Below are positions 1-64,000 of a DNA stretch of 64,000 nucleotides, in pieces (position 1 is the stretch's first letter; each line of letters opens with the position of its first letter). The stretch is from Geothrix limicola. Its GTDB lineage: Bacteria; Acidobacteriota; Holophagae; Holophagales; Holophagaceae. The stretch covers positions 124,001-188,000 of the forward strand of contig NZ_BSDE01000004.1 of the NCBI RefSeq assembly GCF_030268085.1, written 5' to 3'. A program made the position numbers and the translations under genes. Under the pieces are notes generated by a model, which was given only the letters and a program-made list of their open reading frames with translations, ran no database searches and was not told the DNA's origin.

Positions 1-1545
1 GGTGAAGCGCGCCGGGCCTCGCGGGAGGATTTCACCAAGGGCCGCCGCGTGGTGGCCATCCTCCCCATGGAACAGCTGCAGCCCGATGCCGAGCATGCGT
101 GGCTCAGCAACAGCTTCGCCGACGCCATGGCCTTCGGCCTGGTGCGGCGCGAGGACATGGCGGTGGTGGACCGGCTACGCGTGGTGGAGGCCATGCACCA
201 GCTTGGCGACACGCCGGGCAAAGCGCCCAAGGCCGTGGGCGAACTGGGCCGCCAGCTCAAGGCCGAGCTGCTGGTGCTAGGCAGCTACCAGGTGGTGGGC
301 GGCCAGCTCCGCATGGGCGTGCGCGTGCTGGACGCGGTGCGCGGCGCGACCCTGCACCAGTTCCAGCTGGACCGGCCCATGGCGGATCTGCTGAAGCTCG
401 AAGACGAGCTGCAGCAGCGCCTGCCCCAGGAGATGGGGCTGGGCAGCGATCCGGGTTCGCTGCGCTCCCAGGCCAAGCTGCCGCGCACGCGCGAGCTCTA
501 CACGAAGGCGCTGCAGGTCATCACCGACGGCAACCAGGATTCGGTCCGCCTCGCCAATTCCCTGCTCGCCTCGGCCATCGAAGGCGAGCCCGATTACGCT
601 CCGGCCCGCGCGGAGTACGCGTGGACGCTGGCGGAGCTGGGCGCCACCACTGCCCTCGGACAGGGGCGCTACGACACGGCCCAGGACCTGCTGCGCCAGG
701 GGAAGGCCGCCGCGGAAAAGGCCATCGCGCTGGATCCCAGCGCCTCCCAGGCCTACCGCGCGCTGGCCTCCATCCAGCTGCGCATGGGGGATCTCGAAGC
801 CTCCAGCCGCGCGGCGCTGCAGGCCGTGCGGCTCGATCCGGCGGATCACAAGGCCTACGACGTGCTCGCGGATGTCTTCGCCGGGCTGGAAGGCGACGAC
901 AACCACCAGGCCGCGCGGCGCTACTTCGAGAAGTCCCTCGAACTATTCCCCGAGGGCTGGCAGGCCCACCACCGCTTCGGCGTGCTGCTGCAGAACGAAG
1001 GGGAGCTCCCGGCGGCGCTGCAGCACGCGGATCGGGCCATCGCCCTCCGCCCGGCGGCGGAATACGCCTACGTCACGGCGGCGGACGCCCTCATCTGGAT
1101 GGGGCGCAGCCAGGAGGCGGAGACCCGCCTGCGCGCGGGCCTGCGCGAGATTCCCGGTTCCAACGTGCTGCGCAGCCTCATGGCCTACACGGCCTGGGAC
1201 CGCAAGGACCGGACGACGGCGGAAACCTACCTGCACGAACTCGAAGGCGTGTGGCCACCGGACCATTCCAATACCGTCCTGTTGGCCGGCGTGAAGCAGG
1301 CCGTGGGAGGCGACGGCGCGGGAGCCAAGGCGCGCTTCGAGGAATACCGACAAAAGCTCGCGGCCGTGGATCTTTCGCAGCGCAAGCACAACGAGCGGCG
1401 GGTGATCTCCGTGAACCTCTACCTCATGGCACGCATGGTGGCGAAACTCGGCGGCCGCGCCTCAGCTCAGGCCATGGTGGAACTGGCGGACCGCTTCCAC
1501 CCCGGCAAGCTGAGGGTGGCCCAGCAGGATCCGGCGTTCCGCTAG
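1..1545 (+). CDS. TolB/FlgO-like and TPR-repeat protein, 5' end missing
   Basis: The reading frame is open from the first base, so the start lies outside the window; about 514 codons are visible. The first ~130 residues (VVAILPMEQL..., a conserved LKAELLVLGSYQ stretch) resemble the TolB/FlgO-like fold that in Acidobacteria is often placed before TPR repeats, sometimes behind a protein kinase or a transcriptional-regulator domain. The rest is alpha-helical with repeated A-x-x-L-x-P-x-x-x-x-A signatures typical of tetratricopeptide repeats (for example around AIALDPSASQAYRALA and AVRLDPADHKAYDVLA). The likely role is protein-protein interaction or signalling. What domain lies upstream cannot be seen. 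It ends ten bases before the convergent plsC gene. Confidence 0.8.
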   Translation, partial: GEARRASREDFTKGRRVVAILPMEQLQPDAEHAWLSNSFADAMAFGLVRREDMAVVDRLRVVEAMHQLGDTPGKAPKAVGELGRQLKAELLVLGSYQVVGGQLRMGVRVLDAVRGATLHQFQLDRPMADLLKLEDELQQRLPQEMGLGSDPGSLRSQAKLPRTRELYTKALQVITDGNQDSVRLANSLLASAIEGEPDYAPARAEYAWTLAELGATTALGQGRYDTAQDLLRQGKAAAEKAIALDPSASQAYRALASIQLRMGDLEASSRAALQAVRLDPADHKAYDVLADVFAGLEGDDNHQAARRYFEKSLELFPEGWQAHHRFGVLLQNEGELPAALQHADRAIALRPAAEYAYVTAADALIWMGRSQEAETRLRAGLREIPGSNVLRSLMAYTAWDRKDRTTAETYLHELEGVWPPDHSNTVLLAGVKQAVGGDGAGAKARFEEYRQKLAAVDLSQRKHNERRVISVNLYLMARMVAKLGGRASAQAMVELADRFHPGKLRVAQQDPAFR

Positions 1546-1554
1546 CGGCCATGC

Positions 1555-2298
1555 TCAGAGGGCCTTGGCCTCCGCCACCAGGCCCTCGACGCGGCGTCGC
1601 ACTTCCTGCATCAGGGCCTCGCGGTCCGCATAGTCGGAAGGGTGGACCGGATGCCCGACCCTCACGGTGTAGGCTCCGGGGCGGATCCTCGCGCTGTCGG
1701 GGGCGAGGGTATGGAAGCCCCCGACGGTGGCCATGGGGACGATGGGCACGCCCGCGTCCAGGGCGAGTGCGAAACCGCCCTTCTTGAATGGGAGCATCTG
1801 ACCCGTGCGGCTGCGGGTGCCTTCGGGAAAGATGACGACGTTCTTGCCGTCGCGGATCTGGAGCGCCGCATCGTGGATGCTGCGCACGGCGCGTTCCCGG
1901 TCGCCCCGGTCGATGAAGATGACCCCTGCGGCCCAGGCGGCCCAGCCGACGAAGGGCAGGTACTTCAGCTCCTTCTTGGCGATGTAGACGGCGGGCACGG
2001 GCAGGGCCGCGATCAGGACGGGGGGGTCCATGAGGCTTTCGTGGTTGGACATGAAGATGGCGGACTGCCGCCCCTGGCGGATGTCCTCCGGCAGCTGCTC
2101 CCAGCCTTGCAAGGTGAAGGGGATCCGACAGAACCAGGCCATGCCGCGGGCGAACATCGGGCCGCAGGTGAAGAAGGCCCGCCGCCGTCCCAGAAAGGGA
2201 ATGGCCAGGAGGATGGCGAGTACCGTCAGGGGCACCGTCACCATGGCCCAGATGGCCATCACAACCCCGCCGAATCCCGTGTCTCGCCAGTTGGCCAC
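1555..2298 (-). CDS. plsC: 1-acyl-sn-glycerol-3-phosphate acyltransferase
   Basis: This 247-aa membrane-associated enzyme transfers an acyl chain to the sn-2 position of lysophosphatidic acid to make phosphatidic acid, the phospholipid precursor. The family's NHxxxxD catalytic motif is visible at N85-D91 (NHESLMD) and the glycerol-phosphate-binding FPEGTRS motif at 157-163. A hydrophobic segment spans roughly residues 10-36. The start is GTG with a GGGGAGG ribosome-binding sequence upstream. Length and motif spacing are normal for PlsC. It stands alone on the minus strand, with its start facing the 72-aa unknown gene across a short gap. Confidence 0.93.
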   Translation of the reverse strand: MANWRDTGFGGVVMAIWAMVTVPLTVLAILLAIPFLGRRRAFFTCGPMFARGMAWFCRIPFTLQGWEQLPEDIRQGRQSAIFMSNHESLMDPPVLIAALPVPAVYIAKKELKYLPFVGWAAWAAGVIFIDRGDRERAVRSIHDAALQIRDGKNVVIFPEGTRSRTGQMLPFKKGGFALALDAGVPIVPMATVGGFHTLAPDSARIRPGAYTVRVGHPVHPSDYADREALMQEVRRRVEGLVAEAKAL

Positions 2299-2343
2299 AG
2301 CGCCTCCCCGTGCTATCTAAGCTAGCAGTTAAGGAGGTCTTCC

Positions 2344-2562
2344 GTGGGCATCACCGAGCAGATCCTGGCCGATCACGCGACGCGCAAGGACGTCGATGGC
2401 ATCACCTGGTTCACGGCCGAGGATCTGAAACGCCTGGGCATCCAGGACCGGCTGTTCACCGTGATGCAGACGGTGCAGCACACGCTGCGCCTGAAGAAGG
2501 CCCACCAGGTGGTGGAAAGCCACGGATGCACCGACCGCTGGAGCCTGCAGGACGTGCACTGA
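2344..2562 (+). CDS. 72-aa protein of unknown function
   Basis: I do not recognise this small protein. It is predicted to be soluble and mostly helical (ITEQILADHATRKDVDGITW, then KRLGIQDRLFTVMQTVQHTL), has one cysteine near the end (HGCTDRW), and has no signal peptide or membrane segment. Evidence that it is real: a perfect AAGGAGG at 2331-2337 with 6-bp spacing to a GTG start, protein-like composition, and a strong hairpin just after its stop codon. The motif KRLGIQDRLF recalls short helix-rich regulators but gives no function. It has no operon partner; the next gene converges on it. Confidence 0.65.
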   Translation: MGITEQILADHATRKDVDGITWFTAEDLKRLGIQDRLFTVMQTVQHTLRLKKAHQVVESHGCTDRWSLQDVH

Positions 2563-2574
2563 TTCGACGCCAAG

Positions 2575-2616
2575 CCACCAGGCCCGGCGGATGGTGCATC
2601 CGGCCGGGCCTGGTGG
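2575..2616. terminator. Bidirectional hairpin terminator between convergent genes
   Basis: A 14-bp perfect stem (CCACCAGGCCCGGC at 2575-2588 with its complement at 2603-2616) can be extended by four inner pairs (GGAT/ATCC). It lies between the stops of the 72-aa gene and the RIC gene. The T-tract is short (TTTGG to the right), so it probably works as a GC-rich bidirectional terminator. Confidence 0.7.
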
Positions 2617-2641
2617 TTTGGGAGGCGTCTAGAGTCGGGGC

Positions 2642-3358
2642 TCAGGCCTGGAGCGCGGCTTCCATGTCCTTCGCCCGCGGGTGGAGGATCTGGTTCTCCA
2701 GGTAGATGTGCAGGTGGAGATCCTCTTCCAGGGTCTTGAAGCCATCGTAGAGCGCGCGGAAGGTGGCGCATCCGTCGGCGGGCGCGGTGTATTCGTTGGT
2801 GCAGGCGCGAAGGCGCACGAGCAGGCCGCCCACGGCCTCGTGCTCGGATTCCATGACGCGGATGGGGCTCTGCACGCTGGCGAAGCAGGCCTCGGGGGCC
2901 TGTCCGGCCTCCAACCGCCGAATGAAGGGGAAGAGGATCTGCTCTTCCTTCATGAGGTGGGGCATCAGGTCCATGGACAGGGCCTGGTAGATGTCGAAGA
3001 CCTCGTCGAGTTCGGGATGATTCTCGCCGTGGGCGCGAAGCACCTTCTCGAGCAGGGTGTCGAGGCGAGGCAGCTCGGTGCGCAGGTAGTCGTGATGGGT
3101 GGTCACGATGTGATCGAGCAGGTCCGCCAGAGGGGCCTCCATCCAGGCCTGGGGCGAGGGCGTGCCGGCGGCGGGGGCGTCGAGGGCTTCCAGCGCCGCG
3201 AGGATGTCGGCGGGGGAACGACTCGCCACTTCGCAGGCCTCCCGCAGAGAGCGGTGGCCGCCACAGCAGTAGTCCACGCCCTGGGTTTCCAGGTAGCGCA
3301 TGGCCTGGGGCATGGTCAGCACGAGATCGCCCACCTTGGTGTTCAGATCGATGGTCAT
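2642..3358 (-). CDS. ric: RIC/YtfE/ScdA-family iron-sulfur cluster repair di-iron protein
   Basis: This 238-aa cytoplasmic protein matches the RIC family, which protects and repairs Fe-S clusters after nitric oxide or oxidative damage. The N-terminal ScdA_N domain (about 1-60) carries the family's paired cysteines at C31-C32 (DYCCGG). The rest is a hemerythrin-like HHE four-helix bundle with candidate iron ligands in TTHHDYL, HLMKEEQILFP, ESEHEAVGG and LENQILHPRA. Length is normal (E. coli YtfE is about 220 aa). The gene is monocistronic; no NsrR- or NorR-type gene is in view. Confidence 0.9.
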   Translation of the reverse strand: MTIDLNTKVGDLVLTMPQAMRYLETQGVDYCCGGHRSLREACEVASRSPADILAALEALDAPAAGTPSPQAWMEAPLADLLDHIVTTHHDYLRTELPRLDTLLEKVLRAHGENHPELDEVFDIYQALSMDLMPHLMKEEQILFPFIRRLEAGQAPEACFASVQSPIRVMESEHEAVGGLLVRLRACTNEYTAPADGCATFRALYDGFKTLEEDLHLHIYLENQILHPRAKDMEAALQA

Positions 3359-3418
3359 GAAGCCTCCGAAGGGATCGCGTCCCTGGATCCACGATGCATC
3401 AAGGGAGGCGTGAACCGC

Positions 3419-3447
3419 GTCACATTAACCAACTAAAAAGGTATGAT
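3419..3447 (+). promoter_or_regulatory. Possible sigma-70-type promoter for the DUF1566 lipoprotein gene
   Basis: A GTCACA hexamer (3419-3424) is followed after 17 bp by TATGAT (3442-3447), inside an AT-rich pocket (about 3420-3465) that stands out from the GC-rich surroundings. The 5' leader to the ATG at 3583 would be about 130 nt and contains small inverted repeats. I could not match it to a known riboswitch. Confidence 0.35.
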
Positions 3448-3582
3448 TTTCTTTTATTGAATTCCGGCCAGTTGCGCTTGGACCTTCCCGGATGGTCGGC
3501 AAGCCACTGGTCGCTATTCCTTCGGAGAGAAACTCCGATGAGAGACCAAGGCCGGCTGTCCGGCGGACCACCAGGAGTTCCG

Positions 3583-5121
3583 ATGAGTGGCTTCAGCAAG
3601 CTGGCCCTTTCCACTGTGATTCTGCTGGGCGCATGCGGTGGTGGCGGCCCCAGCAGCGGCGGCACCAACCCAGGCCAGCCACCGCCGACGGATACGGTGA
3701 CGGGCACCGTGCGCTACAACGGCGCTCCCCTGGCCGGTGCCCGGGTCCTCCTGTTCAGCACCAATTGGAACCGGTTCGATCAGATCGCGGTTACCGATAG
3801 CAAAGGTGTGTACAGCTTTTCGGGGCTTAGTACCATGGGCAATGCTCCCGCCGACTGGCTCATCTGGGCGATGAATCCGAATTTCGGCTTCTATCCATCG
3901 GTAGGCAGCGGCGCAGCGGTGATGCGTTGCGGGCAGAACGAATTTCTGCAGGGCTACAATACTGGCGGAGTGGGCCTGGATGTCACGGCCATCCACTTCA
4001 TCTCCTTGCCCAATGCCTCCCTGAGTGGAGCCGATTTCAACGCCTTCAACCACATGAACGCGCCGGTCAGGCTTGCCAGGACGGGACAAGTGGCCAGCTA
4101 TGCCGCCGGTGACGACGGAGATCTGCATCAAGGCGCAGCCTGGCCAGTGGCGCGCTTCACCGACAATCAGGACGGCACCGTCACCGACCGCCTCACGGGA
4201 CTGATCTGGTTGAAGAATGCGGGCACCTTTTCTCCCACGACCTTTCCTCTGGCCCTCGCGGAAGTGGGCCAATTGGCCAGCGGAACCAATGGCTTGACCG
4301 ACGGGTCCAAGGCCGGGGACTGGCGTCTGCCGAACCTTTGCGAACTGGAAAGCCTGGTGGATGTTTCCACCAGCAACCCTGCTCTCCCCGCGGGCAACCC
4401 CTTCACCAATGTCTCCAATGGCATTTACTGGTCTTCCACGGGCTACACGGGCATCAACTGGGGGAGTGTCACCGCGTGGGCCGTTCGTCTTAGCGATGGT
4501 CGCTACATCAATGACAGCATCGCCAACGTCAAGGCCACCAGTGCCAATGGCGTCTGGGCCGTGAAGGGTGCTGGCGGAGGAGTGGTCAAACTGCAGGCCA
4601 CCGGGCTCTGGTCCACCTTTGCCGAAGGCGATGATGGGAAGGTCCAAAGTGGCGTCCATCTCATGTATCCGCGCTGGATTGATAACGGGGATGGAACGAC
4701 CACGGATACCGTCACGGGTCTGATCTGGTTGCAGCAGGCCAATGCCATCAACCTGCCCTGGGCGGATGCCGTTGCAGCGGTCAACGCCCTGCACAGTGGG
4801 CAGTATGGCCTGACGGACGGATCGGTCGCAGGCAGTTGGCGCATGCCTACCCGGAACGAGATGCAGAGCCTGGCCGATCGCCAACAGTCCAATCACGCGG
4901 ATTACTTCAACAACGTTTTCAATTTCGCGGCCCCCTACGCGGCCACCCTCGGCACCCTGTACCAGGCTGCGCCATTCAAGGGATTTGCGACCTTTCAGTA
5001 CTACTGGACTTCCACCACCGACGCAGCCGATACCACCAAGGCTTGGACCGTATTCAGCTGCGACTTCGGGGTCTACGACATGGACAAAGCCGCGAGTGGG
5101 TACACGCTGGCAGTGAGGTGA
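3583..5121 (+). CDS. Secreted lipoprotein with two DUF1566 repeats
   Basis: The protein is 512 aa. The ATG at 3583 is chosen because AGGAG sits at the right distance and because it gives a clean lipoprotein signal (STVILLGAC, lipid-modified Cys followed by glycines and serines). Residues ~30-100 look like a carboxypeptidase-regulatory or Big-type beta domain (TGTVRYNGAPLAGARVLLF). Two DUF1566 units follow, each with a TGLIWL element, a WRLP/WRMP element and a YWSST or YWTST element. DUF1566 proteins are surface proteins, some adhesin-like; substrate and role are unknown. The gene looks less GC-rich than its neighbours, which may indicate transfer or a distinct selection regime. It is monocistronic. 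Confidence 0.8.
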   Translation: MSGFSKLALSTVILLGACGGGGPSSGGTNPGQPPPTDTVTGTVRYNGAPLAGARVLLFSTNWNRFDQIAVTDSKGVYSFSGLSTMGNAPADWLIWAMNPNFGFYPSVGSGAAVMRCGQNEFLQGYNTGGVGLDVTAIHFISLPNASLSGADFNAFNHMNAPVRLARTGQVASYAAGDDGDLHQGAAWPVARFTDNQDGTVTDRLTGLIWLKNAGTFSPTTFPLALAEVGQLASGTNGLTDGSKAGDWRLPNLCELESLVDVSTSNPALPAGNPFTNVSNGIYWSSTGYTGINWGSVTAWAVRLSDGRYINDSIANVKATSANGVWAVKGAGGGVVKLQATGLWSTFAEGDDGKVQSGVHLMYPRWIDNGDGTTTDTVTGLIWLQQANAINLPWADAVAAVNALHSGQYGLTDGSVAGSWRMPTRNEMQSLADRQQSNHADYFNNVFNFAAPYAATLGTLYQAAPFKGFATFQYYWTSTTDAADTTKAWTVFSCDFGVYDMDKAASGYTLAVR

Positions 5122-5168
5122 ATGGGCTCGGGTAATTTGATGAGGTTGATCCCTTTGAGTTCCCGCGT

Positions 5169-7628
5169 TCAATCCACGGTGATCGATTTGGATACGTTCT
5201 TCGGGGCGTCCGGATGGACCCCATGGTCGAGGACAGCCAGACGATCGAGGTAGACCATCTTCAGCACGGACATGCGGAAGGCCAGACGCTGCAGGGCCAC
5301 GGAGGCCGCGAAGACGAAGAGGTTGGGATCGCCGCTGGCGGGCACCTCGATGTACTTCGACCAGTAGCGCTCGTGGCCCATGGGTTTGCCGGCCACGGCC
5401 CGGGCCAGCTCGCTGTGCTTTTCGGCGATGAGCAGGATGTCGGCGCCGCGGATCTTGTGGGTGTGAATCTGGCTGATGGTGATGCGGATGTCGCGCTCGT
5501 CGCTGGGGCAGAGGAAGAGCAGCGGATAGTTGGAGAAGCGCGTCTCCACCAGTTCCGGCCAGGCCTGGAGGGATTCGATGCCTCCGGCGAAGGGGCGGCC
5601 GTCGCGGCGCTGCTCGTAGAGATCCAGCAGGCCCGCCAGGTCCTGGATGGAGAACAGGGTGTTCTTTCCGAGGATGGTGTTGGGGCCGTGCTTGAACTCG
5701 GCGGCGTCGTAGCCTTCGGCGTGGTTGAGCACCACCTCGCGGATCTTGAGGGCGCCTTCGCGGGCCAGCCCGATGAGGCCCGTGCCCAGGAGGTGCAGCG
5801 AAGGTTCGAGGTAGAGGCGCGCCGCCGCGTCCTCCACATCCGCCTCGCAGGTGCGGAGGGTGTCCTGGATGAGCTCCTTCGCCCGCTCCAGGTTCGCGGC
5901 GATCTTGCGCTCGGTGAGCGAGAAGGAGGCCGCCAACACATAGAGGATGGCCACCTGGTTGACGAAGCTCTTGGTGGCCGCCACGGCGATTTCGGGGCCG
6001 CAGAGGATGGGCAGGTAGAACTCGGAAAGCTCCTGCGGGATGCGGCTGTTCTCGTTGTTCACGAGCGAGATGCGCCGCAGGGCGGGCACGCGGGCGCGCA
6101 CATCCTGGAAGATGTCCACCAGGTCCTTCGTTTCGCCGGACTGGGTGATGCCGATGAGCAGATCCTGCGGGTGGAGCGTGTTCAGGTACATGGACCGGAA
6201 CTGGCCCGGGTTGCATGGGAAGACCGCCACGCCCGAGAGGTTGTTGAAGAAAGTGGCCGCCACGAGGGCCGCGTGGTACGAGGTGCCCGAGGCCACGAGG
6301 AAGATGCGCCCGCCCTCCTTCTGCCCATCGCGGATGGCCTGCACCAGGTCGGCGAGGTGGCGCGTGACGCGGCGGCGCTTCTTCCAGATGAAGAGCAGGT
6401 CGAAGAGGGCCAGGGCCTCCTCGCCCTGGGGATGCAGCCGGGCCAGATCCAGGAGCAGCTGGCGCTCATCGGAGAGGGGCTGCCCAATATGGGGGCGGAT
6501 GGCGTCGGCGTGGGCTTCGACGCGTGTGGCCAATTCCCGGTGGACTGGATCCGATAGCAACGTCTGGAAAGCCTCGGCCAGGGCCGTTTCTTCCACGGTT
6601 TCATAGAGGCTCAGCACCTTGTCCACCAAGGCCTTGCAGAGGTCCTTGCGGTCCTCGAAGGCGGCGAAGAGGCCGGCGGTGTCGGGGGCGTGGAAGTAGT
6701 ACCTCAGCACCGTGTCGAGGTTGTCGGGGGCCGAGGCGATCTCCTGCTCCATGAAGTAGTGGTAGGGCGCGCGCAGCCCCGTGTCGCGCACGTTCAGCTT
6801 GGAGCGCTTGGGCCGGGGCCGGGAGAACTGCAGCGTCTCGCCGAGGGTGAAGACGAGGTAGTCGCGCTCGGTGAACCAGAGGCCCTCGCCTTCGGAAAGG
6901 GGAATCAGCATGCGCGTCTTGGAGAGCACCGACGTGAGGTCGCTCGAGACGACGACGAAGTCGCCGTGCGCGTCGCTGCCGATGCCCGCGTAGAGCGAAG
7001 AACCGGACTTCACGGCCACCACGCCGGGGACCTTGGGATCGGCGAAGGCCGCCGCGTAGGATCCTTCCGCCCGGGCGTCGGCCTTGCGGGCCGCATCCAA
7101 CAGCAGGAAGGCGCCCTTGGGAATGGGCTCCTTCAGCCCGGCGGCAGCATAGGCCTCGCGGCAGAAGGCCAGGGCGGGCTCGGGGTTCGACAGGTTCGCC
7201 GCGTAGGCATCCTCGGTCAGATGGGTGATCATCTCGCCGTCGTTATCCGAAACGACGGCATGTCCCTGGGCCGTCAGGGCGGGTTTCAGCGCGTCCGTAT
7301 TCGAGATGTTGCCGTTGTGGGCGCCCACCATCTCCACCTTGCAGCGCACGTGGTGGGGCTGGCTGTTCACGTCGCTCACGGCGCCGTAGGTGGCCCAGCG
7401 CACCTGGCCGATGAAGCGCTGGCCGGCCTGCTGGTCGATGTGGAGCTCGGGCACCACGCGGCTGGGGGCGCCGACTTTCTTCAGCAGGGTGATGGCGCCC
7501 TGGCCATCGATGAAGGAGGCGCCCGTGGAATCGTAGCCGCGGTATTCGAGCCGCTTCAGCAGCTCGCCGGCCTCGCTGCCCATGGCCGATACTTCAGATC
7601 CATAGCAAAGCGACACGATTCCGCACAC
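5169..7628 (-). CDS. Extended GlmS-like amidotransferase/SIS protein (819 aa)
   Basis: It has the full GlmS plan but is about 200 aa longer than the usual ~610. The N-terminal glutaminase has the Cys nucleophile (MCGIVS), RWATYG instead of the usual RWATHG, HNGNIS and DNDGE. Two SIS domains follow (ASGTSYHA, TQSGETKD, GPEIAVAATKSF). The isomerase signatures FKHGPN and a C-terminal NVSKSITVD resemble those of E. coli GlmS. Most of the extra length is a helical insert of roughly 150 residues between the glutaminase and the first SIS domain. The start is GTG. A canonical GlmS is at 53377-55209, so this one probably has a different sugar-phosphate substrate or a regulatory role; that is inference. 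Confidence 0.8.
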   Translation of the reverse strand: MCGIVSLCYGSEVSAMGSEAGELLKRLEYRGYDSTGASFIDGQGAITLLKKVGAPSRVVPELHIDQQAGQRFIGQVRWATYGAVSDVNSQPHHVRCKVEMVGAHNGNISNTDALKPALTAQGHAVVSDNDGEMITHLTEDAYAANLSNPEPALAFCREAYAAAGLKEPIPKGAFLLLDAARKADARAEGSYAAAFADPKVPGVVAVKSGSSLYAGIGSDAHGDFVVVSSDLTSVLSKTRMLIPLSEGEGLWFTERDYLVFTLGETLQFSRPRPKRSKLNVRDTGLRAPYHYFMEQEIASAPDNLDTVLRYYFHAPDTAGLFAAFEDRKDLCKALVDKVLSLYETVEETALAEAFQTLLSDPVHRELATRVEAHADAIRPHIGQPLSDERQLLLDLARLHPQGEEALALFDLLFIWKKRRRVTRHLADLVQAIRDGQKEGGRIFLVASGTSYHAALVAATFFNNLSGVAVFPCNPGQFRSMYLNTLHPQDLLIGITQSGETKDLVDIFQDVRARVPALRRISLVNNENSRIPQELSEFYLPILCGPEIAVAATKSFVNQVAILYVLAASFSLTERKIAANLERAKELIQDTLRTCEADVEDAAARLYLEPSLHLLGTGLIGLAREGALKIREVVLNHAEGYDAAEFKHGPNTILGKNTLFSIQDLAGLLDLYEQRRDGRPFAGGIESLQAWPELVETRFSNYPLLFLCPSDERDIRITISQIHTHKIRGADILLIAEKHSELARAVAGKPMGHERYWSKYIEVPASGDPNLFVFAASVALQRLAFRMSVLKMVYLDRLAVLDHGVHPDAPKNVSKSITVD

Positions 7629-7681
7629 GGTTCGACCCCACTCGATTCATCGGAAAGCACTGGCTTCCATGAGTGTGGGAT

Positions 7682-7696
7682 ATAAGCGCTGCTTAT
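7682..7696. promoter_or_regulatory. Perfect 15-bp palindrome, possible operator
   Basis: ATAAGC-GCT-GCTTAT is a perfect inverted repeat that overlaps the yidD stop codon and lies about 55 bp upstream of the GTG of the long GlmS-like gene. On the minus strand it ends in TTATAT, which could be a -10 element. It could be a repressor site or just the 3' end of yidD. Confidence 0.3.
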
Positions 7697-7998
7697 GGAA
7701 CCGGATCGATGCCGCCGCGGGTCAGGGGCGAGCAACGCAGCAGCCGCCAGGAGGTGAGCAGGCCGCCGCGCAGGGTGCCGTATTTCTGGATACAGCCCAG
7801 GCCGTAGTGGCTGCAGGTGGGCGTGAACTTGCACTGGGCGGGCAGGTGGCTGGACAGCGTGGCCTGGTAGGCGCGGATGGCGCCGCGGCAGACCCAGGCC
7901 GTGGGCTGGAAGCGCACGGGCAGGAAGGCCTCGACGATGAAGAACAGCCCAAGGGCCGCCAGGGGATGGGCCTGCAGCCAGGCCGGGAGCCAGATCAT
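7693..7998 (-). CDS. yidD: Membrane protein insertion efficiency factor YidD
   Basis: YidD assists YidC-dependent insertion of inner-membrane proteins. The family signature is clear: CKFTPTCSHYGLGC followed by QKYG, then GLLTSWRLLRCSPLTRGGIDP. I place the start at the ATG at 7998, just after the ispG stop (TAG at 8003-8005), giving 101 aa; an upstream in-frame start at 8019 would overlap ispG. An N-terminal hydrophobic stretch (LAALGLFFIVEAFLP) is longer than in most YidD proteins. Unusually it is not beside rpmH/rnpA/yidC but behind ispG. Confidence 0.9.
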   Translation of the reverse strand: MIWLPAWLQAHPLAALGLFFIVEAFLPVRFQPTAWVCRGAIRAYQATLSSHLPAQCKFTPTCSHYGLGCIQKYGTLRGGLLTSWRLLRCSPLTRGGIDPVP

Positions 7999-8002
7999 GG
8001 CC

Positions 8003-9109
8003 CTAGGCTTTCGCCGCATCCGCCTCGGCCTTCACCTTGCGGGCCTCTTCGAGGAAGGCGGGGACGAGGTCTTCCTCCTTCACCTTCCGGATGAGTTCGC
8101 CCTTGCGGTAGATGAGGCCCTCGCCCGCGCCGCCGGCCACGCCGAGATCGGCATCCTTGGCTTCGCCAGGCCCGTTCACCACGCAGCCCATCACGGCGTA
8201 CGTGATGTTCTCGTGGTTGATCTGCTTCAGGCCTTCCTCGATCTCGTTGGCCACGCGGTTGAGGTCGATCTGCACGCGGCCGCAGCTGGGGCAGCTCACC
8301 ATGCGGAAGCCGCCGCTTCTCAGGGCGAGCGAGCGCAGCATCTCGTGGCCCACGCGGCATTCGTCCTCGCCGTCGCCCGTGAGCGAGACGCGGATGGTGT
8401 CGCCCAGGCCCTCGGCCAGCAGGATGCCCATGCCGACGCTGGATCGGATGGTGCCGCCGAAGGGCGTGCCGGCTTCCGTGATGCCCAAGTGGAAGGGGTA
8501 GTCCACCTGCTTGGCCAGCAGGCGGTAGGCCTGCACGGTGCGGATCACGTCGCTGGCCTTGAGGCTGATCTTGATGTCGTAGAAGCTCTCGCGCTCCAGC
8601 GTCTCGATGTGGCGCAGGGCGCTTTCCACCATGGCTTCGGGCGTGGCGGTGCCGAACTTGTCGAGCAGGTCCTTCTCGAGGCTGCCGCCGTTCACGCCGA
8701 TGCGGATGGGGATGCCCTTCGAGCCGGCCTTGTCCACCACGGCGCGCACGCGATCCTGCCCGCCGATGTTGCCGGGATTGATGCGCAGGCAGGCCGCTCC
8801 TGCATCGGCGGCCACCAGGGCCAGGCGGTAGTCGAAGTGGATGTCGGCCACCACGGGGATGGGGCTGCGGTCGCAGATCTGATCGAAGACTTCGCCGGCC
8901 TTCTTCGTGGGCACGCTCACGCGCACGATCTCGCAGCCCGCGTTGGCGTAGGCGTAGATCTGGTTGACCGTGGCCTCCACATCCCGCGTGTCCGTCTTCG
9001 TCATGCTCTGGACGGTGATGGGCGCGTCGCCGCCCACCGGCACTTTCCCCACCAGGATCTGGCGGGTCTTGCGGCGCGGCGCGAGGGGCAGGGGTTCCTG
9101 ATCGGACAT
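8003..9109 (-). CDS. ispG: 4-hydroxy-3-methylbut-2-en-1-yl diphosphate synthase (GcpE)
   Basis: IspG converts MEcPP to HMBPP in the MEP isoprenoid pathway using a [4Fe-4S] cluster. The 368-aa protein has the N-terminal TIM-barrel (ITVQSMTKTDTRDVEATVNQ, ADIHFDYRLAL, RINPGNIG) and the C-terminal cluster domain with ligands C273 and C276 (SCPSCGR) and C309 (GCVVNGPGE), plus the conserved E316. Length is normal for the bacterial two-domain form. It lies upstream of yidD in the same direction with five bases between, so the two are probably co-transcribed. Confidence 0.96.
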   Translation of the reverse strand: MSDQEPLPLAPRRKTRQILVGKVPVGGDAPITVQSMTKTDTRDVEATVNQIYAYANAGCEIVRVSVPTKKAGEVFDQICDRSPIPVVADIHFDYRLALVAADAGAACLRINPGNIGGQDRVRAVVDKAGSKGIPIRIGVNGGSLEKDLLDKFGTATPEAMVESALRHIETLERESFYDIKISLKASDVIRTVQAYRLLAKQVDYPFHLGITEAGTPFGGTIRSSVGMGILLAEGLGDTIRVSLTGDGEDECRVGHEMLRSLALRSGGFRMVSCPSCGRVQIDLNRVANEIEEGLKQINHENITYAVMGCVVNGPGEAKDADLGVAGGAGEGLIYRKGELIRKVKEEDLVPAFLEEARKVKAEADAAKA

Positions 9110-9158
9110 GGGGCCTCAACCAAAGGATCCATTGTATCCCTGTCGAGACTTTAAGAAC

Positions 9159-9884
9159 TCAGCCAAGATCCGTGCGGCTGCTCTCCGCCAGATCGAGGAT
9201 CTGCCCCACGGCGTAGGGTTTGGTGACGAAGGTGTGAAGGTTCTGGATCTGGTGGACCACCTGGGTGGTCTGATGGATGAAGGCGCGCAGGTGCTCCAGC
9301 TGCTCGGGCGTGGCGGGGGTGTCCTGCTTGGCGAGCTGATCGGCGAGGAGCTGGGCCGAGGCCAGGGGCTGGGCCAGTTCGTGGGCCGTGCCGCCGGCCA
9401 CGGCGATGAGGGCCCGCTGGCGCTCGCCGGCCACCAGGGCCTCGTTCTGGCGGGAGAGGCGCACCATCATGCGCAGCTTGGCCAGCAGCTCGGGGAAGGA
9501 GTAGGGCTTGGTGAGGTAGTCCATGCCGCCGGCTTCCAGGCCCTGGGTCACCCAGTCCTCGCCCACGCGCATGGCGCTGAGGAAGATGACCGGCGTGTGG
9601 ACGTTGGGGCCCTTCTGACGGATGCGGCGGCAGATCTCGATGCCGTCCATTTCGGGCAGGCTCACGTCCATGAGCACGCCCTCGAAGGCCGTGCGCTGAC
9701 AGTGGTCCAGGGCCTCGCGCGCGGTCTCGACGCAGGTCAGGCGGAAGGGGTGGCGCTTCAGCTCGAGGCTGAGCACCCGCAGGTTGTCCCGCTGGTCGTC
9801 CACCACGAGGATGCGGCCCGGATGCTCGGCGGTGGGGAGGAAGGCTTGTAGCATCCCGGCAGTGTACGTCGAAGCGCGGCCCAT
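9159..9884 (-). CDS. Receiver-domain protein with an orphan histidine-kinase dimerisation segment
   Basis: Residues ~23-140 are a CheY-like receiver domain: acidic pair D29-D30, phospho-acceptor D73 (LMDVSLPEMDG), and K126 (YLTKPYS). The remainder holds an H-box-like HisKA segment with H168 (GGTAHELAQPLASAQ) and a helical tail, but the protein stops where the ATP-binding HATPase_c domain would start. It therefore cannot be a complete kinase. It follows flgE by 30 bp and is probably the last gene of the flagellar operon, which suggests a role in motility or taxis signalling. An alternative start is the ATG at 9854 (231 aa). Confidence 0.75.
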   Translation of the reverse strand: MGRASTYTAGMLQAFLPTAEHPGRILVVDDQRDNLRVLSLELKRHPFRLTCVETAREALDHCQRTAFEGVLMDVSLPEMDGIEICRRIRQKGPNVHTPVIFLSAMRVGEDWVTQGLEAGGMDYLTKPYSFPELLAKLRMMVRLSRQNEALVAGERQRALIAVAGGTAHELAQPLASAQLLADQLAKQDTPATPEQLEHLRAFIHQTTQVVHQIQNLHTFVTKPYAVGQILDLAESSRTDLG

Positions 9885-9914
9885 GGGAGCCGCGCTTCAG
9901 TGGTCAAAGTTCGC

Positions 9915-11186
9915 CTACTGCTTGAGGTTCAAGGTCTCCTGCAGGAGCTGGTCCGTGGTGGTGACGATCTTGGAGTTCGCCTGGTAGCCGCGCTGGCTGA
10001 GGATGAGCTTGGTGAACTCGCCGGCCACGTCGACGTTGGAGAGTTCCAGGTTGGCGCCGAGGACGCCGCCGCGGCCGCCCTGGTTGGCGAGGCCGAAGGT
10101 GGGGGTTCCCGAGGCCAGGCTCTGGCCCCAGTGGTTGTTGCCGGTCTGCACGAGGCCGTTGACGTTGTTGAAGGTGGACAGGGCGACCTGGGCGAGGGCG
10201 ATGACCTGGCCGTTGGTGAAGGTGCCGCTGATGATGCCGTTCTGGTCCACCGTGAGGTCGCGCAGGGTGCCGGCGCCGTAGCCGTCCTGGAAGCTGCTGC
10301 TGGTGCTGCTGGCGGCGCTGTACTGGGTGAGGTTCGAGCTGCCGTCCGGGTTCACGATGCCGAACTTGATGGTGCTGGCGGCGGAGCCGTTGCCCCAGGC
10401 GATGTTGAGGGTGGGGTTGGCGGCCACGGTGTTGCCGTTGCCGTTGACATCCTGCAGGGTGCCCGAGGCCGAGAAGGTGAGGGTGCCCGTGTTCTGGCCG
10501 CCGATGGTGGCGCCGGCGGGGCCCGCGACCGCGTAGGACCAGGTGTTGGTGCCCGTCTTGGTGTAGGTGATGGTGAGGGTCTGGGTGTTGCCCTGGCTGT
10601 CGTAGACCTGGATGGGCGTCGTGAGGGCCGAGGTGGCGCCATTGGCGGCGGAGGCATTCAGGTTGACGCCGGTGCGGATGTTCTGGGTGGCAAAGGCGCT
10701 GGCGGTGGTGCTGGCATCGATGCGGATCGGGGCCAGGGCCGCGGAGGTGTTGACGTTGCCGGTGACGGGATCGCGGTTCCAGCCCATGACGTTGGATCCG
10801 TCGCTGGCCACGAGGTAGCCGGCGTTGTTGCGGGTGAAGTTGCCGGCGCGGGAGAAGACCTGGCGGCCGTCCGTGGTCTGCAGGGTGAAGAAGCCGTTGC
10901 CCTGGATGGCCATGTCGAGCGCGTTGCCGGTGCTCTGGAAGGAGGACTGCGAGAAGTCCTGGCTCACGCTGTTCACCTGGACGCCCAGGCCGAACTGGAT
11001 GGGGTTGCCGTTCCCCTGCGTGGAGACGCCGCCCAGGCTCGTGCTGAAGATGTCCCGGAAGGTCGAGGACGAGCCCTTGAAGCCCACCGTGTTGATGTTC
11101 GACAGGTTGTTGCCGATCACGTTGAGGGCGTTGGCGTTGGTGGAGAGGCCGGAAAGGCCGGAGTAGAAGGCGGAATAGAGGCTCAT
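9915..11186 (-). CDS. flgE: Flagellar hook protein FlgE
   Basis: FlgE is the building block of the flagellar hook, exported by the flagellar type III apparatus. The N-terminus has the rod/hook motif (SGLSTNANALNVIGNNLSNINTVGFK), the middle has beta-rich domains with many Thr/Ser/Asn, and the C-terminus has the D0 helix (VDVAGEFTKLILSQRGYQAN...TTTDQLLQETLNLK). At 423 aa it is a normal length. It follows flgD by 26 bp in the hook part of the operon, downstream of the length-control protein FliK, a common order. Confidence 0.95.
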   Translation of the reverse strand: MSLYSAFYSGLSGLSTNANALNVIGNNLSNINTVGFKGSSSTFRDIFSTSLGGVSTQGNGNPIQFGLGVQVNSVSQDFSQSSFQSTGNALDMAIQGNGFFTLQTTDGRQVFSRAGNFTRNNAGYLVASDGSNVMGWNRDPVTGNVNTSAALAPIRIDASTTASAFATQNIRTGVNLNASAANGATSALTTPIQVYDSQGNTQTLTITYTKTGTNTWSYAVAGPAGATIGGQNTGTLTFSASGTLQDVNGNGNTVAANPTLNIAWGNGSAASTIKFGIVNPDGSSNLTQYSAASSTSSSFQDGYGAGTLRDLTVDQNGIISGTFTNGQVIALAQVALSTFNNVNGLVQTGNNHWGQSLASGTPTFGLANQGGRGGVLGANLELSNVDVAGEFTKLILSQRGYQANSKIVTTTDQLLQETLNLKQ

Positions 11187-11212
11187 GGGAACTCCTTAGA
11201 CGCGGAAGCGGA

Positions 11213-11887
11213 TCAGGCGGAAACGCCGAGGACCTTGGACAGGGGGAAGGTGTTGGTGCCGGAGAGGACGGAGATGGCGCCGGAGCTCGAGAAGGCCACC
11301 GAATCCACCTTCACGATCAGGCTGGTCTGGAAGGGCACGGCGGTCTTGCCGTCCGGTCCGGTGGCGGTGACGCTCACGGCGTAGGCGCCGTCGGGAAGCT
11401 GGTTCCCGGATGAATCCTTGCCGTCCCAGTTCACCGTGGCCTTGCCGGAGTTCAGGTTGCCCTGGGGCAGGGTCGCCACGATGTTGCCCTTGGCGTCCTT
11501 CACGGTGAAGGTCACGTTGGCCGCCGAATTCAGATAGATGTTCATGGAGGCTTGGCCGGACTGCAGGTTGAAGCCGGAGCCGTCCACTTCCACCTTCTTG
11601 CCGATCATCGACGCGGCCTGGGCCTGGAAGATGCCCGTGTTCTGGGACTGCAGCCCCTGCAGCAGCGTGTTCGTCTGCTGGGCCTGCTCCAGGCTCGAGA
11701 AGCTCGTCAGCTGCTGGACCATGGCGTTGGGATCCTGGCTGGATGAGGTCGGATCCTGGTTCTTGAGCTGGGCCACGAGCAGCTGAAGGAAACCGTCCTT
11801 GTCGATGGTGTTGCTGGGGCCGGTCTTGGTGCCGCTGGTGGCGGCGCTGGTCGCCGAATTCGTCGCGCCGATCATTCCGGTTTCCAT
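11213..11887 (-). CDS. flgD: Flagellar hook capping protein FlgD
   Basis: FlgD caps the growing hook and guides FlgE assembly. Residues ~30-85 carry the FlgD N-terminal signature (KDGFLQLLVAQLKNQDPT, then LTSFSSLEQAQQTN). The rest forms the FlgD Ig-like/FLG_TUDOR domain (NVTFTVKDAKGNIVATLPQG, VNWDGKDSSGNQLPDGAYAV). The length of 224 aa is normal. It lies between fliK and flgE. Confidence 0.94.
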   Translation of the reverse strand: METGMIGATNSATSAATSGTKTGPSNTIDKDGFLQLLVAQLKNQDPTSSSQDPNAMVQQLTSFSSLEQAQQTNTLLQGLQSQNTGIFQAQAASMIGKKVEVDGSGFNLQSGQASMNIYLNSAANVTFTVKDAKGNIVATLPQGNLNSGKATVNWDGKDSSGNQLPDGAYAVSVTATGPDGKTAVPFQTSLIVKVDSVAFSSSGAISVLSGTNTFPLSKVLGVSA

Positions 11888-11927
11888 GGGGACCTCCGAT
11901 GACTGGTGAGAACAGGAAACGTGCCGA

Positions 11928-13523
11928 TCATGCGTAGAGCTCGACGCGGTGCGGGTTCAGGATGGATGGCTGCAGGGTCACCGGTGCTTCTTGCCGGGTG
12001 TTCGTGAGGTCCGCCGCCGCCGGTTCGCGGAACGATGGCGCCGAGGGGGCTTCCTGGAAGGGGCGATGGCCCTGGTGGAGATCGAAACTGCCGAGCTGGA
12101 GCCCCTGCTCCTTCAACGACATCTCCAGGTGGGGGCGCCCCTCCTGCACGGCCTGGACCGAGCCCGGTTCGGTGACCCACAGGCGGGCGTGCACCTCGCC
12201 GCCTTCGACCTTGAGGTGGATGGTCACCTGCCCGAGGGAGTCGGGGTGGAGCTGCAGCTGGGCCTCCTGGACGCCGCCCTTCAGCATCCACTTCAACCCG
12301 CCCTCCACCTGGAGCACGGGGGAGGCCGGAGGCGTGGCCGGCGCCGCGGGAGGGGCTGCGGCCGTGGCGCTCGCGGGCGCTGACTCGGCCGTGCGGGACA
12401 GCGCATTCAGGGCCGCGAAGGCGGAGCCATCGGGGGTGTGGGTGGTCGAAGACAGGGACAGACCGGGCTTGGACGCCGCGCCTTCGGACGGAGCCGGAGT
12501 GGTTTCCGTGCCCGTCATGGGCTGGGCGTTGGCCTTGGCGGCCGCGAAGGTCGTTTCCTGCGCGTTCACCAGGGGGGTCGCAGGCGCGTTCGCCTTGGGG
12601 GGCTCCTGGGGGCCCTGGCGCGCCGGGGCGGGCGCATCGAGGAGCTTGGCGGGCTTGTCGGAGGTCGGGGCCGGATCCGCCTGGGCACCGGCCTTCGCCG
12701 CGTCCAGGGCCTCGGAGGCCGGGGTCTCCTTGGATCGGGTTTCAGGTTCGGCAAGGACTGCCTGGGCTACCACCTGAGCCGCGGGAAGCGGGGTCGCAGG
12801 AGCTGGATCCGGCTGGACCTGGGCCTCGGCCTTGGCGGGCGCCGGGGCCGGCAGGGTGACCGGCGGCGCGGCGGGAAGGGGCGTCGTCGCAGGCTCGGCC
12901 TTCGGAGCCGCCGGGGCGGCCTGGCTCCATTGGATGCTGAGGGTCCCGGCCTGTGCGCCCGCGGCCTTGGTCGCCGAGGCTGCCTCGGAGGCGGCGGAGG
13001 GCAGGCTCGGCTGGGCGCCCTTCGTCGCGGCGGCGCTGGCATCCAGGGAAGCCGGGCCGGTACCGACGGACGGGGCGGCCGGGATCAGTGGAAGCTCCGT
13101 GGGCACCTGAAGGACCACACCCTTCTGTACGGGCATGGGCTGGTCGGTGCTCGGGTCGGTGCTCGATGTCGCGGTGTCACTGCTGGGTTTCGCGGCGTCC
13201 GCGCCGGAGGCCGAGGGATCCTTCTTCGATTCGGAGGAGGCCGCCTTGGGACCGGGCTTGGGACTGGGCTTGTCGGTCGCCACCGGGGCGAGAGAATCCG
13301 CGTCGGCCCGGTCTTCCGGGGCGCGGACCTTCGCGTCCCGATCGGACTTGGCCTGGCTGCTGGAGGCGTGTTCGGGCGCCTTGGGGGGCGTCGGGGGCTG
13401 TACGAACTGGGCCATCAGGCCAGCGAACTGGCCGTCAGACCCATCCGTGCCTTTGGGTTCAGGCCGCTCCGGGAGGGGGCGATCCGGAACCGCCAGGACG
13501 GCGGTTGGGCTGGCACTTGCCAT
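11928..13523 (-). CDS. fliK: Flagellar hook-length control protein FliK
   Basis: FliK measures hook length and switches the export substrate from hook to filament. The first ~430 residues are a low-complexity Ala/Pro/Lys-rich ruler-like region. The conserved part is C-terminal (about 440-510): LQLHPDSLGQVTIHLKVEGG, EVHARLWVTEP, LEMSLKEQGLQLGSFDL, typical of the Flg_hook domain. I chose the ATG at 13523 (531 aa) because GAGGT precedes it; an ORF extension upstream to 13580 lacks such support. It is followed by flgD. Confidence 0.9.
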   Translation of the reverse strand: MASASPTAVLAVPDRPLPERPEPKGTDGSDGQFAGLMAQFVQPPTPPKAPEHASSSQAKSDRDAKVRAPEDRADADSLAPVATDKPSPKPGPKAASSESKKDPSASGADAAKPSSDTATSSTDPSTDQPMPVQKGVVLQVPTELPLIPAAPSVGTGPASLDASAAATKGAQPSLPSAASEAASATKAAGAQAGTLSIQWSQAAPAAPKAEPATTPLPAAPPVTLPAPAPAKAEAQVQPDPAPATPLPAAQVVAQAVLAEPETRSKETPASEALDAAKAGAQADPAPTSDKPAKLLDAPAPARQGPQEPPKANAPATPLVNAQETTFAAAKANAQPMTGTETTPAPSEGAASKPGLSLSSTTHTPDGSAFAALNALSRTAESAPASATAAAPPAAPATPPASPVLQVEGGLKWMLKGGVQEAQLQLHPDSLGQVTIHLKVEGGEVHARLWVTEPGSVQAVQEGRPHLEMSLKEQGLQLGSFDLHQGHRPFQEAPSAPSFREPAAADLTNTRQEAPVTLQPSILNPHRVELYA

Positions 13524-13562
13524 GGGCACCTCGGCTCCGGGTGATCCGGATGGACTCGAAGG

Positions 13563-13577
13563 GCCAGGACCGTGCCG
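13563..13577 (-). promoter_or_regulatory. Sigma-54-like promoter before fliK-flgD-flgE
   Basis: On the minus strand GGCAC is followed at the exact GG-N10-GC spacing by a -12 GC. It lies in the 90-bp gap after the motE-like gene, about 40 bp before the fliK ATG. The -12 half (TGGC) is imperfect. In several bacteria hook genes depend on sigma-54, so an internal promoter here makes sense, but GG-N10-GC can occur by chance in GC-rich DNA. Confidence 0.4.
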
Positions 13578-13613
13578 CAATCATTGGGCAAGAGTTGCTA
13601 CCGGTCGGGGGTC

Positions 13614-14159
13614 TCAGGCTCCGGGCTCTTTCGGCTTGCTCAGGCCCACGCGCTCCGAAAGGCGGCCGGCCAGCTTCGCATCCAGCGGAGCCAGCTGATC
13701 CATGAGCTTGCCGGCCTTCTTCGGCGTCATGCCCGCCAGCAGGGCCACGGCGACTTCCTGATTCTGGTTCGCCAGCTCGCGAAGGGCCTGGGCGCCTGCG
13801 GTCGGGTCCATGGCCTCGTAGGTGCGGATGAGCTGCGGATCGATGGCGGGACGGACCTTCAGGTTCTCCAGCTTGGTGAGGGCTTCCTGCACGGCGCGCT
13901 CCCGTGCGGCCAGATCGTTGCGGTCCTTGTCGAGGGTGACCTGCAGGGTGGTGAGGCGCTGCTCCATCTGGCGCAGGTCCGCCTCCTTCTGGGCGATGGC
14001 CTTCTCCCGGTTCTGAAGCTGGGAAGCCAGTTCGGCCACCTTCACGCCTTCATTGATCGCTGACCTGGCGTCGCCCTTGGGCTCCTGAGCCGACAGCCAG
14101 AGCACGCCCGCGGACAATACGACGGGCACGGAGATCCAAAGCAGGTAGCGGGGATTCAT
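13614..14159 (-). CDS. MotE/MgtE-N-like flagellar operon protein
   Basis: The 181-aa protein has an N-terminal membrane segment (YLLWISVPVVLSAGVLWLSA), a long coiled coil (about residues 35-105, REKAIAQKEADLRQMEQRL), and a C-terminal helical domain (ELANQNQEVAVALLAGMTPK...LMDQLAPLDAKLAGRLSER) like the MgtE intracellular N-domain also found in MotE proteins. MotE-type proteins chaperone or support the stator protein MotC in some bacteria; in other phyla the protein in this operon slot is less well defined. The start at 14159 gives a better signal anchor than an upstream ATG and has GGAG nearby. It lies between fliJ and fliK. Confidence 0.75.
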   Translation of the reverse strand: MNPRYLLWISVPVVLSAGVLWLSAQEPKGDARSAINEGVKVAELASQLQNREKAIAQKEADLRQMEQRLTTLQVTLDKDRNDLAARERAVQEALTKLENLKVRPAIDPQLIRTYEAMDPTAGAQALRELANQNQEVAVALLAGMTPKKAGKLMDQLAPLDAKLAGRLSERVGLSKPKEPGA

Positions 14160-14175
14160 GGGGGACTCCGAAGAC

Positions 14176-14625
14176 TCAGGCGCTCTGTCGCTGATGCCGC
14201 AGGACGGCCAGTTCATCCATTTCCAGGTTTTCGCGGATCTGCTGTTCCCGCGCGTGCTGCAGTGCCCGACGTTCCTTGAGGCGGACGAGCATGAGGTGAT
14301 TGCGGTGGGCCAGGGTGAGCGCGTCCCGGGCCGCGGCGACCTGGGCGGAGGCGGCGCGGAGGCGCTCGTAGCCTTCGAGCTGGCGGCGCTCCAGCACGAC
14401 GAGGTAGCGTTCGCCGGCCCGCCAGAGTTCCAGATCGAGGGCCTGTCCTGTCGCGAGGCGTCGGGATTCGAAGATGGCGAGGCGCTCCTCGGCCAGGGCC
14501 TCCAGGTAAGCGCGGGCCTCGCGTTCGGTCTGCAGGGCCCGGGCCAGGGCGCGCTCCGCCTCGCGCTCCAGCGCCTCCCGCAACTTGCGAAGCGGTTCGA
14601 GGCGGAAGTGGAAGCGGGCCGCCAT
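14176..14625 (-). CDS. fliJ: Flagellar export chaperone FliJ
   Basis: FliJ is the central coiled-coil stalk of the flagellar ATPase ring and helps load export substrates. The 149-aa protein is almost entirely charged helix (FRLEPLRKLREALEREAERA, then RRQLEGYERLRAASAQVAAA), with the usual RF.F.L..L start of FliJ. Sequence identity in this family is low, so the call rests on length, coiled-coil character and position: its start overlaps the fliI stop by one base. Confidence 0.9.
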   Translation of the reverse strand: MAARFHFRLEPLRKLREALEREAERALARALQTEREARAYLEALAEERLAIFESRRLATGQALDLELWRAGERYLVVLERRQLEGYERLRAASAQVAAARDALTLAHRNHLMLVRLKERRALQHAREQQIRENLEMDELAVLRHQRQSA

Positions 14626-15986
14626 CAGCTACCCGCCTTGAGGAACGGCGTGAGGTCGATGCCGAAGATCTGGCCCATGGCCAGCATGGCGTGGCGGTGG
14701 TCCGAGCCTTCGGCCGTGGCCTGGCGGAGGAAGGCCTGGATGGCGGGCTGGTACTGGATGGCCTGGTCGATGGCCGTGCTCGATCCCTTGGTGTAGGCGC
14801 CGATCTGGATGAGATCCTCCGCATCCTGGTAGGTGGCCATGAGGTCGCGCAGCTTGCTGGCCAGCTGCTTCTGCTCGGGCGGGGCCAGGGCGCTGAAGAG
14901 TCGCGACAGGCTGGACAGGACGTCGATGGCGGGGAAGTGGTTCTTCGAACCGAGTTTCCGCGAGAGCACCACGTGCCCGTCCAGGATGCCGCGCACGGCG
15001 TCGCTGATGGGCTCGTTCATGTCGTCGCCTTCCACCAGCACGGTGTAGATGCCGGTGATGGAGCCCATGCCTTCGAAGGTGCCGGCGCGCTCCATGAGGC
15101 GGGGCAGCAGGGCAAATACCGAAGGCGTGTAGCCGCGGGAGCTGGGCGGTTCTCCGGCGCTGAGGCCGACCTCGCGCTGGGCCATGGCGAAGCGCGTGAC
15201 GCTGTCCATCATCAGCAGCACGTCCTTGCCCTGGCGCATGAAGTATTCGGCCACGGTGGTGCCCGCCATGGCGCAACGCAGGCGCAGCAGGGGGCTCTGA
15301 TCGCTGGTGGAGACCACCACCACGCTGCGCTTCAGCCCCTCTTCGCCCAGGTCGTTCTCGATGAACTCGCGCAGCTCGCGGCCGCGCTCACCCACCAGCG
15401 TGATCACGTTGACGGCCGCCGACGTGTTGCGCGCGACCATGCCCAGCAGGGTGGACTTGCCCACACCCGAACCCGAGAAGATGCCCACGCGCTGGCCCTT
15501 GCCCAGGGTGAGCAGGCCGTCGATGGCACGCACGCCCGTCGACAGCACCTGGTCGATGCGCTTGCGCTGCATGGGGTTGGGCGGCGGGCCCTGCAAGGGC
15601 AGGTGGGCCGTGGGTTCGATGGGCGGGCCGCCGTCCAGGGGGCGGCCCAGGGGATCGATGACCCGGCCCAGCAGATCGTTGGCCAGGGGCAGTTCCGACT
15701 GGTGGCCCGTGCCCTCCACCCAGAGGCCGGGGCGGATGCCTTCGGTCTCCTCGATGGGCATGAGCAGCACGCGCTGGCCCGAGAACCCGACGACCTCCGC
15801 GTGGATGAGGCGGGGCTTGCCCGAGGTATCCGTGCCGTGGATGAGCATCTGTTCGCCCACGGAGCAGTCCGGGCCGCTGGATTCCACCACCAGACCCACG
15901 ACCTTGGTGACCCGGCCCATCCAATCGCCCTTGGGCAGGCCGCGGGTGCGGGCTGCGAGCAGGGACAGGTCGATGACGCCGCTCAC
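14625..15986 (-). CDS. fliI: Flagellum-specific ATPase FliI
   Basis: FliI is the F1-beta-like ATPase that energises flagellar type III export. The Walker A motif is GIFSGSGVGKST with K177; Walker B-like VLLMMDSVTRFAMAQREVGL and the signature GEPPSSRGYTPSVFALLPRL are present. At 453 aa it is full length. It overlaps fliH by four bases and fliJ by one, indicating translational coupling of the soluble export complex FliH-FliI-FliJ. Confidence 0.97.
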   Translation of the reverse strand: MSGVIDLSLLAARTRGLPKGDWMGRVTKVVGLVVESSGPDCSVGEQMLIHGTDTSGKPRLIHAEVVGFSGQRVLLMPIEETEGIRPGLWVEGTGHQSELPLANDLLGRVIDPLGRPLDGGPPIEPTAHLPLQGPPPNPMQRKRIDQVLSTGVRAIDGLLTLGKGQRVGIFSGSGVGKSTLLGMVARNTSAAVNVITLVGERGRELREFIENDLGEEGLKRSVVVVSTSDQSPLLRLRCAMAGTTVAEYFMRQGKDVLLMMDSVTRFAMAQREVGLSAGEPPSSRGYTPSVFALLPRLMERAGTFEGMGSITGIYTVLVEGDDMNEPISDAVRGILDGHVVLSRKLGSKNHFPAIDVLSSLSRLFSALAPPEQKQLASKLRDLMATYQDAEDLIQIGAYTKGSSTAIDQAIQYQPAIQAFLRQATAEGSDHRHAMLAMGQIFGIDLTPFLKAGS

Positions 15987-16708
15987 GGCGCCCCCTCCTC
16001 CTTCATGCGGGCGATGAGCTGCATGAGCTGCTCGCGGCGGCGCTCCAGGGTGCCGTTGAGGATGCCCTGGGGGGCCTCGAGGCGCAGGCTGCCCCGGGAA
16101 AGGCTGCCGTCGGCCAGGAGGGTGAGCCCCGAATGGCCCACGAAATGATCCCCGAGCTGTTCGAGATCCGCGGGATTGAGGTAGATCTGCATGGGCATTT
16201 CGCCGTCGCGGCGTCCGCGGGGCAGGGGGAAGGGCAGCTCCTCGAGGATGCGCTCCATGAGGGCCTTCACGGCGCCGGGCGACTGCTCGATCTGCTGGAC
16301 GGCCAGGTGTTCCCCGACGGCGAGGGAGAGGGCCACCAGTTCCTCATTCAGGGCCTCGCGCAGCATCAGGGAGGTGGAGGCCAGTTCCGCCAGTTGTTCA
16401 TCGAGGCGCTGGATGTACGACTTGTACTGGCTTTCGCCGAAGGCGCGCCCTTCGGCTTCGCCGGAAGCGAAGCCTTCCTCGTAGGCGTGGCGGGCGATCT
16501 CCTGGGCTTGGCGTTCGGCCTCCTGGAGCCGGTCCACCAGGCGCTGCTCGATGGGCACCTGGGAATCGCCGTCGATGCCCGAGGCGATGGAATCCTGGCC
16601 ATCCTCCAGGTTCTGGCGGGCCATCATGACGTCCACGGGGAAGTACGGAAAGGCCTCCAGGTGCTTGTCCCGGAGGTCTTCGGCCTTGATGTAGCCCTTT
16701 GTGCTCAT
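15983..16708 (-). CDS. fliH: Flagellar assembly protein FliH
   Basis: FliH is the regulator/stator of the FliI ATPase at the export gate. The 241-aa protein has a variable N-terminus, a helical central part with small-residue repeats (AYEEGFASGEAEGRAFGESQ, akin to the GxxxG repeats of FliH), and a C-terminal V-ATPase-E-like domain (IYLNPADLEQLGDHF...LLADGSLSRGSLRLEA). Position between fliG and fliI with a 4-bp overlap into fliI supports it. Confidence 0.92.
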   Translation of the reverse strand: MSTKGYIKAEDLRDKHLEAFPYFPVDVMMARQNLEDGQDSIASGIDGDSQVPIEQRLVDRLQEAERQAQEIARHAYEEGFASGEAEGRAFGESQYKSYIQRLDEQLAELASTSLMLREALNEELVALSLAVGEHLAVQQIEQSPGAVKALMERILEELPFPLPRGRRDGEMPMQIYLNPADLEQLGDHFVGHSGLTLLADGSLSRGSLRLEAPQGILNGTLERRREQLMQLIARMKEEGAP

Positions 16709-16717
16709 GACGACGCC

Positions 16718-17722
16718 CTAGGTGACATAGTCCTCGCCCCCGCCACCGCCGATGCTGATGACGCCTTCCTCTTCGAGCTGCCGGACGATCTCCACCACCT
16801 CGTGCTGGGACTTTTCCACGTCCTTCAGCTTCACGGGGCCCATGAATTCCATTTCTTCCTTCATGAGTTCCACGGCGCGGCTGGACATGTTGCGGAAGAA
16901 CTGGTTCTGAAGCTCCTCGCTGGTGCCCTTGAGGGCGATGGTGAGGGTCTTCTTGTCGGCCCGTTTGAGGATCTCGGTGATGCCGTTGTCGTCGATGAGC
17001 AGGATGTCGTCGAAGACGAACATGAGGTCGCGGATGCTGGCCGCCAGTTGGGGGTTCTCGGTTTCGATCTTCTCCAGCACCGCGCGGCCCGTGTTGCGGT
17101 CCATGCGGTTGAAGAGTTCGGCCACGGCGCGCACGCCGCCGTAGGCTTCCGTCGCGAAGGAGCCCAGGGCCTCGAGCTTCTGCTCGAGGATGAGGCTGAT
17201 GCGGCGCACCACCTCGGGGCTGATTTCCTGCAGGCTGGCCATGCGCATGGCCACGTCGCTGCGCAGGGCCTCGGGCAGACTCGAGATGAGCTCGGCCGCC
17301 TGGCTGGCGTTGAGGTGGGCGAGGATGAGCGCGATGGTCTGCGGGTGCTCGTTCTGGATGAACTTGGAGAGCTGCTGGGGGTTCGCGCGCTCGAGGCTGG
17401 TGAAGCCCGCGCTGGATTCCAGGGCCTTCACGAGGCGATCGATGATCTTGCGCGCCACTTCGGGGCCCACGGACTTGATGAGCAGCTTCTTGGCGTATTC
17501 GATACCGCCCTGGCTGATGTAGCTGCGGGCCTGGGTCATGGTGTGGAACTCCTCCATGACCTCTTCCGCCACCTCGGGCTGCACATGCTTGGTGATGGCG
17601 ATTTCGCGGGAGATCGTCTGGATTTCGTCCTCTTCGAGGTACTTGAAGATGTTCGAGGCGGTCTCGTCCCCCAGGGTGACCATGAGGACCGCGGCCTTCT
17701 GCATGCCGGTGAGTTTCGCCAT
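16718..17722 (-). CDS. fliG: Flagellar motor switch protein FliG
   Basis: FliG forms the upper C-ring and transmits torque from the stator. The 334-aa protein has the three FliG domains: N-terminal (MQKAAVLMVTLGDETASNIF), middle with the EHPQ motif (NEHPQTIALILAHLNASQAA), and C-terminal torque helix region (IRDLMFVFDDILLIDDNGITEIL). The C-terminal tail is unusually glycine-rich (SIGGGGGEDYVT). It is spaced ten bases from fliH and four from fliF. Confidence 0.97.
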   Translation of the reverse strand: MAKLTGMQKAAVLMVTLGDETASNIFKYLEEDEIQTISREIAITKHVQPEVAEEVMEEFHTMTQARSYISQGGIEYAKKLLIKSVGPEVARKIIDRLVKALESSAGFTSLERANPQQLSKFIQNEHPQTIALILAHLNASQAAELISSLPEALRSDVAMRMASLQEISPEVVRRISLILEQKLEALGSFATEAYGGVRAVAELFNRMDRNTGRAVLEKIETENPQLAASIRDLMFVFDDILLIDDNGITEILKRADKKTLTIALKGTSEELQNQFFRNMSSRAVELMKEEMEFMGPVKLKDVEKSQHEVVEIVRQLEEEGVISIGGGGGEDYVT

Positions 17723-17725
17723 GGC

Positions 17726-19411
17726 CTACCGTCCTTCCTCAAGCAGCCAGGAACGCACCAGCGAGGCCATGGTTTCCGGATCCTCCTGCGAGCCATCCTG
17801 CAGCCGCTTCTTGATGAGCTCGCGGCGGCGGGCCTCGGGAGCACTGAAGGCCGCGTCGGCGTTCAGTTCGGCCTCGATCTCGGCCTCGATCTCGGTCATG
17901 GACTTCACCTGCACGGGCTTGCGCGGGGTGCCGCTGCCGGACCCTGCGATGGAAGCCTCGCCATCGGCACTGGCCACGCGCATGGGGGCGGGCCGGTTGA
18001 TGGCGGCGGACATGCGGCGCAGCATGGGCAGGATGAGCATGAAGAAGACTGCCAGGCCGACGACGGCGTAGATCACGCTGGGGGCGAACTGACGGATGAG
18101 GTCCACCCAGAACTGCTTCTTGGCCTCGGCTTCCTCCTTCGGATTCGCCTGGAGGGTGGCGAAGGCCATGTTCTCGACGGTGAGCTCGTCGCCACGCTTG
18201 GGTTGGATGCCCACGGCCGCAGAGACCTGGTCGCGGATCTTCTTGAGTTCATCGGCGCTGCGAGGGGTCTGCTTCAGCACGGGCTCGCCCTTGGCGTCCT
18301 TCTCCCAGGTGCCGATGCTGTCCACGATCACGGCCAGGGTCACGCGCTTCACGGAGCCCGTGGCCTGGTCGATGGCGCGCACGGTCTTGCTGATCTCGTA
18401 GTTGGTGGTGGTTTCCTTCTTTTCGGAATTCTCGGTGACGTTGGCCGAGGCGCCGCCGGTGGCCGGGGCCACGTTGCTGGGGGTGCCGGGAATGCCGGCG
18501 CCGCCCTCGCGCTTCTGCACCTTCTCGTCCTTCTGCTGGACGCTGCGCTCCACCTGGCCCTGGGGATCGAACTTCTCCTCGTTGATCTTCACCTTGTCGA
18601 AGTCCAGGTCCACGTGGGCCGTGGCGCGCACCTTGCCGATGCCCACGACGGGTTCGAGCAGTTCGGTCACGCGGCGGACGAGGTGGTCCTCCTCTTCGCG
18701 GGCCACCTTCTTCTGGGCGTCGCTGGCGCCCACCATGGGATCGCGCCCGGTCCGCGAGAGGATGCGGCTGTACTGATCGATGATGACGACCTGCTCGGGC
18801 TTGAGGCCTTCGACGCTGGCGGCCACCAGGTTGACGATGGCCTGGGTGTTCTCGTCGGGCAGCATGCGCGAGCCGCGCAGCTTCAGCAGCACGCTGGCCT
18901 TGGCGTCCTCCTTGTCTGTCAGGAAGGGGCTGTCATTGGAGGGCGTGATGTGGACGGTGGCCTCGGCGACCTGCTGGAGGCTCATGATCGTTTTCGCCAG
19001 CTGGGCTTCCATGGCCCGCCGGTGGATGACCTTCTGGGAGAAATCCGTGGTGCCGAGTCCGGCGTTCTCGAGCTTCTCGAAGCCCAGCTTGTCGCCGGAC
19101 AGCAGGCCGTCCCCGGCGAACTTGAGGCGCAGCTGGCCCACCTTGCTTTCGGGCACGAGGATGGTGCGCTGGTCGGCGCTGAGCTCATAGGGCACCTGCA
19201 TCTTGTCCAGCTGGGCCACCATGTTGCTCGCATCCTGGGGCGAGATGTTGGCGGCGAGGACGCCCTTGGATTCCTGGCCGGCCCAGACGCCCAGGCCCCC
19301 GAGGGCCAGGAGCACTGTCAGGGAAATGGCGGCCACCATGACGCGCTGGGTGGCGCTCATGCCCCGGAAGGCGCTGGTCAGTTGTTCTGCGAGGTTCGTT
19401 TCCCCGGCCAT
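17726..19411 (-). CDS. fliF: Flagellar MS-ring protein FliF
   Basis: FliF builds the MS-ring in the inner membrane. The 561-aa protein has a first membrane helix (about 21-45, VMVAAISLTVLLALGGLGVW), the periplasmic ring-building motifs (LRLKFAGDGLLSGDKLGFE, then AQLAKTIMSLQQVAEATVHI and ASVLLKLRG), a second helix (about 425-450, VIYAVVGLAVFFMLILPMLR), and a cytoplasmic C-terminal FliG-binding tail ending LVRSWLLEEGR. Length and layout are normal. Confidence 0.97.
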   Translation of the reverse strand: MAGETNLAEQLTSAFRGMSATQRVMVAAISLTVLLALGGLGVWAGQESKGVLAANISPQDASNMVAQLDKMQVPYELSADQRTILVPESKVGQLRLKFAGDGLLSGDKLGFEKLENAGLGTTDFSQKVIHRRAMEAQLAKTIMSLQQVAEATVHITPSNDSPFLTDKEDAKASVLLKLRGSRMLPDENTQAIVNLVAASVEGLKPEQVVIIDQYSRILSRTGRDPMVGASDAQKKVAREEEDHLVRRVTELLEPVVGIGKVRATAHVDLDFDKVKINEEKFDPQGQVERSVQQKDEKVQKREGGAGIPGTPSNVAPATGGASANVTENSEKKETTTNYEISKTVRAIDQATGSVKRVTLAVIVDSIGTWEKDAKGEPVLKQTPRSADELKKIRDQVSAAVGIQPKRGDELTVENMAFATLQANPKEEAEAKKQFWVDLIRQFAPSVIYAVVGLAVFFMLILPMLRRMSAAINRPAPMRVASADGEASIAGSGSGTPRKPVQVKSMTEIEAEIEAELNADAAFSAPEARRRELIKKRLQDGSQEDPETMASLVRSWLLEEGR

Positions 19412-19460
19412 AGGCGTTCCTCAGTCAGGGGTGAGGCCGCGCCGGGAAGCTCGGCCTGCG

Positions 19461-19781
19461 CTACATCTGCATGCGCATGACCTCGCGGTAGGCGTCGATC
19501 AGCTTGGATCGCACGGCCATCATCATCTGGAAGCTAAGATCGGCCTTCTGGACTGCCAGCATGGCCGTGTGCATGTCTGCACTCTCCCCTGTCATCAAGT
19601 TCCGTGCCTCACCTTCGGCCTGGGCCGAAACCTGGTTCACTTCCTGGAGGGCTTGCTTGAGGAGATCGCCGAAAGCCAGGCCGCCCTCGGCGCCCGCAGC
19701 GCCGCTGTCCAGGCCGGACTTCGCGGTTCCGGACACGGGGTTGAGCGGGGTCAGCTGGGGGATGTTCTGGATGGGGTCCAT
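19461..19781 (-). CDS. fliE: Flagellar hook-basal body protein FliE
   Basis: FliE joins the MS-ring/export gate to the proximal rod. The 106-aa protein has the family signature FGDLLKQALQEVNQVSAQAE, then LMTGESADMHTAMLAVQKAD and SFQMMMAVRSKLIDAYREVM at the end. It lies between flgC and fliF, the classic order. Confidence 0.95.
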   Translation of the reverse strand: MDPIQNIPQLTPLNPVSGTAKSGLDSGAAGAEGGLAFGDLLKQALQEVNQVSAQAEGEARNLMTGESADMHTAMLAVQKADLSFQMMMAVRSKLIDAYREVMRMQM

Positions 19782-19856
19782 GGGGCGGGCTCGGGGGAAA
19801 TGCTCATCACACGATCGGTCGGGGACTCAGAAGGGGCAAGTCGAAATTCCGACAGG

Positions 19857-20276
19857 TTACTGGACGCGGAGGATTTCCAGGGCCGACGTGGCCATGGCCT
19901 TGGCGCTTCGGACGACGGCGATGTTGGCCTCGTAGGCCCGGCCGGCCTCGGTCAGGTTCACCATCTCCTCCACGGGGTTGATGTTGGGGTAGCTCACCAC
20001 CCCGTCGGCGTTGGCGTCGGGATGGGCCGGCTCGTAGCGGGTGAGGAAGGGCTCCTGGCTCGTCTGGATGGCGGCCACGCGGACGCCCGCGCCGGCCAGG
20101 GCCTGGGAGAAGCCCATGTCCTGGGACTGGAAGACCGCGTCCTTGCGGCGGTAGGGGCCGCCCTCCTTCGTGCGCGTGGTCTCGCTGTTGGCGACGTTGG
20201 CGGCGATGAGCTGGACCCGCAGCCGCTGGGCGGCCATGCCGGTGCTCGCGATGTCGAGGATGTTGTTGATGCTCAT
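19857..20276 (-). CDS. flgC: Flagellar proximal rod protein FlgC
   Basis: FlgC is a proximal rod subunit. The 139-aa protein has the rod N-motif (LDIASTGMAAQRLRVQLIAA followed by NVANSETTRT) and the C-terminal motif (NPVEEMVNLTEAGRAYEANI, then ALEILRVQ). The start overlaps the flgB stop by one base. Confidence 0.96.
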   Translation of the reverse strand: MSINNILDIASTGMAAQRLRVQLIAANVANSETTRTKEGGPYRRKDAVFQSQDMGFSQALAGAGVRVAAIQTSQEPFLTRYEPAHPDANADGVVSYPNINPVEEMVNLTEAGRAYEANIAVVRSAKAMATSALEILRVQ

Positions 20277-20695
20277 CAGTGCGCGCTCGCTTCTCGGATG
20301 AGGAAGTAGAGCTTCCGAAGCTCGACCTGCATGAAGGTGGATGCGTTCTGGTAGGTCATCTGGGTGCGGGCGAGCAGCATGTTCTCCCGGTCCAGGCTCA
20401 CGTCGTTGCCGTCATTCCGTTCGGAACTGGGCTGGATGGGATCGGTGGAGGGGGGCAGTGAGGCGCTGGGGCTGCCCTGCAGGTGCATGGGGTTGGTGGT
20501 GGTGAGGGTATTGGGTGATGTTTGCCCAGAGAGTGCCGACTTCATGGCGCCCTCGAAGCTGAAATCCCGGGTCCGGTAGCCCGGGGTGTCGATGTTCGCC
20601 AGGTTGGAGGCGATGAGGGTCTGGCGCTGGGAAGCCAGGGACAGGCCACGATCCATGGCCTGGATCATCCCGTTGCCGCTGGTGAGGTCGAACAT
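20276..20695 (-). CDS. flgB: Flagellar proximal rod protein FlgB
   Basis: FlgB is a proximal rod subunit and first gene of the operon. The ATG at 20695 gives 139 aa, the family length, and is preceded by CAGGGTG; a longer frame to 20773 would add a non-homologous leader across the predicted promoter. Motifs: LASQRQTLIASNLANIDTPG (rod N-motif), then DGNDVSLDREN, ARTQMTYQNASTFM and LRKLYFLIREA near the end. Confidence 0.95.
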   Translation of the reverse strand: MFDLTSGNGMIQAMDRGLSLASQRQTLIASNLANIDTPGYRTRDFSFEGAMKSALSGQTSPNTLTTTNPMHLQGSPSASLPPSTDPIQPSSERNDGNDVSLDRENMLLARTQMTYQNASTFMQVELRKLYFLIREASAH

Positions 20696-20743
20696 GGCGC
20701 ACCCTGCAGAATGGGCCGGGTGACCCCGGCTGTCCCTGGAAGG

Positions 20744-20760
20744 ATGCAGAGCCCGTGCCG
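20744..20760 (-). promoter_or_regulatory. Sigma-54-like promoter of the flgB operon
   Basis: Minus-strand CGGCACGGGCTCTGCAT has GGCAC at -24 and TGCA at -12 with exact GG-N10-GC spacing, close to the TGGCACN5TTGCA consensus. The predicted start would be near 20733, giving a ~40-nt leader to the flgB ATG. Confidence 0.55.
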
Positions 20761-20808
20761 TTTGTCCTTCCACCTATAACGGGTTCAGAAATCGGGGAAG
20801 TCTATGAC

Positions 20809-20839
20809 TTGCATCAGGGTGCGGCACCCTTGCTACACT
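20809..20839 (+). promoter_or_regulatory. Weak promoter candidate for the STAS gene
   Basis: TTGCAT (20809-20814) and TACACT (20834-20839) are separated by 19 bp, a long spacer. Between them lies a perfect inverted repeat, GGGTG-CGG-CACCC (20818-20830), that could be an operator. Position, about 25 bp before the ATG at 20862, is reasonable. Confidence 0.3.
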
Positions 20840-20861
20840 GGCGGCTCATATCGAGGCCCCT

Positions 20862-21197
20862 ATGATCCTGAACACGCGCAAGCACAACGACGTGCTGATC
20901 CTCTACCCCGAAGGCAAGATCACGCTTGGCGACGGCGACCAGGAATTGGGCGAGGCGGTTCGTACGGCCCTGTCCAACGGTGAGCGCAAGGTCGTCATCA
21001 ACTTCAGCAAGGTGAGCTACCTGGATTCTTCAGGCGTGGGCGAGCTCGTCGGCTGCTACACCTCCATCAAGGGCAAGGGCGGGGAACTGCGCATCTGCGG
21101 GATGAGCGGCAAGATTTTCAGCCTCATCAAGATGACCAGCCTTCACTCGGTCTTTGAAGTGAAGGACACCGAGGACGAGGCTCTGGCCGGATTCTGA
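20862..21197 (+). CDS. STAS-domain anti-sigma factor antagonist-like protein
   Basis: The 111-aa protein is a single STAS domain of the SpoIIAA/RsbV type. The phosphorylatable serine region is clear (VSYLDSSGVGELVG, S56/S57), preceded by the usual ERKVVINFSK strand. Such proteins bind anti-sigma kinases and are switched by Ser phosphorylation. No partner kinase or sigma factor is adjacent. Its stop overlaps the start of the downstream Omp85-family gene by one base (TGATG), so the two are co-translated. Confidence 0.88.
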   Translation: MILNTRKHNDVLILYPEGKITLGDGDQELGEAVRTALSNGERKVVINFSKVSYLDSSGVGELVGCYTSIKGKGGELRICGMSGKIFSLIKMTSLHSVFEVKDTEDEALAGF

Positions 21198-24100
21198 TGA
21201 CGGTGCGCTTTCGCGCCGTCCTGGGCATCGGCCTCCTGGCGCTGGCTTCGGCCGGGGCTCAGGAGGCCGATGCTGTTCGGGTTCTGACCACGGTCCGCAT
21301 CGACGGCGGGGACGGGGATGACCGCCGCTACGCCCTGGCGGCGCTGGGCCTGAAGCCCGGCCAGTCCGTGGATGGCGCGGGCTTCCAGCAGGCCCTGGCC
21401 GCGGTGCGCCTGGTGGACCGCTTCCAGTCCGTGGAAGGCACGCTGGGTGTGGACGGCGCAGTGGTCGTGAAGCTGGAGCCCCTGCTTCCGGTGGCCACCT
21501 GGCGCTGGACCGGGGACGCGATTCCCGGCCCCCTGAAGAAGACCCTGCTGCCCGAACTGCGCAAGGGGCAGCGCATGGGCGCTCAGCGCAGGACCTTGCT
21601 CACCGGCCTCGCCGAACAGCGCCTGAGGGAGGCAGGGTATCCCGATGCCAGGCTCGAGGCCGTTCTGGAGGAAGGAGGCCGCCACCTCCGGCTGGGGCTT
21701 TCGCTGGGCGCGCCTTCCATCATCCGCGAGGTCCGCCTGCAGGGCGATCCGGCCCCCTACACGCGGGAGACGCTGCTGAAGGAGGCCGGCCTGCGCCCCG
21801 GCATCTCCTTCTGGACGCCGACCACCATGCGGGAAGCCCAGCGGCGGCTGCGCCAATGGCTGGTGAAGGCCAAGCACCTGGAGGGGGCGGTGCGGCTGGA
21901 ACCGGCCGCCGAACCCGGCGTGATGAACCTGGACGTGCGCCCCGGCCCAGTGGTGAAGCTGGCCTCCAAGGGGCTGAACGTCATGGCCACCTGGTTCGGC
22001 CGGCCCGGCCTGTCGGACTTCGTGCCCCTGGCCCGGGCTGAGCGCTACTCGCCGAGCCTCCTGGATGAAGGTGCGGGCCGCATCACAACCTACTTCCGGA
22101 ACCAGGGCTACCCGGAAGTGAAGGTCACCTACGAGCGCGTGGTGACGCGCGGAACGGCGGAGCGGCCCGAGGTGGTGACGATCACCTATGTGGTGGATCA
22201 CGGCGTCCGGCGGAACCTCGGCGAGGTGCGTTTCGAGGGCAACCGCGAACTCTCCGAGAAGGAACTGCGCACGGCGATCGTCCTGCCCAAGCGCTTCCTC
22301 CTGCTGCCGCCCCACGCCCGGACCGAAACCGTCAAAGCCCTGGAGGACCGCTTGACCGCGTTCTACCTCCAGCGCGGCTTCCCTGATGTGCGGGTGCGGC
22401 GCCGCGTGGACACGGCCAAGGATGGCTCCGTGGACGTGCGCCTGATCATCCGGGAAGGCCAGCGCCGCTTCATCGATGCGCTGGTGCTGGATCTTCCCGA
22501 CGATGCCGCCTTCCCCCGTCAAAGCCTCTCCCAGAGCCTCCTGCTCGCCCTGTCCGACCGCCCCCAGCCCGTGGCCGGATCGCCGTCGTACCAGTCGGAC
22601 AGGAGGCATCTGCAGGCCTACAAAGGGACGATGGAGACGACGCCGAAGGGGGTGCGCCTCAGCTTCAAGCCCTCCCTGCCCCTCGTGCGCAACGACCTGG
22701 CCCTCGTGGTATCGGACCTGCGCCAGCGGCTGTCTTCCGCGGGGGCCGCCAATCCCCAGGTGAAGCTCGCCTTCGAAGAGGATGGGGAGCGCCCCATCGT
22801 CCGGATCCAGGTGCCCGCCCAGCCCCTGGACCGGACCCGTTGCCTCGTGGTGCAGGGCAGTGACCGCACGCGCGCCGAGGCCGTGCTGCGGGAGACCGAG
22901 CTGATGCCCGGCGCGCCGCTGGACCCCGTGAAGCTCGACGAGGGGCAGGTCCAGCTCGGCGGCCTGGGCGCCTTCCAGCGCGTCGACCTGCTCACGCTCA
23001 AGGACCTTCCCGGGCAGGAACAGGAACCCTGGCAGCGCGGCGACCTGGGCCTGCGCCTGGAAGAGCGCAGCCCCTGGGTGTTCACCGAATCCTTCGGCTA
23101 CGACAAGACCCAGGGCTACCACTTCGGATGGAACGCCCAGCGCCTGAACGTGGGCGGCATGGGCCGCGTGATGGATTTCGGCGTGCGCGCAGGCGACCAG
23201 TCCCTCGACAGCAAGACCCTGCGCACGGCCTTTCCCACGGGCGACATCAAGCGTTCGCTGGACAGCTACAGCCTCGGCTACACGGATCCCTGGTTCATGC
23301 CGGGCGCCCTCGATACCTGGCTGCCCTCCCGCACCCGGTTCCGCGCGGAGGGCGCCTACATCATCGAAGCCCAGGCTGCTTTTCTCGCGCGGCGACGCCG
23401 CTTCACGCCGAACCTGGAATGGAAGGTCGGCCCCAACGAGGTGGTGCAATTGGGCTACCGTTTCGAGCGGGTGGAGGTGGCTTCGAACACCGACAGCAAC
23501 GGCAACCAGCTGGTCTCGGACAAGGACCTCTTCCTCATCGCCCGCACGCCCGCCCGCAGCATCATCTCGGCCCCCTACCTGCAGGTGGCCTCGGACCATC
23601 GCGACCGGCCCTACGACCCCACCCAGGGCTCCTTCTTCATGGGCCGGCTGGAACTCGCGAACCAGCTGTTCGGCACCTCCATCAACAGCAGCTTCGTGAA
23701 GCTGGACCTGCGCCAGCAGTGGAACTGGCCCATGGGCTTCCACGCGGAGAACGGCGTGCTGATGGTCAACCTGAGGGTCGGCGTGGCCCGTCCCACCGCC
23801 GAGAGCGCCAAGGATCTGCCGCTGTCGGAACGCTTCTTTGGGGGTGGCTCCTTCACGGTGCGTGGCGTGGAGCCGGACATGCTCGGCAAGCTCGCCCAGG
23901 TGAAATCGCTGGATGGCACCACGACGCAGATCATTCCCCTGGGCGGCCAGGCCATTGCCGTCGTGAACCTGGAGTACCGCTTCCCTCTCTTCGGCCAGAG
24001 CGTGTGGGGCGAGATCTTCGTCGATTCCGGCCAGGTCTACCGGACCCTGCATCCCGTGGCGCCGGATCCCGGTTCCACGTCGACCGATGACGAAAGGAAG

Positions 24101-24277
24101 ACGCCCTTTCCGCCCCTGCGCACGACGCTGGGGCTGGGCCTGATCCTGAAGGTGGGATTTCCCCTCAAGCTCGAGTACGCCGCCGACTGGAAACGCATCA
24201 TGGGCCAGCCGCGCACCCAGGATGAGCGGGACACCCAGCTCAAGAGCCTGCTTATTTCCGCAGGATTTCAATTCTAG
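21197..24277 (+). CDS. BamA/TamA-like outer-membrane protein (Omp85 superfamily)
   Basis: The 1026-aa protein has a signal peptide (FRAVLGIGLLALASAGAQ), several POTRA-like repeats (for example RNLGEVRFEGNRELSEKELR and DGSVDVRLIIREGQRRFIDA), and a C-terminal 16-stranded Omp85 barrel (about 620-1026) with FFGGGSFTVRG, a likely equivalent of the family's lid-loop region, and a terminal strand ending in F. It inserts or translocates outer-membrane proteins. BamA is usually ~800 aa and TamA ~580, so this is long. No bamD or skp is nearby, so it may be a second, specialised Omp85 protein. Co-translation with a STAS protein is unusual. Confidence 0.85.
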   Translation: MTVRFRAVLGIGLLALASAGAQEADAVRVLTTVRIDGGDGDDRRYALAALGLKPGQSVDGAGFQQALAAVRLVDRFQSVEGTLGVDGAVVVKLEPLLPVATWRWTGDAIPGPLKKTLLPELRKGQRMGAQRRTLLTGLAEQRLREAGYPDARLEAVLEEGGRHLRLGLSLGAPSIIREVRLQGDPAPYTRETLLKEAGLRPGISFWTPTTMREAQRRLRQWLVKAKHLEGAVRLEPAAEPGVMNLDVRPGPVVKLASKGLNVMATWFGRPGLSDFVPLARAERYSPSLLDEGAGRITTYFRNQGYPEVKVTYERVVTRGTAERPEVVTITYVVDHGVRRNLGEVRFEGNRELSEKELRTAIVLPKRFLLLPPHARTETVKALEDRLTAFYLQRGFPDVRVRRRVDTAKDGSVDVRLIIREGQRRFIDALVLDLPDDAAFPRQSLSQSLLLALSDRPQPVAGSPSYQSDRRHLQAYKGTMETTPKGVRLSFKPSLPLVRNDLALVVSDLRQRLSSAGAANPQVKLAFEEDGERPIVRIQVPAQPLDRTRCLVVQGSDRTRAEAVLRETELMPGAPLDPVKLDEGQVQLGGLGAFQRVDLLTLKDLPGQEQEPWQRGDLGLRLEERSPWVFTESFGYDKTQGYHFGWNAQRLNVGGMGRVMDFGVRAGDQSLDSKTLRTAFPTGDIKRSLDSYSLGYTDPWFMPGALDTWLPSRTRFRAEGAYIIEAQAAFLARRRRFTPNLEWKVGPNEVVQLGYRFERVEVASNTDSNGNQLVSDKDLFLIARTPARSIISAPYLQVASDHRDRPYDPTQGSFFMGRLELANQLFGTSINSSFVKLDLRQQWNWPMGFHAENGVLMVNLRVGVARPTAESAKDLPLSERFFGGGSFTVRGVEPDMLGKLAQVKSLDGTTTQIIPLGGQAIAVVNLEYRFPLFGQSVWGEIFVDSGQVYRTLHPVAPDPGSTSTDDERKTPFPPLRTTLGLGLILKVGFPLKLEYAADWKRIMGQPRTQDERDTQLKSLLISAGFQF

Positions 24278-24278
24278 G

Positions 24279-24295
24279 TGTCAGATGGTGACAGC
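24279..24295 (+). promoter_or_regulatory. Degenerate match to the proposed AraC-type operator
   Basis: TGTCAGATGGTGACAGC matches 12 of 17 positions of the site at 48798-48814 and starts 72 bp before the glycosidase ATG. It is also a perfect short palindrome (TGTCA-N5-TGACA), which the strong sites are not, so it may be a different kind of site. Confidence 0.3.
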
Positions 24296-24350
24296 GCGGA
24301 GGCTTGGGCCATGCCCTCCTGCGCTAGGCTCGATGCAGAGGTGAATGGCC

Positions 24351-27300
24351 ATGCGCATCAACATCCCGGGAGCGCTGCTGGTCCTCGTGCTGGGCGTCTC
24401 CCTGGGCCTTCGCGCCCAGGCGCCGCGCCCGCGCGTCACGCTGTTCCAGTCCGAAGGCTTCCCCAGCGTGGATCGCGGGGGCCTCTCCGACGACGCGCTG
24501 AAGGAGGCGCTGCAGGGCCTTTCCTGCGAGGTGGACGCCACGCCGGAAACCCTTTCGAAGCGCCTGCAGGCGGGCACCGACGTGCTGGTGCTTCCCTACG
24601 GCAGCGCCTTTCCCTTGGCGGCCTGGGAGGCCATCCGCGCCCATCTGGAGCGAGGCGGCGGGTTGGTGGTGCTCGGCGGCGCGCCCTTCCACCAGCCCGT
24701 GCTGTGGCAAGTTGATCCCGGAGCGGAACCCGGCAAGCCGCGCGGCCGCTGGGTCCTGGGTCGGCGCCAGCCCACCTTCGCCCGCGAGCTGCTCATAGGC
24801 CCCGCGGAGGAACTCTCCGCCGAGGGCCTGGGCGATCCCAAGCTCGCCATCGGTTCGCCGTGGACCACAACAGGGACGAGGGTCTGGCCCCGGCCCTCGC
24901 GCACCTTCGCGCTCACGGTGCGCTTCGCCACGAGAAAGGACCAGCCTCGGGAGGACGGCAGCGCCGGATCCCGCGAAGCCCTGCTGCGTCCGCTGCTCCA
25001 CATGGCGGATGCCGACGGCACGGCCCGCGCCTGTCCGCTGTTGGAGATCGATCGCCTGCGCGGCCTGGGCTCCGGGGGTCGCTGGGTGCTGGCGCCTTCG
25101 GATGCGCCACTGAACGCGTCGATGGTGCGGGCCTGCCTCCTGCGGGCACTGGAAGGCCCTTCCGATCTGGACGTGCGGCCCATCAACGCCTGCCTCGAAC
25201 CCGGCGAATGGCCCCGGTTCCGCGTGAACCTGCATCGCCCGGGAGCCGGTGCCGAAGCCGTGCCCGCCACGATCCGCGCCATCCTGCGCGATGGGCTGGG
25301 CCAGGAGGTCGCCGTGGGAGAAGCCTCCCTTGCGGGGCCCCGGGACATCCGCCACGCGGAACTGGTGCTGAGGCCCGCCGCGCCGCTGCCTCCGGGCCTC
25401 TACCGGCTGGAGGCGGGCATCCCTGGCAGCAATTGGCGCGTCGAAAGCGGCGTGTGGGTGAAGGACGAGCGGCTGCTGAAGGAGGGGCCCGCCCTCACGG
25501 CCTCGCGGGATTGGCTGCGCCTGGATGGCCAGGTCTTTCCCGTCATCGGCACCACGTACATGGCCTCCGACGTGCACCGCAAGTTCCTCTTCGAACCCAA
25601 TCCGGCCCTGTGGGATCGCGACTTCGAGGCGATGCAACGACAGGGCGTGAACTTTGTGCGCACGGGCCTGTGGACGGCCTGGGACCGCCTGATGCTGGAT
25701 CCCGGAGCCCTCGACGACACGGCGCTGCGCGCCCTGGACGCCTTCGTTCTCACGGCCGCCAAGCACCGCATGCCCCTCTGCTTCACCTTCTTCGCCTTCC
25801 TGCCCCCGGCCTTCGGCGGCGAGAACCCCTACCTGGATTCCCGCGCGCTGGAAGGCCAGAAGCGCCTGCTGGCGCTGGTGGCATCGCGCTACAGGGGCTG
25901 CCCCTGGGTGCACTACGACCTCATCAACGAACCCAGCTGCGCGCCCGCCGACGCGCTGTGGACCAACCGCCCCAACCTGGACCGCTTCGAGTTCAGCGCC
26001 TGGCGGATCTGGGTCGAGGCGCACCTCGGCACCGACCCCAGCCTGCTGCGGGACCTCTGGCTGGATGGCTCCGAGGAGGTGCTCGGCCTGCCCCGCGTCG
26101 AGGAGCTGAGCCAGGCGAACTTCAAGGAGGGCAAGCGCCCTCGTAAGGTGCGCGACTTCCGGATCTTCACGCAGGAGCTTTTCGCCCGCTGGGCGTCAGA
26201 GATGCGCGGCGTGCTGCGGGAGGCCGGGGGCGATGTCCTCGTGACCGTGGGCCAGGACGAGGCCGGCCTGCTGGCCAGCCCTTCCCAGCAGCTCATGGCG
26301 CCTTCACTGGATTACACGGCCATCCACACCTGGTGGGCCACGGACGATCTGCTGTGGGACTGCGCCGCGGCGAAAGTGCCCGAGAAGCCCATGCTGGCCC
26401 AGGAGACGGGCCTCATGCGCCTGGAGGATGTGGACGGCGCGCCCTGGCGCAGCCCCGAAGAAGCCGCCCGGCTGCTGGAGCGCAAGTTCGCCGCGGCCTT
26501 CGGCGGCCGGGGCACGGGCGCCGTGGAATGGGCCTGGAACGTGAACCCCTACCAGCCCCTGGAGAACGAGGCGGTCATCGGCTTCCTGCGCCCCGATGGC
26601 ACGGCCAAGGCGGAGACGCGCGTCCTGCGCACCTTCGCGGACTTCTTCGCCAAGGCCGCCCCGCGCCTGGGGGACTACGCGCCGGATGGGGTGGTGCTCG
26701 TTTATCCCCAGTCCCGCATCTTCGCGGGCCGTCCCTTCGGGCCCGACGGTGCCAAGCGCATGGTGCGCGTGCTGGCGGACCGCTTCGGTCTCGTGCCGAC
26801 GTTGATCTCGGATCTGGCCCTCGATGCGTCGCGCCTGCAGGGCGCCCGGCTCATCCTCGTGCCCATGCCGGAAATGCTGGACGAAGCTGCGGCGCGGGCC
26901 CTGCTGAAGGCCCAGGAGGCCGGGGCCCTGATCCTCGTCACGGGCGCCGTGTCGGGAGACGCCCACGGCCGCCTTCCCGAGGCCCTGCGCGAGCTCGGGA
27001 TCGTGGACGCCGGGCGGCCCCTGTCCCTGCGCGAGCCGACGCCCTGGGGCGGCTGGGCGACCTTCGACGGCAACCTGGGCGAAAGGCTGCGCCGCAGCCT
27101 GGCGCCTGATCTGAAGGACCCGAAGGCAAGGCTTTGGCACGAGCCGCTGCCCCTGGAGTTCGCGCGGGAAGAGGAACCCCTGGCCCGCCTGCTGGGCGCG
27201 GCGCTGAAGGCCGCGGGCCTGCCTCCTGCGGGCACGGGCGGCCCCGCCGCTTCGCGTGTGCTGGACGCCGGCGACGTGAGCCTCGTCGTCTGCCTGAACG

Positions 27301-27452
27301 AAGCGCCGGTGGACGTGCGCCGCAGCGTCAAGGTGGGCGGACACAGCCTCGAGGTGCCCGTCGCCGCGGGTCGCACGCGGCTGCTGCTCATGGATCGGAG
27401 CAGCGGCAAGGTGCTGGCCGAAACCCCCGGTGCGCCACTGCGCGTGAGATGA
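24351..27452 (+). CDS. Secreted glycoside hydrolase, clan GH-A type
   Basis: With the ATG at 24351 (GAGGTGA at good spacing; the ATG at 24345 is too close) the protein is 1033 aa with a signal peptide (GALLVLVLGVSLGLRAQA). A beta-rich N-terminal half precedes a TIM barrel at about residues 400-800 with the clan GH-A pair: putative acid/base E527 in DLINEPS and nucleophile E685 in LAQETGL. The part after ~800 (VLVYPQSRIFAGRPFG, ILVPMPEMLDEAAARALLKA) resembles the GH42-type trimerisation domain. Substrate is not identifiable; a beta-galactosidase, beta-mannosidase or related activity is possible. It leads an operon with a CBM9-like gene (ATGA overlap) and a six-hairpin glycosidase. Confidence 0.8.
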   Translation: MRINIPGALLVLVLGVSLGLRAQAPRPRVTLFQSEGFPSVDRGGLSDDALKEALQGLSCEVDATPETLSKRLQAGTDVLVLPYGSAFPLAAWEAIRAHLERGGGLVVLGGAPFHQPVLWQVDPGAEPGKPRGRWVLGRRQPTFARELLIGPAEELSAEGLGDPKLAIGSPWTTTGTRVWPRPSRTFALTVRFATRKDQPREDGSAGSREALLRPLLHMADADGTARACPLLEIDRLRGLGSGGRWVLAPSDAPLNASMVRACLLRALEGPSDLDVRPINACLEPGEWPRFRVNLHRPGAGAEAVPATIRAILRDGLGQEVAVGEASLAGPRDIRHAELVLRPAAPLPPGLYRLEAGIPGSNWRVESGVWVKDERLLKEGPALTASRDWLRLDGQVFPVIGTTYMASDVHRKFLFEPNPALWDRDFEAMQRQGVNFVRTGLWTAWDRLMLDPGALDDTALRALDAFVLTAAKHRMPLCFTFFAFLPPAFGGENPYLDSRALEGQKRLLALVASRYRGCPWVHYDLINEPSCAPADALWTNRPNLDRFEFSAWRIWVEAHLGTDPSLLRDLWLDGSEEVLGLPRVEELSQANFKEGKRPRKVRDFRIFTQELFARWASEMRGVLREAGGDVLVTVGQDEAGLLASPSQQLMAPSLDYTAIHTWWATDDLLWDCAAAKVPEKPMLAQETGLMRLEDVDGAPWRSPEEAARLLERKFAAAFGGRGTGAVEWAWNVNPYQPLENEAVIGFLRPDGTAKAETRVLRTFADFFAKAAPRLGDYAPDGVVLVYPQSRIFAGRPFGPDGAKRMVRVLADRFGLVPTLISDLALDASRLQGARLILVPMPEMLDEAAARALLKAQEAGALILVTGAVSGDAHGRLPEALRELGIVDAGRPLSLREPTPWGGWATFDGNLGERLRRSLAPDLKDPKARLWHEPLPLEFAREEEPLARLLGAALKAAGLPPAGTGGPAASRVLDAGDVSLVVCLNEAPVDVRRSVKVGGHSLEVPVAAGRTRLLLMDRSSGKVLAETPGAPLRVR

Positions 27453-28555
27453 GCATGATGATGAAACCTCTCCTGACCTGGTTTGCGACCTCTTTGCTGG
27501 CGGCCTCGGGCCCCGAGCCCCTGCCGCTGCCGGCCATTCCCTTCGCGCCCCGTCATTACGTCTGTCAGCGGGCCCTGAAGGCGCCCGTGCTCGATGGGCG
27601 CCTGGATGACGAGGTGTGGCAGAAGGCCGCCTGGACCGAGGACTTCGTGGACATCGAAGGCCCGCTGAAACCCGCGCCGCGCCTACGGACTCGCGCCAAG
27701 CTGGCCTGGGACGACGAGTACCTCTACGTCGCCGCCGAGCTGGAGGAGCCCGATGTGTGGGCGTACCAGACCGCGCGGGACAGCGTCGTCTTCCAGGACA
27801 ACGACTTCGAGATCTTCATCGACCCCGACGGCTCTACGAGCCCCTACTACGAATTCGAAATGAACGCGCTGGGCACCGTGTGGGACCTGCTGCTGCTGCG
27901 CCCCTACCGGGACGGGGCCCGCGTGGCGGTCAACGGCTGGGACTACCACGGCCTGAAGCGCGCCGTGGCGGTGCAGGGCACCCTCAATCATCCGGGCGAC
28001 CAGGACCGCGGCTGGACCGTGGAGGTGGCCCTCCCCTGGGCGGCCCTCACGGAGGTGGCGGCCCGCAGCGGAGCGCCGCGCCCCGGCGACCGCTGGCGCC
28101 TGAACTTCTCCCGCGTGGAGTGGCGCACCCAGGTGGTGGATGGCCGCTACGAAAAACGGAAGGGGCCGGGCGGGCAGCCGCTGCCCGAAGACAACTGGGT
28201 GTGGAGTCCCCAGGGCATCATCGCCATGCACTATCCCGAGATGTGGGGTTTCGTGCAGTTCAGCGCCGAGCCCGCGGGCGCGCCCGAGAAGGCCGCGACA
28301 CTCACGCCTGAAGACCAGGTGGCCTGGGCCCTGCGCCGCGTGTACTACGCCCAGCGCAACCACCGGCCCGGGTCGAGCCGCTATGGCGCCACGCTGAAGG
28401 AGTTGGCCCTGGAGGATCTGAAGCTCCCCGAGGGCTGGACCCTGCGCCTGGAGGGCGGCGAAGCCACCTGGAGCGCCGAGGCGCGCGACGTGAAGGGTAC
28501 GCGCCTTTGCATCGACCCGCAGGGGGCCCTGCGCCGGGAGGCGATCGTCAAATAG
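27449..28555 (+). CDS. Secreted CBM9-like carbohydrate-binding protein
   Basis: The ATG overlaps the stop of the upstream glycosidase (ATGA), giving 368 aa with a signal peptide (MSMMMKPLLTWFATSLLAA). Residues ~35-270 match the CBM9-like fold: KAPVLDGRLDDEVWQKAAWT, LAWDDEYLYVAAELEEPDVW, DNDFEIFIDPDG, YYEFEMNALGTVWDL and WTVEVALPW. CBM9-like domains bind sugars or glycan ends; some are attached to enzymes. It probably presents substrate to the co-encoded glycosidase. A paralogue without signal peptide is at 30103-30927. Confidence 0.82.
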   Translation: MSMMMKPLLTWFATSLLAASGPEPLPLPAIPFAPRHYVCQRALKAPVLDGRLDDEVWQKAAWTEDFVDIEGPLKPAPRLRTRAKLAWDDEYLYVAAELEEPDVWAYQTARDSVVFQDNDFEIFIDPDGSTSPYYEFEMNALGTVWDLLLLRPYRDGARVAVNGWDYHGLKRAVAVQGTLNHPGDQDRGWTVEVALPWAALTEVAARSGAPRPGDRWRLNFSRVEWRTQVVDGRYEKRKGPGGQPLPEDNWVWSPQGIIAMHYPEMWGFVQFSAEPAGAPEKAATLTPEDQVAWALRRVYYAQRNHRPGSSRYGATLKELALEDLKLPEGWTLRLEGGEATWSAEARDVKGTRLCIDPQGALRREAIVK

Positions 28556-28562
28556 GTCAAAT
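28546..28562 (+). promoter_or_regulatory. Weak match to the proposed AraC-type operator
   Basis: CGTCAAATAGGTCAAAT overlaps the stop codon of the CBM9-like gene. It matches 13 of 17 positions of the site at 48798-48814 and contains a perfect 7-bp direct repeat (GTCAAAT twice, 9 bp apart). It starts 84 bp before the six-hairpin glycosidase ATG, in the same orientation as the 33829 site. Confidence 0.35.
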
Positions 28563-28629
28563 CCGCGGCCATTTCTTCGGCTGTCGGCGGGCGCGGAACC
28601 GGGTTACACCTGAGGTTTCCGGAGGCCCC

Positions 28630-30015
28630 ATGGGCATCGATAGCGGTCCAGCCCGGTGGCGCCGGCGCGTCCTGCGGGCCCTCCTGGTGGTGGCGGCCTG
28701 CGTCCTGGGGGCCGCGGCACCCGCGCCTTCCGATCAGCTGCGGGGAATTCCGGCGGCGGAACTGGCGCGGCGCATCCGCGCGAACCGCGACCTGGACGAG
28801 GTGCTGGAGATGGGGCGGGACCTCTTCAAGGACCGCTTCAACGCGGGCACCGTGTATCCCGAGACCTGGGTGCGGGACTTCGCCACCTTCGTCGACGTGG
28901 CGCTGGATCGCGGCGACCGCGGCGAGATCAAGGAGACCCTGCGGATGTTCCTCCGCTTCCAGGGCGCGGACGGCAACATCCCCGACGGCTTCACGCCCCA
29001 GAGCGAGGGCCGGTCGGACTATCAGAAGATCCTCAGCCCCTCGGCGCCCCGCCACTGGGCCCACAAGAACACGGTCGTCACCGATCAGGAGAGCTCCTTC
29101 ATTTTGGCCACCTGCACCTATGTGCGCCGCACGGGCGACCTGACCTTCCTCGATGAACAGGTGGACGGCCAGACGGTGCGGGCGCGCATGCTCCGGGCCC
29201 TGGACTTCCTCCTCGCCCAGCGCTGGTCCAGACCCCACGGACTCCTCTGGGGCGCCACCACCATCGACTGGGGCGACGTTCAGCCCGAGCATCCCTGGGG
29301 CACCTTTCTCACGAAGGACACCCACCGCGCCATCGGTATCTACAACAACGCCATGCTGGCCCTGGCCCTGGACAGCTTCCTGCCGTTGATGGGGAAGGAG
29401 GCCGCGCCGCGTTGGGCGCGGGTGCGCGAGGATCTGGGCCGAGCCGTGCGGACCCATCTCTGGGACGCGAAGCGGCAGAAGTTCCGCCCGCACCTCTATC
29501 TTGACGGATCCCCGTTTCCGGCCACCTTCGATGAGGACGCCATCTTCTTCACCGGCGGCACCGTCATCGCCATCCAGGCCGGCCTGCTGGAACCGCGGGA
29601 AGCCGAGGCCTCCTTCGCCACCCTGCGCCTCCACGCACGCGAGGACGGGCCCTTCACGACGGTGGGCCTCGTCTGCCATCCCGCCTATCCCGCCGGCTAT
29701 TTCCAGAACCCTGATCACCAGCCCCACATCTACATCAACGGCGGCGACTGGCCCTGGATCTCGGGCCGCGTCGTGCAGGCCATGATCGCCCAGGGCTTCG
29801 TGACCGACGGCTATGCGGAGCTTCTGCCCGTCGTCCAGCGTGTGAAGCGGGACAAGGGATTCTTCGAATGGTACGACCAGGCCGGCCAACCCCACGGCGC
29901 CGCCCAGTTCCGCGGCGCCGCCGGCGTCGTGGGCCTCGCCATCAAGCAGCTCCAGGCTTGGGCGGAAGCGCAGAAAACAAAGCCAACCGCGAATGACGCG
30001 AATTCACGCGAATGA
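28630..30015 (+). CDS. Secreted six-hairpin (alpha/alpha)6 glycosidase-like protein
   Basis: GGAGG at 28621 selects the ATG at 28630 (461 aa). A signal peptide (VLRALLVVAACVLGAAA) precedes an (alpha/alpha)6-barrel-type domain: ETWVRDFATFVDVAL, NIPDGFTPQSEG, TDQESSFILATCTYV, NNAMLALALDSFLP, YINGGDWPWISGR. Asp/Glu residues in WVRDF and TDQES are candidate catalytic groups. Similar folds occur in glycogen-debranching-type enzymes, GH63 and GH100; I cannot name the family. The last residues (TANDANSRE) are encoded by a REP-like inverted repeat that runs into the gene end, so the native C-terminus is probably somewhat shorter in relatives. Confidence 0.75.
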   Translation: MGIDSGPARWRRRVLRALLVVAACVLGAAAPAPSDQLRGIPAAELARRIRANRDLDEVLEMGRDLFKDRFNAGTVYPETWVRDFATFVDVALDRGDRGEIKETLRMFLRFQGADGNIPDGFTPQSEGRSDYQKILSPSAPRHWAHKNTVVTDQESSFILATCTYVRRTGDLTFLDEQVDGQTVRARMLRALDFLLAQRWSRPHGLLWGATTIDWGDVQPEHPWGTFLTKDTHRAIGIYNNAMLALALDSFLPLMGKEAAPRWARVREDLGRAVRTHLWDAKRQKFRPHLYLDGSPFPATFDEDAIFFTGGTVIAIQAGLLEPREAEASFATLRLHAREDGPFTTVGLVCHPAYPAGYFQNPDHQPHIYINGGDWPWISGRVVQAMIAQGFVTDGYAELLPVVQRVKRDKGFFEWYDQAGQPHGAAQFRGAAGVVGLAIKQLQAWAEAQKTKPTANDANSRE

Positions 30016-30089
30016 AAATTGGTCGGCTCTTAGCTTGATTCAAACAGCCTGGTTTTTTTTATTCGCGCCCATTCGCGTCATTCGCGGTT
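29985..30089. repeat. REP-like inverted repeat, family A (ACCGCGAATGACGCGAAT)
   Basis: Arms of about 34 bp (29985-30018 and 30053-30089) face each other around a 34-bp spacer. The shared core is ACCGCGAATGACGCGAAT, followed by CGCGAAT and an A-run or T-run. It lies between the convergent six-hairpin glycosidase and CBM9-like genes, and with its T-run can act as a terminator. A third, single copy is at 49672. Confidence 0.85.
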
Positions 30090-30102
30090 CCAAGCTTTTG
30101 AC

Positions 30103-30927
30103 CTACCGCGCCACCTGCCCGCTGAAGTGCAGGACGCTGAAGCATTCGGGGATGTGGGAATCGTAGACGCCGTGGGCGTTCAGGGCCCAGCCGGGACTCT
30201 CCTGCACGGTCTTGCCGTGGTAGCGCAGGGCTTCGAACCGGGAGAAGGAGGCGCGCAGGGTGTCGCCCTCCCGGGGCGGGAAAGGGCGGTTCGCGAAGAG
30301 GGCCTTCATGCCCTCCCAGGGGAAGGCCAGCTCCACGGTCCAGCCCTGGTCCAGGTGCTTCGGATCGTTGAGGCGGCCCTGCACCTGCACGGCACTCTGC
30401 AGGCCCGGGAAGTCCCAGTCCATGAAGGCCCAGCGCTTACCCCGGGGATGCTTGCCGATGCGCGAGGCGTCCTGGTAGCCGCAGAGCACGTCCACGTCCC
30501 GCGTGTAGAGGTCGAACTCGGGCCGATCGAAGCGGCTGCCCCGCTTCAGCGCGTCCTGGTAGATGTAGAACACCTCGTAGATCGTGTTCAGCGCGTTGAC
30601 TTCAAACTCGTAGTAGCAGTCCTCGCCGCCGAAGAACACTTCCACATCGTTGTCGAACCAGATGAAGGAATCCCGCTCGGTCAGCGTCGCGCGCACCTGG
30701 GGCTCCTGGATCCAGAAGCCCACGTAGAGGGCCCGCTCGTCCCAGAGGCAGGCCACGCGCGTGTCGAAAAAGCCGGGCTCGCCCGATACCAGATCCACGA
30801 AGCGGTGGGATTTCGGCGCGGCGCGCCAGGCGGCCTTGTCGAGATTCCCGTCGATGGCGAAAGCCTCTGGCGCGCGCAGGCAGGTGTAGTGGGCGAGCTG
30901 GTCTTCGGGGATGCCGTAGCGTTCCAT
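30103..30927 (-). CDS. CBM9-like protein without signal peptide
   Basis: The 274-aa protein has the same CBM9-like motifs as the 27449 gene: APEAFAIDGNLDKAAW, CLWDERALYVGFWIQEP, WFDNDVEVFFG, YYEFEVNALNTIYEV and GWTVELAFPWEGM. No signal peptide is present, so it is presumably cytoplasmic or exported in another way. Its start overlaps the stop of the upstream transglutaminase-fold gene, so the two are co-translated. Its role may be binding of imported sugar or glycan, but this is inference. Confidence 0.75.
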   Translation of the reverse strand: MERYGIPEDQLAHYTCLRAPEAFAIDGNLDKAAWRAAPKSHRFVDLVSGEPGFFDTRVACLWDERALYVGFWIQEPQVRATLTERDSFIWFDNDVEVFFGGEDCYYEFEVNALNTIYEVFYIYQDALKRGSRFDRPEFDLYTRDVDVLCGYQDASRIGKHPRGKRWAFMDWDFPGLQSAVQVQGRLNDPKHLDQGWTVELAFPWEGMKALFANRPFPPREGDTLRASFSRFEALRYHGKTVQESPGWALNAHGVYDSHIPECFSVLHFSGQVAR

Positions 30928-33542
30928 CAGGGCTTCTCCTGCAGGCGTTGAAGGATCTTCAAAGTCTGTTCGCCGGCGCCGATCTGGTAGCCCTCGCTCA
31001 GGTGGACGACGTTGCCGCCGGCATCCACCACGGCGATCACGGGCAGGCGCGAGCCGAGGCCGCGGCCCGTCGCTTCGGAGACCCGCGCCAAGAGGGCCGT
31101 GTGCGCGTCCTGCGTGAAGGCGGCCTGGGCGGGAAGCTGGTCGAAGTCGGGACCCAGCGCCTTGGCGTCGGTCCCCTCGGGCAGCAGGAAGATGAGTCGG
31201 CAGCCGGTTTTTTCGAAGGCCTCCTTGAGGCCCCGCAGATCACCCATGACGTGCCGCGTGGGCTCCTGTCCCGGAGCCACCCAGAGGAAGACCGCGCCCT
31301 TGCCTTCTGCGAGGCTGAGCACGCTTTCGTTCTTCCCCTGCAGGTTCAGCGTCGGGCAGAGCTCCAGGCGGCCCAGGCTGGGCAGGCGGGCCTCGGATTG
31401 GCGGAGGCTCAGGGGCATCGGCTTCGTCTCGCCGGACTGGAGGTTGAAGAAGGAAAGTCGCGCCAGCACGGTGCCTCCGGCCACGCGGTTGCCCGTCACG
31501 GCCAGGTAGTGACCTTCAGGCAGCTGCAGGCCCTTGGAGAGCTGGCTGAGGGGCTTCTCGTCATCGAAGTCCAGCGTCTTGTAGCGGCCGCCTTCGAAGC
31601 GGGCCAGGGTGAAGTGGGTGGCGTATTTCAGATCGGACTGGCCCTCGGCGTGCAACTGGAGGGTGCCCGTCGGCTGGGCGGTGGCGGGGACCTGGGGGCC
31701 GAAGGCGGCGGTTTTCCAGACACCATTCCAGAGGAACTGGGGCGTGCGCAGGGCCGGATCGAGGCGGGCGGGCAGGTCCAGGGCGCGGCAGCAGGCCACG
31801 AAGAAGATGTCGCGGGAATGGGCGTCGGCTACGCGCAGCTCGAAGACACCACGGGGGCTGAGAGGCACGCGGGAATGGTTGGCCTCGGCGTCGATGCGGA
31901 TCCGGGCCTGGATCCAGGTCGCGAGGGTCTCCGGATCGCGCCGGGCGGCGGCGATCACGCCCTTCGGCAGGTGCGTCTGCAGGTAGCCGCGGTAGGCGCT
32001 GAGCAGCTCGTTGTCGATGCGCGGGCAGAGCACCTGGGAGACGAAGGTCTCGCGGGGCAGCCGCTGGGCCAGGGCGAGGCCGTGCTTCAGGTGATCCGCC
32101 AGCACGGCGGCGGGCGTGTCTCGCAGATCCTTGTCGGACAGGGATTCCAGCAGGGGCAGGGCCCAGGGGCGCGTGGCGGGGGTCGTGCCCTGAAGGAAGG
32201 CCGTGAGGGCCATCCAGTTGCCGGCACTCTTGGGGATCAGCTTCCACAGCCGCTCGCCGTCGAGGCCGAGTTCCTTCGCCAGGGTCGAGGCCCTCTCACG
32301 ATCCATGAAGGTGGCGGTGTAGCGCCCGCGAAGGGCGTCCTCCTCCTTCAGGCGCCGTGCGTTCTCTTCGCGGGCGGCCGGCGGGTCGGGCAGGGCGGGG
32401 CGTTCCACGGGCGGCACCTGGTCCAGGTCCATCACCTGTTCCTTGGCGGGATCGCCATCCAGCACGAGCTTCACCTCGCCGGGGCTTTCCACCGTGACTT
32501 TCTGGAAGCCGAAGGCCTCGCCCTGGCGCGCCCAGAGCAGCAGATCGCCCAGGCCGGTCTCGAGCGACGTCCGGCCTTCCGAATCCGTGATGCGCGAGGC
32601 CAGGGGGAAGAACTCGCCGTAGTTGTAGAGCTGGAATTCCACCGTGGCGCCAGCGGCGGGGTTTCCTTCGCGATCCAGCACTTGCACGCGCACGGCCTTC
32701 ACGGGCGCGTAGTGGGCGGTGAGGTTGAGTTCGGCGTAGCGCTCGGTCCGGCGCACCACGGGCTCCGAGCCCCCGTAGGGCCCGTAGGCGCGGGTGTGCA
32801 CGAGCATGGCGCGGCGCACGGATTCCCGGAACCAGCCCATGTCCAGGTCGGGCTCGGGCTCGCAGGCGCCGAGGAAATGCCAGGTGCCGTCGATCCAGAC
32901 CTCCACCCAGGCGTGGTTGTCGTCGCTGTGGGCCCAGCGGGGCGTGTAGACCTGGCGGGCCGGGATGCAGGCGGCGCGCAGGGCCGCCACGGTGAAGGTG
33001 GACTCCTCGCCACAGCGTCCGAAGGCGCTCTGGATGGTGGCCAGGGGCCCGCTGGTGCGGCTGTCCGTGCCCTGGTAGGTCGCTCGCTCGTGGCACCAGT
33101 GGTTGATCTCCAGGGCCGCCTGCCGCATCGTCAGGCCCTTCACGCGCCGGGCGAGATCGCGGTGGTAGCGGGCGCGGAAGGCATCCAGGTTCTCGTTGTT
33201 CACCCGGGGCGGCAGCACGAAGTGGCGGAAGACATCCTCTGGGATGCTTCTGCCCCAAGGCGCCGCCCGGCGGGCTTCGAGGGCGGCGCGCACGGCCTCC
33301 AGGAAGAAGGCTCCGTCGAAATCCGCCAGGTCGCTGAGGGGCATACCGGCGTAGAGGAAGCGCAGGGCCTCGCGCTCTTCGGTTGTGAGCTTCTGCTGGA
33401 AGACGCCGAAGAGGGCCCGGTCGCGGCCCTTGGCCAGGGTCTTCTGGTGGGCGAAGAGGGCCTGGATCGGTGTCTCGGCTTTGGGCGGGGCGGCCGCCAG
33501 GATCACCGGCAGCAGGCAGAGGGAGGCGGCGAAGCAGGTCAT
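30927..33542 (-). CDS. Secreted transglutaminase-fold protein (871 aa)
   Basis: After a signal peptide (FAASLCLLPVILAAAP) the N-terminal third has a transglutaminase-like core: C177 in FGRCGEES, H210 in DNHAWVEVW, and an acidic residue in GACEPEPDLD, the expected Cys-His-Asp order. A beta-rich segment follows (AAGATVEFQLYNYGEFFPLA, a carboxypeptidase-regulatory-like fold), then a long C-terminal region with no recognised domain. Bacterial secreted proteins of this type are found in polysaccharide-utilisation loci, where they may act as peptidases or amidases on glycopeptides; the substrate here is unknown. Confidence 0.75.
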   Translation of the reverse strand: MTCFAASLCLLPVILAAAPPKAETPIQALFAHQKTLAKGRDRALFGVFQQKLTTEEREALRFLYAGMPLSDLADFDGAFFLEAVRAALEARRAAPWGRSIPEDVFRHFVLPPRVNNENLDAFRARYHRDLARRVKGLTMRQAALEINHWCHERATYQGTDSRTSGPLATIQSAFGRCGEESTFTVAALRAACIPARQVYTPRWAHSDDNHAWVEVWIDGTWHFLGACEPEPDLDMGWFRESVRRAMLVHTRAYGPYGGSEPVVRRTERYAELNLTAHYAPVKAVRVQVLDREGNPAAGATVEFQLYNYGEFFPLASRITDSEGRTSLETGLGDLLLWARQGEAFGFQKVTVESPGEVKLVLDGDPAKEQVMDLDQVPPVERPALPDPPAAREENARRLKEEDALRGRYTATFMDRERASTLAKELGLDGERLWKLIPKSAGNWMALTAFLQGTTPATRPWALPLLESLSDKDLRDTPAAVLADHLKHGLALAQRLPRETFVSQVLCPRIDNELLSAYRGYLQTHLPKGVIAAARRDPETLATWIQARIRIDAEANHSRVPLSPRGVFELRVADAHSRDIFFVACCRALDLPARLDPALRTPQFLWNGVWKTAAFGPQVPATAQPTGTLQLHAEGQSDLKYATHFTLARFEGGRYKTLDFDDEKPLSQLSKGLQLPEGHYLAVTGNRVAGGTVLARLSFFNLQSGETKPMPLSLRQSEARLPSLGRLELCPTLNLQGKNESVLSLAEGKGAVFLWVAPGQEPTRHVMGDLRGLKEAFEKTGCRLIFLLPEGTDAKALGPDFDQLPAQAAFTQDAHTALLARVSEATGRGLGSRLPVIAVVDAGGNVVHLSEGYQIGAGEQTLKILQRLQEKP

Positions 33543-33916
33543 GGGCGGTCCGAAAAGGATGGGGATCGGGATCCCATTCGAGGCAGGGGGCGCACGTCAG
33601 GGAGGGCCACTGGAAGGAATGCCGAGGGCGCCATGGTAACGGGATGGCGCCTCTCGCCGCCGCACCCCAAAGGGCGATCGTCCGGGTGCAAAGGGAGCGG
33701 TGACGCGGGCTTTCGAAAAAATAAGTCCCTCGCCCGTCATGCCAAATACGACGCATCCACCGACACAAAAGGAAAGTGGCCGGGCAGGGAAAGAGGTCCG
33801 GAGACTGGGAAGCGGTCGCCGTCTCCCGTGTCAATTGGTGCAAATCGCCTTCCGGAAAGTCCGCTTGTCCCCCAAGGCCCGGTGGCCTGAATCTGGCGGG
33901 AGACTCCGGAGCCCCC
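33543..33916. other. 374-bp divergent intergenic region
   Basis: This lies between the starts of the transglutaminase-fold gene and the sugar-transporter gene. It contains the operator-like site at 33829 and no convincing ORF or terminator. A mildly AT-rich stretch (about 33715-33775) could hold promoters, but I could not define -35/-10 pairs. Confidence 0.6.
33829..33845 (+). promoter_or_regulatory. Proposed AraC-type operator upstream of the transporter/ROK/GH92 operon
   Basis: TGTCAATTGGTGCAAAT matches 16 of 17 positions of the site at 48798-48814 on the opposite strand (TGTCAAATGGTGCAAAT), and 13 of 17 of the 44663-44679 site. It reads toward the transporter gene, starting 88 bp before its ATG, so orientation to the target gene is the same in all three cases. 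Confidence 0.6.
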
Positions 33917-35044
33917 ATGCGGTTCAAGACCCTGCCCATCTTCCTGGCTTTCCTGCTCATGGGCGTGGCGGACGCCATGGGGCCGCTGTCCAGCGCGGTG
34001 TCGTCGAACCCGCTGATGGCAGCGTTGATGCCCTTCTTCGTCTTCATCGCCTTCGCACTCTTCAGCGTGCCCGCCGGTGTGTTGGCCGCGCGCATCGGCA
34101 AGAAGAACCTGCTGCTCCTGGGCCTGGCGCTCTGCACCGCCGCCGTGGCCGTGCCGGCCTTCCTGAACCCGCCCTTCCCGCTGCTGTTGGCTTCGATCTT
34201 CCTGCTGGGCGTGGGCACGACCTTCCTGCAGGTGGCAGGCAACCCGATCATGCGCGATGTGAGCGCCGAGGGTGACTACAGCCGCAACCTCGCGCTGGCC
34301 CAGGGCATCAAGGGCGTGGGCAGCACGGCCTCGGCTTTCCTCGTCACCGCCATCACGGGCCTCGCCTTCTTCGCGGCCATGGGCTGGCGGGGCGCCTTCC
34401 CGGTCTTCTTCGCGCTCATGGCTCTGGCCCTGCTGCTGGTGATGACGCTGAAGGTGGAGGAGACCCGCACCGAGGTGCCACCCAGCGTGGGCAGTTCCCT
34501 GGCCCTGCTCAAGGAGCCCGTCTTCGCGCTGGCGGTGCTCGGCATCTTCCTCTACGTGGGGGCCGAGGTCTGCATGGCCGCCTTCCTCAAGCCCGCTCTC
34601 GATGGCCTGGGCCTGAATCCCAAGGCGGCGGCGCTCTTCGGGCCCAGCCTCTTCTTCGGCACGCTCACCGTGGGCCGCCTCGTCGCGGGCAGCGTGCAGG
34701 TCTCGGCCCGCACCTTCTTCCGCCTGTCGGCGGGCCTGGGCCTCGCGGGCCTCGCGCTCGTGATGACGGGTGCCAAGCCGCTCGTGCTGACGGGCGTCGT
34801 GCTCGGCGGCTTCGGCTTCGCCAACATCTGGCCCATGCTCTTCAGCATCACGGTGGAAGAGCGGCCGGGCCGCGCCTCGGAGCTGAGCGGCCTCATGTGC
34901 ATGGCCATCAGCGGCGGGGCCCTGGTGCCCCTCGCCATGGCGCGGCTGGGCGGCGGCCGGCCCCTGGCCTTCGCCGTGCCCGCGCTGTGCTTCGGGTACC
35001 TGCTGCTGCTCTCCCTGAAGGGCGCCCGGAAGGCGGAGGCCTGA
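33917..35044 (+). CDS. FHS-family (FucP/GluP-like) sugar MFS transporter
   Basis: The ATG at 33917 follows CCGGAG; the protein is 375 aa with about 12 membrane helices. Features of the fucose/glucose-galactose:H+ symporter family are visible, especially VGTTFLQVAGNPIMRDVS in helix 4-5 (family LQVAANPL) and FGFANIWPMLFSI. It is shorter than typical FHS members (~410-440 aa). It heads an operon with the ROK kinase and the GH92 enzyme, consistent with import of the monosaccharide released by GH92 (mannose, by inference) and its phosphorylation. Confidence 0.85.
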   Translation: MRFKTLPIFLAFLLMGVADAMGPLSSAVSSNPLMAALMPFFVFIAFALFSVPAGVLAARIGKKNLLLLGLALCTAAVAVPAFLNPPFPLLLASIFLLGVGTTFLQVAGNPIMRDVSAEGDYSRNLALAQGIKGVGSTASAFLVTAITGLAFFAAMGWRGAFPVFFALMALALLLVMTLKVEETRTEVPPSVGSSLALLKEPVFALAVLGIFLYVGAEVCMAAFLKPALDGLGLNPKAAALFGPSLFFGTLTVGRLVAGSVQVSARTFFRLSAGLGLAGLALVMTGAKPLVLTGVVLGGFGFANIWPMLFSITVEERPGRASELSGLMCMAISGGALVPLAMARLGGGRPLAFAVPALCFGYLLLLSLKGARKAEA

Positions 35045-35045
35045 G

Positions 35046-36152
35046 GTGGGTATCTGGAACGACCCCCGTACCGTCCTCACCCTCGATGCCGGGGGCACCA
35101 ACTTCGTCTTCGGCGCCATGCGCGGAGGCGAAGAGATCCTCGACGCGCTGACCCTGCCCTCCCACGGGCATGACCTCGAGAAGTGCCTGGCCACGCTGGT
35201 GCAGGGTTTTGAGGAGATTCGTAGCCGCCTGACTGAAAGCCCCTGCGCCATCAGCTTCGCCTTCCCCGGCCCCGCGGATTACCCGGCGGGCATCATCGGC
35301 GACCTGGCCAACCTGCCGGCCTTCCGCGGCGGCGTGGCCCTGGGCCCCATGCTGGAGGAGCGCTTCGGCATCCCCACCTTCATCAACAACGACGGGGATC
35401 TTTTCACCTACGGAGAAGCCATCGCGGGCTTCCTGCCCGAGGTGAATGACGCTCTGGCGGAAGCGGGCAGTCCCAAGCGCTTCCGCAACCTCTTCGGCGC
35501 CACTTTCGGCACGGGCTTCGGGGGCGGCCTCGTGCACGACGGCCAGCTCTTCCTGGGCGACAACGCGGCGGCGGGCGAGATCTGGGCCATCCGCAACAAG
35601 CTGGATCGCACCTTCACCGCCGAGGAGGGCGTGAGCATCCGCGCCGTGCGCCGCGTCTACGCCACCCGCGCGGGCCTGTCTCTGGAGGAGGCGCCGGATC
35701 CCCGCGAGATCTTCGAGATCGCCCAGGGCCAGCGGCCCGGCTGCATCGAAGCCGCGCGCGCCGCCTTCCGGCGCATGGGCGAAGTGGCGGGGGATGCCCT
35801 GGCCTGCGCCGCCACCCTGGTGGACGGCCTCCTCGTCATCGGCGGCGGCCTGTCCGGCGCCGCGCCGCTGCTGCTTCCCGCCCTGGTGGGCGAACTGAAC
35901 GGCCTGCTGGAATCGCCCGCGGGCGCCCGTTTCCCGCGCCTGGAGGTGCGGGCCTTCAACCTGGAGGATCCCATCGAGCGCCGGGAATTCTTCCAGGCGG
36001 AAGTCCGCCAGATCCCCGTGCCCGGTTCTTCCCGCACCGTGCCCTACGACCCGCTGAAACGCATCGGCGTGGGCGTCTCCCGGCTGGGCACCAGCCGCGC
36101 CACCGCCATCGGCGCCTACGCCTTCGCCTTGGCCCAATTGGACCGATCCTGA
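35046..36152 (+). CDS. ROK-family sugar kinase
   Basis: The 368-aa protein starts with GTG two bases after the transporter stop. It has the phosphate-1 motif LDAGGTNFVFG, the substrate/phosphate-2 region ISFAFPGPADYPAGIIGDL and INNDGD (catalytic Asp), and the adenosine motif LLVIGGGLSGAAPLL. The ROK zinc motif (CxCGxxGCxE) is absent; the corresponding region reads AAAGEIWAIRNKLDR. Some sugar kinases of this type lack zinc. It probably phosphorylates the transported hexose in the cytoplasm. Confidence 0.85.
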   Translation: MGIWNDPRTVLTLDAGGTNFVFGAMRGGEEILDALTLPSHGHDLEKCLATLVQGFEEIRSRLTESPCAISFAFPGPADYPAGIIGDLANLPAFRGGVALGPMLEERFGIPTFINNDGDLFTYGEAIAGFLPEVNDALAEAGSPKRFRNLFGATFGTGFGGGLVHDGQLFLGDNAAAGEIWAIRNKLDRTFTAEEGVSIRAVRRVYATRAGLSLEEAPDPREIFEIAQGQRPGCIEAARAAFRRMGEVAGDALACAATLVDGLLVIGGGLSGAAPLLLPALVGELNGLLESPAGARFPRLEVRAFNLEDPIERREFFQAEVRQIPVPGSSRTVPYDPLKRIGVGVSRLGTSRATAIGAYAFALAQLDRS

Positions 36153-36169
36153 CGATTCTGGAGCAAGCC

Positions 36170-39151
36170 ATGTCCTTCCTTCGCGCCCTCCTGTGCGCCG
36201 CCCTGGCCGTCTCTGCAGCTTCCGCCGCGCCCGTTCGGAAACCCAAGCCCGCGGGTCCCAGGCCCGTGGACCTGGTGGATCCCTTCATCGGGACGGGGGG
36301 CCACGGTCACACCTTCCCCGGTCCCAGCCTGCCCTTCGGCATGATCCAGCCGGGGCCCGACACGCGGCTCACGGGCTGGGATGGCTGCAGCGCCTACCAC
36401 TTCAGCGATTCGGTGATCTACGGCTTCAGCCATACCCACCTCTCGGGCGTCGGTGTCTCCGACTACGGCGACATCCTGCTGCTGCCCGCCACGGGCCCCG
36501 TGAAGCTGAAGAGCGGCTACCACGCCAAGGGCGAGCAGGCGCCCACCTTCGATCCGAGCGGCTACGGCAGCCACTTCCGCAAGGATCACGAGCAGGCCTC
36601 CGCGGGCTACTACGCCGTCTCGCTGGACGATTACGGCGTGAAGGCCGAACTCACGGCCACGCTGCGGGCGGGCCTCCACCGCTACACCTTCGAGCGCGCC
36701 GAAGGCGCCCACGTGCTCCTGGATCTGCAGCACCGCGACGAGGTGATCACTTCCTCGCTCAAGATCGTGGACGATCACACGGTGGAGGGCCTGCGGCGTT
36801 CCAATGCCTGGGCCGCGGATCAGCCGGTCTATTTCGTCGTGCGCTTCTCCAAGCCCTTCCGGGCCGAGCTGGCGGTGGACGATCAGCTGCGCGCGGGCCT
36901 GCGTTCCGCCGAAGGCAAGAACTTGAAGGCCGTGCTGCGCTTCCAGGTGAAAGCCGGGGAGACGGTGCTGGCCAAGGTGGGCCTGTCCGGCGTGGATGTG
37001 GACGGTGCCCGGCGCAACCTCGACGGCGAGCTGCCGGGTTGGGATTTCGAAGGCACCCGCCGCGCAGCCCACGGCGCCTGGGCCAGGGAGCTGGACAAGG
37101 TCGAGGTGGAGGGCGGCACGGACAACCAGCGCGCCATCTTCTACACGGCCCTCTACCACGCCTTCCTGCAGCCCAACGTGTTCACGGATGTCGATGGCCG
37201 CTACCTGGGCCGCGATCTGAAGATCCACCGCGCGGCGGGCTACACGCAGCACACGGTGTTCAGCCTCTGGGACACCTTCCGCGCCGCCCACCCGCTCTAC
37301 ACGATCCTCGAAACGCGGCGCACCCGCGACTTCATCCAGACCTTTCTGGCCCAGGCGGAGCAGGGCGGCCTGCTGCCGGTATGGGAACTCTGGGGCAACG
37401 AAACGGGCTGCATGATCGGCAACCACGCCATCCCCGTCATCGTGGACGCCTACCTGAAGGGCATCCGCGGCTTCGATGCGGAGAAGGCCTTCGAGGCCAT
37501 GAAGAAGAGCGCCATGCAGGACCGGCTGGGCTTCGCGGCCTACCGCCAGCAGGGCTACATCCCCTTCGATCAGGAGGTGGAAAGCGTCTCCAAGACCCTG
37601 GAATACGGCTACAACGATTGGTGCATCGCCCAGATGGCGAAGGTGCTGGGGAAGGCTGATGACTACGCGGTGTTCCTCAAGCGCAGCCAGGCCTACCAGC
37701 ACCTGCTGGATCCGGAGACGGGCCTCATGCGGCCCAAGGCGAACGGCCATTTCAAGACACCCTTCGATCCCGCGGAAGTCGATCACAACTACACCGAGGC
37801 GAACGCCTGGCAGTACAGCTTCTTCGTGCCCCACGACATCTCCGGCCACATGGCGCGCCTGGGCGGCCCCGCGGGCTACGCGGCGAAGCTCGACGAGATG
37901 TTCGCTGCCGCCAGCCGCACCAAGGGACGTGAGCAGGTGGACATCACGGGCCTGGTGGGCCAATACGCCCACGGCAACGAGCCCAGCCACCACATGGCCT
38001 ACCTCTACAGCTTCGCGGGCCAGCCCTGGAAGACCCAGGCCATGGTTCGCCGCCTGATGAATGAGATGTACCACAAGGATCCCGATGGCCTCATCGGCAA
38101 CGAGGACTGCGGCCAGATGAGCTCCTGGTTCGTGCTCAGCGCCATGGGCTTCTACCCCGTGAATCCCTGCGGCGGCGAGTACGTCATCGGCTCGCCGCTC
38201 TTTTCGCGCGTGACGCTGAAGCTGGAGAACGGCAAGCGCTTCGTCATCCAGGCCCGGGGCGAAGGCCCCTACGTCCAGTCCGTGAAGCTGAACGGTCAGG
38301 CCTACGGCAAGGGCTTCCTGCGCCACGTCGACATTAAAAAGGGCGGGATGATTTCGTTCACCCTCGGCCAGGCACCGAACCAGGCCTGGGGCTCGGGCGA
38401 AGCGGACCGCCCGCACACGTCCGTGAACGAGCACCTCATCCAGCCCGCGCCCTACGTGGCCGAAGGCGACCTGCTCTTCCAGGAGCGCACGGCGGTGAAG
38501 CTGGCCTCGCCCCTGTCCGGTGCGGTGATCCACTTCACCTTGGACGGCACCACGCCCACCGAGGCCTCGCCCAGGTACGAAGCGCCCATCGAGCTGCGCG
38601 ACAGCGCCACCCTGAGCTTTGTGGCCTTCGCCAAGGGCCTGCCGCCGAGCCCCAAGGCCGAGGCCCGCTTCAAGCGCATGCCCGTGAAGTGGGGCGTCGA
38701 TCTGCAGACGCCCTTCCACCCCCAGTATTCCGCCGGAGGTGCGAATGCCCTGGTGGACGGCATCCGCGGGGGGACGGACTTCCGCCTCGGCGGATGGCAG
38801 GGCTTCCTGGGCACCGATCTCGTCGCCGTGGTGGATCTGCGGGCCGCCCAGCCGATCCGCAAGGTGGCCCTGGGCTGCCTGCAGGATCAGAACGCGTGGA
38901 TCTTCATGCCCGCCGAAGTGACGTTCGAACTGTCGCTGGATGGCCAGGCCTGGGGCCCTGCGCTTCGCGTGGCGAACCCGGTGTCCCCGAAGCAGGACGG
39001 TGCCATCATCCACGACTTCGCCGCCGAGGCGGGCGGCCAGCAGGCCCGCTACATCCGCGTGCGGGCGCGCTCCATCGGGCCCTGCCCGGACTGGCACAAG
39101 GGCACGCCGGGCGCCAGCTTCCTCTTCGTGGACGAACTCACGGTCGAGTAG
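36170..39151 (+). CDS. GH92 alpha-mannosidase-like enzyme with C-terminal sugar-binding domains
   Basis: The 993-aa secreted protein (signal LLCAALAVSAASAAP) is a GH92 family member: N-terminal beta domain (VDPFIGTGGHGHTFPGPSLP, FGMIQPGPDTRLTGWDGCS) and (alpha/alpha)6 domain with the signature DGLIGNEDCGQMSSWFVLSA, where E645 is the expected general acid. After ~770 come a chitobiase-C-like domain (FTLDGTTPTEASPRY) and an F5/8 type C (discoidin) module (NALVDGIRGGTDFRLGGWQG). GH92 enzymes are calcium-dependent exo-alpha-mannosidases that trim N-glycans and mannans; the linkage cannot be told. It is third in the transporter-ROK operon. Confidence 0.93.
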   Translation: MSFLRALLCAALAVSAASAAPVRKPKPAGPRPVDLVDPFIGTGGHGHTFPGPSLPFGMIQPGPDTRLTGWDGCSAYHFSDSVIYGFSHTHLSGVGVSDYGDILLLPATGPVKLKSGYHAKGEQAPTFDPSGYGSHFRKDHEQASAGYYAVSLDDYGVKAELTATLRAGLHRYTFERAEGAHVLLDLQHRDEVITSSLKIVDDHTVEGLRRSNAWAADQPVYFVVRFSKPFRAELAVDDQLRAGLRSAEGKNLKAVLRFQVKAGETVLAKVGLSGVDVDGARRNLDGELPGWDFEGTRRAAHGAWARELDKVEVEGGTDNQRAIFYTALYHAFLQPNVFTDVDGRYLGRDLKIHRAAGYTQHTVFSLWDTFRAAHPLYTILETRRTRDFIQTFLAQAEQGGLLPVWELWGNETGCMIGNHAIPVIVDAYLKGIRGFDAEKAFEAMKKSAMQDRLGFAAYRQQGYIPFDQEVESVSKTLEYGYNDWCIAQMAKVLGKADDYAVFLKRSQAYQHLLDPETGLMRPKANGHFKTPFDPAEVDHNYTEANAWQYSFFVPHDISGHMARLGGPAGYAAKLDEMFAAASRTKGREQVDITGLVGQYAHGNEPSHHMAYLYSFAGQPWKTQAMVRRLMNEMYHKDPDGLIGNEDCGQMSSWFVLSAMGFYPVNPCGGEYVIGSPLFSRVTLKLENGKRFVIQARGEGPYVQSVKLNGQAYGKGFLRHVDIKKGGMISFTLGQAPNQAWGSGEADRPHTSVNEHLIQPAPYVAEGDLLFQERTAVKLASPLSGAVIHFTLDGTTPTEASPRYEAPIELRDSATLSFVAFAKGLPPSPKAEARFKRMPVKWGVDLQTPFHPQYSAGGANALVDGIRGGTDFRLGGWQGFLGTDLVAVVDLRAAQPIRKVALGCLQDQNAWIFMPAEVTFELSLDGQAWGPALRVANPVSPKQDGAIIHDFAAEAGGQQARYIRVRARSIGPCPDWHKGTPGASFLFVDELTVE

Positions 39152-39203
39152 GACGGGTCCCAAAGGCCTGCTGGTGTTGGAAGAACGGCAGAAAGGAATG
39201 ATT

Positions 39204-39299
39204 TAAGCGGAGGAGAACGGAGGAGCTGAGGAAAGCGGAAATCAAAAAGAGAACGATCTTCTCTCCGCTTTCCTCAGCCCCTCTGCTTCCCTCCGCTTA
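39204..39299. repeat. REP-like inverted repeat, family B
   Basis: Two 36-bp arms (39204-39239 and 39264-39299) match at 31 of 36 positions around a 24-bp loop; all five differences are A/G transitions. The motif includes TAAGCGGAGG and GCTGAGGAAAGCGGA. It separates the convergent GH92 and thioredoxin-like genes and may terminate transcription in both directions. It is unrelated in sequence to family A. Confidence 0.8.
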
Positions 39300-39323
39300 C
39301 CGAATTCCTTGGCCTTTTTGGAA

Positions 39324-39734
39324 TTACTTCACCCATTCCGCCAGTTCCGCGCCCGTGTGCAGGATCTCTTCCCGCCGCTTCTTCTCGCGGCCGTCGGGTC
39401 CGAGCATGAGGAAGGTGGGGAACACGGAGAGGTTCCAGCGCCGGGCGAGGAGGCGGTTCTCGCGGATCTCCAGCTTGGTCTCCGTGTGGATCTGCACGGA
39501 AATGGCCACGCATCCCGCCAGGGCCGCCTGCGCCTCGGGGGAGGGCAGCACCTCCCGCTGGACGTGCTGGCACTGGGGGCTGTAGCCCGTCCAGACGTAG
39601 ACGAAGAGGGGTTTCCCTTCGGTCTGGGCGCGGGCGAGGGCGGCGCGATACTCCGCCTCACCACGGATGGGGGTCTGGGCCAGGGCGGGCAGCAGGGCCG
39701 TGAAGGCTGCGAGCAGACAAGGGCTCAAGCGCAT
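39324..39734 (-). CDS. Secreted thioredoxin-like protein lacking the first active-site Cys
   Basis: The 136-aa protein has a signal peptide (CLLAAFTALLPALAQ) and a thioredoxin fold of the thioredoxin_7/DUF255 type: PLFVYVWTGYSPQCQHVQRE, then RWNLSVFPTFLMLGPDGREK with the cis-Pro. The usual CxxC is SPQC here, so only the second cysteine remains and normal dithiol exchange is not expected. It could be a redox-inactive or single-Cys binding protein. It has its own upstream region after the terminator at 39747. Confidence 0.75.
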   Translation of the reverse strand: MRLSPCLLAAFTALLPALAQTPIRGEAEYRAALARAQTEGKPLFVYVWTGYSPQCQHVQREVLPSPEAQAALAGCVAISVQIHTETKLEIRENRLLARRWNLSVFPTFLMLGPDGREKKRREEILHTGAELAEWVK

Positions 39735-39746
39735 GGGAACTCCGGA

Positions 39747-39779
39747 TAAAAGGAAGGCCGGCGAGGAGCCGGCCTTCCT
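39747..39779 (-). terminator. Rho-independent terminator of the TonB/barrel operon
   Basis: Minus-strand AGGAAGGCCGGC-TCCTC-GCCGGCCTTCCT is a 12-bp perfect stem followed by TTTTAT. It comes right after the stop of the 223-aa barrel gene. Confidence 0.88.
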
Positions 39780-39802
39780 GGGGTTTCGACGACTGCAGAA
39801 GC

Positions 39803-40474
39803 CTAGAAGTGATAGCTCACGCCGAGCTGCAGCCAGGCGGGCGTGATGGAGTACTTGCCCTGGTCGTGGTAGTGACCGACGGAGCCGCCATTGGTCCAGA
39901 GCGGGTTGTCCATGGTCACCTGCTCGCTGCTCGTGCCGGCTTCGACGATCTGGTAGAAGCAGCGCACGGACCAGTGGCGATCCACGAAGTATTCCAGTCC
40001 GAACTTGCCGCCCAGCTTCAGGCCCTCGATGGTGTGGCTCGTGTTGCCTGCGGGGTGGACGAGGCCGTCCGCCGTGCTCGTGTAGCTGTCGTAGTCCGAG
40101 GAGACCTTCAGCTTGTTGACGTTCACGCCCAGGATGAACTTCAGGTTCTGGACCGGCGTGTTCACGATCAGCTCGCCGCCCAGCTGGGCCTGGGTGTACT
40201 TGACGTCGCGCTGCGTGAGCTGGGAGGTGTCGGAAAGGGTGCCGACCTCCGCCGTGAGGCGGTAGCCGGTGCCCGCGAAGCCGGTCCAGAAGGTGCGGCC
40301 CGCGTGGATGGAGAAGCCCTTGCTGCCGGGCAGGTCGCCCGAGATGGACTGGCTTCCCTTGTTGAGGTCGATCCCCGTGAACCAGGGGCCGGTGGGATCC
40401 TCCGCGCGCAGGCCGAGGGAGCCGATGGCGGCGAGCGCCAGCACCGAGAGCATAGTCTTTCTTGCCATGTGCAT
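39803..40474 (-). CDS. Outer-membrane beta-barrel protein (223 aa)
   Basis: A signal peptide (KTMLSVLALAAIGSLGLRA) is followed by alternating beta strands, a pattern typical of 8- to 10-stranded barrels, ending with the outer-membrane terminal strand LGVSYHF. No SusD, OmpA or OmpW motif is decisive. It is the third gene behind the TonB receptor (12 bp) and ends at a terminator. Alternative start: the ATG two codons later (MARKTML). The function is unknown; it may assist the receptor. Confidence 0.75.
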   Translation of the reverse strand: MHMARKTMLSVLALAAIGSLGLRAEDPTGPWFTGIDLNKGSQSISGDLPGSKGFSIHAGRTFWTGFAGTGYRLTAEVGTLSDTSQLTQRDVKYTQAQLGGELIVNTPVQNLKFILGVNVNKLKVSSDYDSYTSTADGLVHPAGNTSHTIEGLKLGGKFGLEYFVDRHWSVRCFYQIVEAGTSSEQVTMDNPLWTNGGSVGHYHDQGKYSITPAWLQLGVSYHF

Positions 40475-40486
40475 TCTCCCTTGGGA

Positions 40487-43400
40487 TTAGAAGCGGAACC
40501 CGAAGCTCGCGGTGACCCGGCGGCCGTCATTCCAGTAGTTGTTCGTGGTGCCGGGTTCGGTGGTGCCGAAGCGGGTCACGTCGAGGATCAGGTGGCTGAC
40601 GCCAGTGGTGTCCGTGGTGTTGAAGGCCGTGTTGTAGGAATTCACGAAGTGGTTCAGCACGTTGTCGATCTTGATTTCGCCGAACATGCGGAGCTTCGCC
40701 CAGACCGGCACTTCGTAGTTGATCTGGCAGTTCAGGAACCAGCGGTCGTTCTGGGTGTTGGCGTTGCGGCCGCCGAAGTACTTCTGGTAGCCGGTGGGCG
40801 CATCGGGATAGGCCACGCCGTTGGCGTCGTTGGGCAGGTTGGGGATGGCCGGGTTGAAGTCCACGGTGGTGGTGGATCCGAAGTGCGATCCGGTGGCGTA
40901 GCGCAGGAACCAGCCCGTGGTGATGCGGCCCGCACCGGCGGGATGCATGGTGGTGAGGAAGAGGTTGATGCGGTGGGTCTGGTCGTTGGCCAGCAGGCCG
41001 TAGGGCGCGAAGTCGTTGGCCTTGCCGTTGGCGACCTGCCACTGGCGCTGGCTGTAGTAGCCGCTGACGCCGTAGTCGGCGATCATCTGCCCGGCCACGT
41101 CGCTGCCTTCGTTGTTGCCCGTGAGGCGGCTGTAGGTCCAGTTGCCGCCGAAGGTGTACCAGCTCTTGCGCACGGTGAAGTCCAGCTCCAGGCCCTGGTA
41201 GTCGCGCTTCAGCTCGTTGCTGTTGAAGACGCGGGTGACCTGGGAATACATGGAGGGCAGGCCCGAGTGGGTCGGGTCCGTGAGCAGCACCATCTGATCC
41301 GGCGTGTAGTCCTGGGCGAAGGCCCAGTCGCGGCGCCAGCTGCGGTTCACGTACGTGATGCGGAAACTGGAATTGTTCTTGAAGTTGTGGGCGAATCCGA
41401 GGGTATATTCGTCCATGTAGGGCACCTTCAGACTGCCGTCGATGCGCGTGGTCTTGGAGGTGTCGTTGAAGGCCAGCACCTTCTTGTAGTTGTTGAGGTC
41501 GTAGAACTGGCTGAGGCTGAGGAAGCGCAGGCCGTACTGGTCAACCCCGCCCACCATGTCGCCGGGGCCCGCGGCGGGCTGTCCGGCGATGCCCGTGAAC
41601 TGGCGGTCCACCTCGATCTGTTCTTCCGACTTCGTGAGGTACTTCGTGAAGGCCTGGGGCAGGTAGCCCAGCAGGCGGGCGGCGGTGAAGGTCACGAGGT
41701 TGGCGTTATCGCCCTTCACGTCGTAGCGGATCTGCACCCGAGGCGAATAGTCGGAGGTGGTGAACACCGTCGAACCATCCGCGTCCTTGGCGATGAACTT
41801 CTCCCAGCGCAGGCCGCCCATCACGTTCCAGTGGCTGTTGAGGGTCCACTGGTCGTTGACGTAGAGGGCCTGGTGATCGTTGTTGTAGGTGCCGCCGCCG
41901 CCGAGGAAGGTCATCACCGAGGGGATGGGGCCGCTGTAGCCCCCGCCGCTCTCGCCCACACTGGTCCAGTTGGTGCCGCCGGTGTGGATCGTCGGAATGA
42001 CGATGTTTCCGCTGCCGTTGATGTACATGCCCGGGGCGCGGAAGAGGGCATGGTTGGTGCCCCAGCCGCCCGGGGAGACACGCTGGGACTGGTAGTAGTC
42101 CACGCCGAAATCCACCTCGTGATTGCCGAAGGCTTCGAGGTTGGCGGTGACGTTGAGGTTGGCGTTGGTGTTGCGGTCGCCGTCCACGCCCGGGGAGAAG
42201 TAGCCGAAGGGCCAGCCGTCGGAGACGCGCGATCCGCTGGCATTGGTGCCGTAGGCGAGAACCTTCTGGCCGTCGCCGCCCTGGGCGACATCGCCGGTGC
42301 CGTAGGTCTGGTCGGTCTTCGCCTTGTTGAACTTGCCTTCGATGAACCAGTTGGAGCTGAGGATGCCGCGGTAGACCAGGCTGAGGTTGCGCTGGGCCGT
42401 CGTGTTCTGGCCCAGGGCCGCGATGGCGCTGGTGTTCCAGAGGTCGTCGTAGTAATCCGTGGGGCCCTTGGTCTGGTCGGCCTTGAGGTAGCCGGCTTCC
42501 AGCGTGTGGTCCGTGTTGATGGCGAAGGTCAGCTTGCCTTCGTAGTATTTGTAGTCGTTCTTGCGGGCGATCTCGGTGCCCGCATCGAAGCGGGTAAAGC
42601 GGTAACCCGAGGGCACGAGGCTGCCGGCGGTGGGAAGTCCGGTGGTGGGGTCGGTCTGGGTGAGGGCGTTGATGTTGCTGGCCCAGGTGGGGCCGTTGAC
42701 CCGGGCCACGCGGAGGGGCCGGTTGTTATCGACGCCCCAAGCCAGAATGCCCGTGTCCGTGCCGCCGGGAACGAGAATCGTCGCCAGGGCGAAGCGCAGT
42801 CGGCCGGGAATGATGGGGCCGTTGAGGGTGATGTCGTAGTGCGGGCTGATGGTGTCCTGGTTGATGGAGCGGTAGTCATCCTGGGGCCGGGTGGACTTCC
42901 AGTTCAGGCGGGTGGCGCTGGAGCGGATGGAGCCGTGGAATTCGTCGCTGCCGGTCTTCGTCGTGACGTTGATGGCGCCGCCGAGCACGCGGCCGATGCG
43001 GGCGTTCAGGGGCGACAGGATGACCTGCACGTCCTCGACGTTGTCCTCCACGAACCAGTTCTCGCCGCCGAAGTAGCCCCGGCTTTCGTTCTTCACCTGG
43101 GCGCCGTTCACCTGGTACATCGTGTTGTTCGTGCTGCCGCCGCGGATGGTGGGGCGGTAGGTGTTCGTGTCGTTGACCACGCCCGGTGTCAGCATGGCGG
43201 CGCCGAAGAAGCCGCGGTCCTGGGTGGGGATGGTGGCCAGTTCCTCCTGGCTGAAGTTGCTGGCGATCTTCGTGTCCGTCTTGGGAAGGGCCACGCCCTC
43301 GCTCACCACTTCCACCGTGGCCGTGGCCACCGTCTGGGTGCGCAGGGTCAGGTCCTGGCGCGAGACCACGCCCAGGCCCAGGTGGATGTCGCGGATCTCG

Positions 43401-43666
43401 CCAGAGAAGAAGCCTTCCTTGACCACCACCACGCGGTACATGCCGAGGGGCAGCAGGGGGGCCCGCCACTCGCCCTTGGCATCGGTGCTGAGGGTGCGGT
43501 CGGCGAAGAGGGCGGGGGAGGTGATGACCACCTTGGCCCCGGCCACGGGACGTCCGGCTTCGTCACGGACGAGGCCGTTCATGGAGGCGGAGGCCTGCTG
43601 GGCCACGGCCGCAGTGGCGGCGAGGCAGCAGGCAAGCGCGGTCACTCTGCTTGTGAATCGGTTCAT
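40487..43666 (-). CDS. Oar-like TonB-dependent receptor
   Basis: The 1059-aa protein has a signal peptide (ALACCLAATAAVAQQ), a carboxypeptidase-regulatory domain (about 28-115: ASMNGLVRDEAGRPVAGAKV), a plug (PTIRGGSTNNTMYQVNGAQV, GGAINVTTKTGSDEFHGSIR) and a long 22-stranded barrel ending VTASFGFRF. Such Oar-like receptors are common in Acidobacteria and replace the SusC type. TonB energises uptake of large ligands. The neighbours suggest a glycan or oligosaccharide, but no SusD-like lipoprotein is present. A second barrel gene lies immediately upstream. Confidence 0.92.
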   Translation of the reverse strand: MNRFTSRVTALACCLAATAAVAQQASASMNGLVRDEAGRPVAGAKVVITSPALFADRTLSTDAKGEWRAPLLPLGMYRVVVVKEGFFSGEIRDIHLGLGVVSRQDLTLRTQTVATATVEVVSEGVALPKTDTKIASNFSQEELATIPTQDRGFFGAAMLTPGVVNDTNTYRPTIRGGSTNNTMYQVNGAQVKNESRGYFGGENWFVEDNVEDVQVILSPLNARIGRVLGGAINVTTKTGSDEFHGSIRSSATRLNWKSTRPQDDYRSINQDTISPHYDITLNGPIIPGRLRFALATILVPGGTDTGILAWGVDNNRPLRVARVNGPTWASNINALTQTDPTTGLPTAGSLVPSGYRFTRFDAGTEIARKNDYKYYEGKLTFAINTDHTLEAGYLKADQTKGPTDYYDDLWNTSAIAALGQNTTAQRNLSLVYRGILSSNWFIEGKFNKAKTDQTYGTGDVAQGGDGQKVLAYGTNASGSRVSDGWPFGYFSPGVDGDRNTNANLNVTANLEAFGNHEVDFGVDYYQSQRVSPGGWGTNHALFRAPGMYINGSGNIVIPTIHTGGTNWTSVGESGGGYSGPIPSVMTFLGGGGTYNNDHQALYVNDQWTLNSHWNVMGGLRWEKFIAKDADGSTVFTTSDYSPRVQIRYDVKGDNANLVTFTAARLLGYLPQAFTKYLTKSEEQIEVDRQFTGIAGQPAAGPGDMVGGVDQYGLRFLSLSQFYDLNNYKKVLAFNDTSKTTRIDGSLKVPYMDEYTLGFAHNFKNNSSFRITYVNRSWRRDWAFAQDYTPDQMVLLTDPTHSGLPSMYSQVTRVFNSNELKRDYQGLELDFTVRKSWYTFGGNWTYSRLTGNNEGSDVAGQMIADYGVSGYYSQRQWQVANGKANDFAPYGLLANDQTHRINLFLTTMHPAGAGRITTGWFLRYATGSHFGSTTTVDFNPAIPNLPNDANGVAYPDAPTGYQKYFGGRNANTQNDRWFLNCQINYEVPVWAKLRMFGEIKIDNVLNHFVNSYNTAFNTTDTTGVSHLILDVTRFGTTEPGTTNNYWNDGRRVTASFGFRF

Positions 43667-43694
43667 TCGGGATTCCTCCTCGATCCGGCCGTGG

Positions 43695-44453
43695 CTAGAA
43701 ACGGAATACGTAAGCGATTTCGATGTGGGGGACGAAGCGCGACTTGGTGTCGAGGGAATCCGCGGCCGTGTGTCCGCCCGTGGTATCCGCCACCGTGCCC
43801 GCCACGTGGACGTAGTTCGCCGACGTGTAGTTCAGGAGCAGCACGTTGAATTCCAGGCCTGAGGACTCGTCGATGCGGTAGTGGAAGCCGGCGTAGGGGC
43901 TCACTCCCAGGGCGCTCTTGGTGGGCGTGCCGTTGTAGGTGTCGAGGTAGGTGGCCGCGACGGCGCCGGCGGGGCGGGGATCATAGGGATCGTTCTGGCT
44001 GCTGTAGCCGTCAGAGACCGTGCCCATGACCTGGTGCTTGAAGCGCGTGAAGTTGAACTGCAGGCCGGCGCTCCAGGTCCACTCGGCCTTGGGATCCCGC
44101 TCGTAACCCAGACGCAGGGTCGTCCCATCCAGGCTGTTCTTGCGGGCGTCCGCGGAGTAGCGGGGATCGACGGTCTTCCCGGCGGCGGTGTTCCAGGTGT
44201 CGTAGCGGTACTCCTCGCCGGGCTTGTAGAGGTAGCCCAGCTCGGCGCTGAAGCGGCCGAGGGGATGGCTGTAGCCCACTTCGAAACCCATGCCGAAGAC
44301 GCGGCCATCGAGGTGGTCCTGGAGGGAAGAGGCCTGTCCGGCGACCCGGAACTTGAAGCGGGCGTCGAGGTTGTCCAGCACGCCCTGGGCGGACATGGGG
44401 ACGGCCGATACGAGGGCGAGCGCCGCCGACAGCGTCAATCGGATTGGGTTCAT
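43695..44453 (-). CDS. Outer-membrane beta-barrel protein (252 aa)
   Basis: The ATG at 44453 with GGAGACCC upstream gives 252 aa; an extension to 44504 has no support. A signal peptide (RLTLSAALALVSAVPMSAQ) precedes a barrel (FEVGYSHPLGRFSAELGYLY, WTWSAGLQFNFTRFKHQVMG) ending EIAYVFRF. It is the first gene of the operon barrel-TonB receptor-barrel. Unknown function. Confidence 0.75.
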   Translation of the reverse strand: MNPIRLTLSAALALVSAVPMSAQGVLDNLDARFKFRVAGQASSLQDHLDGRVFGMGFEVGYSHPLGRFSAELGYLYKPGEEYRYDTWNTAAGKTVDPRYSADARKNSLDGTTLRLGYERDPKAEWTWSAGLQFNFTRFKHQVMGTVSDGYSSQNDPYDPRPAGAVAATYLDTYNGTPTKSALGVSPYAGFHYRIDESSGLEFNVLLLNYTSANYVHVAGTVADTTGGHTAADSLDTKSRFVPHIEIAYVFRF

Positions 44454-44757
44454 GGAGGGTCTCCGGGGTGGGGAAGGGAAGAACGGGGGTTGGTGATGCA
44501 TCAATTTGAAAAATTGTCAAGCGTCAATGAATGTCGGTGTTTAGCCCGCAGCCGCGATCCCTGCTTTGGTACGAACACGCACGAACTGCCATCTGGAACC
44601 CTGGTCATCATGGAACTCTACGAATGAAGGCCCGCCAGAAGTAGCCGAAGTTTTATCGGTCTATTTTCACTTTTTGACATGTCTGTACATCGTTTGTTAC
44701 ACGCCGATGCCCACGCGCTGCCGGGGCTCGGAGCCCGGTCGCGCGCGGGGTGGGTTT
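44454..44757. other. AT-richer regulatory region upstream of the TonB/barrel operon
   Basis: This 304-bp gap contains the 36-bp conserved site (44645-44680), a perfect TTGACA on the minus strand (44515-44520), and a small palindrome CAATTT-GAA-AAATTG (44502-44516). No -10 hexamer fits well at 16-18 bp. I see no ORF. Confidence 0.6.
44645..44680 (-). promoter_or_regulatory. Proposed AraC-type operator upstream of the TonB/barrel operon
   Basis: This 36-bp segment matches 48780-48815 at 29 of 36 positions without gaps. On the minus strand the core TGTCAAAAAGTGAAAAT (44663-44679) is followed by a conserved CGATAAAA and CTTCGG. Both copies lie in the intergenic region upstream of a leftward sugar-uptake operon and in the same orientation. 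The surrounding sequence is not obviously conserved, which argues for a functional site rather than a recent duplication. Confidence 0.6.
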
Positions 44758-47268
44758 TCACCAGATCGTGAGGACTTCGCTGCGAAGGGTCTCCAGCAGG
44801 GTCTGCGGGTCGGGCGTGTTTTCCAGGTGCTCGCGGAAGCTCTCGTCCATGAGGCGCCGTGCCAGGCGGGCGAAGAGCCGCAGGTGCGCCTCGCCCACAT
44901 CCTCGCCCGGAAGGGCCAACAGGAGCACGGTGCGGACGGGCGGTTCGTCGGAGGCACCCCAGGCCACGGGCTCGACGAGCCGGAGCATGGCGAGGGTGGC
45001 GCATTCCATGGCGTTCGTCTGGCAATGGGGCACGGCGAAACCGTAGCCCACGCCCGTGGCGAAGACACGCTCCCGGGACCAGATGGCCTCCTCGAGGACG
45101 CGAGGGGCCCGCGTGCGCCCGCTCAGGAAGGCACGTTCCGCCAGCCGCTTGATGGCCTCCTCCTTGGTGAGGCAGGGAACATCCAGCTCCAGCAGCTCGG
45201 CTTCGACGACGGGCCGGGTGGGCTGCCTGGCGCTAGAGGGGCGGAACAGCGCTTCCACGTCCTGGGCGCGGGCGCAGGCCAGGGCCTGCATGGCGAGGTC
45301 TTCGCAGGCGGACGCCTCCAAGGTTCCCACCGCGTGCTTGAGATCGAGGATGGCCGAGGGCGCCACGCTCAGCGCATCGAAACCCAGGCCGACGAGCAGG
45401 GGCAACAGCTCGGGGCGCGCGGCCATCTCGCCGCAGATGCTGACGGGGCGCTGGGCTGCGCGGGCGGCGCGGACGATGCCATCCAGGAGGCGCAGGGTGA
45501 CCGGATGCCAGGCGAACTCGGGGCGCGCCACGGCCGGCAGGTTGCGGTCGGCGGCGAACAGGTACTGCACCAGGTCATTGCTTCCCACGCAGAAGAAGTC
45601 CGCGTGCTGGGCGAGGGCGCCGAGGCTCAGGGCCGCGGCAGGGACCTCGATCATCGCGCCGAGGGGTGGTGCCGGAACCTGGAGCTGGCGGGCTTCTTCC
45701 TCCAACAGCTGACGCACCCAGGCTAGTTCGGAGGCTTCGCTCACCATGGGCACCATCATGCGCAGATGTCCGCCCTGGGCCGAGGCGCGCAGCGCCGCGC
45801 GGATCTGGGTGCGGATGATGTCGGAGTGCTGCGCGTACCAGCGGACGGCGCGCTGGCCGAGGAAGGGGTTGGATTCCAGGGGCAGGCGCAGGTAGGGCAG
45901 GGGCTTGTCACCACCGGAATCCAGCAGTCTCAGGGTGATGGGACGGTCGCCCGCCGCCTGCAGCACGGCGCGGTAGAGCTCGAATTGCTCATCCTCCGAG
46001 GGCGGAACGGCGCGTTCGAGAAACAGCATTTCCGTGCGGAAGAGTCCCACGCCTTCGGCGCCCAGGGCGAAGGCACCACTGGCTTCTTCGGCCAGCGAAA
46101 GGTTGGCGAGGATGGCGACGGGATGCCCGTCCCGTGTAGCGGCAGGTTGCGTCGCATGCCGCTTCAGGCGCTCCTGGTGGATCTTCTGGCCTTCGGATTC
46201 CACGGAGAAATAGCGCCCCACTTCGGGAGTGGCCGCTTCGATCACGATGCCCTGCGCGCCATCGACGAGGAGCCGCGCTCCCGGCGCAAGGGCCGGGGGC
46301 AGCCCGTGGATGCCCGCCACGAGCGGGATGCCAAAGGTGCGGGCCAGGATGGCGATGTGGGAAGTGGGCCCGCATTCGGTGAGCACCATGCCCTTGAGAT
46401 GCGTCCGGTCCAACCTGGGGAACTGGTTCAGGGGCAGATCCCGGGCCACGAGCACGTAGGGTTCTTCGGGGGTCTGCAGCGGGGCTTCGGGGCCCGGGCC
46501 GCCGAGGGCGCGGACGAGCCGCGCGGACAGGCCGCGCACGTCGGCGGCGCGTTCCCGCAGCAGGGCCTGGTCGCTGGCTTCGAGCGTCTTCGCCCAGGCC
46601 CGTCCGGCTTCCAGGATGGCCGACCGGGCCGTGAGGGATTGCTCCTGGATGCCCTGGGCCACAGAGCCGCGCCAGGCGCGGTCCTGCAGCATGCCGCGGT
46701 GGGCTTCGAGGATGGCCCTCAGCGTGGGGTGCTCCGCGTGGGTGGACTCCGTCAGCAGCTCGCCTTCCACCTGGGCCAGCGCCGCGGCGAAGGTCTTGAT
46801 CTCCAGATCGGCGGGGGTGTGCCTGAGGCGCGGCTCCTCGGCGGGCAGGGCCAGGCCCGAGGCGAGGACCGCCAGGCCTTCGCCCGCTCCAGGGCTGAGT
46901 CCCTGGCCCGTCCACCAGAGGACAGAAGCCTTCTGCAGCAGCTGCGGAATGACCGTGCCGATCCCTCCGCTGGAGGGCGCCGCCGGCTCTTCGTCGGATT
47001 CGAGAAAGGCGCCTTCCAGGAAGGTGGAAAGGGCCTCCAGTGCCGATCCGGCATCCTGGCCCTGCACCGCGAGGCGGCAGGGATCTCCGTAGCCGGTGTT
47101 GGTGGCGATGAGGCTGAGGAGGTCGCGCAGGTCGGAGCTCCGCCCGGTCTTCTCGTTGAAGAGCAGGCAGTCCGCCCTGAACAGGTGGGCGCGCTCCCGC
47201 AGGGCCGCGGCAGGCCTCGCATGGAGGCCGCGGACGAGCGGGAAGGCGAACCTGTGCTGGAAGGTCAT
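44758..47268 (-). CDS. PTS multiphosphoryl transfer protein, HPr-EI-EIIA(Fru) fusion
   Basis: The 836-aa protein joins three phosphotransfer domains: HPr (about 1-90, H16 in RGLHARPAA), Enzyme I (about 110-670, phospho-His H304 in GPTSHIAILAR, PEP-binding motifs such as LFRTEMLFLER and GSNDLVQYLFAADR) and a C-terminal fructose/Ntr-type EIIA (about 690-836, H748 in FAVPHCQT). It takes phosphate from PEP to the EIIB encoded next to it. Similar fusions (FruB-like) have other domain orders. It is downstream of EIIC and EIIB in the same operon. No fruK (1-phosphofructokinase) is in the window. Confidence 0.92.
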   Translation of the reverse strand: MTFQHRFAFPLVRGLHARPAAALRERAHLFRADCLLFNEKTGRSSDLRDLLSLIATNTGYGDPCRLAVQGQDAGSALEALSTFLEGAFLESDEEPAAPSSGGIGTVIPQLLQKASVLWWTGQGLSPGAGEGLAVLASGLALPAEEPRLRHTPADLEIKTFAAALAQVEGELLTESTHAEHPTLRAILEAHRGMLQDRAWRGSVAQGIQEQSLTARSAILEAGRAWAKTLEASDQALLRERAADVRGLSARLVRALGGPGPEAPLQTPEEPYVLVARDLPLNQFPRLDRTHLKGMVLTECGPTSHIAILARTFGIPLVAGIHGLPPALAPGARLLVDGAQGIVIEAATPEVGRYFSVESEGQKIHQERLKRHATQPAATRDGHPVAILANLSLAEEASGAFALGAEGVGLFRTEMLFLERAVPPSEDEQFELYRAVLQAAGDRPITLRLLDSGGDKPLPYLRLPLESNPFLGQRAVRWYAQHSDIIRTQIRAALRASAQGGHLRMMVPMVSEASELAWVRQLLEEEARQLQVPAPPLGAMIEVPAAALSLGALAQHADFFCVGSNDLVQYLFAADRNLPAVARPEFAWHPVTLRLLDGIVRAARAAQRPVSICGEMAARPELLPLLVGLGFDALSVAPSAILDLKHAVGTLEASACEDLAMQALACARAQDVEALFRPSSARQPTRPVVEAELLELDVPCLTKEEAIKRLAERAFLSGRTRAPRVLEEAIWSRERVFATGVGYGFAVPHCQTNAMECATLAMLRLVEPVAWGASDEPPVRTVLLLALPGEDVGEAHLRLFARLARRLMDESFREHLENTPDPQTLLETLRSEVLTIW

Positions 47269-47278
47269 GAAGGGATCC

Positions 47279-47581
47279 TCAGCCCTGCAACCGCTCGAAG
47301 ACGGCGACGGGATTCTTGATGGCCCACTGCACGGGCACTTCCAGGACCAGGGGGATCTCCTTGAAGCGGTCCCTTCCCATCACGGGGATGTCGGCGGCGA
47401 AGATGACGGCTTCGGCCTCGAGGAAATCCTCGCCGGTCAGGGCGTTCTCGATGCCCATGGCGCCCTGGGTCTCCACCTTGACCTGGTGGCCGAGCTTCTC
47501 GCCGGTGCGCTCCAGCTGTTCAGCCGCCATGTAGGTGTGGGCGATGCCCGTGGGGCAGGCGGTGACGGCGACGATCTTCAT
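47279..47581 (-). CDS. PTS fructose-family EIIB
   Basis: The 100-aa protein is an EIIB-Fru domain with active Cys9 in VTACPTGIAHTYMAAEQLE. It transfers phosphate from EIIA to the sugar at EIIC. The ATG at 47581 overlaps the EIIC stop (ATGA) and has GGAG upstream; an in-frame GTG at 47587 is less likely. The EIIB and EIIC are separate polypeptides here, whereas many bacteria fuse them. Confidence 0.93.
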   Translation of the reverse strand: MKIVAVTACPTGIAHTYMAAEQLERTGEKLGHQVKVETQGAMGIENALTGEDFLEAEAVIFAADIPVMGRDRFKEIPLVLEVPVQWAIKNPVAVFERLQG

Positions 47582-48615
47582 GGGCACTCCGGAGGGACGG
47601 GCTGTTTCCAGCCTTTGAGCAGGTTCATGGTCAGGGCCACCACCAGGGTTCCCGCGGCGATGGCTATGAGGTAGGCCACCCGGTGTTCGATCACGGGCAG
47701 GACGATGAGCCCGCCGTGAGGCGCGTGATCGCCCACGGTGCCCATCAGGGCGATGACGGCCCCCACCGAGGAGCCCGCCATGATGGTGGGGATGACGCGG
47801 ATGGGATCGGCGGCCGCGAAGGGGATGGCCCCTTCGGTGATGCCGATGACGCCCATGGCCAGGGCCGCCAGGCCGGATTCCCGCTCCTGCTCGGACCAGC
47901 TTGCGGGTCGCAGGAGGGTGGCGAGGCCGAGGCCCAGGGGCGGGATGCAGATGGCCGCGGCACAGGCGCCCATCATGCTGACGTCGCCCTCCTTGATCAT
48001 GGCCACGCCGAAGAAGAAGGCCGCCTTGTTCACGGGGCCGCCCATGTCGAAGGCGATCATGGATCCGAGCAGCAGGCCCAGCCAGATGCGGTGTCCGCCG
48101 CTCAGGTGATGCAGGGCCCCGGAAAGCCAGACCATGAGCCCCTTGATGGGCGGGCCGAGCACCAGCAGCAGCAGGGCGCCGACGAGGGCCGACGTCACCA
48201 CGGGCAGGATGAGGATCGGCATGATGGGCCGGAGGTTGCGGGGCAGGGGCAGGCGCTTGAAGACCTGCACCATCCAGCCCGCCAGCAGCCCGGCAGCGAT
48301 GCCGCCCAGGAACCCCGCGCCCACGGCCTGGGCGATGGCGCCGCCCACGAAGCCGGGCACGAGGGCCGGGCGGTCCGCCATGCCGAAGGCGATGTAGCCC
48401 GCGAGCACGGGCACCACGAGGGCGAAGGCCGCTTCGCCGATGGTGAAGAGGATCTTGAGGGTCGGCGCCTGGCTGAAATCGGGCCCGATGCCGGGACGCA
48501 TGGGGGCAAAGCCGATGGCCACCGCGATGAGGATGCCCCCGCAGGCCACGAAGGGGATGACGTGGGACACGCCGGACAGCAGGTACTGCTTGAGGCGGTG
48601 CAGGAAGGCGGGCAT
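47578..48615 (-). CDS. PTS fructose-family EIIC permease
   Basis: The 345-aa inner-membrane protein has at least eight hydrophobic segments and the EIIC-Fru signatures SHVIPFVACGGILIAVAIGF, AFDMGGPVNKAAF and GITEGAIPFAAADP. It translocates and, with EIIB, phosphorylates the sugar (fructose or a mannose-type sugar, unproven). It leads the operon EIIC-EIIB-HPr/EI/EIIA, divergent from the AraC regulator gene. Confidence 0.93.
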   Translation of the reverse strand: MPAFLHRLKQYLLSGVSHVIPFVACGGILIAVAIGFAPMRPGIGPDFSQAPTLKILFTIGEAAFALVVPVLAGYIAFGMADRPALVPGFVGGAIAQAVGAGFLGGIAAGLLAGWMVQVFKRLPLPRNLRPIMPILILPVVTSALVGALLLLVLGPPIKGLMVWLSGALHHLSGGHRIWLGLLLGSMIAFDMGGPVNKAAFFFGVAMIKEGDVSMMGACAAAICIPPLGLGLATLLRPASWSEQERESGLAALAMGVIGITEGAIPFAAADPIRVIPTIMAGSSVGAVIALMGTVGDHAPHGGLIVLPVIEHRVAYLIAIAAGTLVVALTMNLLKGWKQPVPPECP

Positions 48616-48779
48616 GGAGGCTTCGGAGAGGGGGTCGCTGGGATCCGGTGGTGGGGGCGTTCAGAAGCTAGCAATGCGTCAAGTCTGTCACGGGTGCCCC
48701 ACGGTGAAGCGCGTCGGGCGTACATGTGTATCCCAGGGCCATTCTCGCAATTTACGGGACATGGCCTCCGGAAAACAGC

Positions 48780-48815
48780 CCGAAGATCTATCGCTCCATT
48801 TGCACCATTTGACAT
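48780..48815 (-). promoter_or_regulatory. Proposed AraC-type operator in the PTS/regulator divergent region
   Basis: The partner of the 44645 site (29 of 36 identical). The minus-strand core is TGTCAAATGGTGCAAAT (48798-48814). It lies 25 bp before the regulator's start codon and about 165 bp upstream of the EIIC gene, so it could control both and allow autoregulation. Confidence 0.6.
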
Positions 48816-48839
48816 ACCCTCGGAGGCGAGGGCCGAACC

Positions 48840-49661
48840 TTGAGCGAACCCGTCCGAAACCTGTGGCAGATCCCGGCGGATCCCGAAGACGTGGCCTGGG
48901 GCCTCTACATCACGGGCGTCGGCGCCGGCATCACGGACCTATCCTCTCCCAAGGAGGGCTGGCGCCTGCTCTATCTGGTGCGGGGCGCGGCGAACCTAGT
49001 TCACGGCGGGCGGAAGCAGCGCCTGGAGGCGGGCCACCTCGTGATTCTGAACGCGCAGAAGGGCGTGACGCTGGTGCCCGATCCCCAGCGTCCGCCGCGG
49101 GCCCACCGAGTGGATTGTGCCGGATCCATGCTGGAGCACTGGGCGCGGACCGGCTTTTTTGGGAGCTTTCCCTGCATCCTGCGGCCGGGCTTCGACGAGA
49201 TCCTGCTGGGTCTGGTGGGCTCCCTGGTGGAGCTGGCGCGGCTTCAGCCCCTGGGCGCCAAGCGGCTGATGTCTGGGGTCGTCAGCCACATGATGGCCCG
49301 CCTGGAGACGGTGCGGCATTCGGGCGCCGGGGCCGGCAGCCAGCGCCGCCTGCTGCTGGAGGCCCGGAACCTGCTCGCTGATCCCGAGCACGACCGGCTC
49401 GGCCTCGAATCCATCGCCGAGGAACTGGGCGTCAGCTACTCCTGGTTTCGCCAGGCCTTCCGGCGCCAGTCGGGCCTGCCACCCCAGCGCTTCCGCCAGA
49501 ACCAGCGTATGACGCGGGCCTGCCAACTGCTTTCGGATACGCAACTGCCGGTGGCCAACATCGCGCAGGAGCTGGGCTTCGGCTCACTGTCCTACTTCTC
49601 GCGCGTCTTCCGCAAGGAGACGGGCCTTTCACCCACCCTCTGGCGGAAGACCCGGCCCTGA
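48840..49661 (+). CDS. AraC-family transcriptional regulator
   Basis: The 273-aa protein has an N-terminal cupin-like sensing domain (about 25-110: WRLLYLVRGAANLVHGG, RLEAGHLVILNAQKG) and a C-terminal double helix-turn-helix (about 170-270: LGLESIAEELGVSYSWFRQA, then VANIAQELGFGSLSYFSRVF and FRKETGLSPTLWRK). The start is TTG, with a GAGGG-type ribosome-binding sequence upstream. It is divergent from the PTS operon and is the only specific regulator in the sugar region, so it is the likely reader of the TGTCAA...GTGnAAAT motif. Confidence 0.9.
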   Translation: MSEPVRNLWQIPADPEDVAWGLYITGVGAGITDLSSPKEGWRLLYLVRGAANLVHGGRKQRLEAGHLVILNAQKGVTLVPDPQRPPRAHRVDCAGSMLEHWARTGFFGSFPCILRPGFDEILLGLVGSLVELARLQPLGAKRLMSGVVSHMMARLETVRHSGAGAGSQRRLLLEARNLLADPEHDRLGLESIAEELGVSYSWFRQAFRRQSGLPPQRFRQNQRMTRACQLLSDTQLPVANIAQELGFGSLSYFSRVFRKETGLSPTLWRKTRP

Positions 49662-49671
49662 AAAGTTATTC

Positions 49672-49718
49672 ACCGCGAATGACGCGAATCGCCCTTCGGG
49701 CGCGCGGTGGTTTTTCGT
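49672..49718 (+). repeat. REP-like family A copy, used as terminator
   Basis: ACCGCGAATGACGCGAAT (49672-49689) is identical to the core of the 29985 repeat. It is followed by the hairpin CGCCC-TTC-GGGCG, then CGCGGT and a T-rich run, which can form a Rho-independent terminator for the AraC gene. Confidence 0.7.
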
Positions 49719-49740
49719 TTTTCTCTTGATGGGATAAAGA

Positions 49741-49768
49741 AAGGCGCCCGTCCGGGAACGGGCGCCTT
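49741..49768 (-). terminator. Terminator of the metalloprotease gene
   Basis: AAGGCGCCCG and CGGGCGCCTT form a perfect 10-bp stem with an 8-nt loop. On the minus strand it is followed by TTCTTTAT, matching the direction of the protease gene. Confidence 0.8.
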
Positions 49769-49785
49769 GTCATCAGACCTTGCGA

Positions 49786-52365
49786 TTACTGTTGTGTGAA
49801 ATCGGGCCAGCAATTGTCTTCGCTGAACCCGCTGCGGAAGGGGCTCATGGCGGGCGGGAGGTTGGGGGCGACCTTGGGATCCACGGCCTTCAGGGCGAGG
49901 TCTCGCAGGTCTTCCAGGTGGGCTTTCTGGGTGCGGTCCGCCGCGGCAGTGGCCTTGGCGGAGAAGAGGGCCGCGAGGGCCTTCAGTTCGCCGCGCACGG
50001 TGGCGCGGGTGTCATCCATGGGGTTGCCGAAGGGCATCGTCACGCCCGTGAACGCCGCGGGAAGGGCAGGGCCGGTGCCCGCGTTGAGCCGCTCATCCAA
50101 TTGGGCCAGGTAGGCGCGCTGGAGGTTGCGGCGCAGGGGATCCACCTTGGCGCCGCTGAGCACCTCGGTGTAGATGCCGGCGCGCAGGTCCGCGAGCAGG
50201 TCGGCCACGCGGTAGGCCTTGTCCCCGGCGGCGATCTCCTGAGTCTGCAGGCGCGTGGTGCGGGCGCGGTCCAGGAGCGCGCGCAACACGTAGCGCTGCG
50301 CATTGAGGAGTTTGACGGAGGGTTCCATGGGGCTGAGGCGCTCGGTGACGGCGGTCTCGAACATCCAGGTGGGCGTCTTGAAGATCTGCTCGCTGAGGAA
50401 CTTCACGGCCTTGGCCTGCTGGGCCTTGGTGGCCGGCGTGAAGACCGCGCCGGGCTGGTCGCCGTGCTTGTTCTGGCTGTCGTAGCCGCCGACGATGGCG
50501 GCCACATGGCCCAGCTCGCGGGTCCACTGGCCCCAGGAGGCGCCGTAGAGCTCTTCGAGGGCGTGGTCGTCCTGGCCCGGCTGGATGGCCATCTTGGGCA
50601 GCATCTTCACGATGCGCTGCAGGTTCTTGGTGCCCAGCGTGGTGGCGGCCACCGCATCGGCATCGCCGACGGCCTCGGTGTTCTCGCCGTAATCGCCCAG
50701 TTCGGCCTTGGGCGTGCTGAAGCGCAGCCAGGGCTTGGCGTCCTGCTCCTTTGCCCAGGCGTTGAGCGTGGCCTTCTCCTCCTCGGGCGTCTTGGCCTCG
50801 GGAATGGGCGCGTAGCCCCACTTCACGGCGAAGATGTCGTAGGGGCCGATCTTGGGGATGAGCAGGGCCGGATCGATCTTGTCCTCGGGCTGCACGAGGT
50901 AGTTGAAGCGGCTGTAGTCCATGAGTGTGGCGACGTGGCCCATCTCCTTGAGCCACTTCCCGTCGCGCAGCTTCTCGAAGGGATAGAGCGAGCTGGATTT
51001 CATGTTGTGGCGGAAGCCCAGGGAGTGGCCGCATTCGTGGGTGACGACGTAGGCCACCAGATCGCCCATGAGGTCATCGGGCAGGGGCAGCTTCTGGGCG
51101 CGGGGATCCACGGCGCCCGCCTGGGTGATGTACCAGTCGCGCTGGAGCTGGAGGATGTTGTGGTACATCACGATGTCGGCGTTGAGAATCTCGCCGCTGC
51201 GCGGATCGCTGAGGTGCGGGCCGTAGGCGTTGGCGATGGGCGAGGGTACCCAGCGGATGACGCTGTAGCGCACATCCTCAGGATCGAACTCGGGATCCTC
51301 CTCCTTGGTGGGGAAGGGCCGGGCCTGCACGGCGTTCTTGAAGCCCGCGGCCTCGAAGGCCACGTTCCAGGCCTCCACGCCCTTCTTGATGTAGGGCACC
51401 CACTGGGAGGGCGTGGCCTTGTCGATGTACCACACGATGGGCTTCACGGGCTCGCTGAGGGCGGCGCTGGGATTTTTCTTCTCGAGGCGCCAGCGCGCGA
51501 TGATGTTCTCCCGCTTGCTTTCGTGCTCGGGGCTTCCGAAATCCACGCGGGAAAGGCCGAAGTAGCCGATTCGGTCATCCATGAGGCGGGCCATCATGGG
51601 CTTTTCGGGCAGGCGCACGATGTCATAGGCCACCGAGACCGAGCCGCTGCGCGCGGGGGGCTGGGGCTGACCCGGCATGGGGGGCAGGCCGGGAATCGTG
51701 TGGGGAGCCAGGGAGTAGGTGTGCACCGCATCGACCCGCACGCTGCCGGCGAAGGTCTTGGCGTGGTCCACGAAACTGCGGCTGGGATCCATGGACGTGG
51801 CGTTCACCACCTGGCGGGCGGTGAAGTCTCCCACTTCGGAGGTGAACAGCTTGCTCACCTCGATGACGGGGGCGCCGTCCTTCGACAGGGCTTCCACCGG
51901 GAAGGCCAGCAGCACGATGTCGCGCTGGGAGGCCTCCACCGCGGAGGCGATGGGGCGGCTGGGGTCGCTGACGAAGGCGTGGTTGACGGCCTGGAAGTAG
52001 ACCTTGTTCTCCTTCAGGAGGAAGCGCACCACGTCCTCGTTGACGTTCTTGCCCACGTGGTCCGCGCCGACTGGCACCTCGGTGGCGGTGGCCACCATGA
52101 GGAGCTCCTTGCCGAGCAGGTCCTTGGGAATCTCGAAGTACAGCTTGCTCTTGACCTGGTGGACCTTGAAGAGGCCCGTCTGCGTCTTCGCCTCGCTCGT
52201 GATGACCTTCTCGTAGGGCTTGGGCTCGCCATCAGCCGGCGGAGGCGGCGGGGTGGGCTTCACGCCATTGGCCGCGGGCGCCGGGGCAGGGGCCTGGGTT
52301 GGCGCCTCCGCATGGAAGGGCAGGGCCGCCAAGGCAAGGGCCAGGGCGGGGAGCATCGGACGCAT
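49786..52365 (-). CDS. Secreted zinc-dependent metalloprotease (met-zincin type)
   Basis: The 859-aa protein has a signal peptide (LPALALALAALPFHAEA) and a Pro/Ala-rich linker, then regions matching DUF5118 and DUF5117 (KVITSEAKTQTGLFKVHQVK, VDAVHTYSLAPH), and the zinc motif HECGHSLGFRH starting at H443, with E444 as the catalytic base, as in metzincins. It is the size of the DUF5117/DUF4953 protease group common in Bacteroidetes and Acidobacteria. Substrates are unknown. Monocistronic with its own terminator. Confidence 0.88.
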   Translation of the reverse strand: MRPMLPALALALAALPFHAEAPTQAPAPAPAANGVKPTPPPPPADGEPKPYEKVITSEAKTQTGLFKVHQVKSKLYFEIPKDLLGKELLMVATATEVPVGADHVGKNVNEDVVRFLLKENKVYFQAVNHAFVSDPSRPIASAVEASQRDIVLLAFPVEALSKDGAPVIEVSKLFTSEVGDFTARQVVNATSMDPSRSFVDHAKTFAGSVRVDAVHTYSLAPHTIPGLPPMPGQPQPPARSGSVSVAYDIVRLPEKPMMARLMDDRIGYFGLSRVDFGSPEHESKRENIIARWRLEKKNPSAALSEPVKPIVWYIDKATPSQWVPYIKKGVEAWNVAFEAAGFKNAVQARPFPTKEEDPEFDPEDVRYSVIRWVPSPIANAYGPHLSDPRSGEILNADIVMYHNILQLQRDWYITQAGAVDPRAQKLPLPDDLMGDLVAYVVTHECGHSLGFRHNMKSSSLYPFEKLRDGKWLKEMGHVATLMDYSRFNYLVQPEDKIDPALLIPKIGPYDIFAVKWGYAPIPEAKTPEEEKATLNAWAKEQDAKPWLRFSTPKAELGDYGENTEAVGDADAVAATTLGTKNLQRIVKMLPKMAIQPGQDDHALEELYGASWGQWTRELGHVAAIVGGYDSQNKHGDQPGAVFTPATKAQQAKAVKFLSEQIFKTPTWMFETAVTERLSPMEPSVKLLNAQRYVLRALLDRARTTRLQTQEIAAGDKAYRVADLLADLRAGIYTEVLSGAKVDPLRRNLQRAYLAQLDERLNAGTGPALPAAFTGVTMPFGNPMDDTRATVRGELKALAALFSAKATAAADRTQKAHLEDLRDLALKAVDPKVAPNLPPAMSPFRSGFSEDNCWPDFTQQ

Positions 52366-52524
52366 GGTTCCTCCAGAAGGGCGGGTAAGACATAGGTTAA
52401 GGAATATGTGAACCGCGGTTTATCTAGGTTCCGAAAAATCATCCATTAAGTCGTCTTTGATGACCAGGGGAGTTGAGATTCGGAGTGTTGGATCAGGCCG
52501 GGATGGCCGCTCCATGGATGCCTG

Positions 52525-52571
52525 AAAGGCCGCAAAAGCGGCCTTGGGCTGGTTGGCGCGGGCGGTCTCGA
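52525..52571 (-). repeat. Duplicated tRNA-Val 3' end plus terminator
   Basis: Positions 52526-52571 match 52786-52831 at 42 of 46 bases. The copied part is the T-arm 3' half, acceptor 3' strand with CCA, and the GGCCGC-TTTT-GCGGCC terminator hairpin. The 5' part of the tRNA is missing, so it is a remnant, not a gene. Confidence 0.8.
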
Positions 52572-52781
52572 CCATCCGACCGCAGCGAAGCGAAGGGAGG
52601 GTAGGACGGAATCCGCGAAGCGGATTGCCGCCCGAAGGGCGAGGGGCTGAGCCCCGAGTCTGCATGCGTCCGGCTGGGCACGGGCCTGATCGTCTCCGGC
52701 GCTCCGCTGGAGCGCCTCCGCCGGGCCCTATCTGCCCGCCGGACTTTCTCGGCGGTCCGAGACCGCCCGATTGAAGGCATG
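52572..52781. repeat. Hairpin-rich spacer between tRNA-Val copies
   Basis: Three successive hairpins are visible: AATCCGC-GAA-GCGGATT (52610-52626), CGCCC-GAA-GGGCG (52629-52641) and GGGGC-TGA-GCCCC (52643-52655). At 52751-52767 GGCGGTCCGAGACCGCC is an inverted copy of the tRNA-Val T-arm with one change. I see no credible ORF. Confidence 0.7.
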
Positions 52782-52803
52782 AAAAAAGGCCGCAAAAGCG
52801 GCC
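52782..52803 (-). terminator. Rho-independent terminator of tRNA-Val
   Basis: Minus-strand GGCCGC-TTTT-GCGGCC followed by six T residues, directly after the CCA end. Confidence 0.9.
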
Positions 52804-52809
52804 TCTTAC

Positions 52810-52884
<75 letters not shown>

Positions 52885-52942
52885 GCGCGAACACCCATTC
52901 TAGCGGAACGGGGCCGGCTGTCGAGCCTTCAGAACGGGGCGG

Positions 52943-53089
52943 TCAGGAATTCCAGTACCAGAGCAGGAGTCCGGCCAGGGCGGCGGCCGTCAGGATCGCC
53001 CATTTCCCGGCATAGGGATGTCCCAGGGCGAACCGCTCCAGCGGAAGGATGGGATGGATCTCGTGATGGGTGTGGGTGTGGGCGGCCAT
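52943..53089 (-). CDS. Small His-rich single-pass membrane protein (48 aa), MAAHT type
   Basis: The 48-aa ORF starts with a His-rich segment (MAAHTHTHHEIHPILPLE) and ends in one hydrophobic helix (WAILTAAALAGLLLWYWNS). A GGAGG ribosome-binding sequence lies directly upstream (GGAGGTTCC-ATG). I do not recognise it. A neighbour at 53166-53288 starts with the same MAAHT and has the same plan, so the two are probably paralogues. They lie between glmS and tRNA-Val. His-rich ends might bind metal; this is only a guess. Confidence 0.65.
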   Translation of the reverse strand: MAAHTHTHHEIHPILPLERFALGHPYAGKWAILTAAALAGLLLWYWNS

Positions 53090-53165
53090 GGAACCTCCAG
53101 GTCGGGAGAACCCGATCCAAGGATGGGTCGGGAGGCGGTCCCGCGCCCGGGAATCCGCCGGATTC

Positions 53166-53288
53166 TCAATGGGCCAGGAAGGCCGTGGGCCAGAGCCACC
53201 AGGCCACGAGGGCGCCGACCAGGGCCAGGGCCCAGTTCAGCAGTTCGGAATGATCGAGGTCCGGATGCCGGAAGGTATGGGCGGCCAT
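53166..53288 (-). CDS. Small single-pass membrane protein (40 aa), MAAHT type
   Basis: The 40-aa ORF reads MAAHTFRHPDLDHSELLNWA and then a hydrophobic helix (LALVGALVAWWLWPTAFLAH). It has a strong AGAGGAGG ribosome-binding sequence about 6 bp before the ATG. It shares the start MAAHT, the early His/acidic residues, and the C-terminal Trp-rich helix with the 48-aa gene 76 bp downstream. Unknown function. The helices resemble small subunits of membrane complexes (for example oxidase accessory peptides), but nothing nearby supports one. Confidence 0.65.
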   Translation of the reverse strand: MAAHTFRHPDLDHSELLNWALALVGALVAWWLWPTAFLAH

Positions 53289-53376
53289 GGCAGCCTCCTC
53301 TGGAGAGCTTCTTCCGCCCTTCAGATTGGGATGCCCAGGGGCACGCGCCGTGAATTCCTTGAGAAATCGAGGTGCC

Positions 53377-55209
53377 CTACTCGACGGTCACGCTCTTGGC
53401 CAGGTTGCGGGGCTGATCCACGTCGCAGCCGCGCAGCACGGCGATGTGGTAGGCGAGGAGCTGCAGGGGCACGGCGTAGACGATGGGCGCGAGCCAGGGA
53501 TGGACCGGGGGCAGTTCCAGCACGTCCTCGGCGATGCCCGAAAGCCCCGTGTCGCCTTCGGTGACCAAGGCCAGGATGCGCCCGTCGCGGGCGGCGGCCT
53601 CCTGGAGGTTGCTGAGGGTCTTCTCGCGGTGCGTGTCCCGGGGCATGAGGGCCACCACGGGCAGGGTCTTGTCGATGAGGGCGATGGGGCCATGCTTCAT
53701 CTCGCCCGCCGGATAACCCTCGGCGTGAATGTACGAGATCTCCTTCAGCTTCAGCGCGCCTTCCAGGGCGATCGGGTAGCAGGGGCCGCGGCCCAGGTAG
53801 AGGAAGTCGGTGGCGTCCTTCCAGCGTTGGGCCCAGGTCATGATCTTCGGTTCCAGGGCATTGAGGCGCTCCAGATGGGCGGGCAGTTCCCGCAGGCCCT
53901 GGAGCAGCTCGGCCTTCAGGGTGGGATCCACCGTGTGCTTGGCCTCGCCCAGCTTGAGGGCCAGCAGGGTGAGTACCGCCAACTGGGTGGTGAAGGCTTT
54001 GGTGGAGGCCACGCCGATCTCGGGCCCCGCGTGGGTGAGGATGGTGGCCTCGCATTGCCGGGTGGCGGTCGAGCCCATGACGTTGCAGATGGCGAGGGTG
54101 CGGGCGCCGCGGGCCGCGGCCTCCTTCATGGCGGCCAGGGTGTCGGCGGTCTCGCCGCTTTGCGTGATGCCGATGATGAGCGTACCGGGCTGGATCACGG
54201 GTTCGCGGTAGCGGTACTCGCTGGCGTAGTCCACTTCTACGGCGACACGGCTCAACTGCTCGATGAGGAACTTGCCCACCAGGCCCGAGTGCCAGCTGGT
54301 GCCGCAGGCCACGATGTGGATGCGGGTGAGGGCCGCCAGTTCAGCCTGGGTGAAGGGCAGGTCCAGGGGGATGTTTTCGGCGTCCAGGGGGAGGCGGTTC
54401 AGCAGCGTGTTGGACAGGGCCTGGGGCTGCTCGAAGATCTCCTTCTGCATGAAGTGCTTGTAGCCGCCCTTTTCCGCTGCCACAGGATCATAGGGGATGG
54501 TGGTGATGGGGCGCTCCACGGGGGTGCCATCCAGGCGGAAGATCCGCGCGCCCTCGCGGGTGAGTTCCACGAGATCGCCGTCCTCCAGGAAGATCACGCG
54601 CCGGGTGTGGGGCAGCAGGGGCACGACGTCCGAGGCCAGGAAGGTTTCGCCCTCGCCCAGGCCCAGCACCATGGGCGGCCCGCTGCGGGCAGCGAGGATG
54701 CGGTTCGGATCGGTGGCGTGCAGACAGGCCAGGGCGTAGATGCCCTTCATGCGGCCGATGGCCTCGCGGAAGGCGTCGGAAAAGGAGCGTCCCTGTTTCA
54801 TCAGATGGGACACCATGGCCGGGAAGCATTCCGTATCCGTTTCGGAACGGAAGGTCTCGCCCGCGGCCTTCAGTTCGGCGCGCAGCTCCAGGAAGTTCTC
54901 GAAGATGCCGTTGTGGACCGCCACCACCTGCCCGTCGGCGCTGCGGTGGGGGTGGGCATTCTCCTCCGTGGGCCGGCCGTGGGTGGCCCAGCGCGTGTGG
55001 CCGATGCCCAGGGGCGTGGGATCAGCCAGGTCCACCTTGCCCGCCAGGTTCACGAGCTTGCCCGACGCGCGGATGACGTTGAAGCCATCAGCCCCCGAGG
55101 ACAGGGCCACGCCGGCGCTGTCATAGCCCCGGTATTCGAGGCTGCGCAGTCCATCCACCAGGATTCGCGCCGCGCCCTGTTCTCCGATGTATCCCACGAT
55201 TCCGCACAT
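53377..55209 (-). CDS. glmS: Glutamine-fructose-6-phosphate aminotransferase (isomerising)
   Basis: GlmS makes glucosamine-6-phosphate for peptidoglycan and lipid A. The ATG at 55209 gives 610 aa, the family length, with the catalytic N-terminal Cys (MCGIVGYIGEQGA); upstream extension would run through GC-rich repeats. Signatures: GHTRWATHGRPTEENAHPH, HNGIFENF, ACGTSWHSG, TQSGETADT, GPEIGVASTKAF, MKHGPIALID and C-terminal RNLAKSVTVE. It differs from the longer paralogue at 5169-7628. No glmS ribozyme is visible upstream. Confidence 0.97.
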   Translation of the reverse strand: MCGIVGYIGEQGAARILVDGLRSLEYRGYDSAGVALSSGADGFNVIRASGKLVNLAGKVDLADPTPLGIGHTRWATHGRPTEENAHPHRSADGQVVAVHNGIFENFLELRAELKAAGETFRSETDTECFPAMVSHLMKQGRSFSDAFREAIGRMKGIYALACLHATDPNRILAARSGPPMVLGLGEGETFLASDVVPLLPHTRRVIFLEDGDLVELTREGARIFRLDGTPVERPITTIPYDPVAAEKGGYKHFMQKEIFEQPQALSNTLLNRLPLDAENIPLDLPFTQAELAALTRIHIVACGTSWHSGLVGKFLIEQLSRVAVEVDYASEYRYREPVIQPGTLIIGITQSGETADTLAAMKEAAARGARTLAICNVMGSTATRQCEATILTHAGPEIGVASTKAFTTQLAVLTLLALKLGEAKHTVDPTLKAELLQGLRELPAHLERLNALEPKIMTWAQRWKDATDFLYLGRGPCYPIALEGALKLKEISYIHAEGYPAGEMKHGPIALIDKTLPVVALMPRDTHREKTLSNLQEAAARDGRILALVTEGDTGLSGIAEDVLELPPVHPWLAPIVYAVPLQLLAYHIAVLRGCDVDQPRNLAKSVTVE

Positions 55210-55505
55210 GGATCCCCCGTTCACTGATCTCAACTTAGCGGGATGGGGCCCGGGATCCAATGTGGTGCATCCGACACGCCCTGCCGCATCGCCAAAACCA
55301 CAGGTGTGGCAAGCGAGCCCCGCCCCATCGGAACGCCATTGCGAAAGGTACAGGAGCCAAAGCGAAACCCGGATTGGCCGGGCTGGGTGCGGGGCCCTCG
55401 GGGGAGGCGCCACAATCACCGAACCCGTAAACAAGCGAAACCCGGCTTTGCCGGGCTTCGCGCGGGGGCCCGGGGGTGTGCGCGCCGCGGGACCCCCGGA
55501 CAACA
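55210..55505. other. Intergenic region with two direct GC-rich repeats
   Basis: Two related segments (about 55359-55410 and 55432-55485) both begin AAGCGAAACCCGG and contain GCCGGGCT and a GCGGGG..CCC..GGGGG stretch. They are partially self-complementary. The region precedes glmS and follows fliY. I see no ORF with support and could not find promoter hexamers. Confidence 0.6.
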
Positions 55506-56441
55506 TCAAGCCAGGCTGCGGATCCGCGCGGCTCGGGTATCGATTTCCGTGATGCGGAAGGCGAAATTGCCATCCACGACGACGACTTCGCCTTTGGCGA
55601 TGAGCTTGCCATTGACCAGCAGCTCCACCGGCGCGTCGGCACTGCGGTTGAGCTCGAGGATCGCGCCCGGCGTGAGCTTGAGCAGTTCGCCCATCTGCAT
55701 CTCCGTCTGACCCATGCGGACCACGACCGGCAGCTGGATGTCCAGCAGCAGGTCCAGGTTGCCCGCATCGGGCGGGGGGCCCGAGGCCACAGGAGCCTGC
55801 TGGCGCACCGGCGCCGCCAGGGTGGCGGCCACGGAAGCCGGAGAGGGCTCCGGAGCCGGGGGCGGAACCGGCTCGCCCAGGCCCAGCTTGCGCTTGAGCT
55901 GCTGGAGCAGGAGGTCGGGGAAGAGCAGGTGGACCGTGGTGCTCAGCGAATCCTGGCTGGTGGGCAGGGCCACATCCTGGAAGCCGCCCTGGCCCAGCTG
56001 CTCGGCGAAGGCCCCGGCCTCGGGTGCCATGGCGAGGATCTCCACATTGGCGATGGCGAAGGTTTCGCCGGCGAGATCCGACAGGGTCTGGTTGGCGCTG
56101 CCCATGACCTGGTTGAAGGTCTCGGCCAGGGCGTCCTTGGAGTCGCCCACCAGTTCCTCCGCAGGCGCGCCGTCGCCGCCCAACATGAGGTCCACCAGCA
56201 TGGTGCCTTCCTTGAGGGGCAGCGTGAAGAACAGGGTGCCGTTCAGGCCCTTCTGGTAGTTGGCCTTGACGAGGATGCCGGTGCCTTCCTGAAGCTTGGC
56301 GATGGCCGGGGTTTCCAGCATGGCGCCGGCTTCCGACTTCATCTGGAATTCGCGGCCCGTGAGCATGGAGAACACGGAGGCCATGCTTTCGGCGAAGGCG
56401 TTGCCGACTTTCTGGAAGAACTCAGTCTCTTGGGCATCCAT
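55506..56441 (-). CDS. fliY: Flagellar motor switch protein FliY/FliN (CheC-like plus SPOA)
   Basis: The 311-aa protein has a CheC/FliY-like N-domain (about 1-185, with a DALAETFNQVMGS phosphatase-type E-x2-N motif), a Pro/Ala linker, and a C-terminal SPOA/FliN domain (about 230-311: NLDLLLDIQLPVVVRMGQTE, LLKLTPGAILELNRSADAPV, VDGNFAFRITEID). FliY both builds the lower C-ring and can dephosphorylate CheY-P. It follows fliM by three bases. It is larger than a plain FliN (~130 aa). Confidence 0.9.
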   Translation of the reverse strand: MDAQETEFFQKVGNAFAESMASVFSMLTGREFQMKSEAGAMLETPAIAKLQEGTGILVKANYQKGLNGTLFFTLPLKEGTMLVDLMLGGDGAPAEELVGDSKDALAETFNQVMGSANQTLSDLAGETFAIANVEILAMAPEAGAFAEQLGQGGFQDVALPTSQDSLSTTVHLLFPDLLLQQLKRKLGLGEPVPPPAPEPSPASVAATLAAPVRQQAPVASGPPPDAGNLDLLLDIQLPVVVRMGQTEMQMGELLKLTPGAILELNRSADAPVELLVNGKLIAKGEVVVVDGNFAFRITEIDTRAARIRSLA

Positions 56442-56444
56442 CGT

Positions 56445-57461
56445 TCACCCCTCCGACCGGCTGCCGGTCACTTGAAACACGCGTTTGCCGTTGGAATTCA
56501 GCGCCACCAGGCCCATGAAACGGGGAATGCCATCCACGCAGAGGTCCAGCTCCGCGTCGAAGCGCTTGGTGAGGGGGATCAGGTCGCCCACCTTCAGCTG
56601 GAGCACCTCCTCCATGCTGAGGTTGGTGCCCCGGATCTCGGCCGCGGCCTCCATGTGGCAGCGCTTCAGGCTGGCCATGAGCAGACGGGCCTCCTCGAAG
56701 GTGGAGGACTTCTTGTAGCCCGTGAACATCTCCTGGTCGAACTTGCTGGAGATCGGCTCGAGGATGATGCTCGGGATGGCCAGGTTGATCATGCCGCTCA
56801 CGGGGCCCATCTTCACTTCGAAGACGATGAGCAGCACCACCTCGTTGGGCGCCACGATCTGGATGAGCTGGGGACTGGTCTCGCGGGCCTGGATGCGGAA
56901 ATCCAGATCCACGATGCCGCGCCAGGATTCACGCATGTCCTCCAGCAGCAGCTTGAGGATGCCGTCGAAGATGCTCTGCTCGATGTCGGTCATCGTGCGC
57001 AGGTTCTTCAGGGGTTCGCCGGGCCCGCCCAGCATCTTGTCGATGATGGGAAACACCAGGGTGGGGTTCACTTCCAGGGCCAGCGCGCCTTCCAGGGGCT
57101 TGATGGAAATGGCGTTGAAGCAAGTGGGATCGGGCACCGAGAGCAGGAATTCCTGGTAGCTCAGCTGCTCGACGCTCACCAGGTTCACTTCGGTGATCGT
57201 CCGCAGGTAGGCGCTGAGCGAACTGGAGAAATTCCGGGCGAAGCGGTCGTGCATGAAGTGCAGCGAGCGCATCTGCTCGCGGCTCACCCGGTCGGGTCGG
57301 CGGAAATTGTAGAGGGTGACCTTGCGTTGGATCTGGGCCTTTTTTGCCGGCGCTGGTGCCGCGCCCCGTTCGGGTCCCCCGCCGGCCGCCGGTTTTCCCG
57401 CCGGCTTGGTATGGGACTTAAGTAGAGCGTCTACTTCCTCTTGGCTTAGGATCTTGGCCAT
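56445..57461 (-). CDS. fliM: Flagellar motor switch protein FliM
   Basis: FliM binds CheY-P and sets rotation direction. The 338-aa protein has the N-terminal CheY-binding peptide (ILSQEEVDALL), a CheC-like middle domain with the FliM signature (NFRRPDRVSREQMRSLHFMH, RNFSSSLSAYLR, VNPTLVFPIIDKMLGGPGEP) and a C-terminal SPOA domain. A 40-aa Pro/Ala/Gly linker after the N-peptide is longer than in E. coli. Confidence 0.96.
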   Translation of the reverse strand: MAKILSQEEVDALLKSHTKPAGKPAAGGGPERGAAPAPAKKAQIQRKVTLYNFRRPDRVSREQMRSLHFMHDRFARNFSSSLSAYLRTITEVNLVSVEQLSYQEFLLSVPDPTCFNAISIKPLEGALALEVNPTLVFPIIDKMLGGPGEPLKNLRTMTDIEQSIFDGILKLLLEDMRESWRGIVDLDFRIQARETSPQLIQIVAPNEVVLLIVFEVKMGPVSGMINLAIPSIILEPISSKFDQEMFTGYKKSSTFEEARLLMASLKRCHMEAAAEIRGTNLSMEEVLQLKVGDLIPLTKRFDAELDLCVDGIPRFMGLVALNSNGKRVFQVTGSRSEG

Positions 57462-57464
57462 GGA

Positions 57465-58391
57465 TTACCCTTCGATGTGCTTCTCCAGGAGCTTGCCCCG
57501 GAGTCGCAGCATGGCCTTGGTATGCAATTGGGATACCCGGGATTCGGTGATGTTCAGCAGGGTGCCGATTTCCTTCATGGTCAGTTCGTCGAAGTAGTAG
57601 AGCTGAACGACGAACTTCTCCTTCTTGGGCAGCACGTCCATGGCGTCCCGGAGGATCTCCTTGATCTCCGAAGATTGGAAGATCTGGTGGGGATCCTCCG
57701 CGTCGGGATCGGGCACGAAGCTTATGAGGCTTTCGCCCTCGCCATCCTCGCCCACCTCCACGAAGGTGCCCAGGGTGACGCCCTTCAGTTCGTCCAGGTT
57801 CTTGTGCAGCTCCTCGAGGGGGATGCCGAGGTGGACGGCCACCTCCTCGTCCGTGGCCGCCCGCCCGTACTGCTGCTCCAGCATGTGGTAGGCGCCTTCG
57901 ATGTCCTTCTTCTTGCGGCGCAGGCTTCTGGGCACCCAGTCCAGATCGCGCAGCCCGTCGAGGATGGCACCCTTGATCCGCAGCTCGGCGTAGGTCTTGA
58001 ACTTGATGTTCCGGGCCGGCTCGAACTTCTCGATGGCGTCCATGAGGCCGAGGATGCCGCTGTTGATGAGGTCGTCCAGCTCCACGTGCGAGGGCAGGCG
58101 CGAGGCGATGCGGTGCGCCACGAACTTCACGAGGGGCACGTAATCCTTGATGATCTGTTCGCGGTTGTTGCGATCAAAGGGTTCGGGCGGTTCCGAGGAT
58201 TCGGCCTCGGGGGCGGAGGGAGCCGGTGCGGCGAGGGTGGCGAGCGGCGCCGGAACGCCCCGCCCGTAAGCCTTGGCGGCGGCCAGCGCGGCCCATGGGC
58301 GCAGGGCCGCCGGAGCCTTTTCCACGGCGCGCAGGGCCTCCCCGCTGAGGGGCAGGCCGGGATCGGCGGGTTGGTCCGGGATTGGGCACAT
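57465..58391 (-). CDS. fliA: Flagellar sigma factor FliA (sigma-28)
   Basis: This sigma-70-family factor drives late flagellar genes. Region 2 (PLVKFVAHRIASRLP, DDLINSGILGLMDAIEKFEP, FKTYAELRIKGAILDGLRDL), region 3 and region 4 (YYFDELTMKEIGTLLNITES) are complete. At 308 aa it is about 60 aa longer than usual because region 2 starts near residue 80 after an Ala/Pro-rich extension. The start codon has no good in-frame alternative before region 2. It lies between flhG and fliM. Confidence 0.93.
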   Translation of the reverse strand: MCPIPDQPADPGLPLSGEALRAVEKAPAALRPWAALAAAKAYGRGVPAPLATLAAPAPSAPEAESSEPPEPFDRNNREQIIKDYVPLVKFVAHRIASRLPSHVELDDLINSGILGLMDAIEKFEPARNIKFKTYAELRIKGAILDGLRDLDWVPRSLRRKKKDIEGAYHMLEQQYGRAATDEEVAVHLGIPLEELHKNLDELKGVTLGTFVEVGEDGEGESLISFVPDPDAEDPHQIFQSSEIKEILRDAMDVLPKKEKFVVQLYYFDELTMKEIGTLLNITESRVSQLHTKAMLRLRGKLLEKHIEG

Positions 58392-58399
58392 GCAGGGAC

Positions 58400-59269
58400 C
58401 TATTGAAGTTCGTCGGAAGCGAGCTGCCTCCAGAATGACGCAAAGCCGTCTGGCTGCAAGGATACTTGTCCCAGCAATTGACGAGCCAAGGCCTGGAAGG
58501 CATGCGTCGCCGGGCTCCGGGGGAAGAGGTCCACGACGCCGCGCTGCTGGCGCACCGCCTGCAGGATGTGGGGATCATTGGGGATCATGCCCAGCACGTT
58601 GAGCTGCTTGCCGAGGAAGCGCTCCGTAGCGGCCTGCAGCTGATCGATGGTCTCCTGGGCTTCATCCACGTTCTGCCCATTGTTCACCAGCAGCCACAGC
58701 GGCTTGGTGGCCTCGCGCAGGTGCAGCACCTTCACCATGGCGTAGGCGTCCACCAGGCTCGTGGGTTCGGGCGTGGTCACCAGGATCACCTCCTGGGCGG
58801 CCATGAGGAGCTTGAGCACGGAGTCGTGGATGCCCGCCGCCGTATCGATGAGCAGCCAGTCCGCCGTTTCCGCCACCCGCTGCAAGCCCTGCACCAGCCG
58901 CAGCTCGCTCATGGTGTCCAGGCGGGTGAGTTCCTGGATGCCGCTGCTGGCCGGGATGATGCGGATGCCCATGGGGCCGTCCAGCAGGATCTCCTCGATG
59001 ACTTTTTCGCCGCGGATGACGTGTTCGAGCGTGAACTTGGGCGACAGGCCCAGCAGGATGTCCAGGTTGGCCAGGCCGAAATCCGCGTCCATGATGACCA
59101 CGCGTTGTCCCTGCTGCGCCAGCGCCAGGGCCAAGCCCGCGACGACATTCGTCTTGCCGACGCCGCCCTTGCCCGAGGTGATGGCGACGACGCGGGCCGC
59201 GAAGAGCGGCTGCTCGGGGCGCTGCCCCTGGGCCATGGCGCGGAGGCGGGCTGCCTGATCTTGGCTCAT
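58400..59269 (-). CDS. flhG: Flagellar number regulator FlhG (MinD-like ATPase)
   Basis: FlhG (FleN/YlxH) limits flagellar number and works with FlhF. The deviant Walker A is SGKGGVGKTN (K34, K39), preceded by an N-terminal segment DQAARLRAMAQGQRP typical of the FlhF-activating helix. MinD-type DADFGLANLDILLG and a C-terminal region are present. Length 289 aa is normal. It overlaps flhF by four bases. Confidence 0.95.
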   Translation of the reverse strand: MSQDQAARLRAMAQGQRPEQPLFAARVVAITSGKGGVGKTNVVAGLALALAQQGQRVVIMDADFGLANLDILLGLSPKFTLEHVIRGEKVIEEILLDGPMGIRIIPASSGIQELTRLDTMSELRLVQGLQRVAETADWLLIDTAAGIHDSVLKLLMAAQEVILVTTPEPTSLVDAYAMVKVLHLREATKPLWLLVNNGQNVDEAQETIDQLQAATERFLGKQLNVLGMIPNDPHILQAVRQQRGVVDLFPRSPATHAFQALARQLLGQVSLQPDGFASFWRQLASDELQ

Positions 59270-60561
59270 TCGGCCTCCTTCACGGGCACGGGGAGGATGA
59301 GGTCGGCCACGCGGCGGCTGGTGGCCAGTTCCAGGGCGTCGGGCACTTCCTGGCCCGTGCCGAGGTAGCTGAGGGGCCGCTTGACCCGCGCCAGGGTGCT
59401 GAGGATGGGACCGTAGGTGGAGGTCTCGTCCAGCTTGGTGAAGAGCAGGCGGGTGGGCTTCAGGGGTTCGTAGCGCGTGGCGATCTCGGTGAGGTCGCGG
59501 GGCTTGGTGGTGGCCGACAGCACCAGGTGGGTCTCCACCTCGGGCAGTTCATCCAGCAGGCCCCGCAGCTGGTTCAGCGTGTCCGTGTCCTTGGGGCTGT
59601 GGCCCGGCGTATCGATGAGCACGAGGGCGCGGTCCTGGTAGAAGCGCAGGGCGCTGCGGAGGTCCTCCACGGTGAGGGCGACGTGCAGGGGCACCTGCAG
59701 GATCTGGGCGTACTGCTGCAGCTGGTCCACGGCCGCCATGCGGTAGGTGTCCAGGGTGAGCAGGGCCACCTTCTGCTTGAGGTGGAGCTGTGCGTAGGCC
59801 GCCAGCTTGGCGAGGGTGGTGGTCTTGCCGACGCCGGTGGGACCCACCAGGGCGGCCACGCGCATCTTGCCGGGATCGAGCTGGATGGGCGGGGCCACGG
59901 GGATGAAGTCCGCGATGACGCGGCGTAGGAAGAGCCGGGCCCGTTCTGGATCCACGGCCCCGGCCGCGCCGTCGCCATCCTGATCGGTCAGGGCGCGCTG
60001 GGCGTACTCGCAAAGGCGCAGGGCGATGAGGGGCTCCACGTCGTTGGCCACCAGGTCGCCGTACATCTCCAGCAGGCTGGGGGGCAGCTGAAGCTGGGCC
60101 GGAGGCATGCCCTGGCGCTGGATGCGGCTCAGCAGGGCCTTCATCTGATCCAGTTCCTTCAGGATCGAGGTGTTGCGCTGGTCATTGTCCTTGAGGGCCG
60201 CCACGGCGCCCTTGATCTCCAGCAGTTCCCGGCGAAGGGGCTGGAGGTCCATGGGCGGTGGGGGCGCGGCGGGTTCGCGAGGCGTCCGGCGGGCCGCCGG
60301 GGGAACCGGAGGCGCTTCCAGGGGCGCGCGCAGACCGTAGGTGAGCGAGGGCGCACCCGCGGCCTGGGGGGGGATGCCGGCCTGTATCTGAGCCTCATCC
60401 ACCGCGGCCGTCACTTCGATGATGGATTCCTCGCCCAGGCCCAGAGCCGCGGGGCGCCGCCGGGTGCGGGTGGAGAGGATGAAGGCCTCCTCGCCCATCT
60501 CCTTCTTCACGACGTCGAGGGCGTCCTGCATGGATCCGGCTTCGAAGGTCTTCACGCGCAT
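59266..60561 (-). CDS. flhF: Flagellar SRP-like GTPase FlhF
   Basis: FlhF positions new flagella, usually at the pole. The 431-aa protein has the FlhF B-domain (MRVKTFEAGSMQDALDVVKK...AFILSTRTRR), a Pro-rich linker, an N-domain and the SRP-type G-domain: VGPTGVGKTTT (K246), DTYRMAAVDQLQQY, IDTPGHSPKD, FTKLDETS. Together with FlhG this suggests regulated polar flagellation. Confidence 0.96.
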   Translation of the reverse strand: MRVKTFEAGSMQDALDVVKKEMGEEAFILSTRTRRRPAALGLGEESIIEVTAAVDEAQIQAGIPPQAAGAPSLTYGLRAPLEAPPVPPAARRTPREPAAPPPPMDLQPLRRELLEIKGAVAALKDNDQRNTSILKELDQMKALLSRIQRQGMPPAQLQLPPSLLEMYGDLVANDVEPLIALRLCEYAQRALTDQDGDGAAGAVDPERARLFLRRVIADFIPVAPPIQLDPGKMRVAALVGPTGVGKTTTLAKLAAYAQLHLKQKVALLTLDTYRMAAVDQLQQYAQILQVPLHVALTVEDLRSALRFYQDRALVLIDTPGHSPKDTDTLNQLRGLLDELPEVETHLVLSATTKPRDLTEIATRYEPLKPTRLLFTKLDETSTYGPILSTLARVKRPLSYLGTGQEVPDALELATSRRVADLILPVPVKEAE

Positions 60562-60571
60562 GGTTGGCCCT

Positions 60572-62671
60572 TCATGAGACAGTTCCCAGGTTCACGACGC
60601 GGACATCCAGGGGGACTTCGCTGTGGCTCAGCACGACCAGGTGGGGGAGGGCGCGCTCAAGCATGCGCCGCAGGTGGGGACGCACGACGGGATTGGTGAG
60701 CAGCACCGGCTGGGCGCCGGGCAGCAGGGTGGCGATACCGTTGGCGATGCGGCCGAGCAGTTCCTGGGTCCGGCCAGGTTCCAGGGCCAGGAAGCTGCCC
60801 CGATCCGTTTGTTCGATGCCGCCCTGGAGGGTCTGTTCCAGCGTGGGATCAAGCACCAGGACGCCCAGCTCGCCGGATTCTGAAAGATGCGGTCCCGTGA
60901 GCACGCGGCCCATGGCCTGGCGCACGTATTCGGTGATGAAGCCGATGTCCTTGGTCATGGTGGCCGCGTCGGCGGTGGCTTCGAGGATGCGCGCCAGATC
61001 CCGCACGGGCACCCGCTCGCGCAGGAGGTTGTGCATCACCTTCTGGAGCGTGGTCACGCTGATGACGTTGGGGATGAGGTCGTCCACGAGCTTGGGCGTG
61101 GATTCCTTCAGGTTGTCCAGCAGGTGCTGGACTTCGGGCCGTCCCAGTAGCTCGGGCGCGTGCTGCTTGATGAGCTCCGACAGGTGGGTGGTGAGCACGG
61201 TCGCGGGTTCCACCACCGTGTAGCCCAGCATCTGGGCCCGGTCGCGCAGGTTGTCGGGGATCCAGTAGGCGGGCAGGCCGAAGGCCGGTTCGGAAGTGGG
61301 CGTGCCCGCGAGATCCTCGGAGGCCGTGCCGGGATTCATGGCCAGGAACTGGGTGGGCTGGAGCTCCGCCCGGGCGATCTCCTCGCCCCGGAGCAGGAGC
61401 CGGTAGGTGTGGGGGGCCAGTTGCAGGTTGTCGCGGATGCGCACAGGGGGCACGACGATGCCCAGCTCCTGGGCCATCTGGCGCCGCACGGCCTTGATGC
61501 GTTCCAGCACGGTGCCGCCCTGGTTGACGTCCAGCAGGGGGATGAGGCTGTAGCCCACTTCCAGACCCAGGGGGTCGACCTTGAGCAGGCCTTCCACCCG
61601 GTCCGCGCTTTCCGCGGCGGCGGCCTTGGCCTTCTCCTCGGCCGCGGCCTCCTCGGGCACGACATGGGCGGCCTTGGGCAGTTTCCAGGCGGCGTAGGCC
61701 ATGATGCCGAAGATCGCGGCCATCACCCAGAAGGGGAAGAGGGGCAGGCCCGGCACGATGCCGAAGAAGAAGAGCACGGAGGCCGCGATGGCCAGGGGGC
61801 GGTGGTCCGCGCCGAGCTGGCCCAGCACCTCGCTGCCCAGGCCCGTGGAATCACTGCCGCTGCGGGTGGTGAGGATGGCGCCGCCCACGCTGATGAGCAG
61901 GCTGGGGATCACCGTCACCAGGCCATCGCCCACCGTCAGGAGGGTGAAAACTTCCAGGGCCTGCGTCACCGGCAGGTTGTAGCGCACCACGCCCAGGATG
62001 ATGCCCGCCACGATGTTGACGGCCAGGATGATGAGGGCGGCCACGGCGTCGCGCTGGGTGAATTTCACAGCGCCGTCCATGGCTCCGTAGAATCCGGCTT
62101 CTTCCTGCAGATCCTTGCGGCGGCGGCGGGCCTCCTGCTCGTCGATGTAGCCCGCGTTCAGGTCGGCGTCGATGGCCATCTGCTTGCCGGGCATGGCGTC
62201 CAGGGTGAAGCGGGCGGTCACTTCGGCGATGCGGCCCGCGCCGTGGTTGATCACGAGGAACTGGATGGCCAGCAGGATGAGAAAGACCACCAGGCCGATC
62301 ACATAGCTGCCGCCCACGACGAACTGGCCGAAGGCCTTCACCATGTTGCCGGCCGCATCGGCGCCCTGGTCACCGGCGAAGAGCAGGATCCGGCGGGTGG
62401 TGGCCACGTTGATGGCCAGACGGAAAAGCGTCACCACCAGCAGCACGGAAGGGTATGAGCTGAACTCCTTGGGGCGGCGCACATACATGCCCACCATCAG
62501 GATGATGAGGCTCAGCGTGATGTTGAGGACGATGAGCAGATCCACCATGAAGGCGGGCATGGGCAACACCATGACCACCAGCACGATCATCACGAACACG
62601 GGCGCAGCGAGATCCGACCGCCGGGCCAGGCGGGCCATATAAGGAAGCAGACGATCGAGGAAGGTCAACAT
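60572..62671 (-). CDS. flhA: Flagellar export apparatus protein FlhA
   Basis: FlhA is the main export gate subunit. The 699-aa protein has eight N-terminal membrane helices, the FHIPEP-type signature in the cytoplasmic loop (RIAEVTARFTLDAMPGKQMA, DADLNAGYIDEQEARRRR) and a C-terminal cytoplasmic domain that binds chaperone-substrate complexes. It is the first gene of the flhA-flhF-flhG-fliA-fliM-fliY operon. Confidence 0.97.
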   Translation of the reverse strand: MLTFLDRLLPYMARLARRSDLAAPVFVMIVLVVMVLPMPAFMVDLLIVLNITLSLIILMVGMYVRRPKEFSSYPSVLLVVTLFRLAINVATTRRILLFAGDQGADAAGNMVKAFGQFVVGGSYVIGLVVFLILLAIQFLVINHGAGRIAEVTARFTLDAMPGKQMAIDADLNAGYIDEQEARRRRKDLQEEAGFYGAMDGAVKFTQRDAVAALIILAVNIVAGIILGVVRYNLPVTQALEVFTLLTVGDGLVTVIPSLLISVGGAILTTRSGSDSTGLGSEVLGQLGADHRPLAIAASVLFFFGIVPGLPLFPFWVMAAIFGIMAYAAWKLPKAAHVVPEEAAAEEKAKAAAAESADRVEGLLKVDPLGLEVGYSLIPLLDVNQGGTVLERIKAVRRQMAQELGIVVPPVRIRDNLQLAPHTYRLLLRGEEIARAELQPTQFLAMNPGTASEDLAGTPTSEPAFGLPAYWIPDNLRDRAQMLGYTVVEPATVLTTHLSELIKQHAPELLGRPEVQHLLDNLKESTPKLVDDLIPNVISVTTLQKVMHNLLRERVPVRDLARILEATADAATMTKDIGFITEYVRQAMGRVLTGPHLSESGELGVLVLDPTLEQTLQGGIEQTDRGSFLALEPGRTQELLGRIANGIATLLPGAQPVLLTNPVVRPHLRRMLERALPHLVVLSHSEVPLDVRVVNLGTVS

Positions 62672-62693
62672 ACCGACACCCGCAGGGTGCGGG

Positions 62694-62708
62694 GCGAGGG
62701 GTATGCCA
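62694..62708 (-). promoter_or_regulatory. Sigma-54-like promoter before flhA
   Basis: Minus-strand TTGGCATACCCCTCGCC fits GG-N10-GC with a good -24 half (TGGCA) and a weaker -12 half (TCGC). The predicted start is only about 12 bp before the flhA ATG, which leaves little room for a ribosome-binding site, so confidence is low. Confidence 0.35.
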
Positions 62709-62738
62709 ACGACGTGGTGGCGGCAGGATCGGCCCGGT

Positions 62739-63113
62739 TCAGCGTCGGATCTTCAGCGCATCCCAGCGCTCCGGCGGGTGAAACCGGCATCGGAATCCCG
62801 CCCAGCTCACCCGCTGGAAGCTCACCTCGCCCGGCCAGGGAACCCGGTCCAGCCAGCCCCGCAGGGCCCGCTGGAGGCGGAGCCGCTGCTCGGGCTCTAC
62901 GGCTGTGTCGGCGCCGACCCAGGCGCCGGGTCGCCGGGCCTTCACCTCCAGGAGGCGCAACTCAGGGCCCCGGCTCAGGAGCAGGTCCAGCTCCCAGCGG
63001 CCCATTTTCTGACGCCAGGCCACCAGGTCCCAGCCCCGAGCCCAGAAGAGCCAGAGGGTCAGCCGCTCGGCCCGGAGGCCCAGGCGGCGGGCGGCCTCCC
63101 CACGGCGGGTCAG
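62739..63113 (-). CDS. YraN (UPF0102) family protein, possibly with CTG start
   Basis: The frame encodes TRRGEAARRLGLRAERLTLW, then WELDLLL and LRLLEVKARRPGAW, matching UPF0102 (ELD for the usual EID; EVK with catalytic-like residues; a resolvase/nuclease-like fold). No ATG or TTG fits; the only GTG codon would remove the conserved N-terminal third. A CTG at 63113 that overlaps the TGA of the upstream GNAT gene gives 124 aa, the family length. Other starts remain possible. Function of the family is unresolved, likely a DNA-processing nuclease. Confidence 0.7.
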   Translation of the reverse strand: MTRRGEAARRLGLRAERLTLWLFWARGWDLVAWRQKMGRWELDLLLSRGPELRLLEVKARRPGAWVGADTAVEPEQRLRLQRALRGWLDRVPWPGEVSFQRVSWAGFRCRFHPPERWDALKIRR

Positions 63114-63601
63114 GCGAGCTCCCGGGCGTAGAACACCGTGTCCACGGGCATGCGAGGGAAGTCCGGGGGCAGCGCCTCCGGTGCGATCCGGCGGAAGCCG
63201 TTGCGTTCGTAGAAGCGGTGTGCCGCCGCCATGTGGGGCAGGGTGCCGAGCCAGAGGCCGGGCAGGCCCTGGGCCCGGGCATGGACCAGCAGCGTGTCGA
63301 GCAGGGCCTGGGCCAGGCCGCTGCCGCGCTGGTCCCGGTGGAGGAACATCTTGCGCAGGGCGCCCCCGCCACCGGGAGCCTGGCCGAAATCGATGAGGCC
63401 GAGGGTGCCGACCACGCGCTCCCCTTCCATGCCCACCCAGAAACCGCCGCGGCCCGACTGGTAGACCTCGGGGATGCGGCCCAGGTCCGGCTGGTCCGCC
63501 GCCGTGATGGGCACGCCGAACTCGATCTGCTGGATGGGCAGGATCAGGTCGAGCACCTGCCCCTCAAGGCCCGGCTGGAAAGGCTGGATGCGGAAAGCCA
63601 T
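63110..63601 (-). CDS. GNAT-family N-acetyltransferase
   Basis: The 163-aa protein has the GNAT core with acetyl-CoA motif A (LRKMFLHRDQRGSGLAQALL) and motif B (GLWLGTLPHMAAAHRFYERN followed by GFRRI). The substrate cannot be told; small-molecule amines or protein N-termini are typical. It overlaps the yraN frame and follows the membrane-protein gene by four bases. Confidence 0.9.
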   Translation of the reverse strand: MAFRIQPFQPGLEGQVLDLILPIQQIEFGVPITAADQPDLGRIPEVYQSGRGGFWVGMEGERVVGTLGLIDFGQAPGGGGALRKMFLHRDQRGSGLAQALLDTLLVHARAQGLPGLWLGTLPHMAAAHRFYERNGFRRIAPEALPPDFPRMPVDTVFYARELA

Positions 63602-63605
63602 GGTC

Positions 63606-64000
63606 CTACTCGTCCCGCCGGGGCAGCAGGAGGCTGCGCTGGACGCGCTCGAGGTTGCCGTGGATGCGGACGATCTTCCAGGCCAGCACCATGGCGTAGC
63701 CCAGCCAGACCCAGAGCAGGCGCGGATCCACGGGCGTGCGCTTGAGCACGTCGGTGCCGATGTCCAGGCGCAGGCCCTGGAGGTACCACACGACGGCGCC
63801 GAAGGCGATGATCAGGTAGCCCCAGCGGATCCAGTAGGGGCGCAGGCCCTCCTTGACCTTCCAGCGCAGCAACAGCCAGCGGTCGAAGCGGTCCGCCTTC
63901 TCCTCGGCGAAATGCAGGGCCAGCAGCTGGTCCACCAGCGGCGCGTAGCGGTGCACTTTCAGTTCCTGGATCTCCTCCTCGCCGTTCAGCTTGCGCAGGA
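63606..64000 (-). CDS. Membrane protein of unknown function, 5' end missing
   Basis: The frame is open to the window edge. The visible 130 residues include a charged N-terminal part (LNGEEEIQELKVHRYAPLVD, FAEEKADRFDRWLLLRWKVK) and two membrane helices (WGYLIIAFGAVVWYLQGL and WVWLGYAMVLAWKIVRI). I do not recognise a family. Confidence 0.7.
   Translation of the reverse strand, partial: LRKLNGEEEIQELKVHRYAPLVDQLLALHFAEEKADRFDRWLLLRWKVKEGLRPYWIRWGYLIIAFGAVVWYLQGLRLDIGTDVLKRTPVDPRLLWVWLGYAMVLAWKIVRIHGNLERVQRSLLLPRRDE

Follow-up and report, generated by a model that had tools for sequence, protein, structure and literature searches.

A shared direct-repeat operator at the sugar genes of Geothrix limicola points to a small AraC-type regulon

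Genes and operator sites at the locus

The window analysed here is a stretch of 64,000 nucleotides from the 4.23-Mb genome of Geothrix limicola (G000). On its plus strand, a gene at 48840–49661 encodes an AraC-family regulator of 273 aa with a cupin-like sensor and a DNA-binding domain of the AraC type. The C-terminal domain with the two helix-turn-helix (HTH) motifs of the family is detected (HTH_18, 1.3e-23; HTH_AraC, 2.1e-19), as is an N-terminal cupin-type ligand domain (AraC_binding, 1.8e-5, above the cut-off), and the nearest solved structure to the DNA-binding domain is that of E. coli AraC (2k9s). On the minus strand lies a PTS operon with a fructose-family EIIC (47578–48615; TIGR01427, 1.4e-87; FrwC-like, 2.4e-103), an EIIB (47279–47587; PF02302, 2e-18) and an HPr-EI-EIIA(Fru) fusion (44758–47268; PF00381, PF05524/PF00391/PF02896 and PF00359). 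In this fusion, HPr, EI and the fructose-type EIIA are joined in a single 836-aa protein, with EIIB and EIIC encoded by separate genes. Orthologues of araC adjoin the same PTS in nine other genomes or loci.

The minus strand furthermore carries an outer-membrane (OM) operon. The translation of its first gene (43695–44453) indicates a secreted protein of ~250 aa with the signal peptide MNPIRLTLSAALALVSAVPMSAQG, probably a small barrel, for which no family was found above the cut-off. The other genes encode a TonB-receptor-like OM barrel with a carboxypeptidase-regulatory-like N-terminal domain (40487–43666; PF13620, 8.9e-14; PF25183, 1.8e-13) and a small OM beta-barrel protein (39803–40474; PF13505, 2.9e-7). 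An operon on the plus strand contains an FHS/GlcP-like MFS sugar transporter (33917–35044; PF07690, 5.1e-22; TIGR01272, 1.3e-20, below the cut-off), a ROK-family sugar kinase (35046–36152; PF00480, 2.4e-18, residues 11–292) and a GH92 exo-alpha-mannosidase (36170–39151; PF07971, 4.8e-182) with a signal peptide at its N-terminus. A secreted MGH1-like glycoside hydrolase is encoded at 28630–30015 (plus strand; PF22422, 2.7e-7, above the cut-off), its start codon following a GGAGG.

Upstream of these genes, the original prediction described two similar 36-bp sites and three further sites resembling their 17-bp core. The coordinates and identities proved correct, with 29/36 matching positions for the pair and 16/17, 13/17 and 12/17 for the sites at 33829, 28546 and 24279 compared to the copy at 48798. 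We delimit a non-palindromic operator of 38 bp, in which the strong half-site TGTCAAAAAGTGCAAAT takes up 17 bp and a weaker A-box (TGACAAAACT-like) follows 21 bp downstream. When the sites are aligned on the core, the offset of +21 for the A-box ranks first among 131 offsets tested; in the second half-site, the A-box is kept and the B-box is not conserved. AraC-type direct repeats had been predicted and are indeed present, but the key repeat runs from TGTCAAAA to the second A-box 21 bp downstream and does not lie inside the 17-bp core. Two half-sites in direct orientation, ~21–22 bp apart, are the arrangement of AraC/MtlR-type activator operators.

Operator 1 (48777–48814, minus strand) lies in the araC/PTS intergenic region, with half-site 1 at 48814–48798 and the weaker half-site 2 starting from 48793, and is located 24–47 bp ahead of the araC start codon. 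Operator 2 (44642–44679, minus strand) precedes the OM operon and operator 3 (33829–33866, plus strand), which has the exact core, precedes the FHS transporter-ROK-GH92 operon. Operator 4 (28546–28583, plus strand) is weaker; it precedes the MGH1-like glycoside hydrolase gene and overlaps the last codons of an upstream CBM9 gene.

The window contains additional repeats. Intergenic repeats on CGCGAATGACGCGAAT occur in inverted arrangement after two genes (29985–30090 and 49659–49690) and look REP-type. An inverted repeat, TAAGCGGAGGAGAACGGAGGAGC, is found close to where the GH92 gene ends (39204–39300), and a terminator-like stretch, AAAGGCCGCAAAAGCGGCC, is duplicated at 52525–52830 beside a tRNA gene (52813–52884, minus strand).

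Rarity and conservation of the operator

Plain identity of 29/36 is insufficient as a proof of significance in a GC-rich window: about ten pairs in this 67% GC window reach it, mostly in GC-rich sequence. We thus applied tests weighted for base composition and based on a matrix. With the weighting, only one other direct pair in the window surpasses that of operators 1 and 2, and no pair close to its score came up in two Markov-random windows. A 38-bp matrix was trained on the strong sites alone, leaving out the weak sites. It scored the three strong sites at 58.7, 49.0 and 42.6, with operator 2 the highest. The held-out site at 28546 reached 26.5, compared to 8.4 for the next match in the window and a maximum of 16.6 over 100 random windows, and the orthologous place in the related genome G020 scored 23.5, the fourth highest in its region. 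We thus conclude that 28546 is a real fourth operator. The other weak match of the original prediction, at 24279–24295 (plus strand) ahead of a 1035-aa gene, scored below 3, is not kept in G020 and was rejected as a member of the regulon.

Across the 4.23-Mb genome, the exact 13-base core TGTCAAnnnGTGnAAAT has three matches, which all lie within the window and are the three strong sites; the reversed control yielded none. Allowing up to two mismatches added just five further matches. Among the near-matches to the core, we rejected C1:615997 and C2:510650, both inside reading frames, C1:566554 (AGTCAACAAGTGGAAAT), which is repeated in five genomes, and C7:29448; none of these has a link to sugar genes and all were lost in the matrix scan. 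The whole-genome matrix scan retained four sites, all of them at sugar genes, so that the motif does not occur at random places. In G000 and G020, the first pass scored 112–150 of ~310–440 candidates and may therefore have overlooked a further, very weak site.

G020 belongs to the same genus and has the same gene order, and its EIIC and AraC are 89% identical to those of G000. The four operators recur there in the same order, the three strong ones at orthologous positions. Between G000 and G020, operators 1, 2 and 3 have identities of 84, 97 and 92%, whereas the remainder of each intergenic region reaches 58, 49 and 36%, respectively. Since G000 and G020 are close relatives, the conservation of operators 2–4 represents essentially one lineage. 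In five further genomes of the genus (G033, G013, G002, G035 and G019), conservation is limited to araC and the PTS operon, with ~50% identity for AraC and 73–76% for EIIC. The araC-EIIC intergenic site is present in the first four; in G019 it is degraded (TGCCGAAAAGGTCAAAT), and the first HTH of its AraC differs too. Three loci from Holophagaceae/Geothrix MAGs (L086, L087 and L089) were obtained by a scan of named genomes and each contains the exact TGTCAAAAAGTGCAAAT between araC and EIIC. These loci provide a fair held-out test because they were fetched after the motif had been fixed. Altogether, the araC-EIIC site is found in seven of eight more distant Holophagaceae loci (AraC ~50% identical), G019 being the exception. 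The predicted conservation upstream of orthologous operons is thus borne out, in G020 and in these distant loci.

To these comparisons we added two profile searches. A sequence profile without base pairs, built from the strong sites alone (R1), found three matches in G000, three in G020 and one each in G033, G013, G002 and G035; it found none in G019 and nothing further up to E = 10. A refined profile that includes the 28546 sites (R2) was used to scan 61 genomes and yielded 12 strong matches, all in six of the seven genomes that carry this AraC. The 54 genomes without this AraC contained no R2 match at E<0.01, the next match (E 0.04) belonging to another family. The genome-wide E-value of 28546 itself was 2.6e-5, by this model that includes it. 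As in a single regulon (regulog), the site is located upstream of orthologous operons and is limited to genomes with the regulator, except for G019.

These patterns bear on two other explanations of the sites. The likeness of operators 1 and 2, which match at 29/36 positions and lie 4.1 kb apart, might stem from a promoter fragment that was duplicated recently, or from a dispersed repeat without regulatory role. However, the sites are kept in diverged lineages and their flanks are not, there are no other copies in the genome, and the likeness does not extend beyond the positions of the AraC half-site pattern, which makes such an origin extremely unlikely. Binding of AraC to the sites is a prediction, and they might instead be recognized by another regulator or serve an alternative sigma factor as promoter elements; CCGATAA in operator 2, for instance, resembles part of a flagellar sigma-28 -10 box. 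We consider this very unlikely: there are only four sites per genome, none outside this locus; they occur in six of the seven genomes with this AraC and in none of the 54 others; a distinct -10 is located 40 bp beyond them; and Pfam detects no HTH domain in the ROK protein.

Some core-like sequences elsewhere were observed in addition. AGTCAAGAAAGGCAAAT in G020 is a dispersed repeat with at least nine copies on contig C1 (e.g. L038 2481) and was rejected, and TTTCAATCTGTGYAAAT, with 11 copies in G008, is an unrelated dispersed repeat. TGTCAAGATRTGCAAA sites occur in four genomes of the genus without this AraC (L026, L020, L034 and G016 C45:13982), within AT-rich DNA and, where read, apparently between genes; they could be the site of another regulator.

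Promoter layout and predicted mode of regulation

A TAnnnT hexamer occurs at position 60–62 of the operator in 12 of 14 sites, with no other within 110 bp; the density of TAnnnT in the window is 0.07% per position. The -10-like hexamer is TAAATT at operator 1 (48749–48754, minus strand; position 61 from the operator start, with the same register in all orthologues), TAGAGT at operator 2 (44615–44620, minus strand; position 60) and TACACC at operator 4 (28605–28610, plus strand; position 60; TACATC in G020). At operator 3, a possible -10, TGAATCT (33888–33894, plus strand), has the same register, matches the consensus poorly and is conserved in G020. The second half-site or the -10 hexamer is poor at operators 3 and 4, as is the core at operator 4. 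From the position of the hexamers, we predict the -35 near position 37–43. The proximal half-site lies beside or overlaps this predicted -35, as in AraC/MtlR activators. The ATG follows at position 85–91 from the operator for the MGH1-like gene, FHS and the PTS of other lineages; the PTS and OM genes of G000 and G020 have longer leaders. A reading of the sites as RNA leaders was rejected, as Rfam gives only a tRNA in the window and the sites are upstream of the predicted -10.

The long PTS and OM leaders have a second element in common, GACAnnC-TTGACGC (GCGTCAA on the opposite strand), located on the minus strand at 48676–48695 and 44521–44540. It is conserved in G020 (TTGACTC at OM), and GCGTCAA/TTGACGC has just five copies in the window. 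This element may represent a further site for AraC or a promoter, or it may be due to chance.

We propose that the regulator would bind as a dimer to the 38-bp operator, whose end would adjoin the -35 region, with the -10 at 60–62 and transcription predicted to start at about position 72. Once a sugar ligand is present, the regulator would act as a class-II activator at four promoters, namely those of the PTS operon (EIIC-EIIB-HPr/EI/EIIA), the OM receptor operon, the FHS transporter-ROK-GH92 operon and the secreted MGH1-like glycosidase gene. The position of operator 1 ahead of the araC start codon moreover suggests autoregulation of araC. Alternatively, AraC might be bound to the sites as a repressor or autoregulator and not as a class-II activator. 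Being just 24–47 bp from the start codon, operator 1 could block the araC promoter when bound, and E. coli AraC both represses and activates (PMC4486848). However, every site is upstream of and beside the predicted -35 and not over the -10 or the start, and the order of a strong distal and a weak proximal half-site is typical of activators, so that this alternative seems improbable.

Class-II activation remains our preferred reading. Since four promoters share a switch that is kept in relatives beside the same regulator gene, the genes for sugar uptake, trimming and phosphorylation at this locus very probably constitute one small regulon. The single AraC regulon of the original prediction is thus supported by the rarity of the sites, their conservation at orthologues and their co-occurrence with AraC across 61 genomes.

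Substrate, regulon growth and relation to known systems

The linked glycosidases give a hint on the substrate. A GH38 alpha-mannosidase gene is located directly behind HPr-EI-EIIA in G033, G013, G002 and G019, with a signal peptide in both proteins that were read (G033 and G013). GH38 is absent from G000 and G020, where the GH92 and FHS/ROK genes are found. Because GH92 shares the operator in G000 and G020 and GH38 lies behind the PTS in other lineages, alpha-mannosides are our best guess, and alpha-mannosides or mannose are most likely the substrate of the regulon. A mannosylglycerate PTS of the MngA/MngB type, with a cytoplasmic GH38 phospho-hydrolase, was rejected because the GH38 has a signal peptide in G033 and G013 and is missing in both G000 and G020; against the MngB model, it had a weak score of 59.8 (cut-off 1138).

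The regulon could be real and yet serve fructose or another sugar. EIIC and EIIA are of the fructose family, and ribose-type ABC genes are found beside EIIC-EIIB in L086 and L089. However, the linked glycosidases belong to alpha-mannosidase families (GH92 here, GH38 in sister lineages), and transporters for mannose and for mannosylglycerate are known within the fructose PTS family. We thus regard another sugar as somewhat unlikely. In L089 (769–4439) and L086 (135–1097), araC-EIIC-EIIB is followed by the ribose-type ABC transporter instead of HPr-EI-EIIA, with at least the binding protein present in L086; this weakens the mannoside reading for those lineages. The explanation as a whole, that is AraC class-II activation of four promoters via the 38-bp direct-repeat operator with alpha-mannosides or mannose as substrate, appears highly likely to us.

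A tentative scenario is that the lineage of G000 and G020 rebuilt the regulon. The ancestral state would have comprised AraC, the PTS and a periplasmic GH38; GH38 would have been lost and copies of the operator recruited to GH92/FHS/ROK, the OM receptor operon and a further glycosidase, with the inverted GCGTCAA in the long-leader PTS and OM promoters as a possible looping operator. In its entirety, we consider this scenario doubtful. GH38 within the operon of one lineage and GH92 under a new operator in another would make a compact natural case of regulon growth. Given a regulator, an operator defined to 38 bp and what seems to be a complete, small set of targets, an unannotated sugar locus becomes a testable, putative pathway for alpha-mannosides in which a PTS is combined with PTS-independent uptake. 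AraC-type switches are well known, and to our knowledge few promoters of this phylum have been mapped. We found no AraC regulon for Geothrix in the literature searched, to which this regulon and its likely mannoside role are new; the novelty lies chiefly in the phylum and in the regulon's apparent growth between lineages.

At araBAD, the half-sites of AraC are ~21 bp apart. The araI1-I2 sites are bound by an AraC-type DNA-binding domain like the one encoded here, for which 2k9s is the best solved match, and as here the regulator gene is divergent from its target operon. In E. coli, two adjacent half-sites serve activation (PMC4486848), and there are two half-sites here too. The half-site sequence differs, however, and the full-length sensor domain is only weakly similar. 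The E. coli system has a distant looping site, for which there is at most a candidate here, and its targets are arabinose genes, compared to PTS, GH92 and outer-membrane genes in Geothrix.

The layout is nearly the same at the Pseudomonas promoter PmtlE, where the AraC-family activator MtlR has a strong distal site (-72 to -58) and a weak proximal site (-50 to -36) next to the -35 (PMC4514859). MtlR also controls an operon for sugar uptake and catabolism, like the regulon proposed here; it differs in its repeat (AGTGC-N5-AGTAT), its mannitol operon without PTS or GH92 targets, and its proteobacterial origin (PMC4514859). The gene content recalls mannoside systems. The Man (mannosides) pathway of Shewanella unites, as here, permeases, regulators and genes of mannose catabolism with a predicted outer-membrane transporter, whereas in the excerpt considered the regulators manR-I/II are not described as AraC-family and the transporters listed include no PTS (PMC2996990). 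The alpha-mannoside regulons of Bacteroides belong to another phylum and employ SusC/SusD transport, and their regulators are membrane hybrid two-component proteins (HTCS) and a GntR protein (ManR); nevertheless, with HTCS_Man and ManR, one regulator links outer-membrane uptake, alpha-mannosidases and mannose uptake, as we propose for AraC in Geothrix (PMC3878776).
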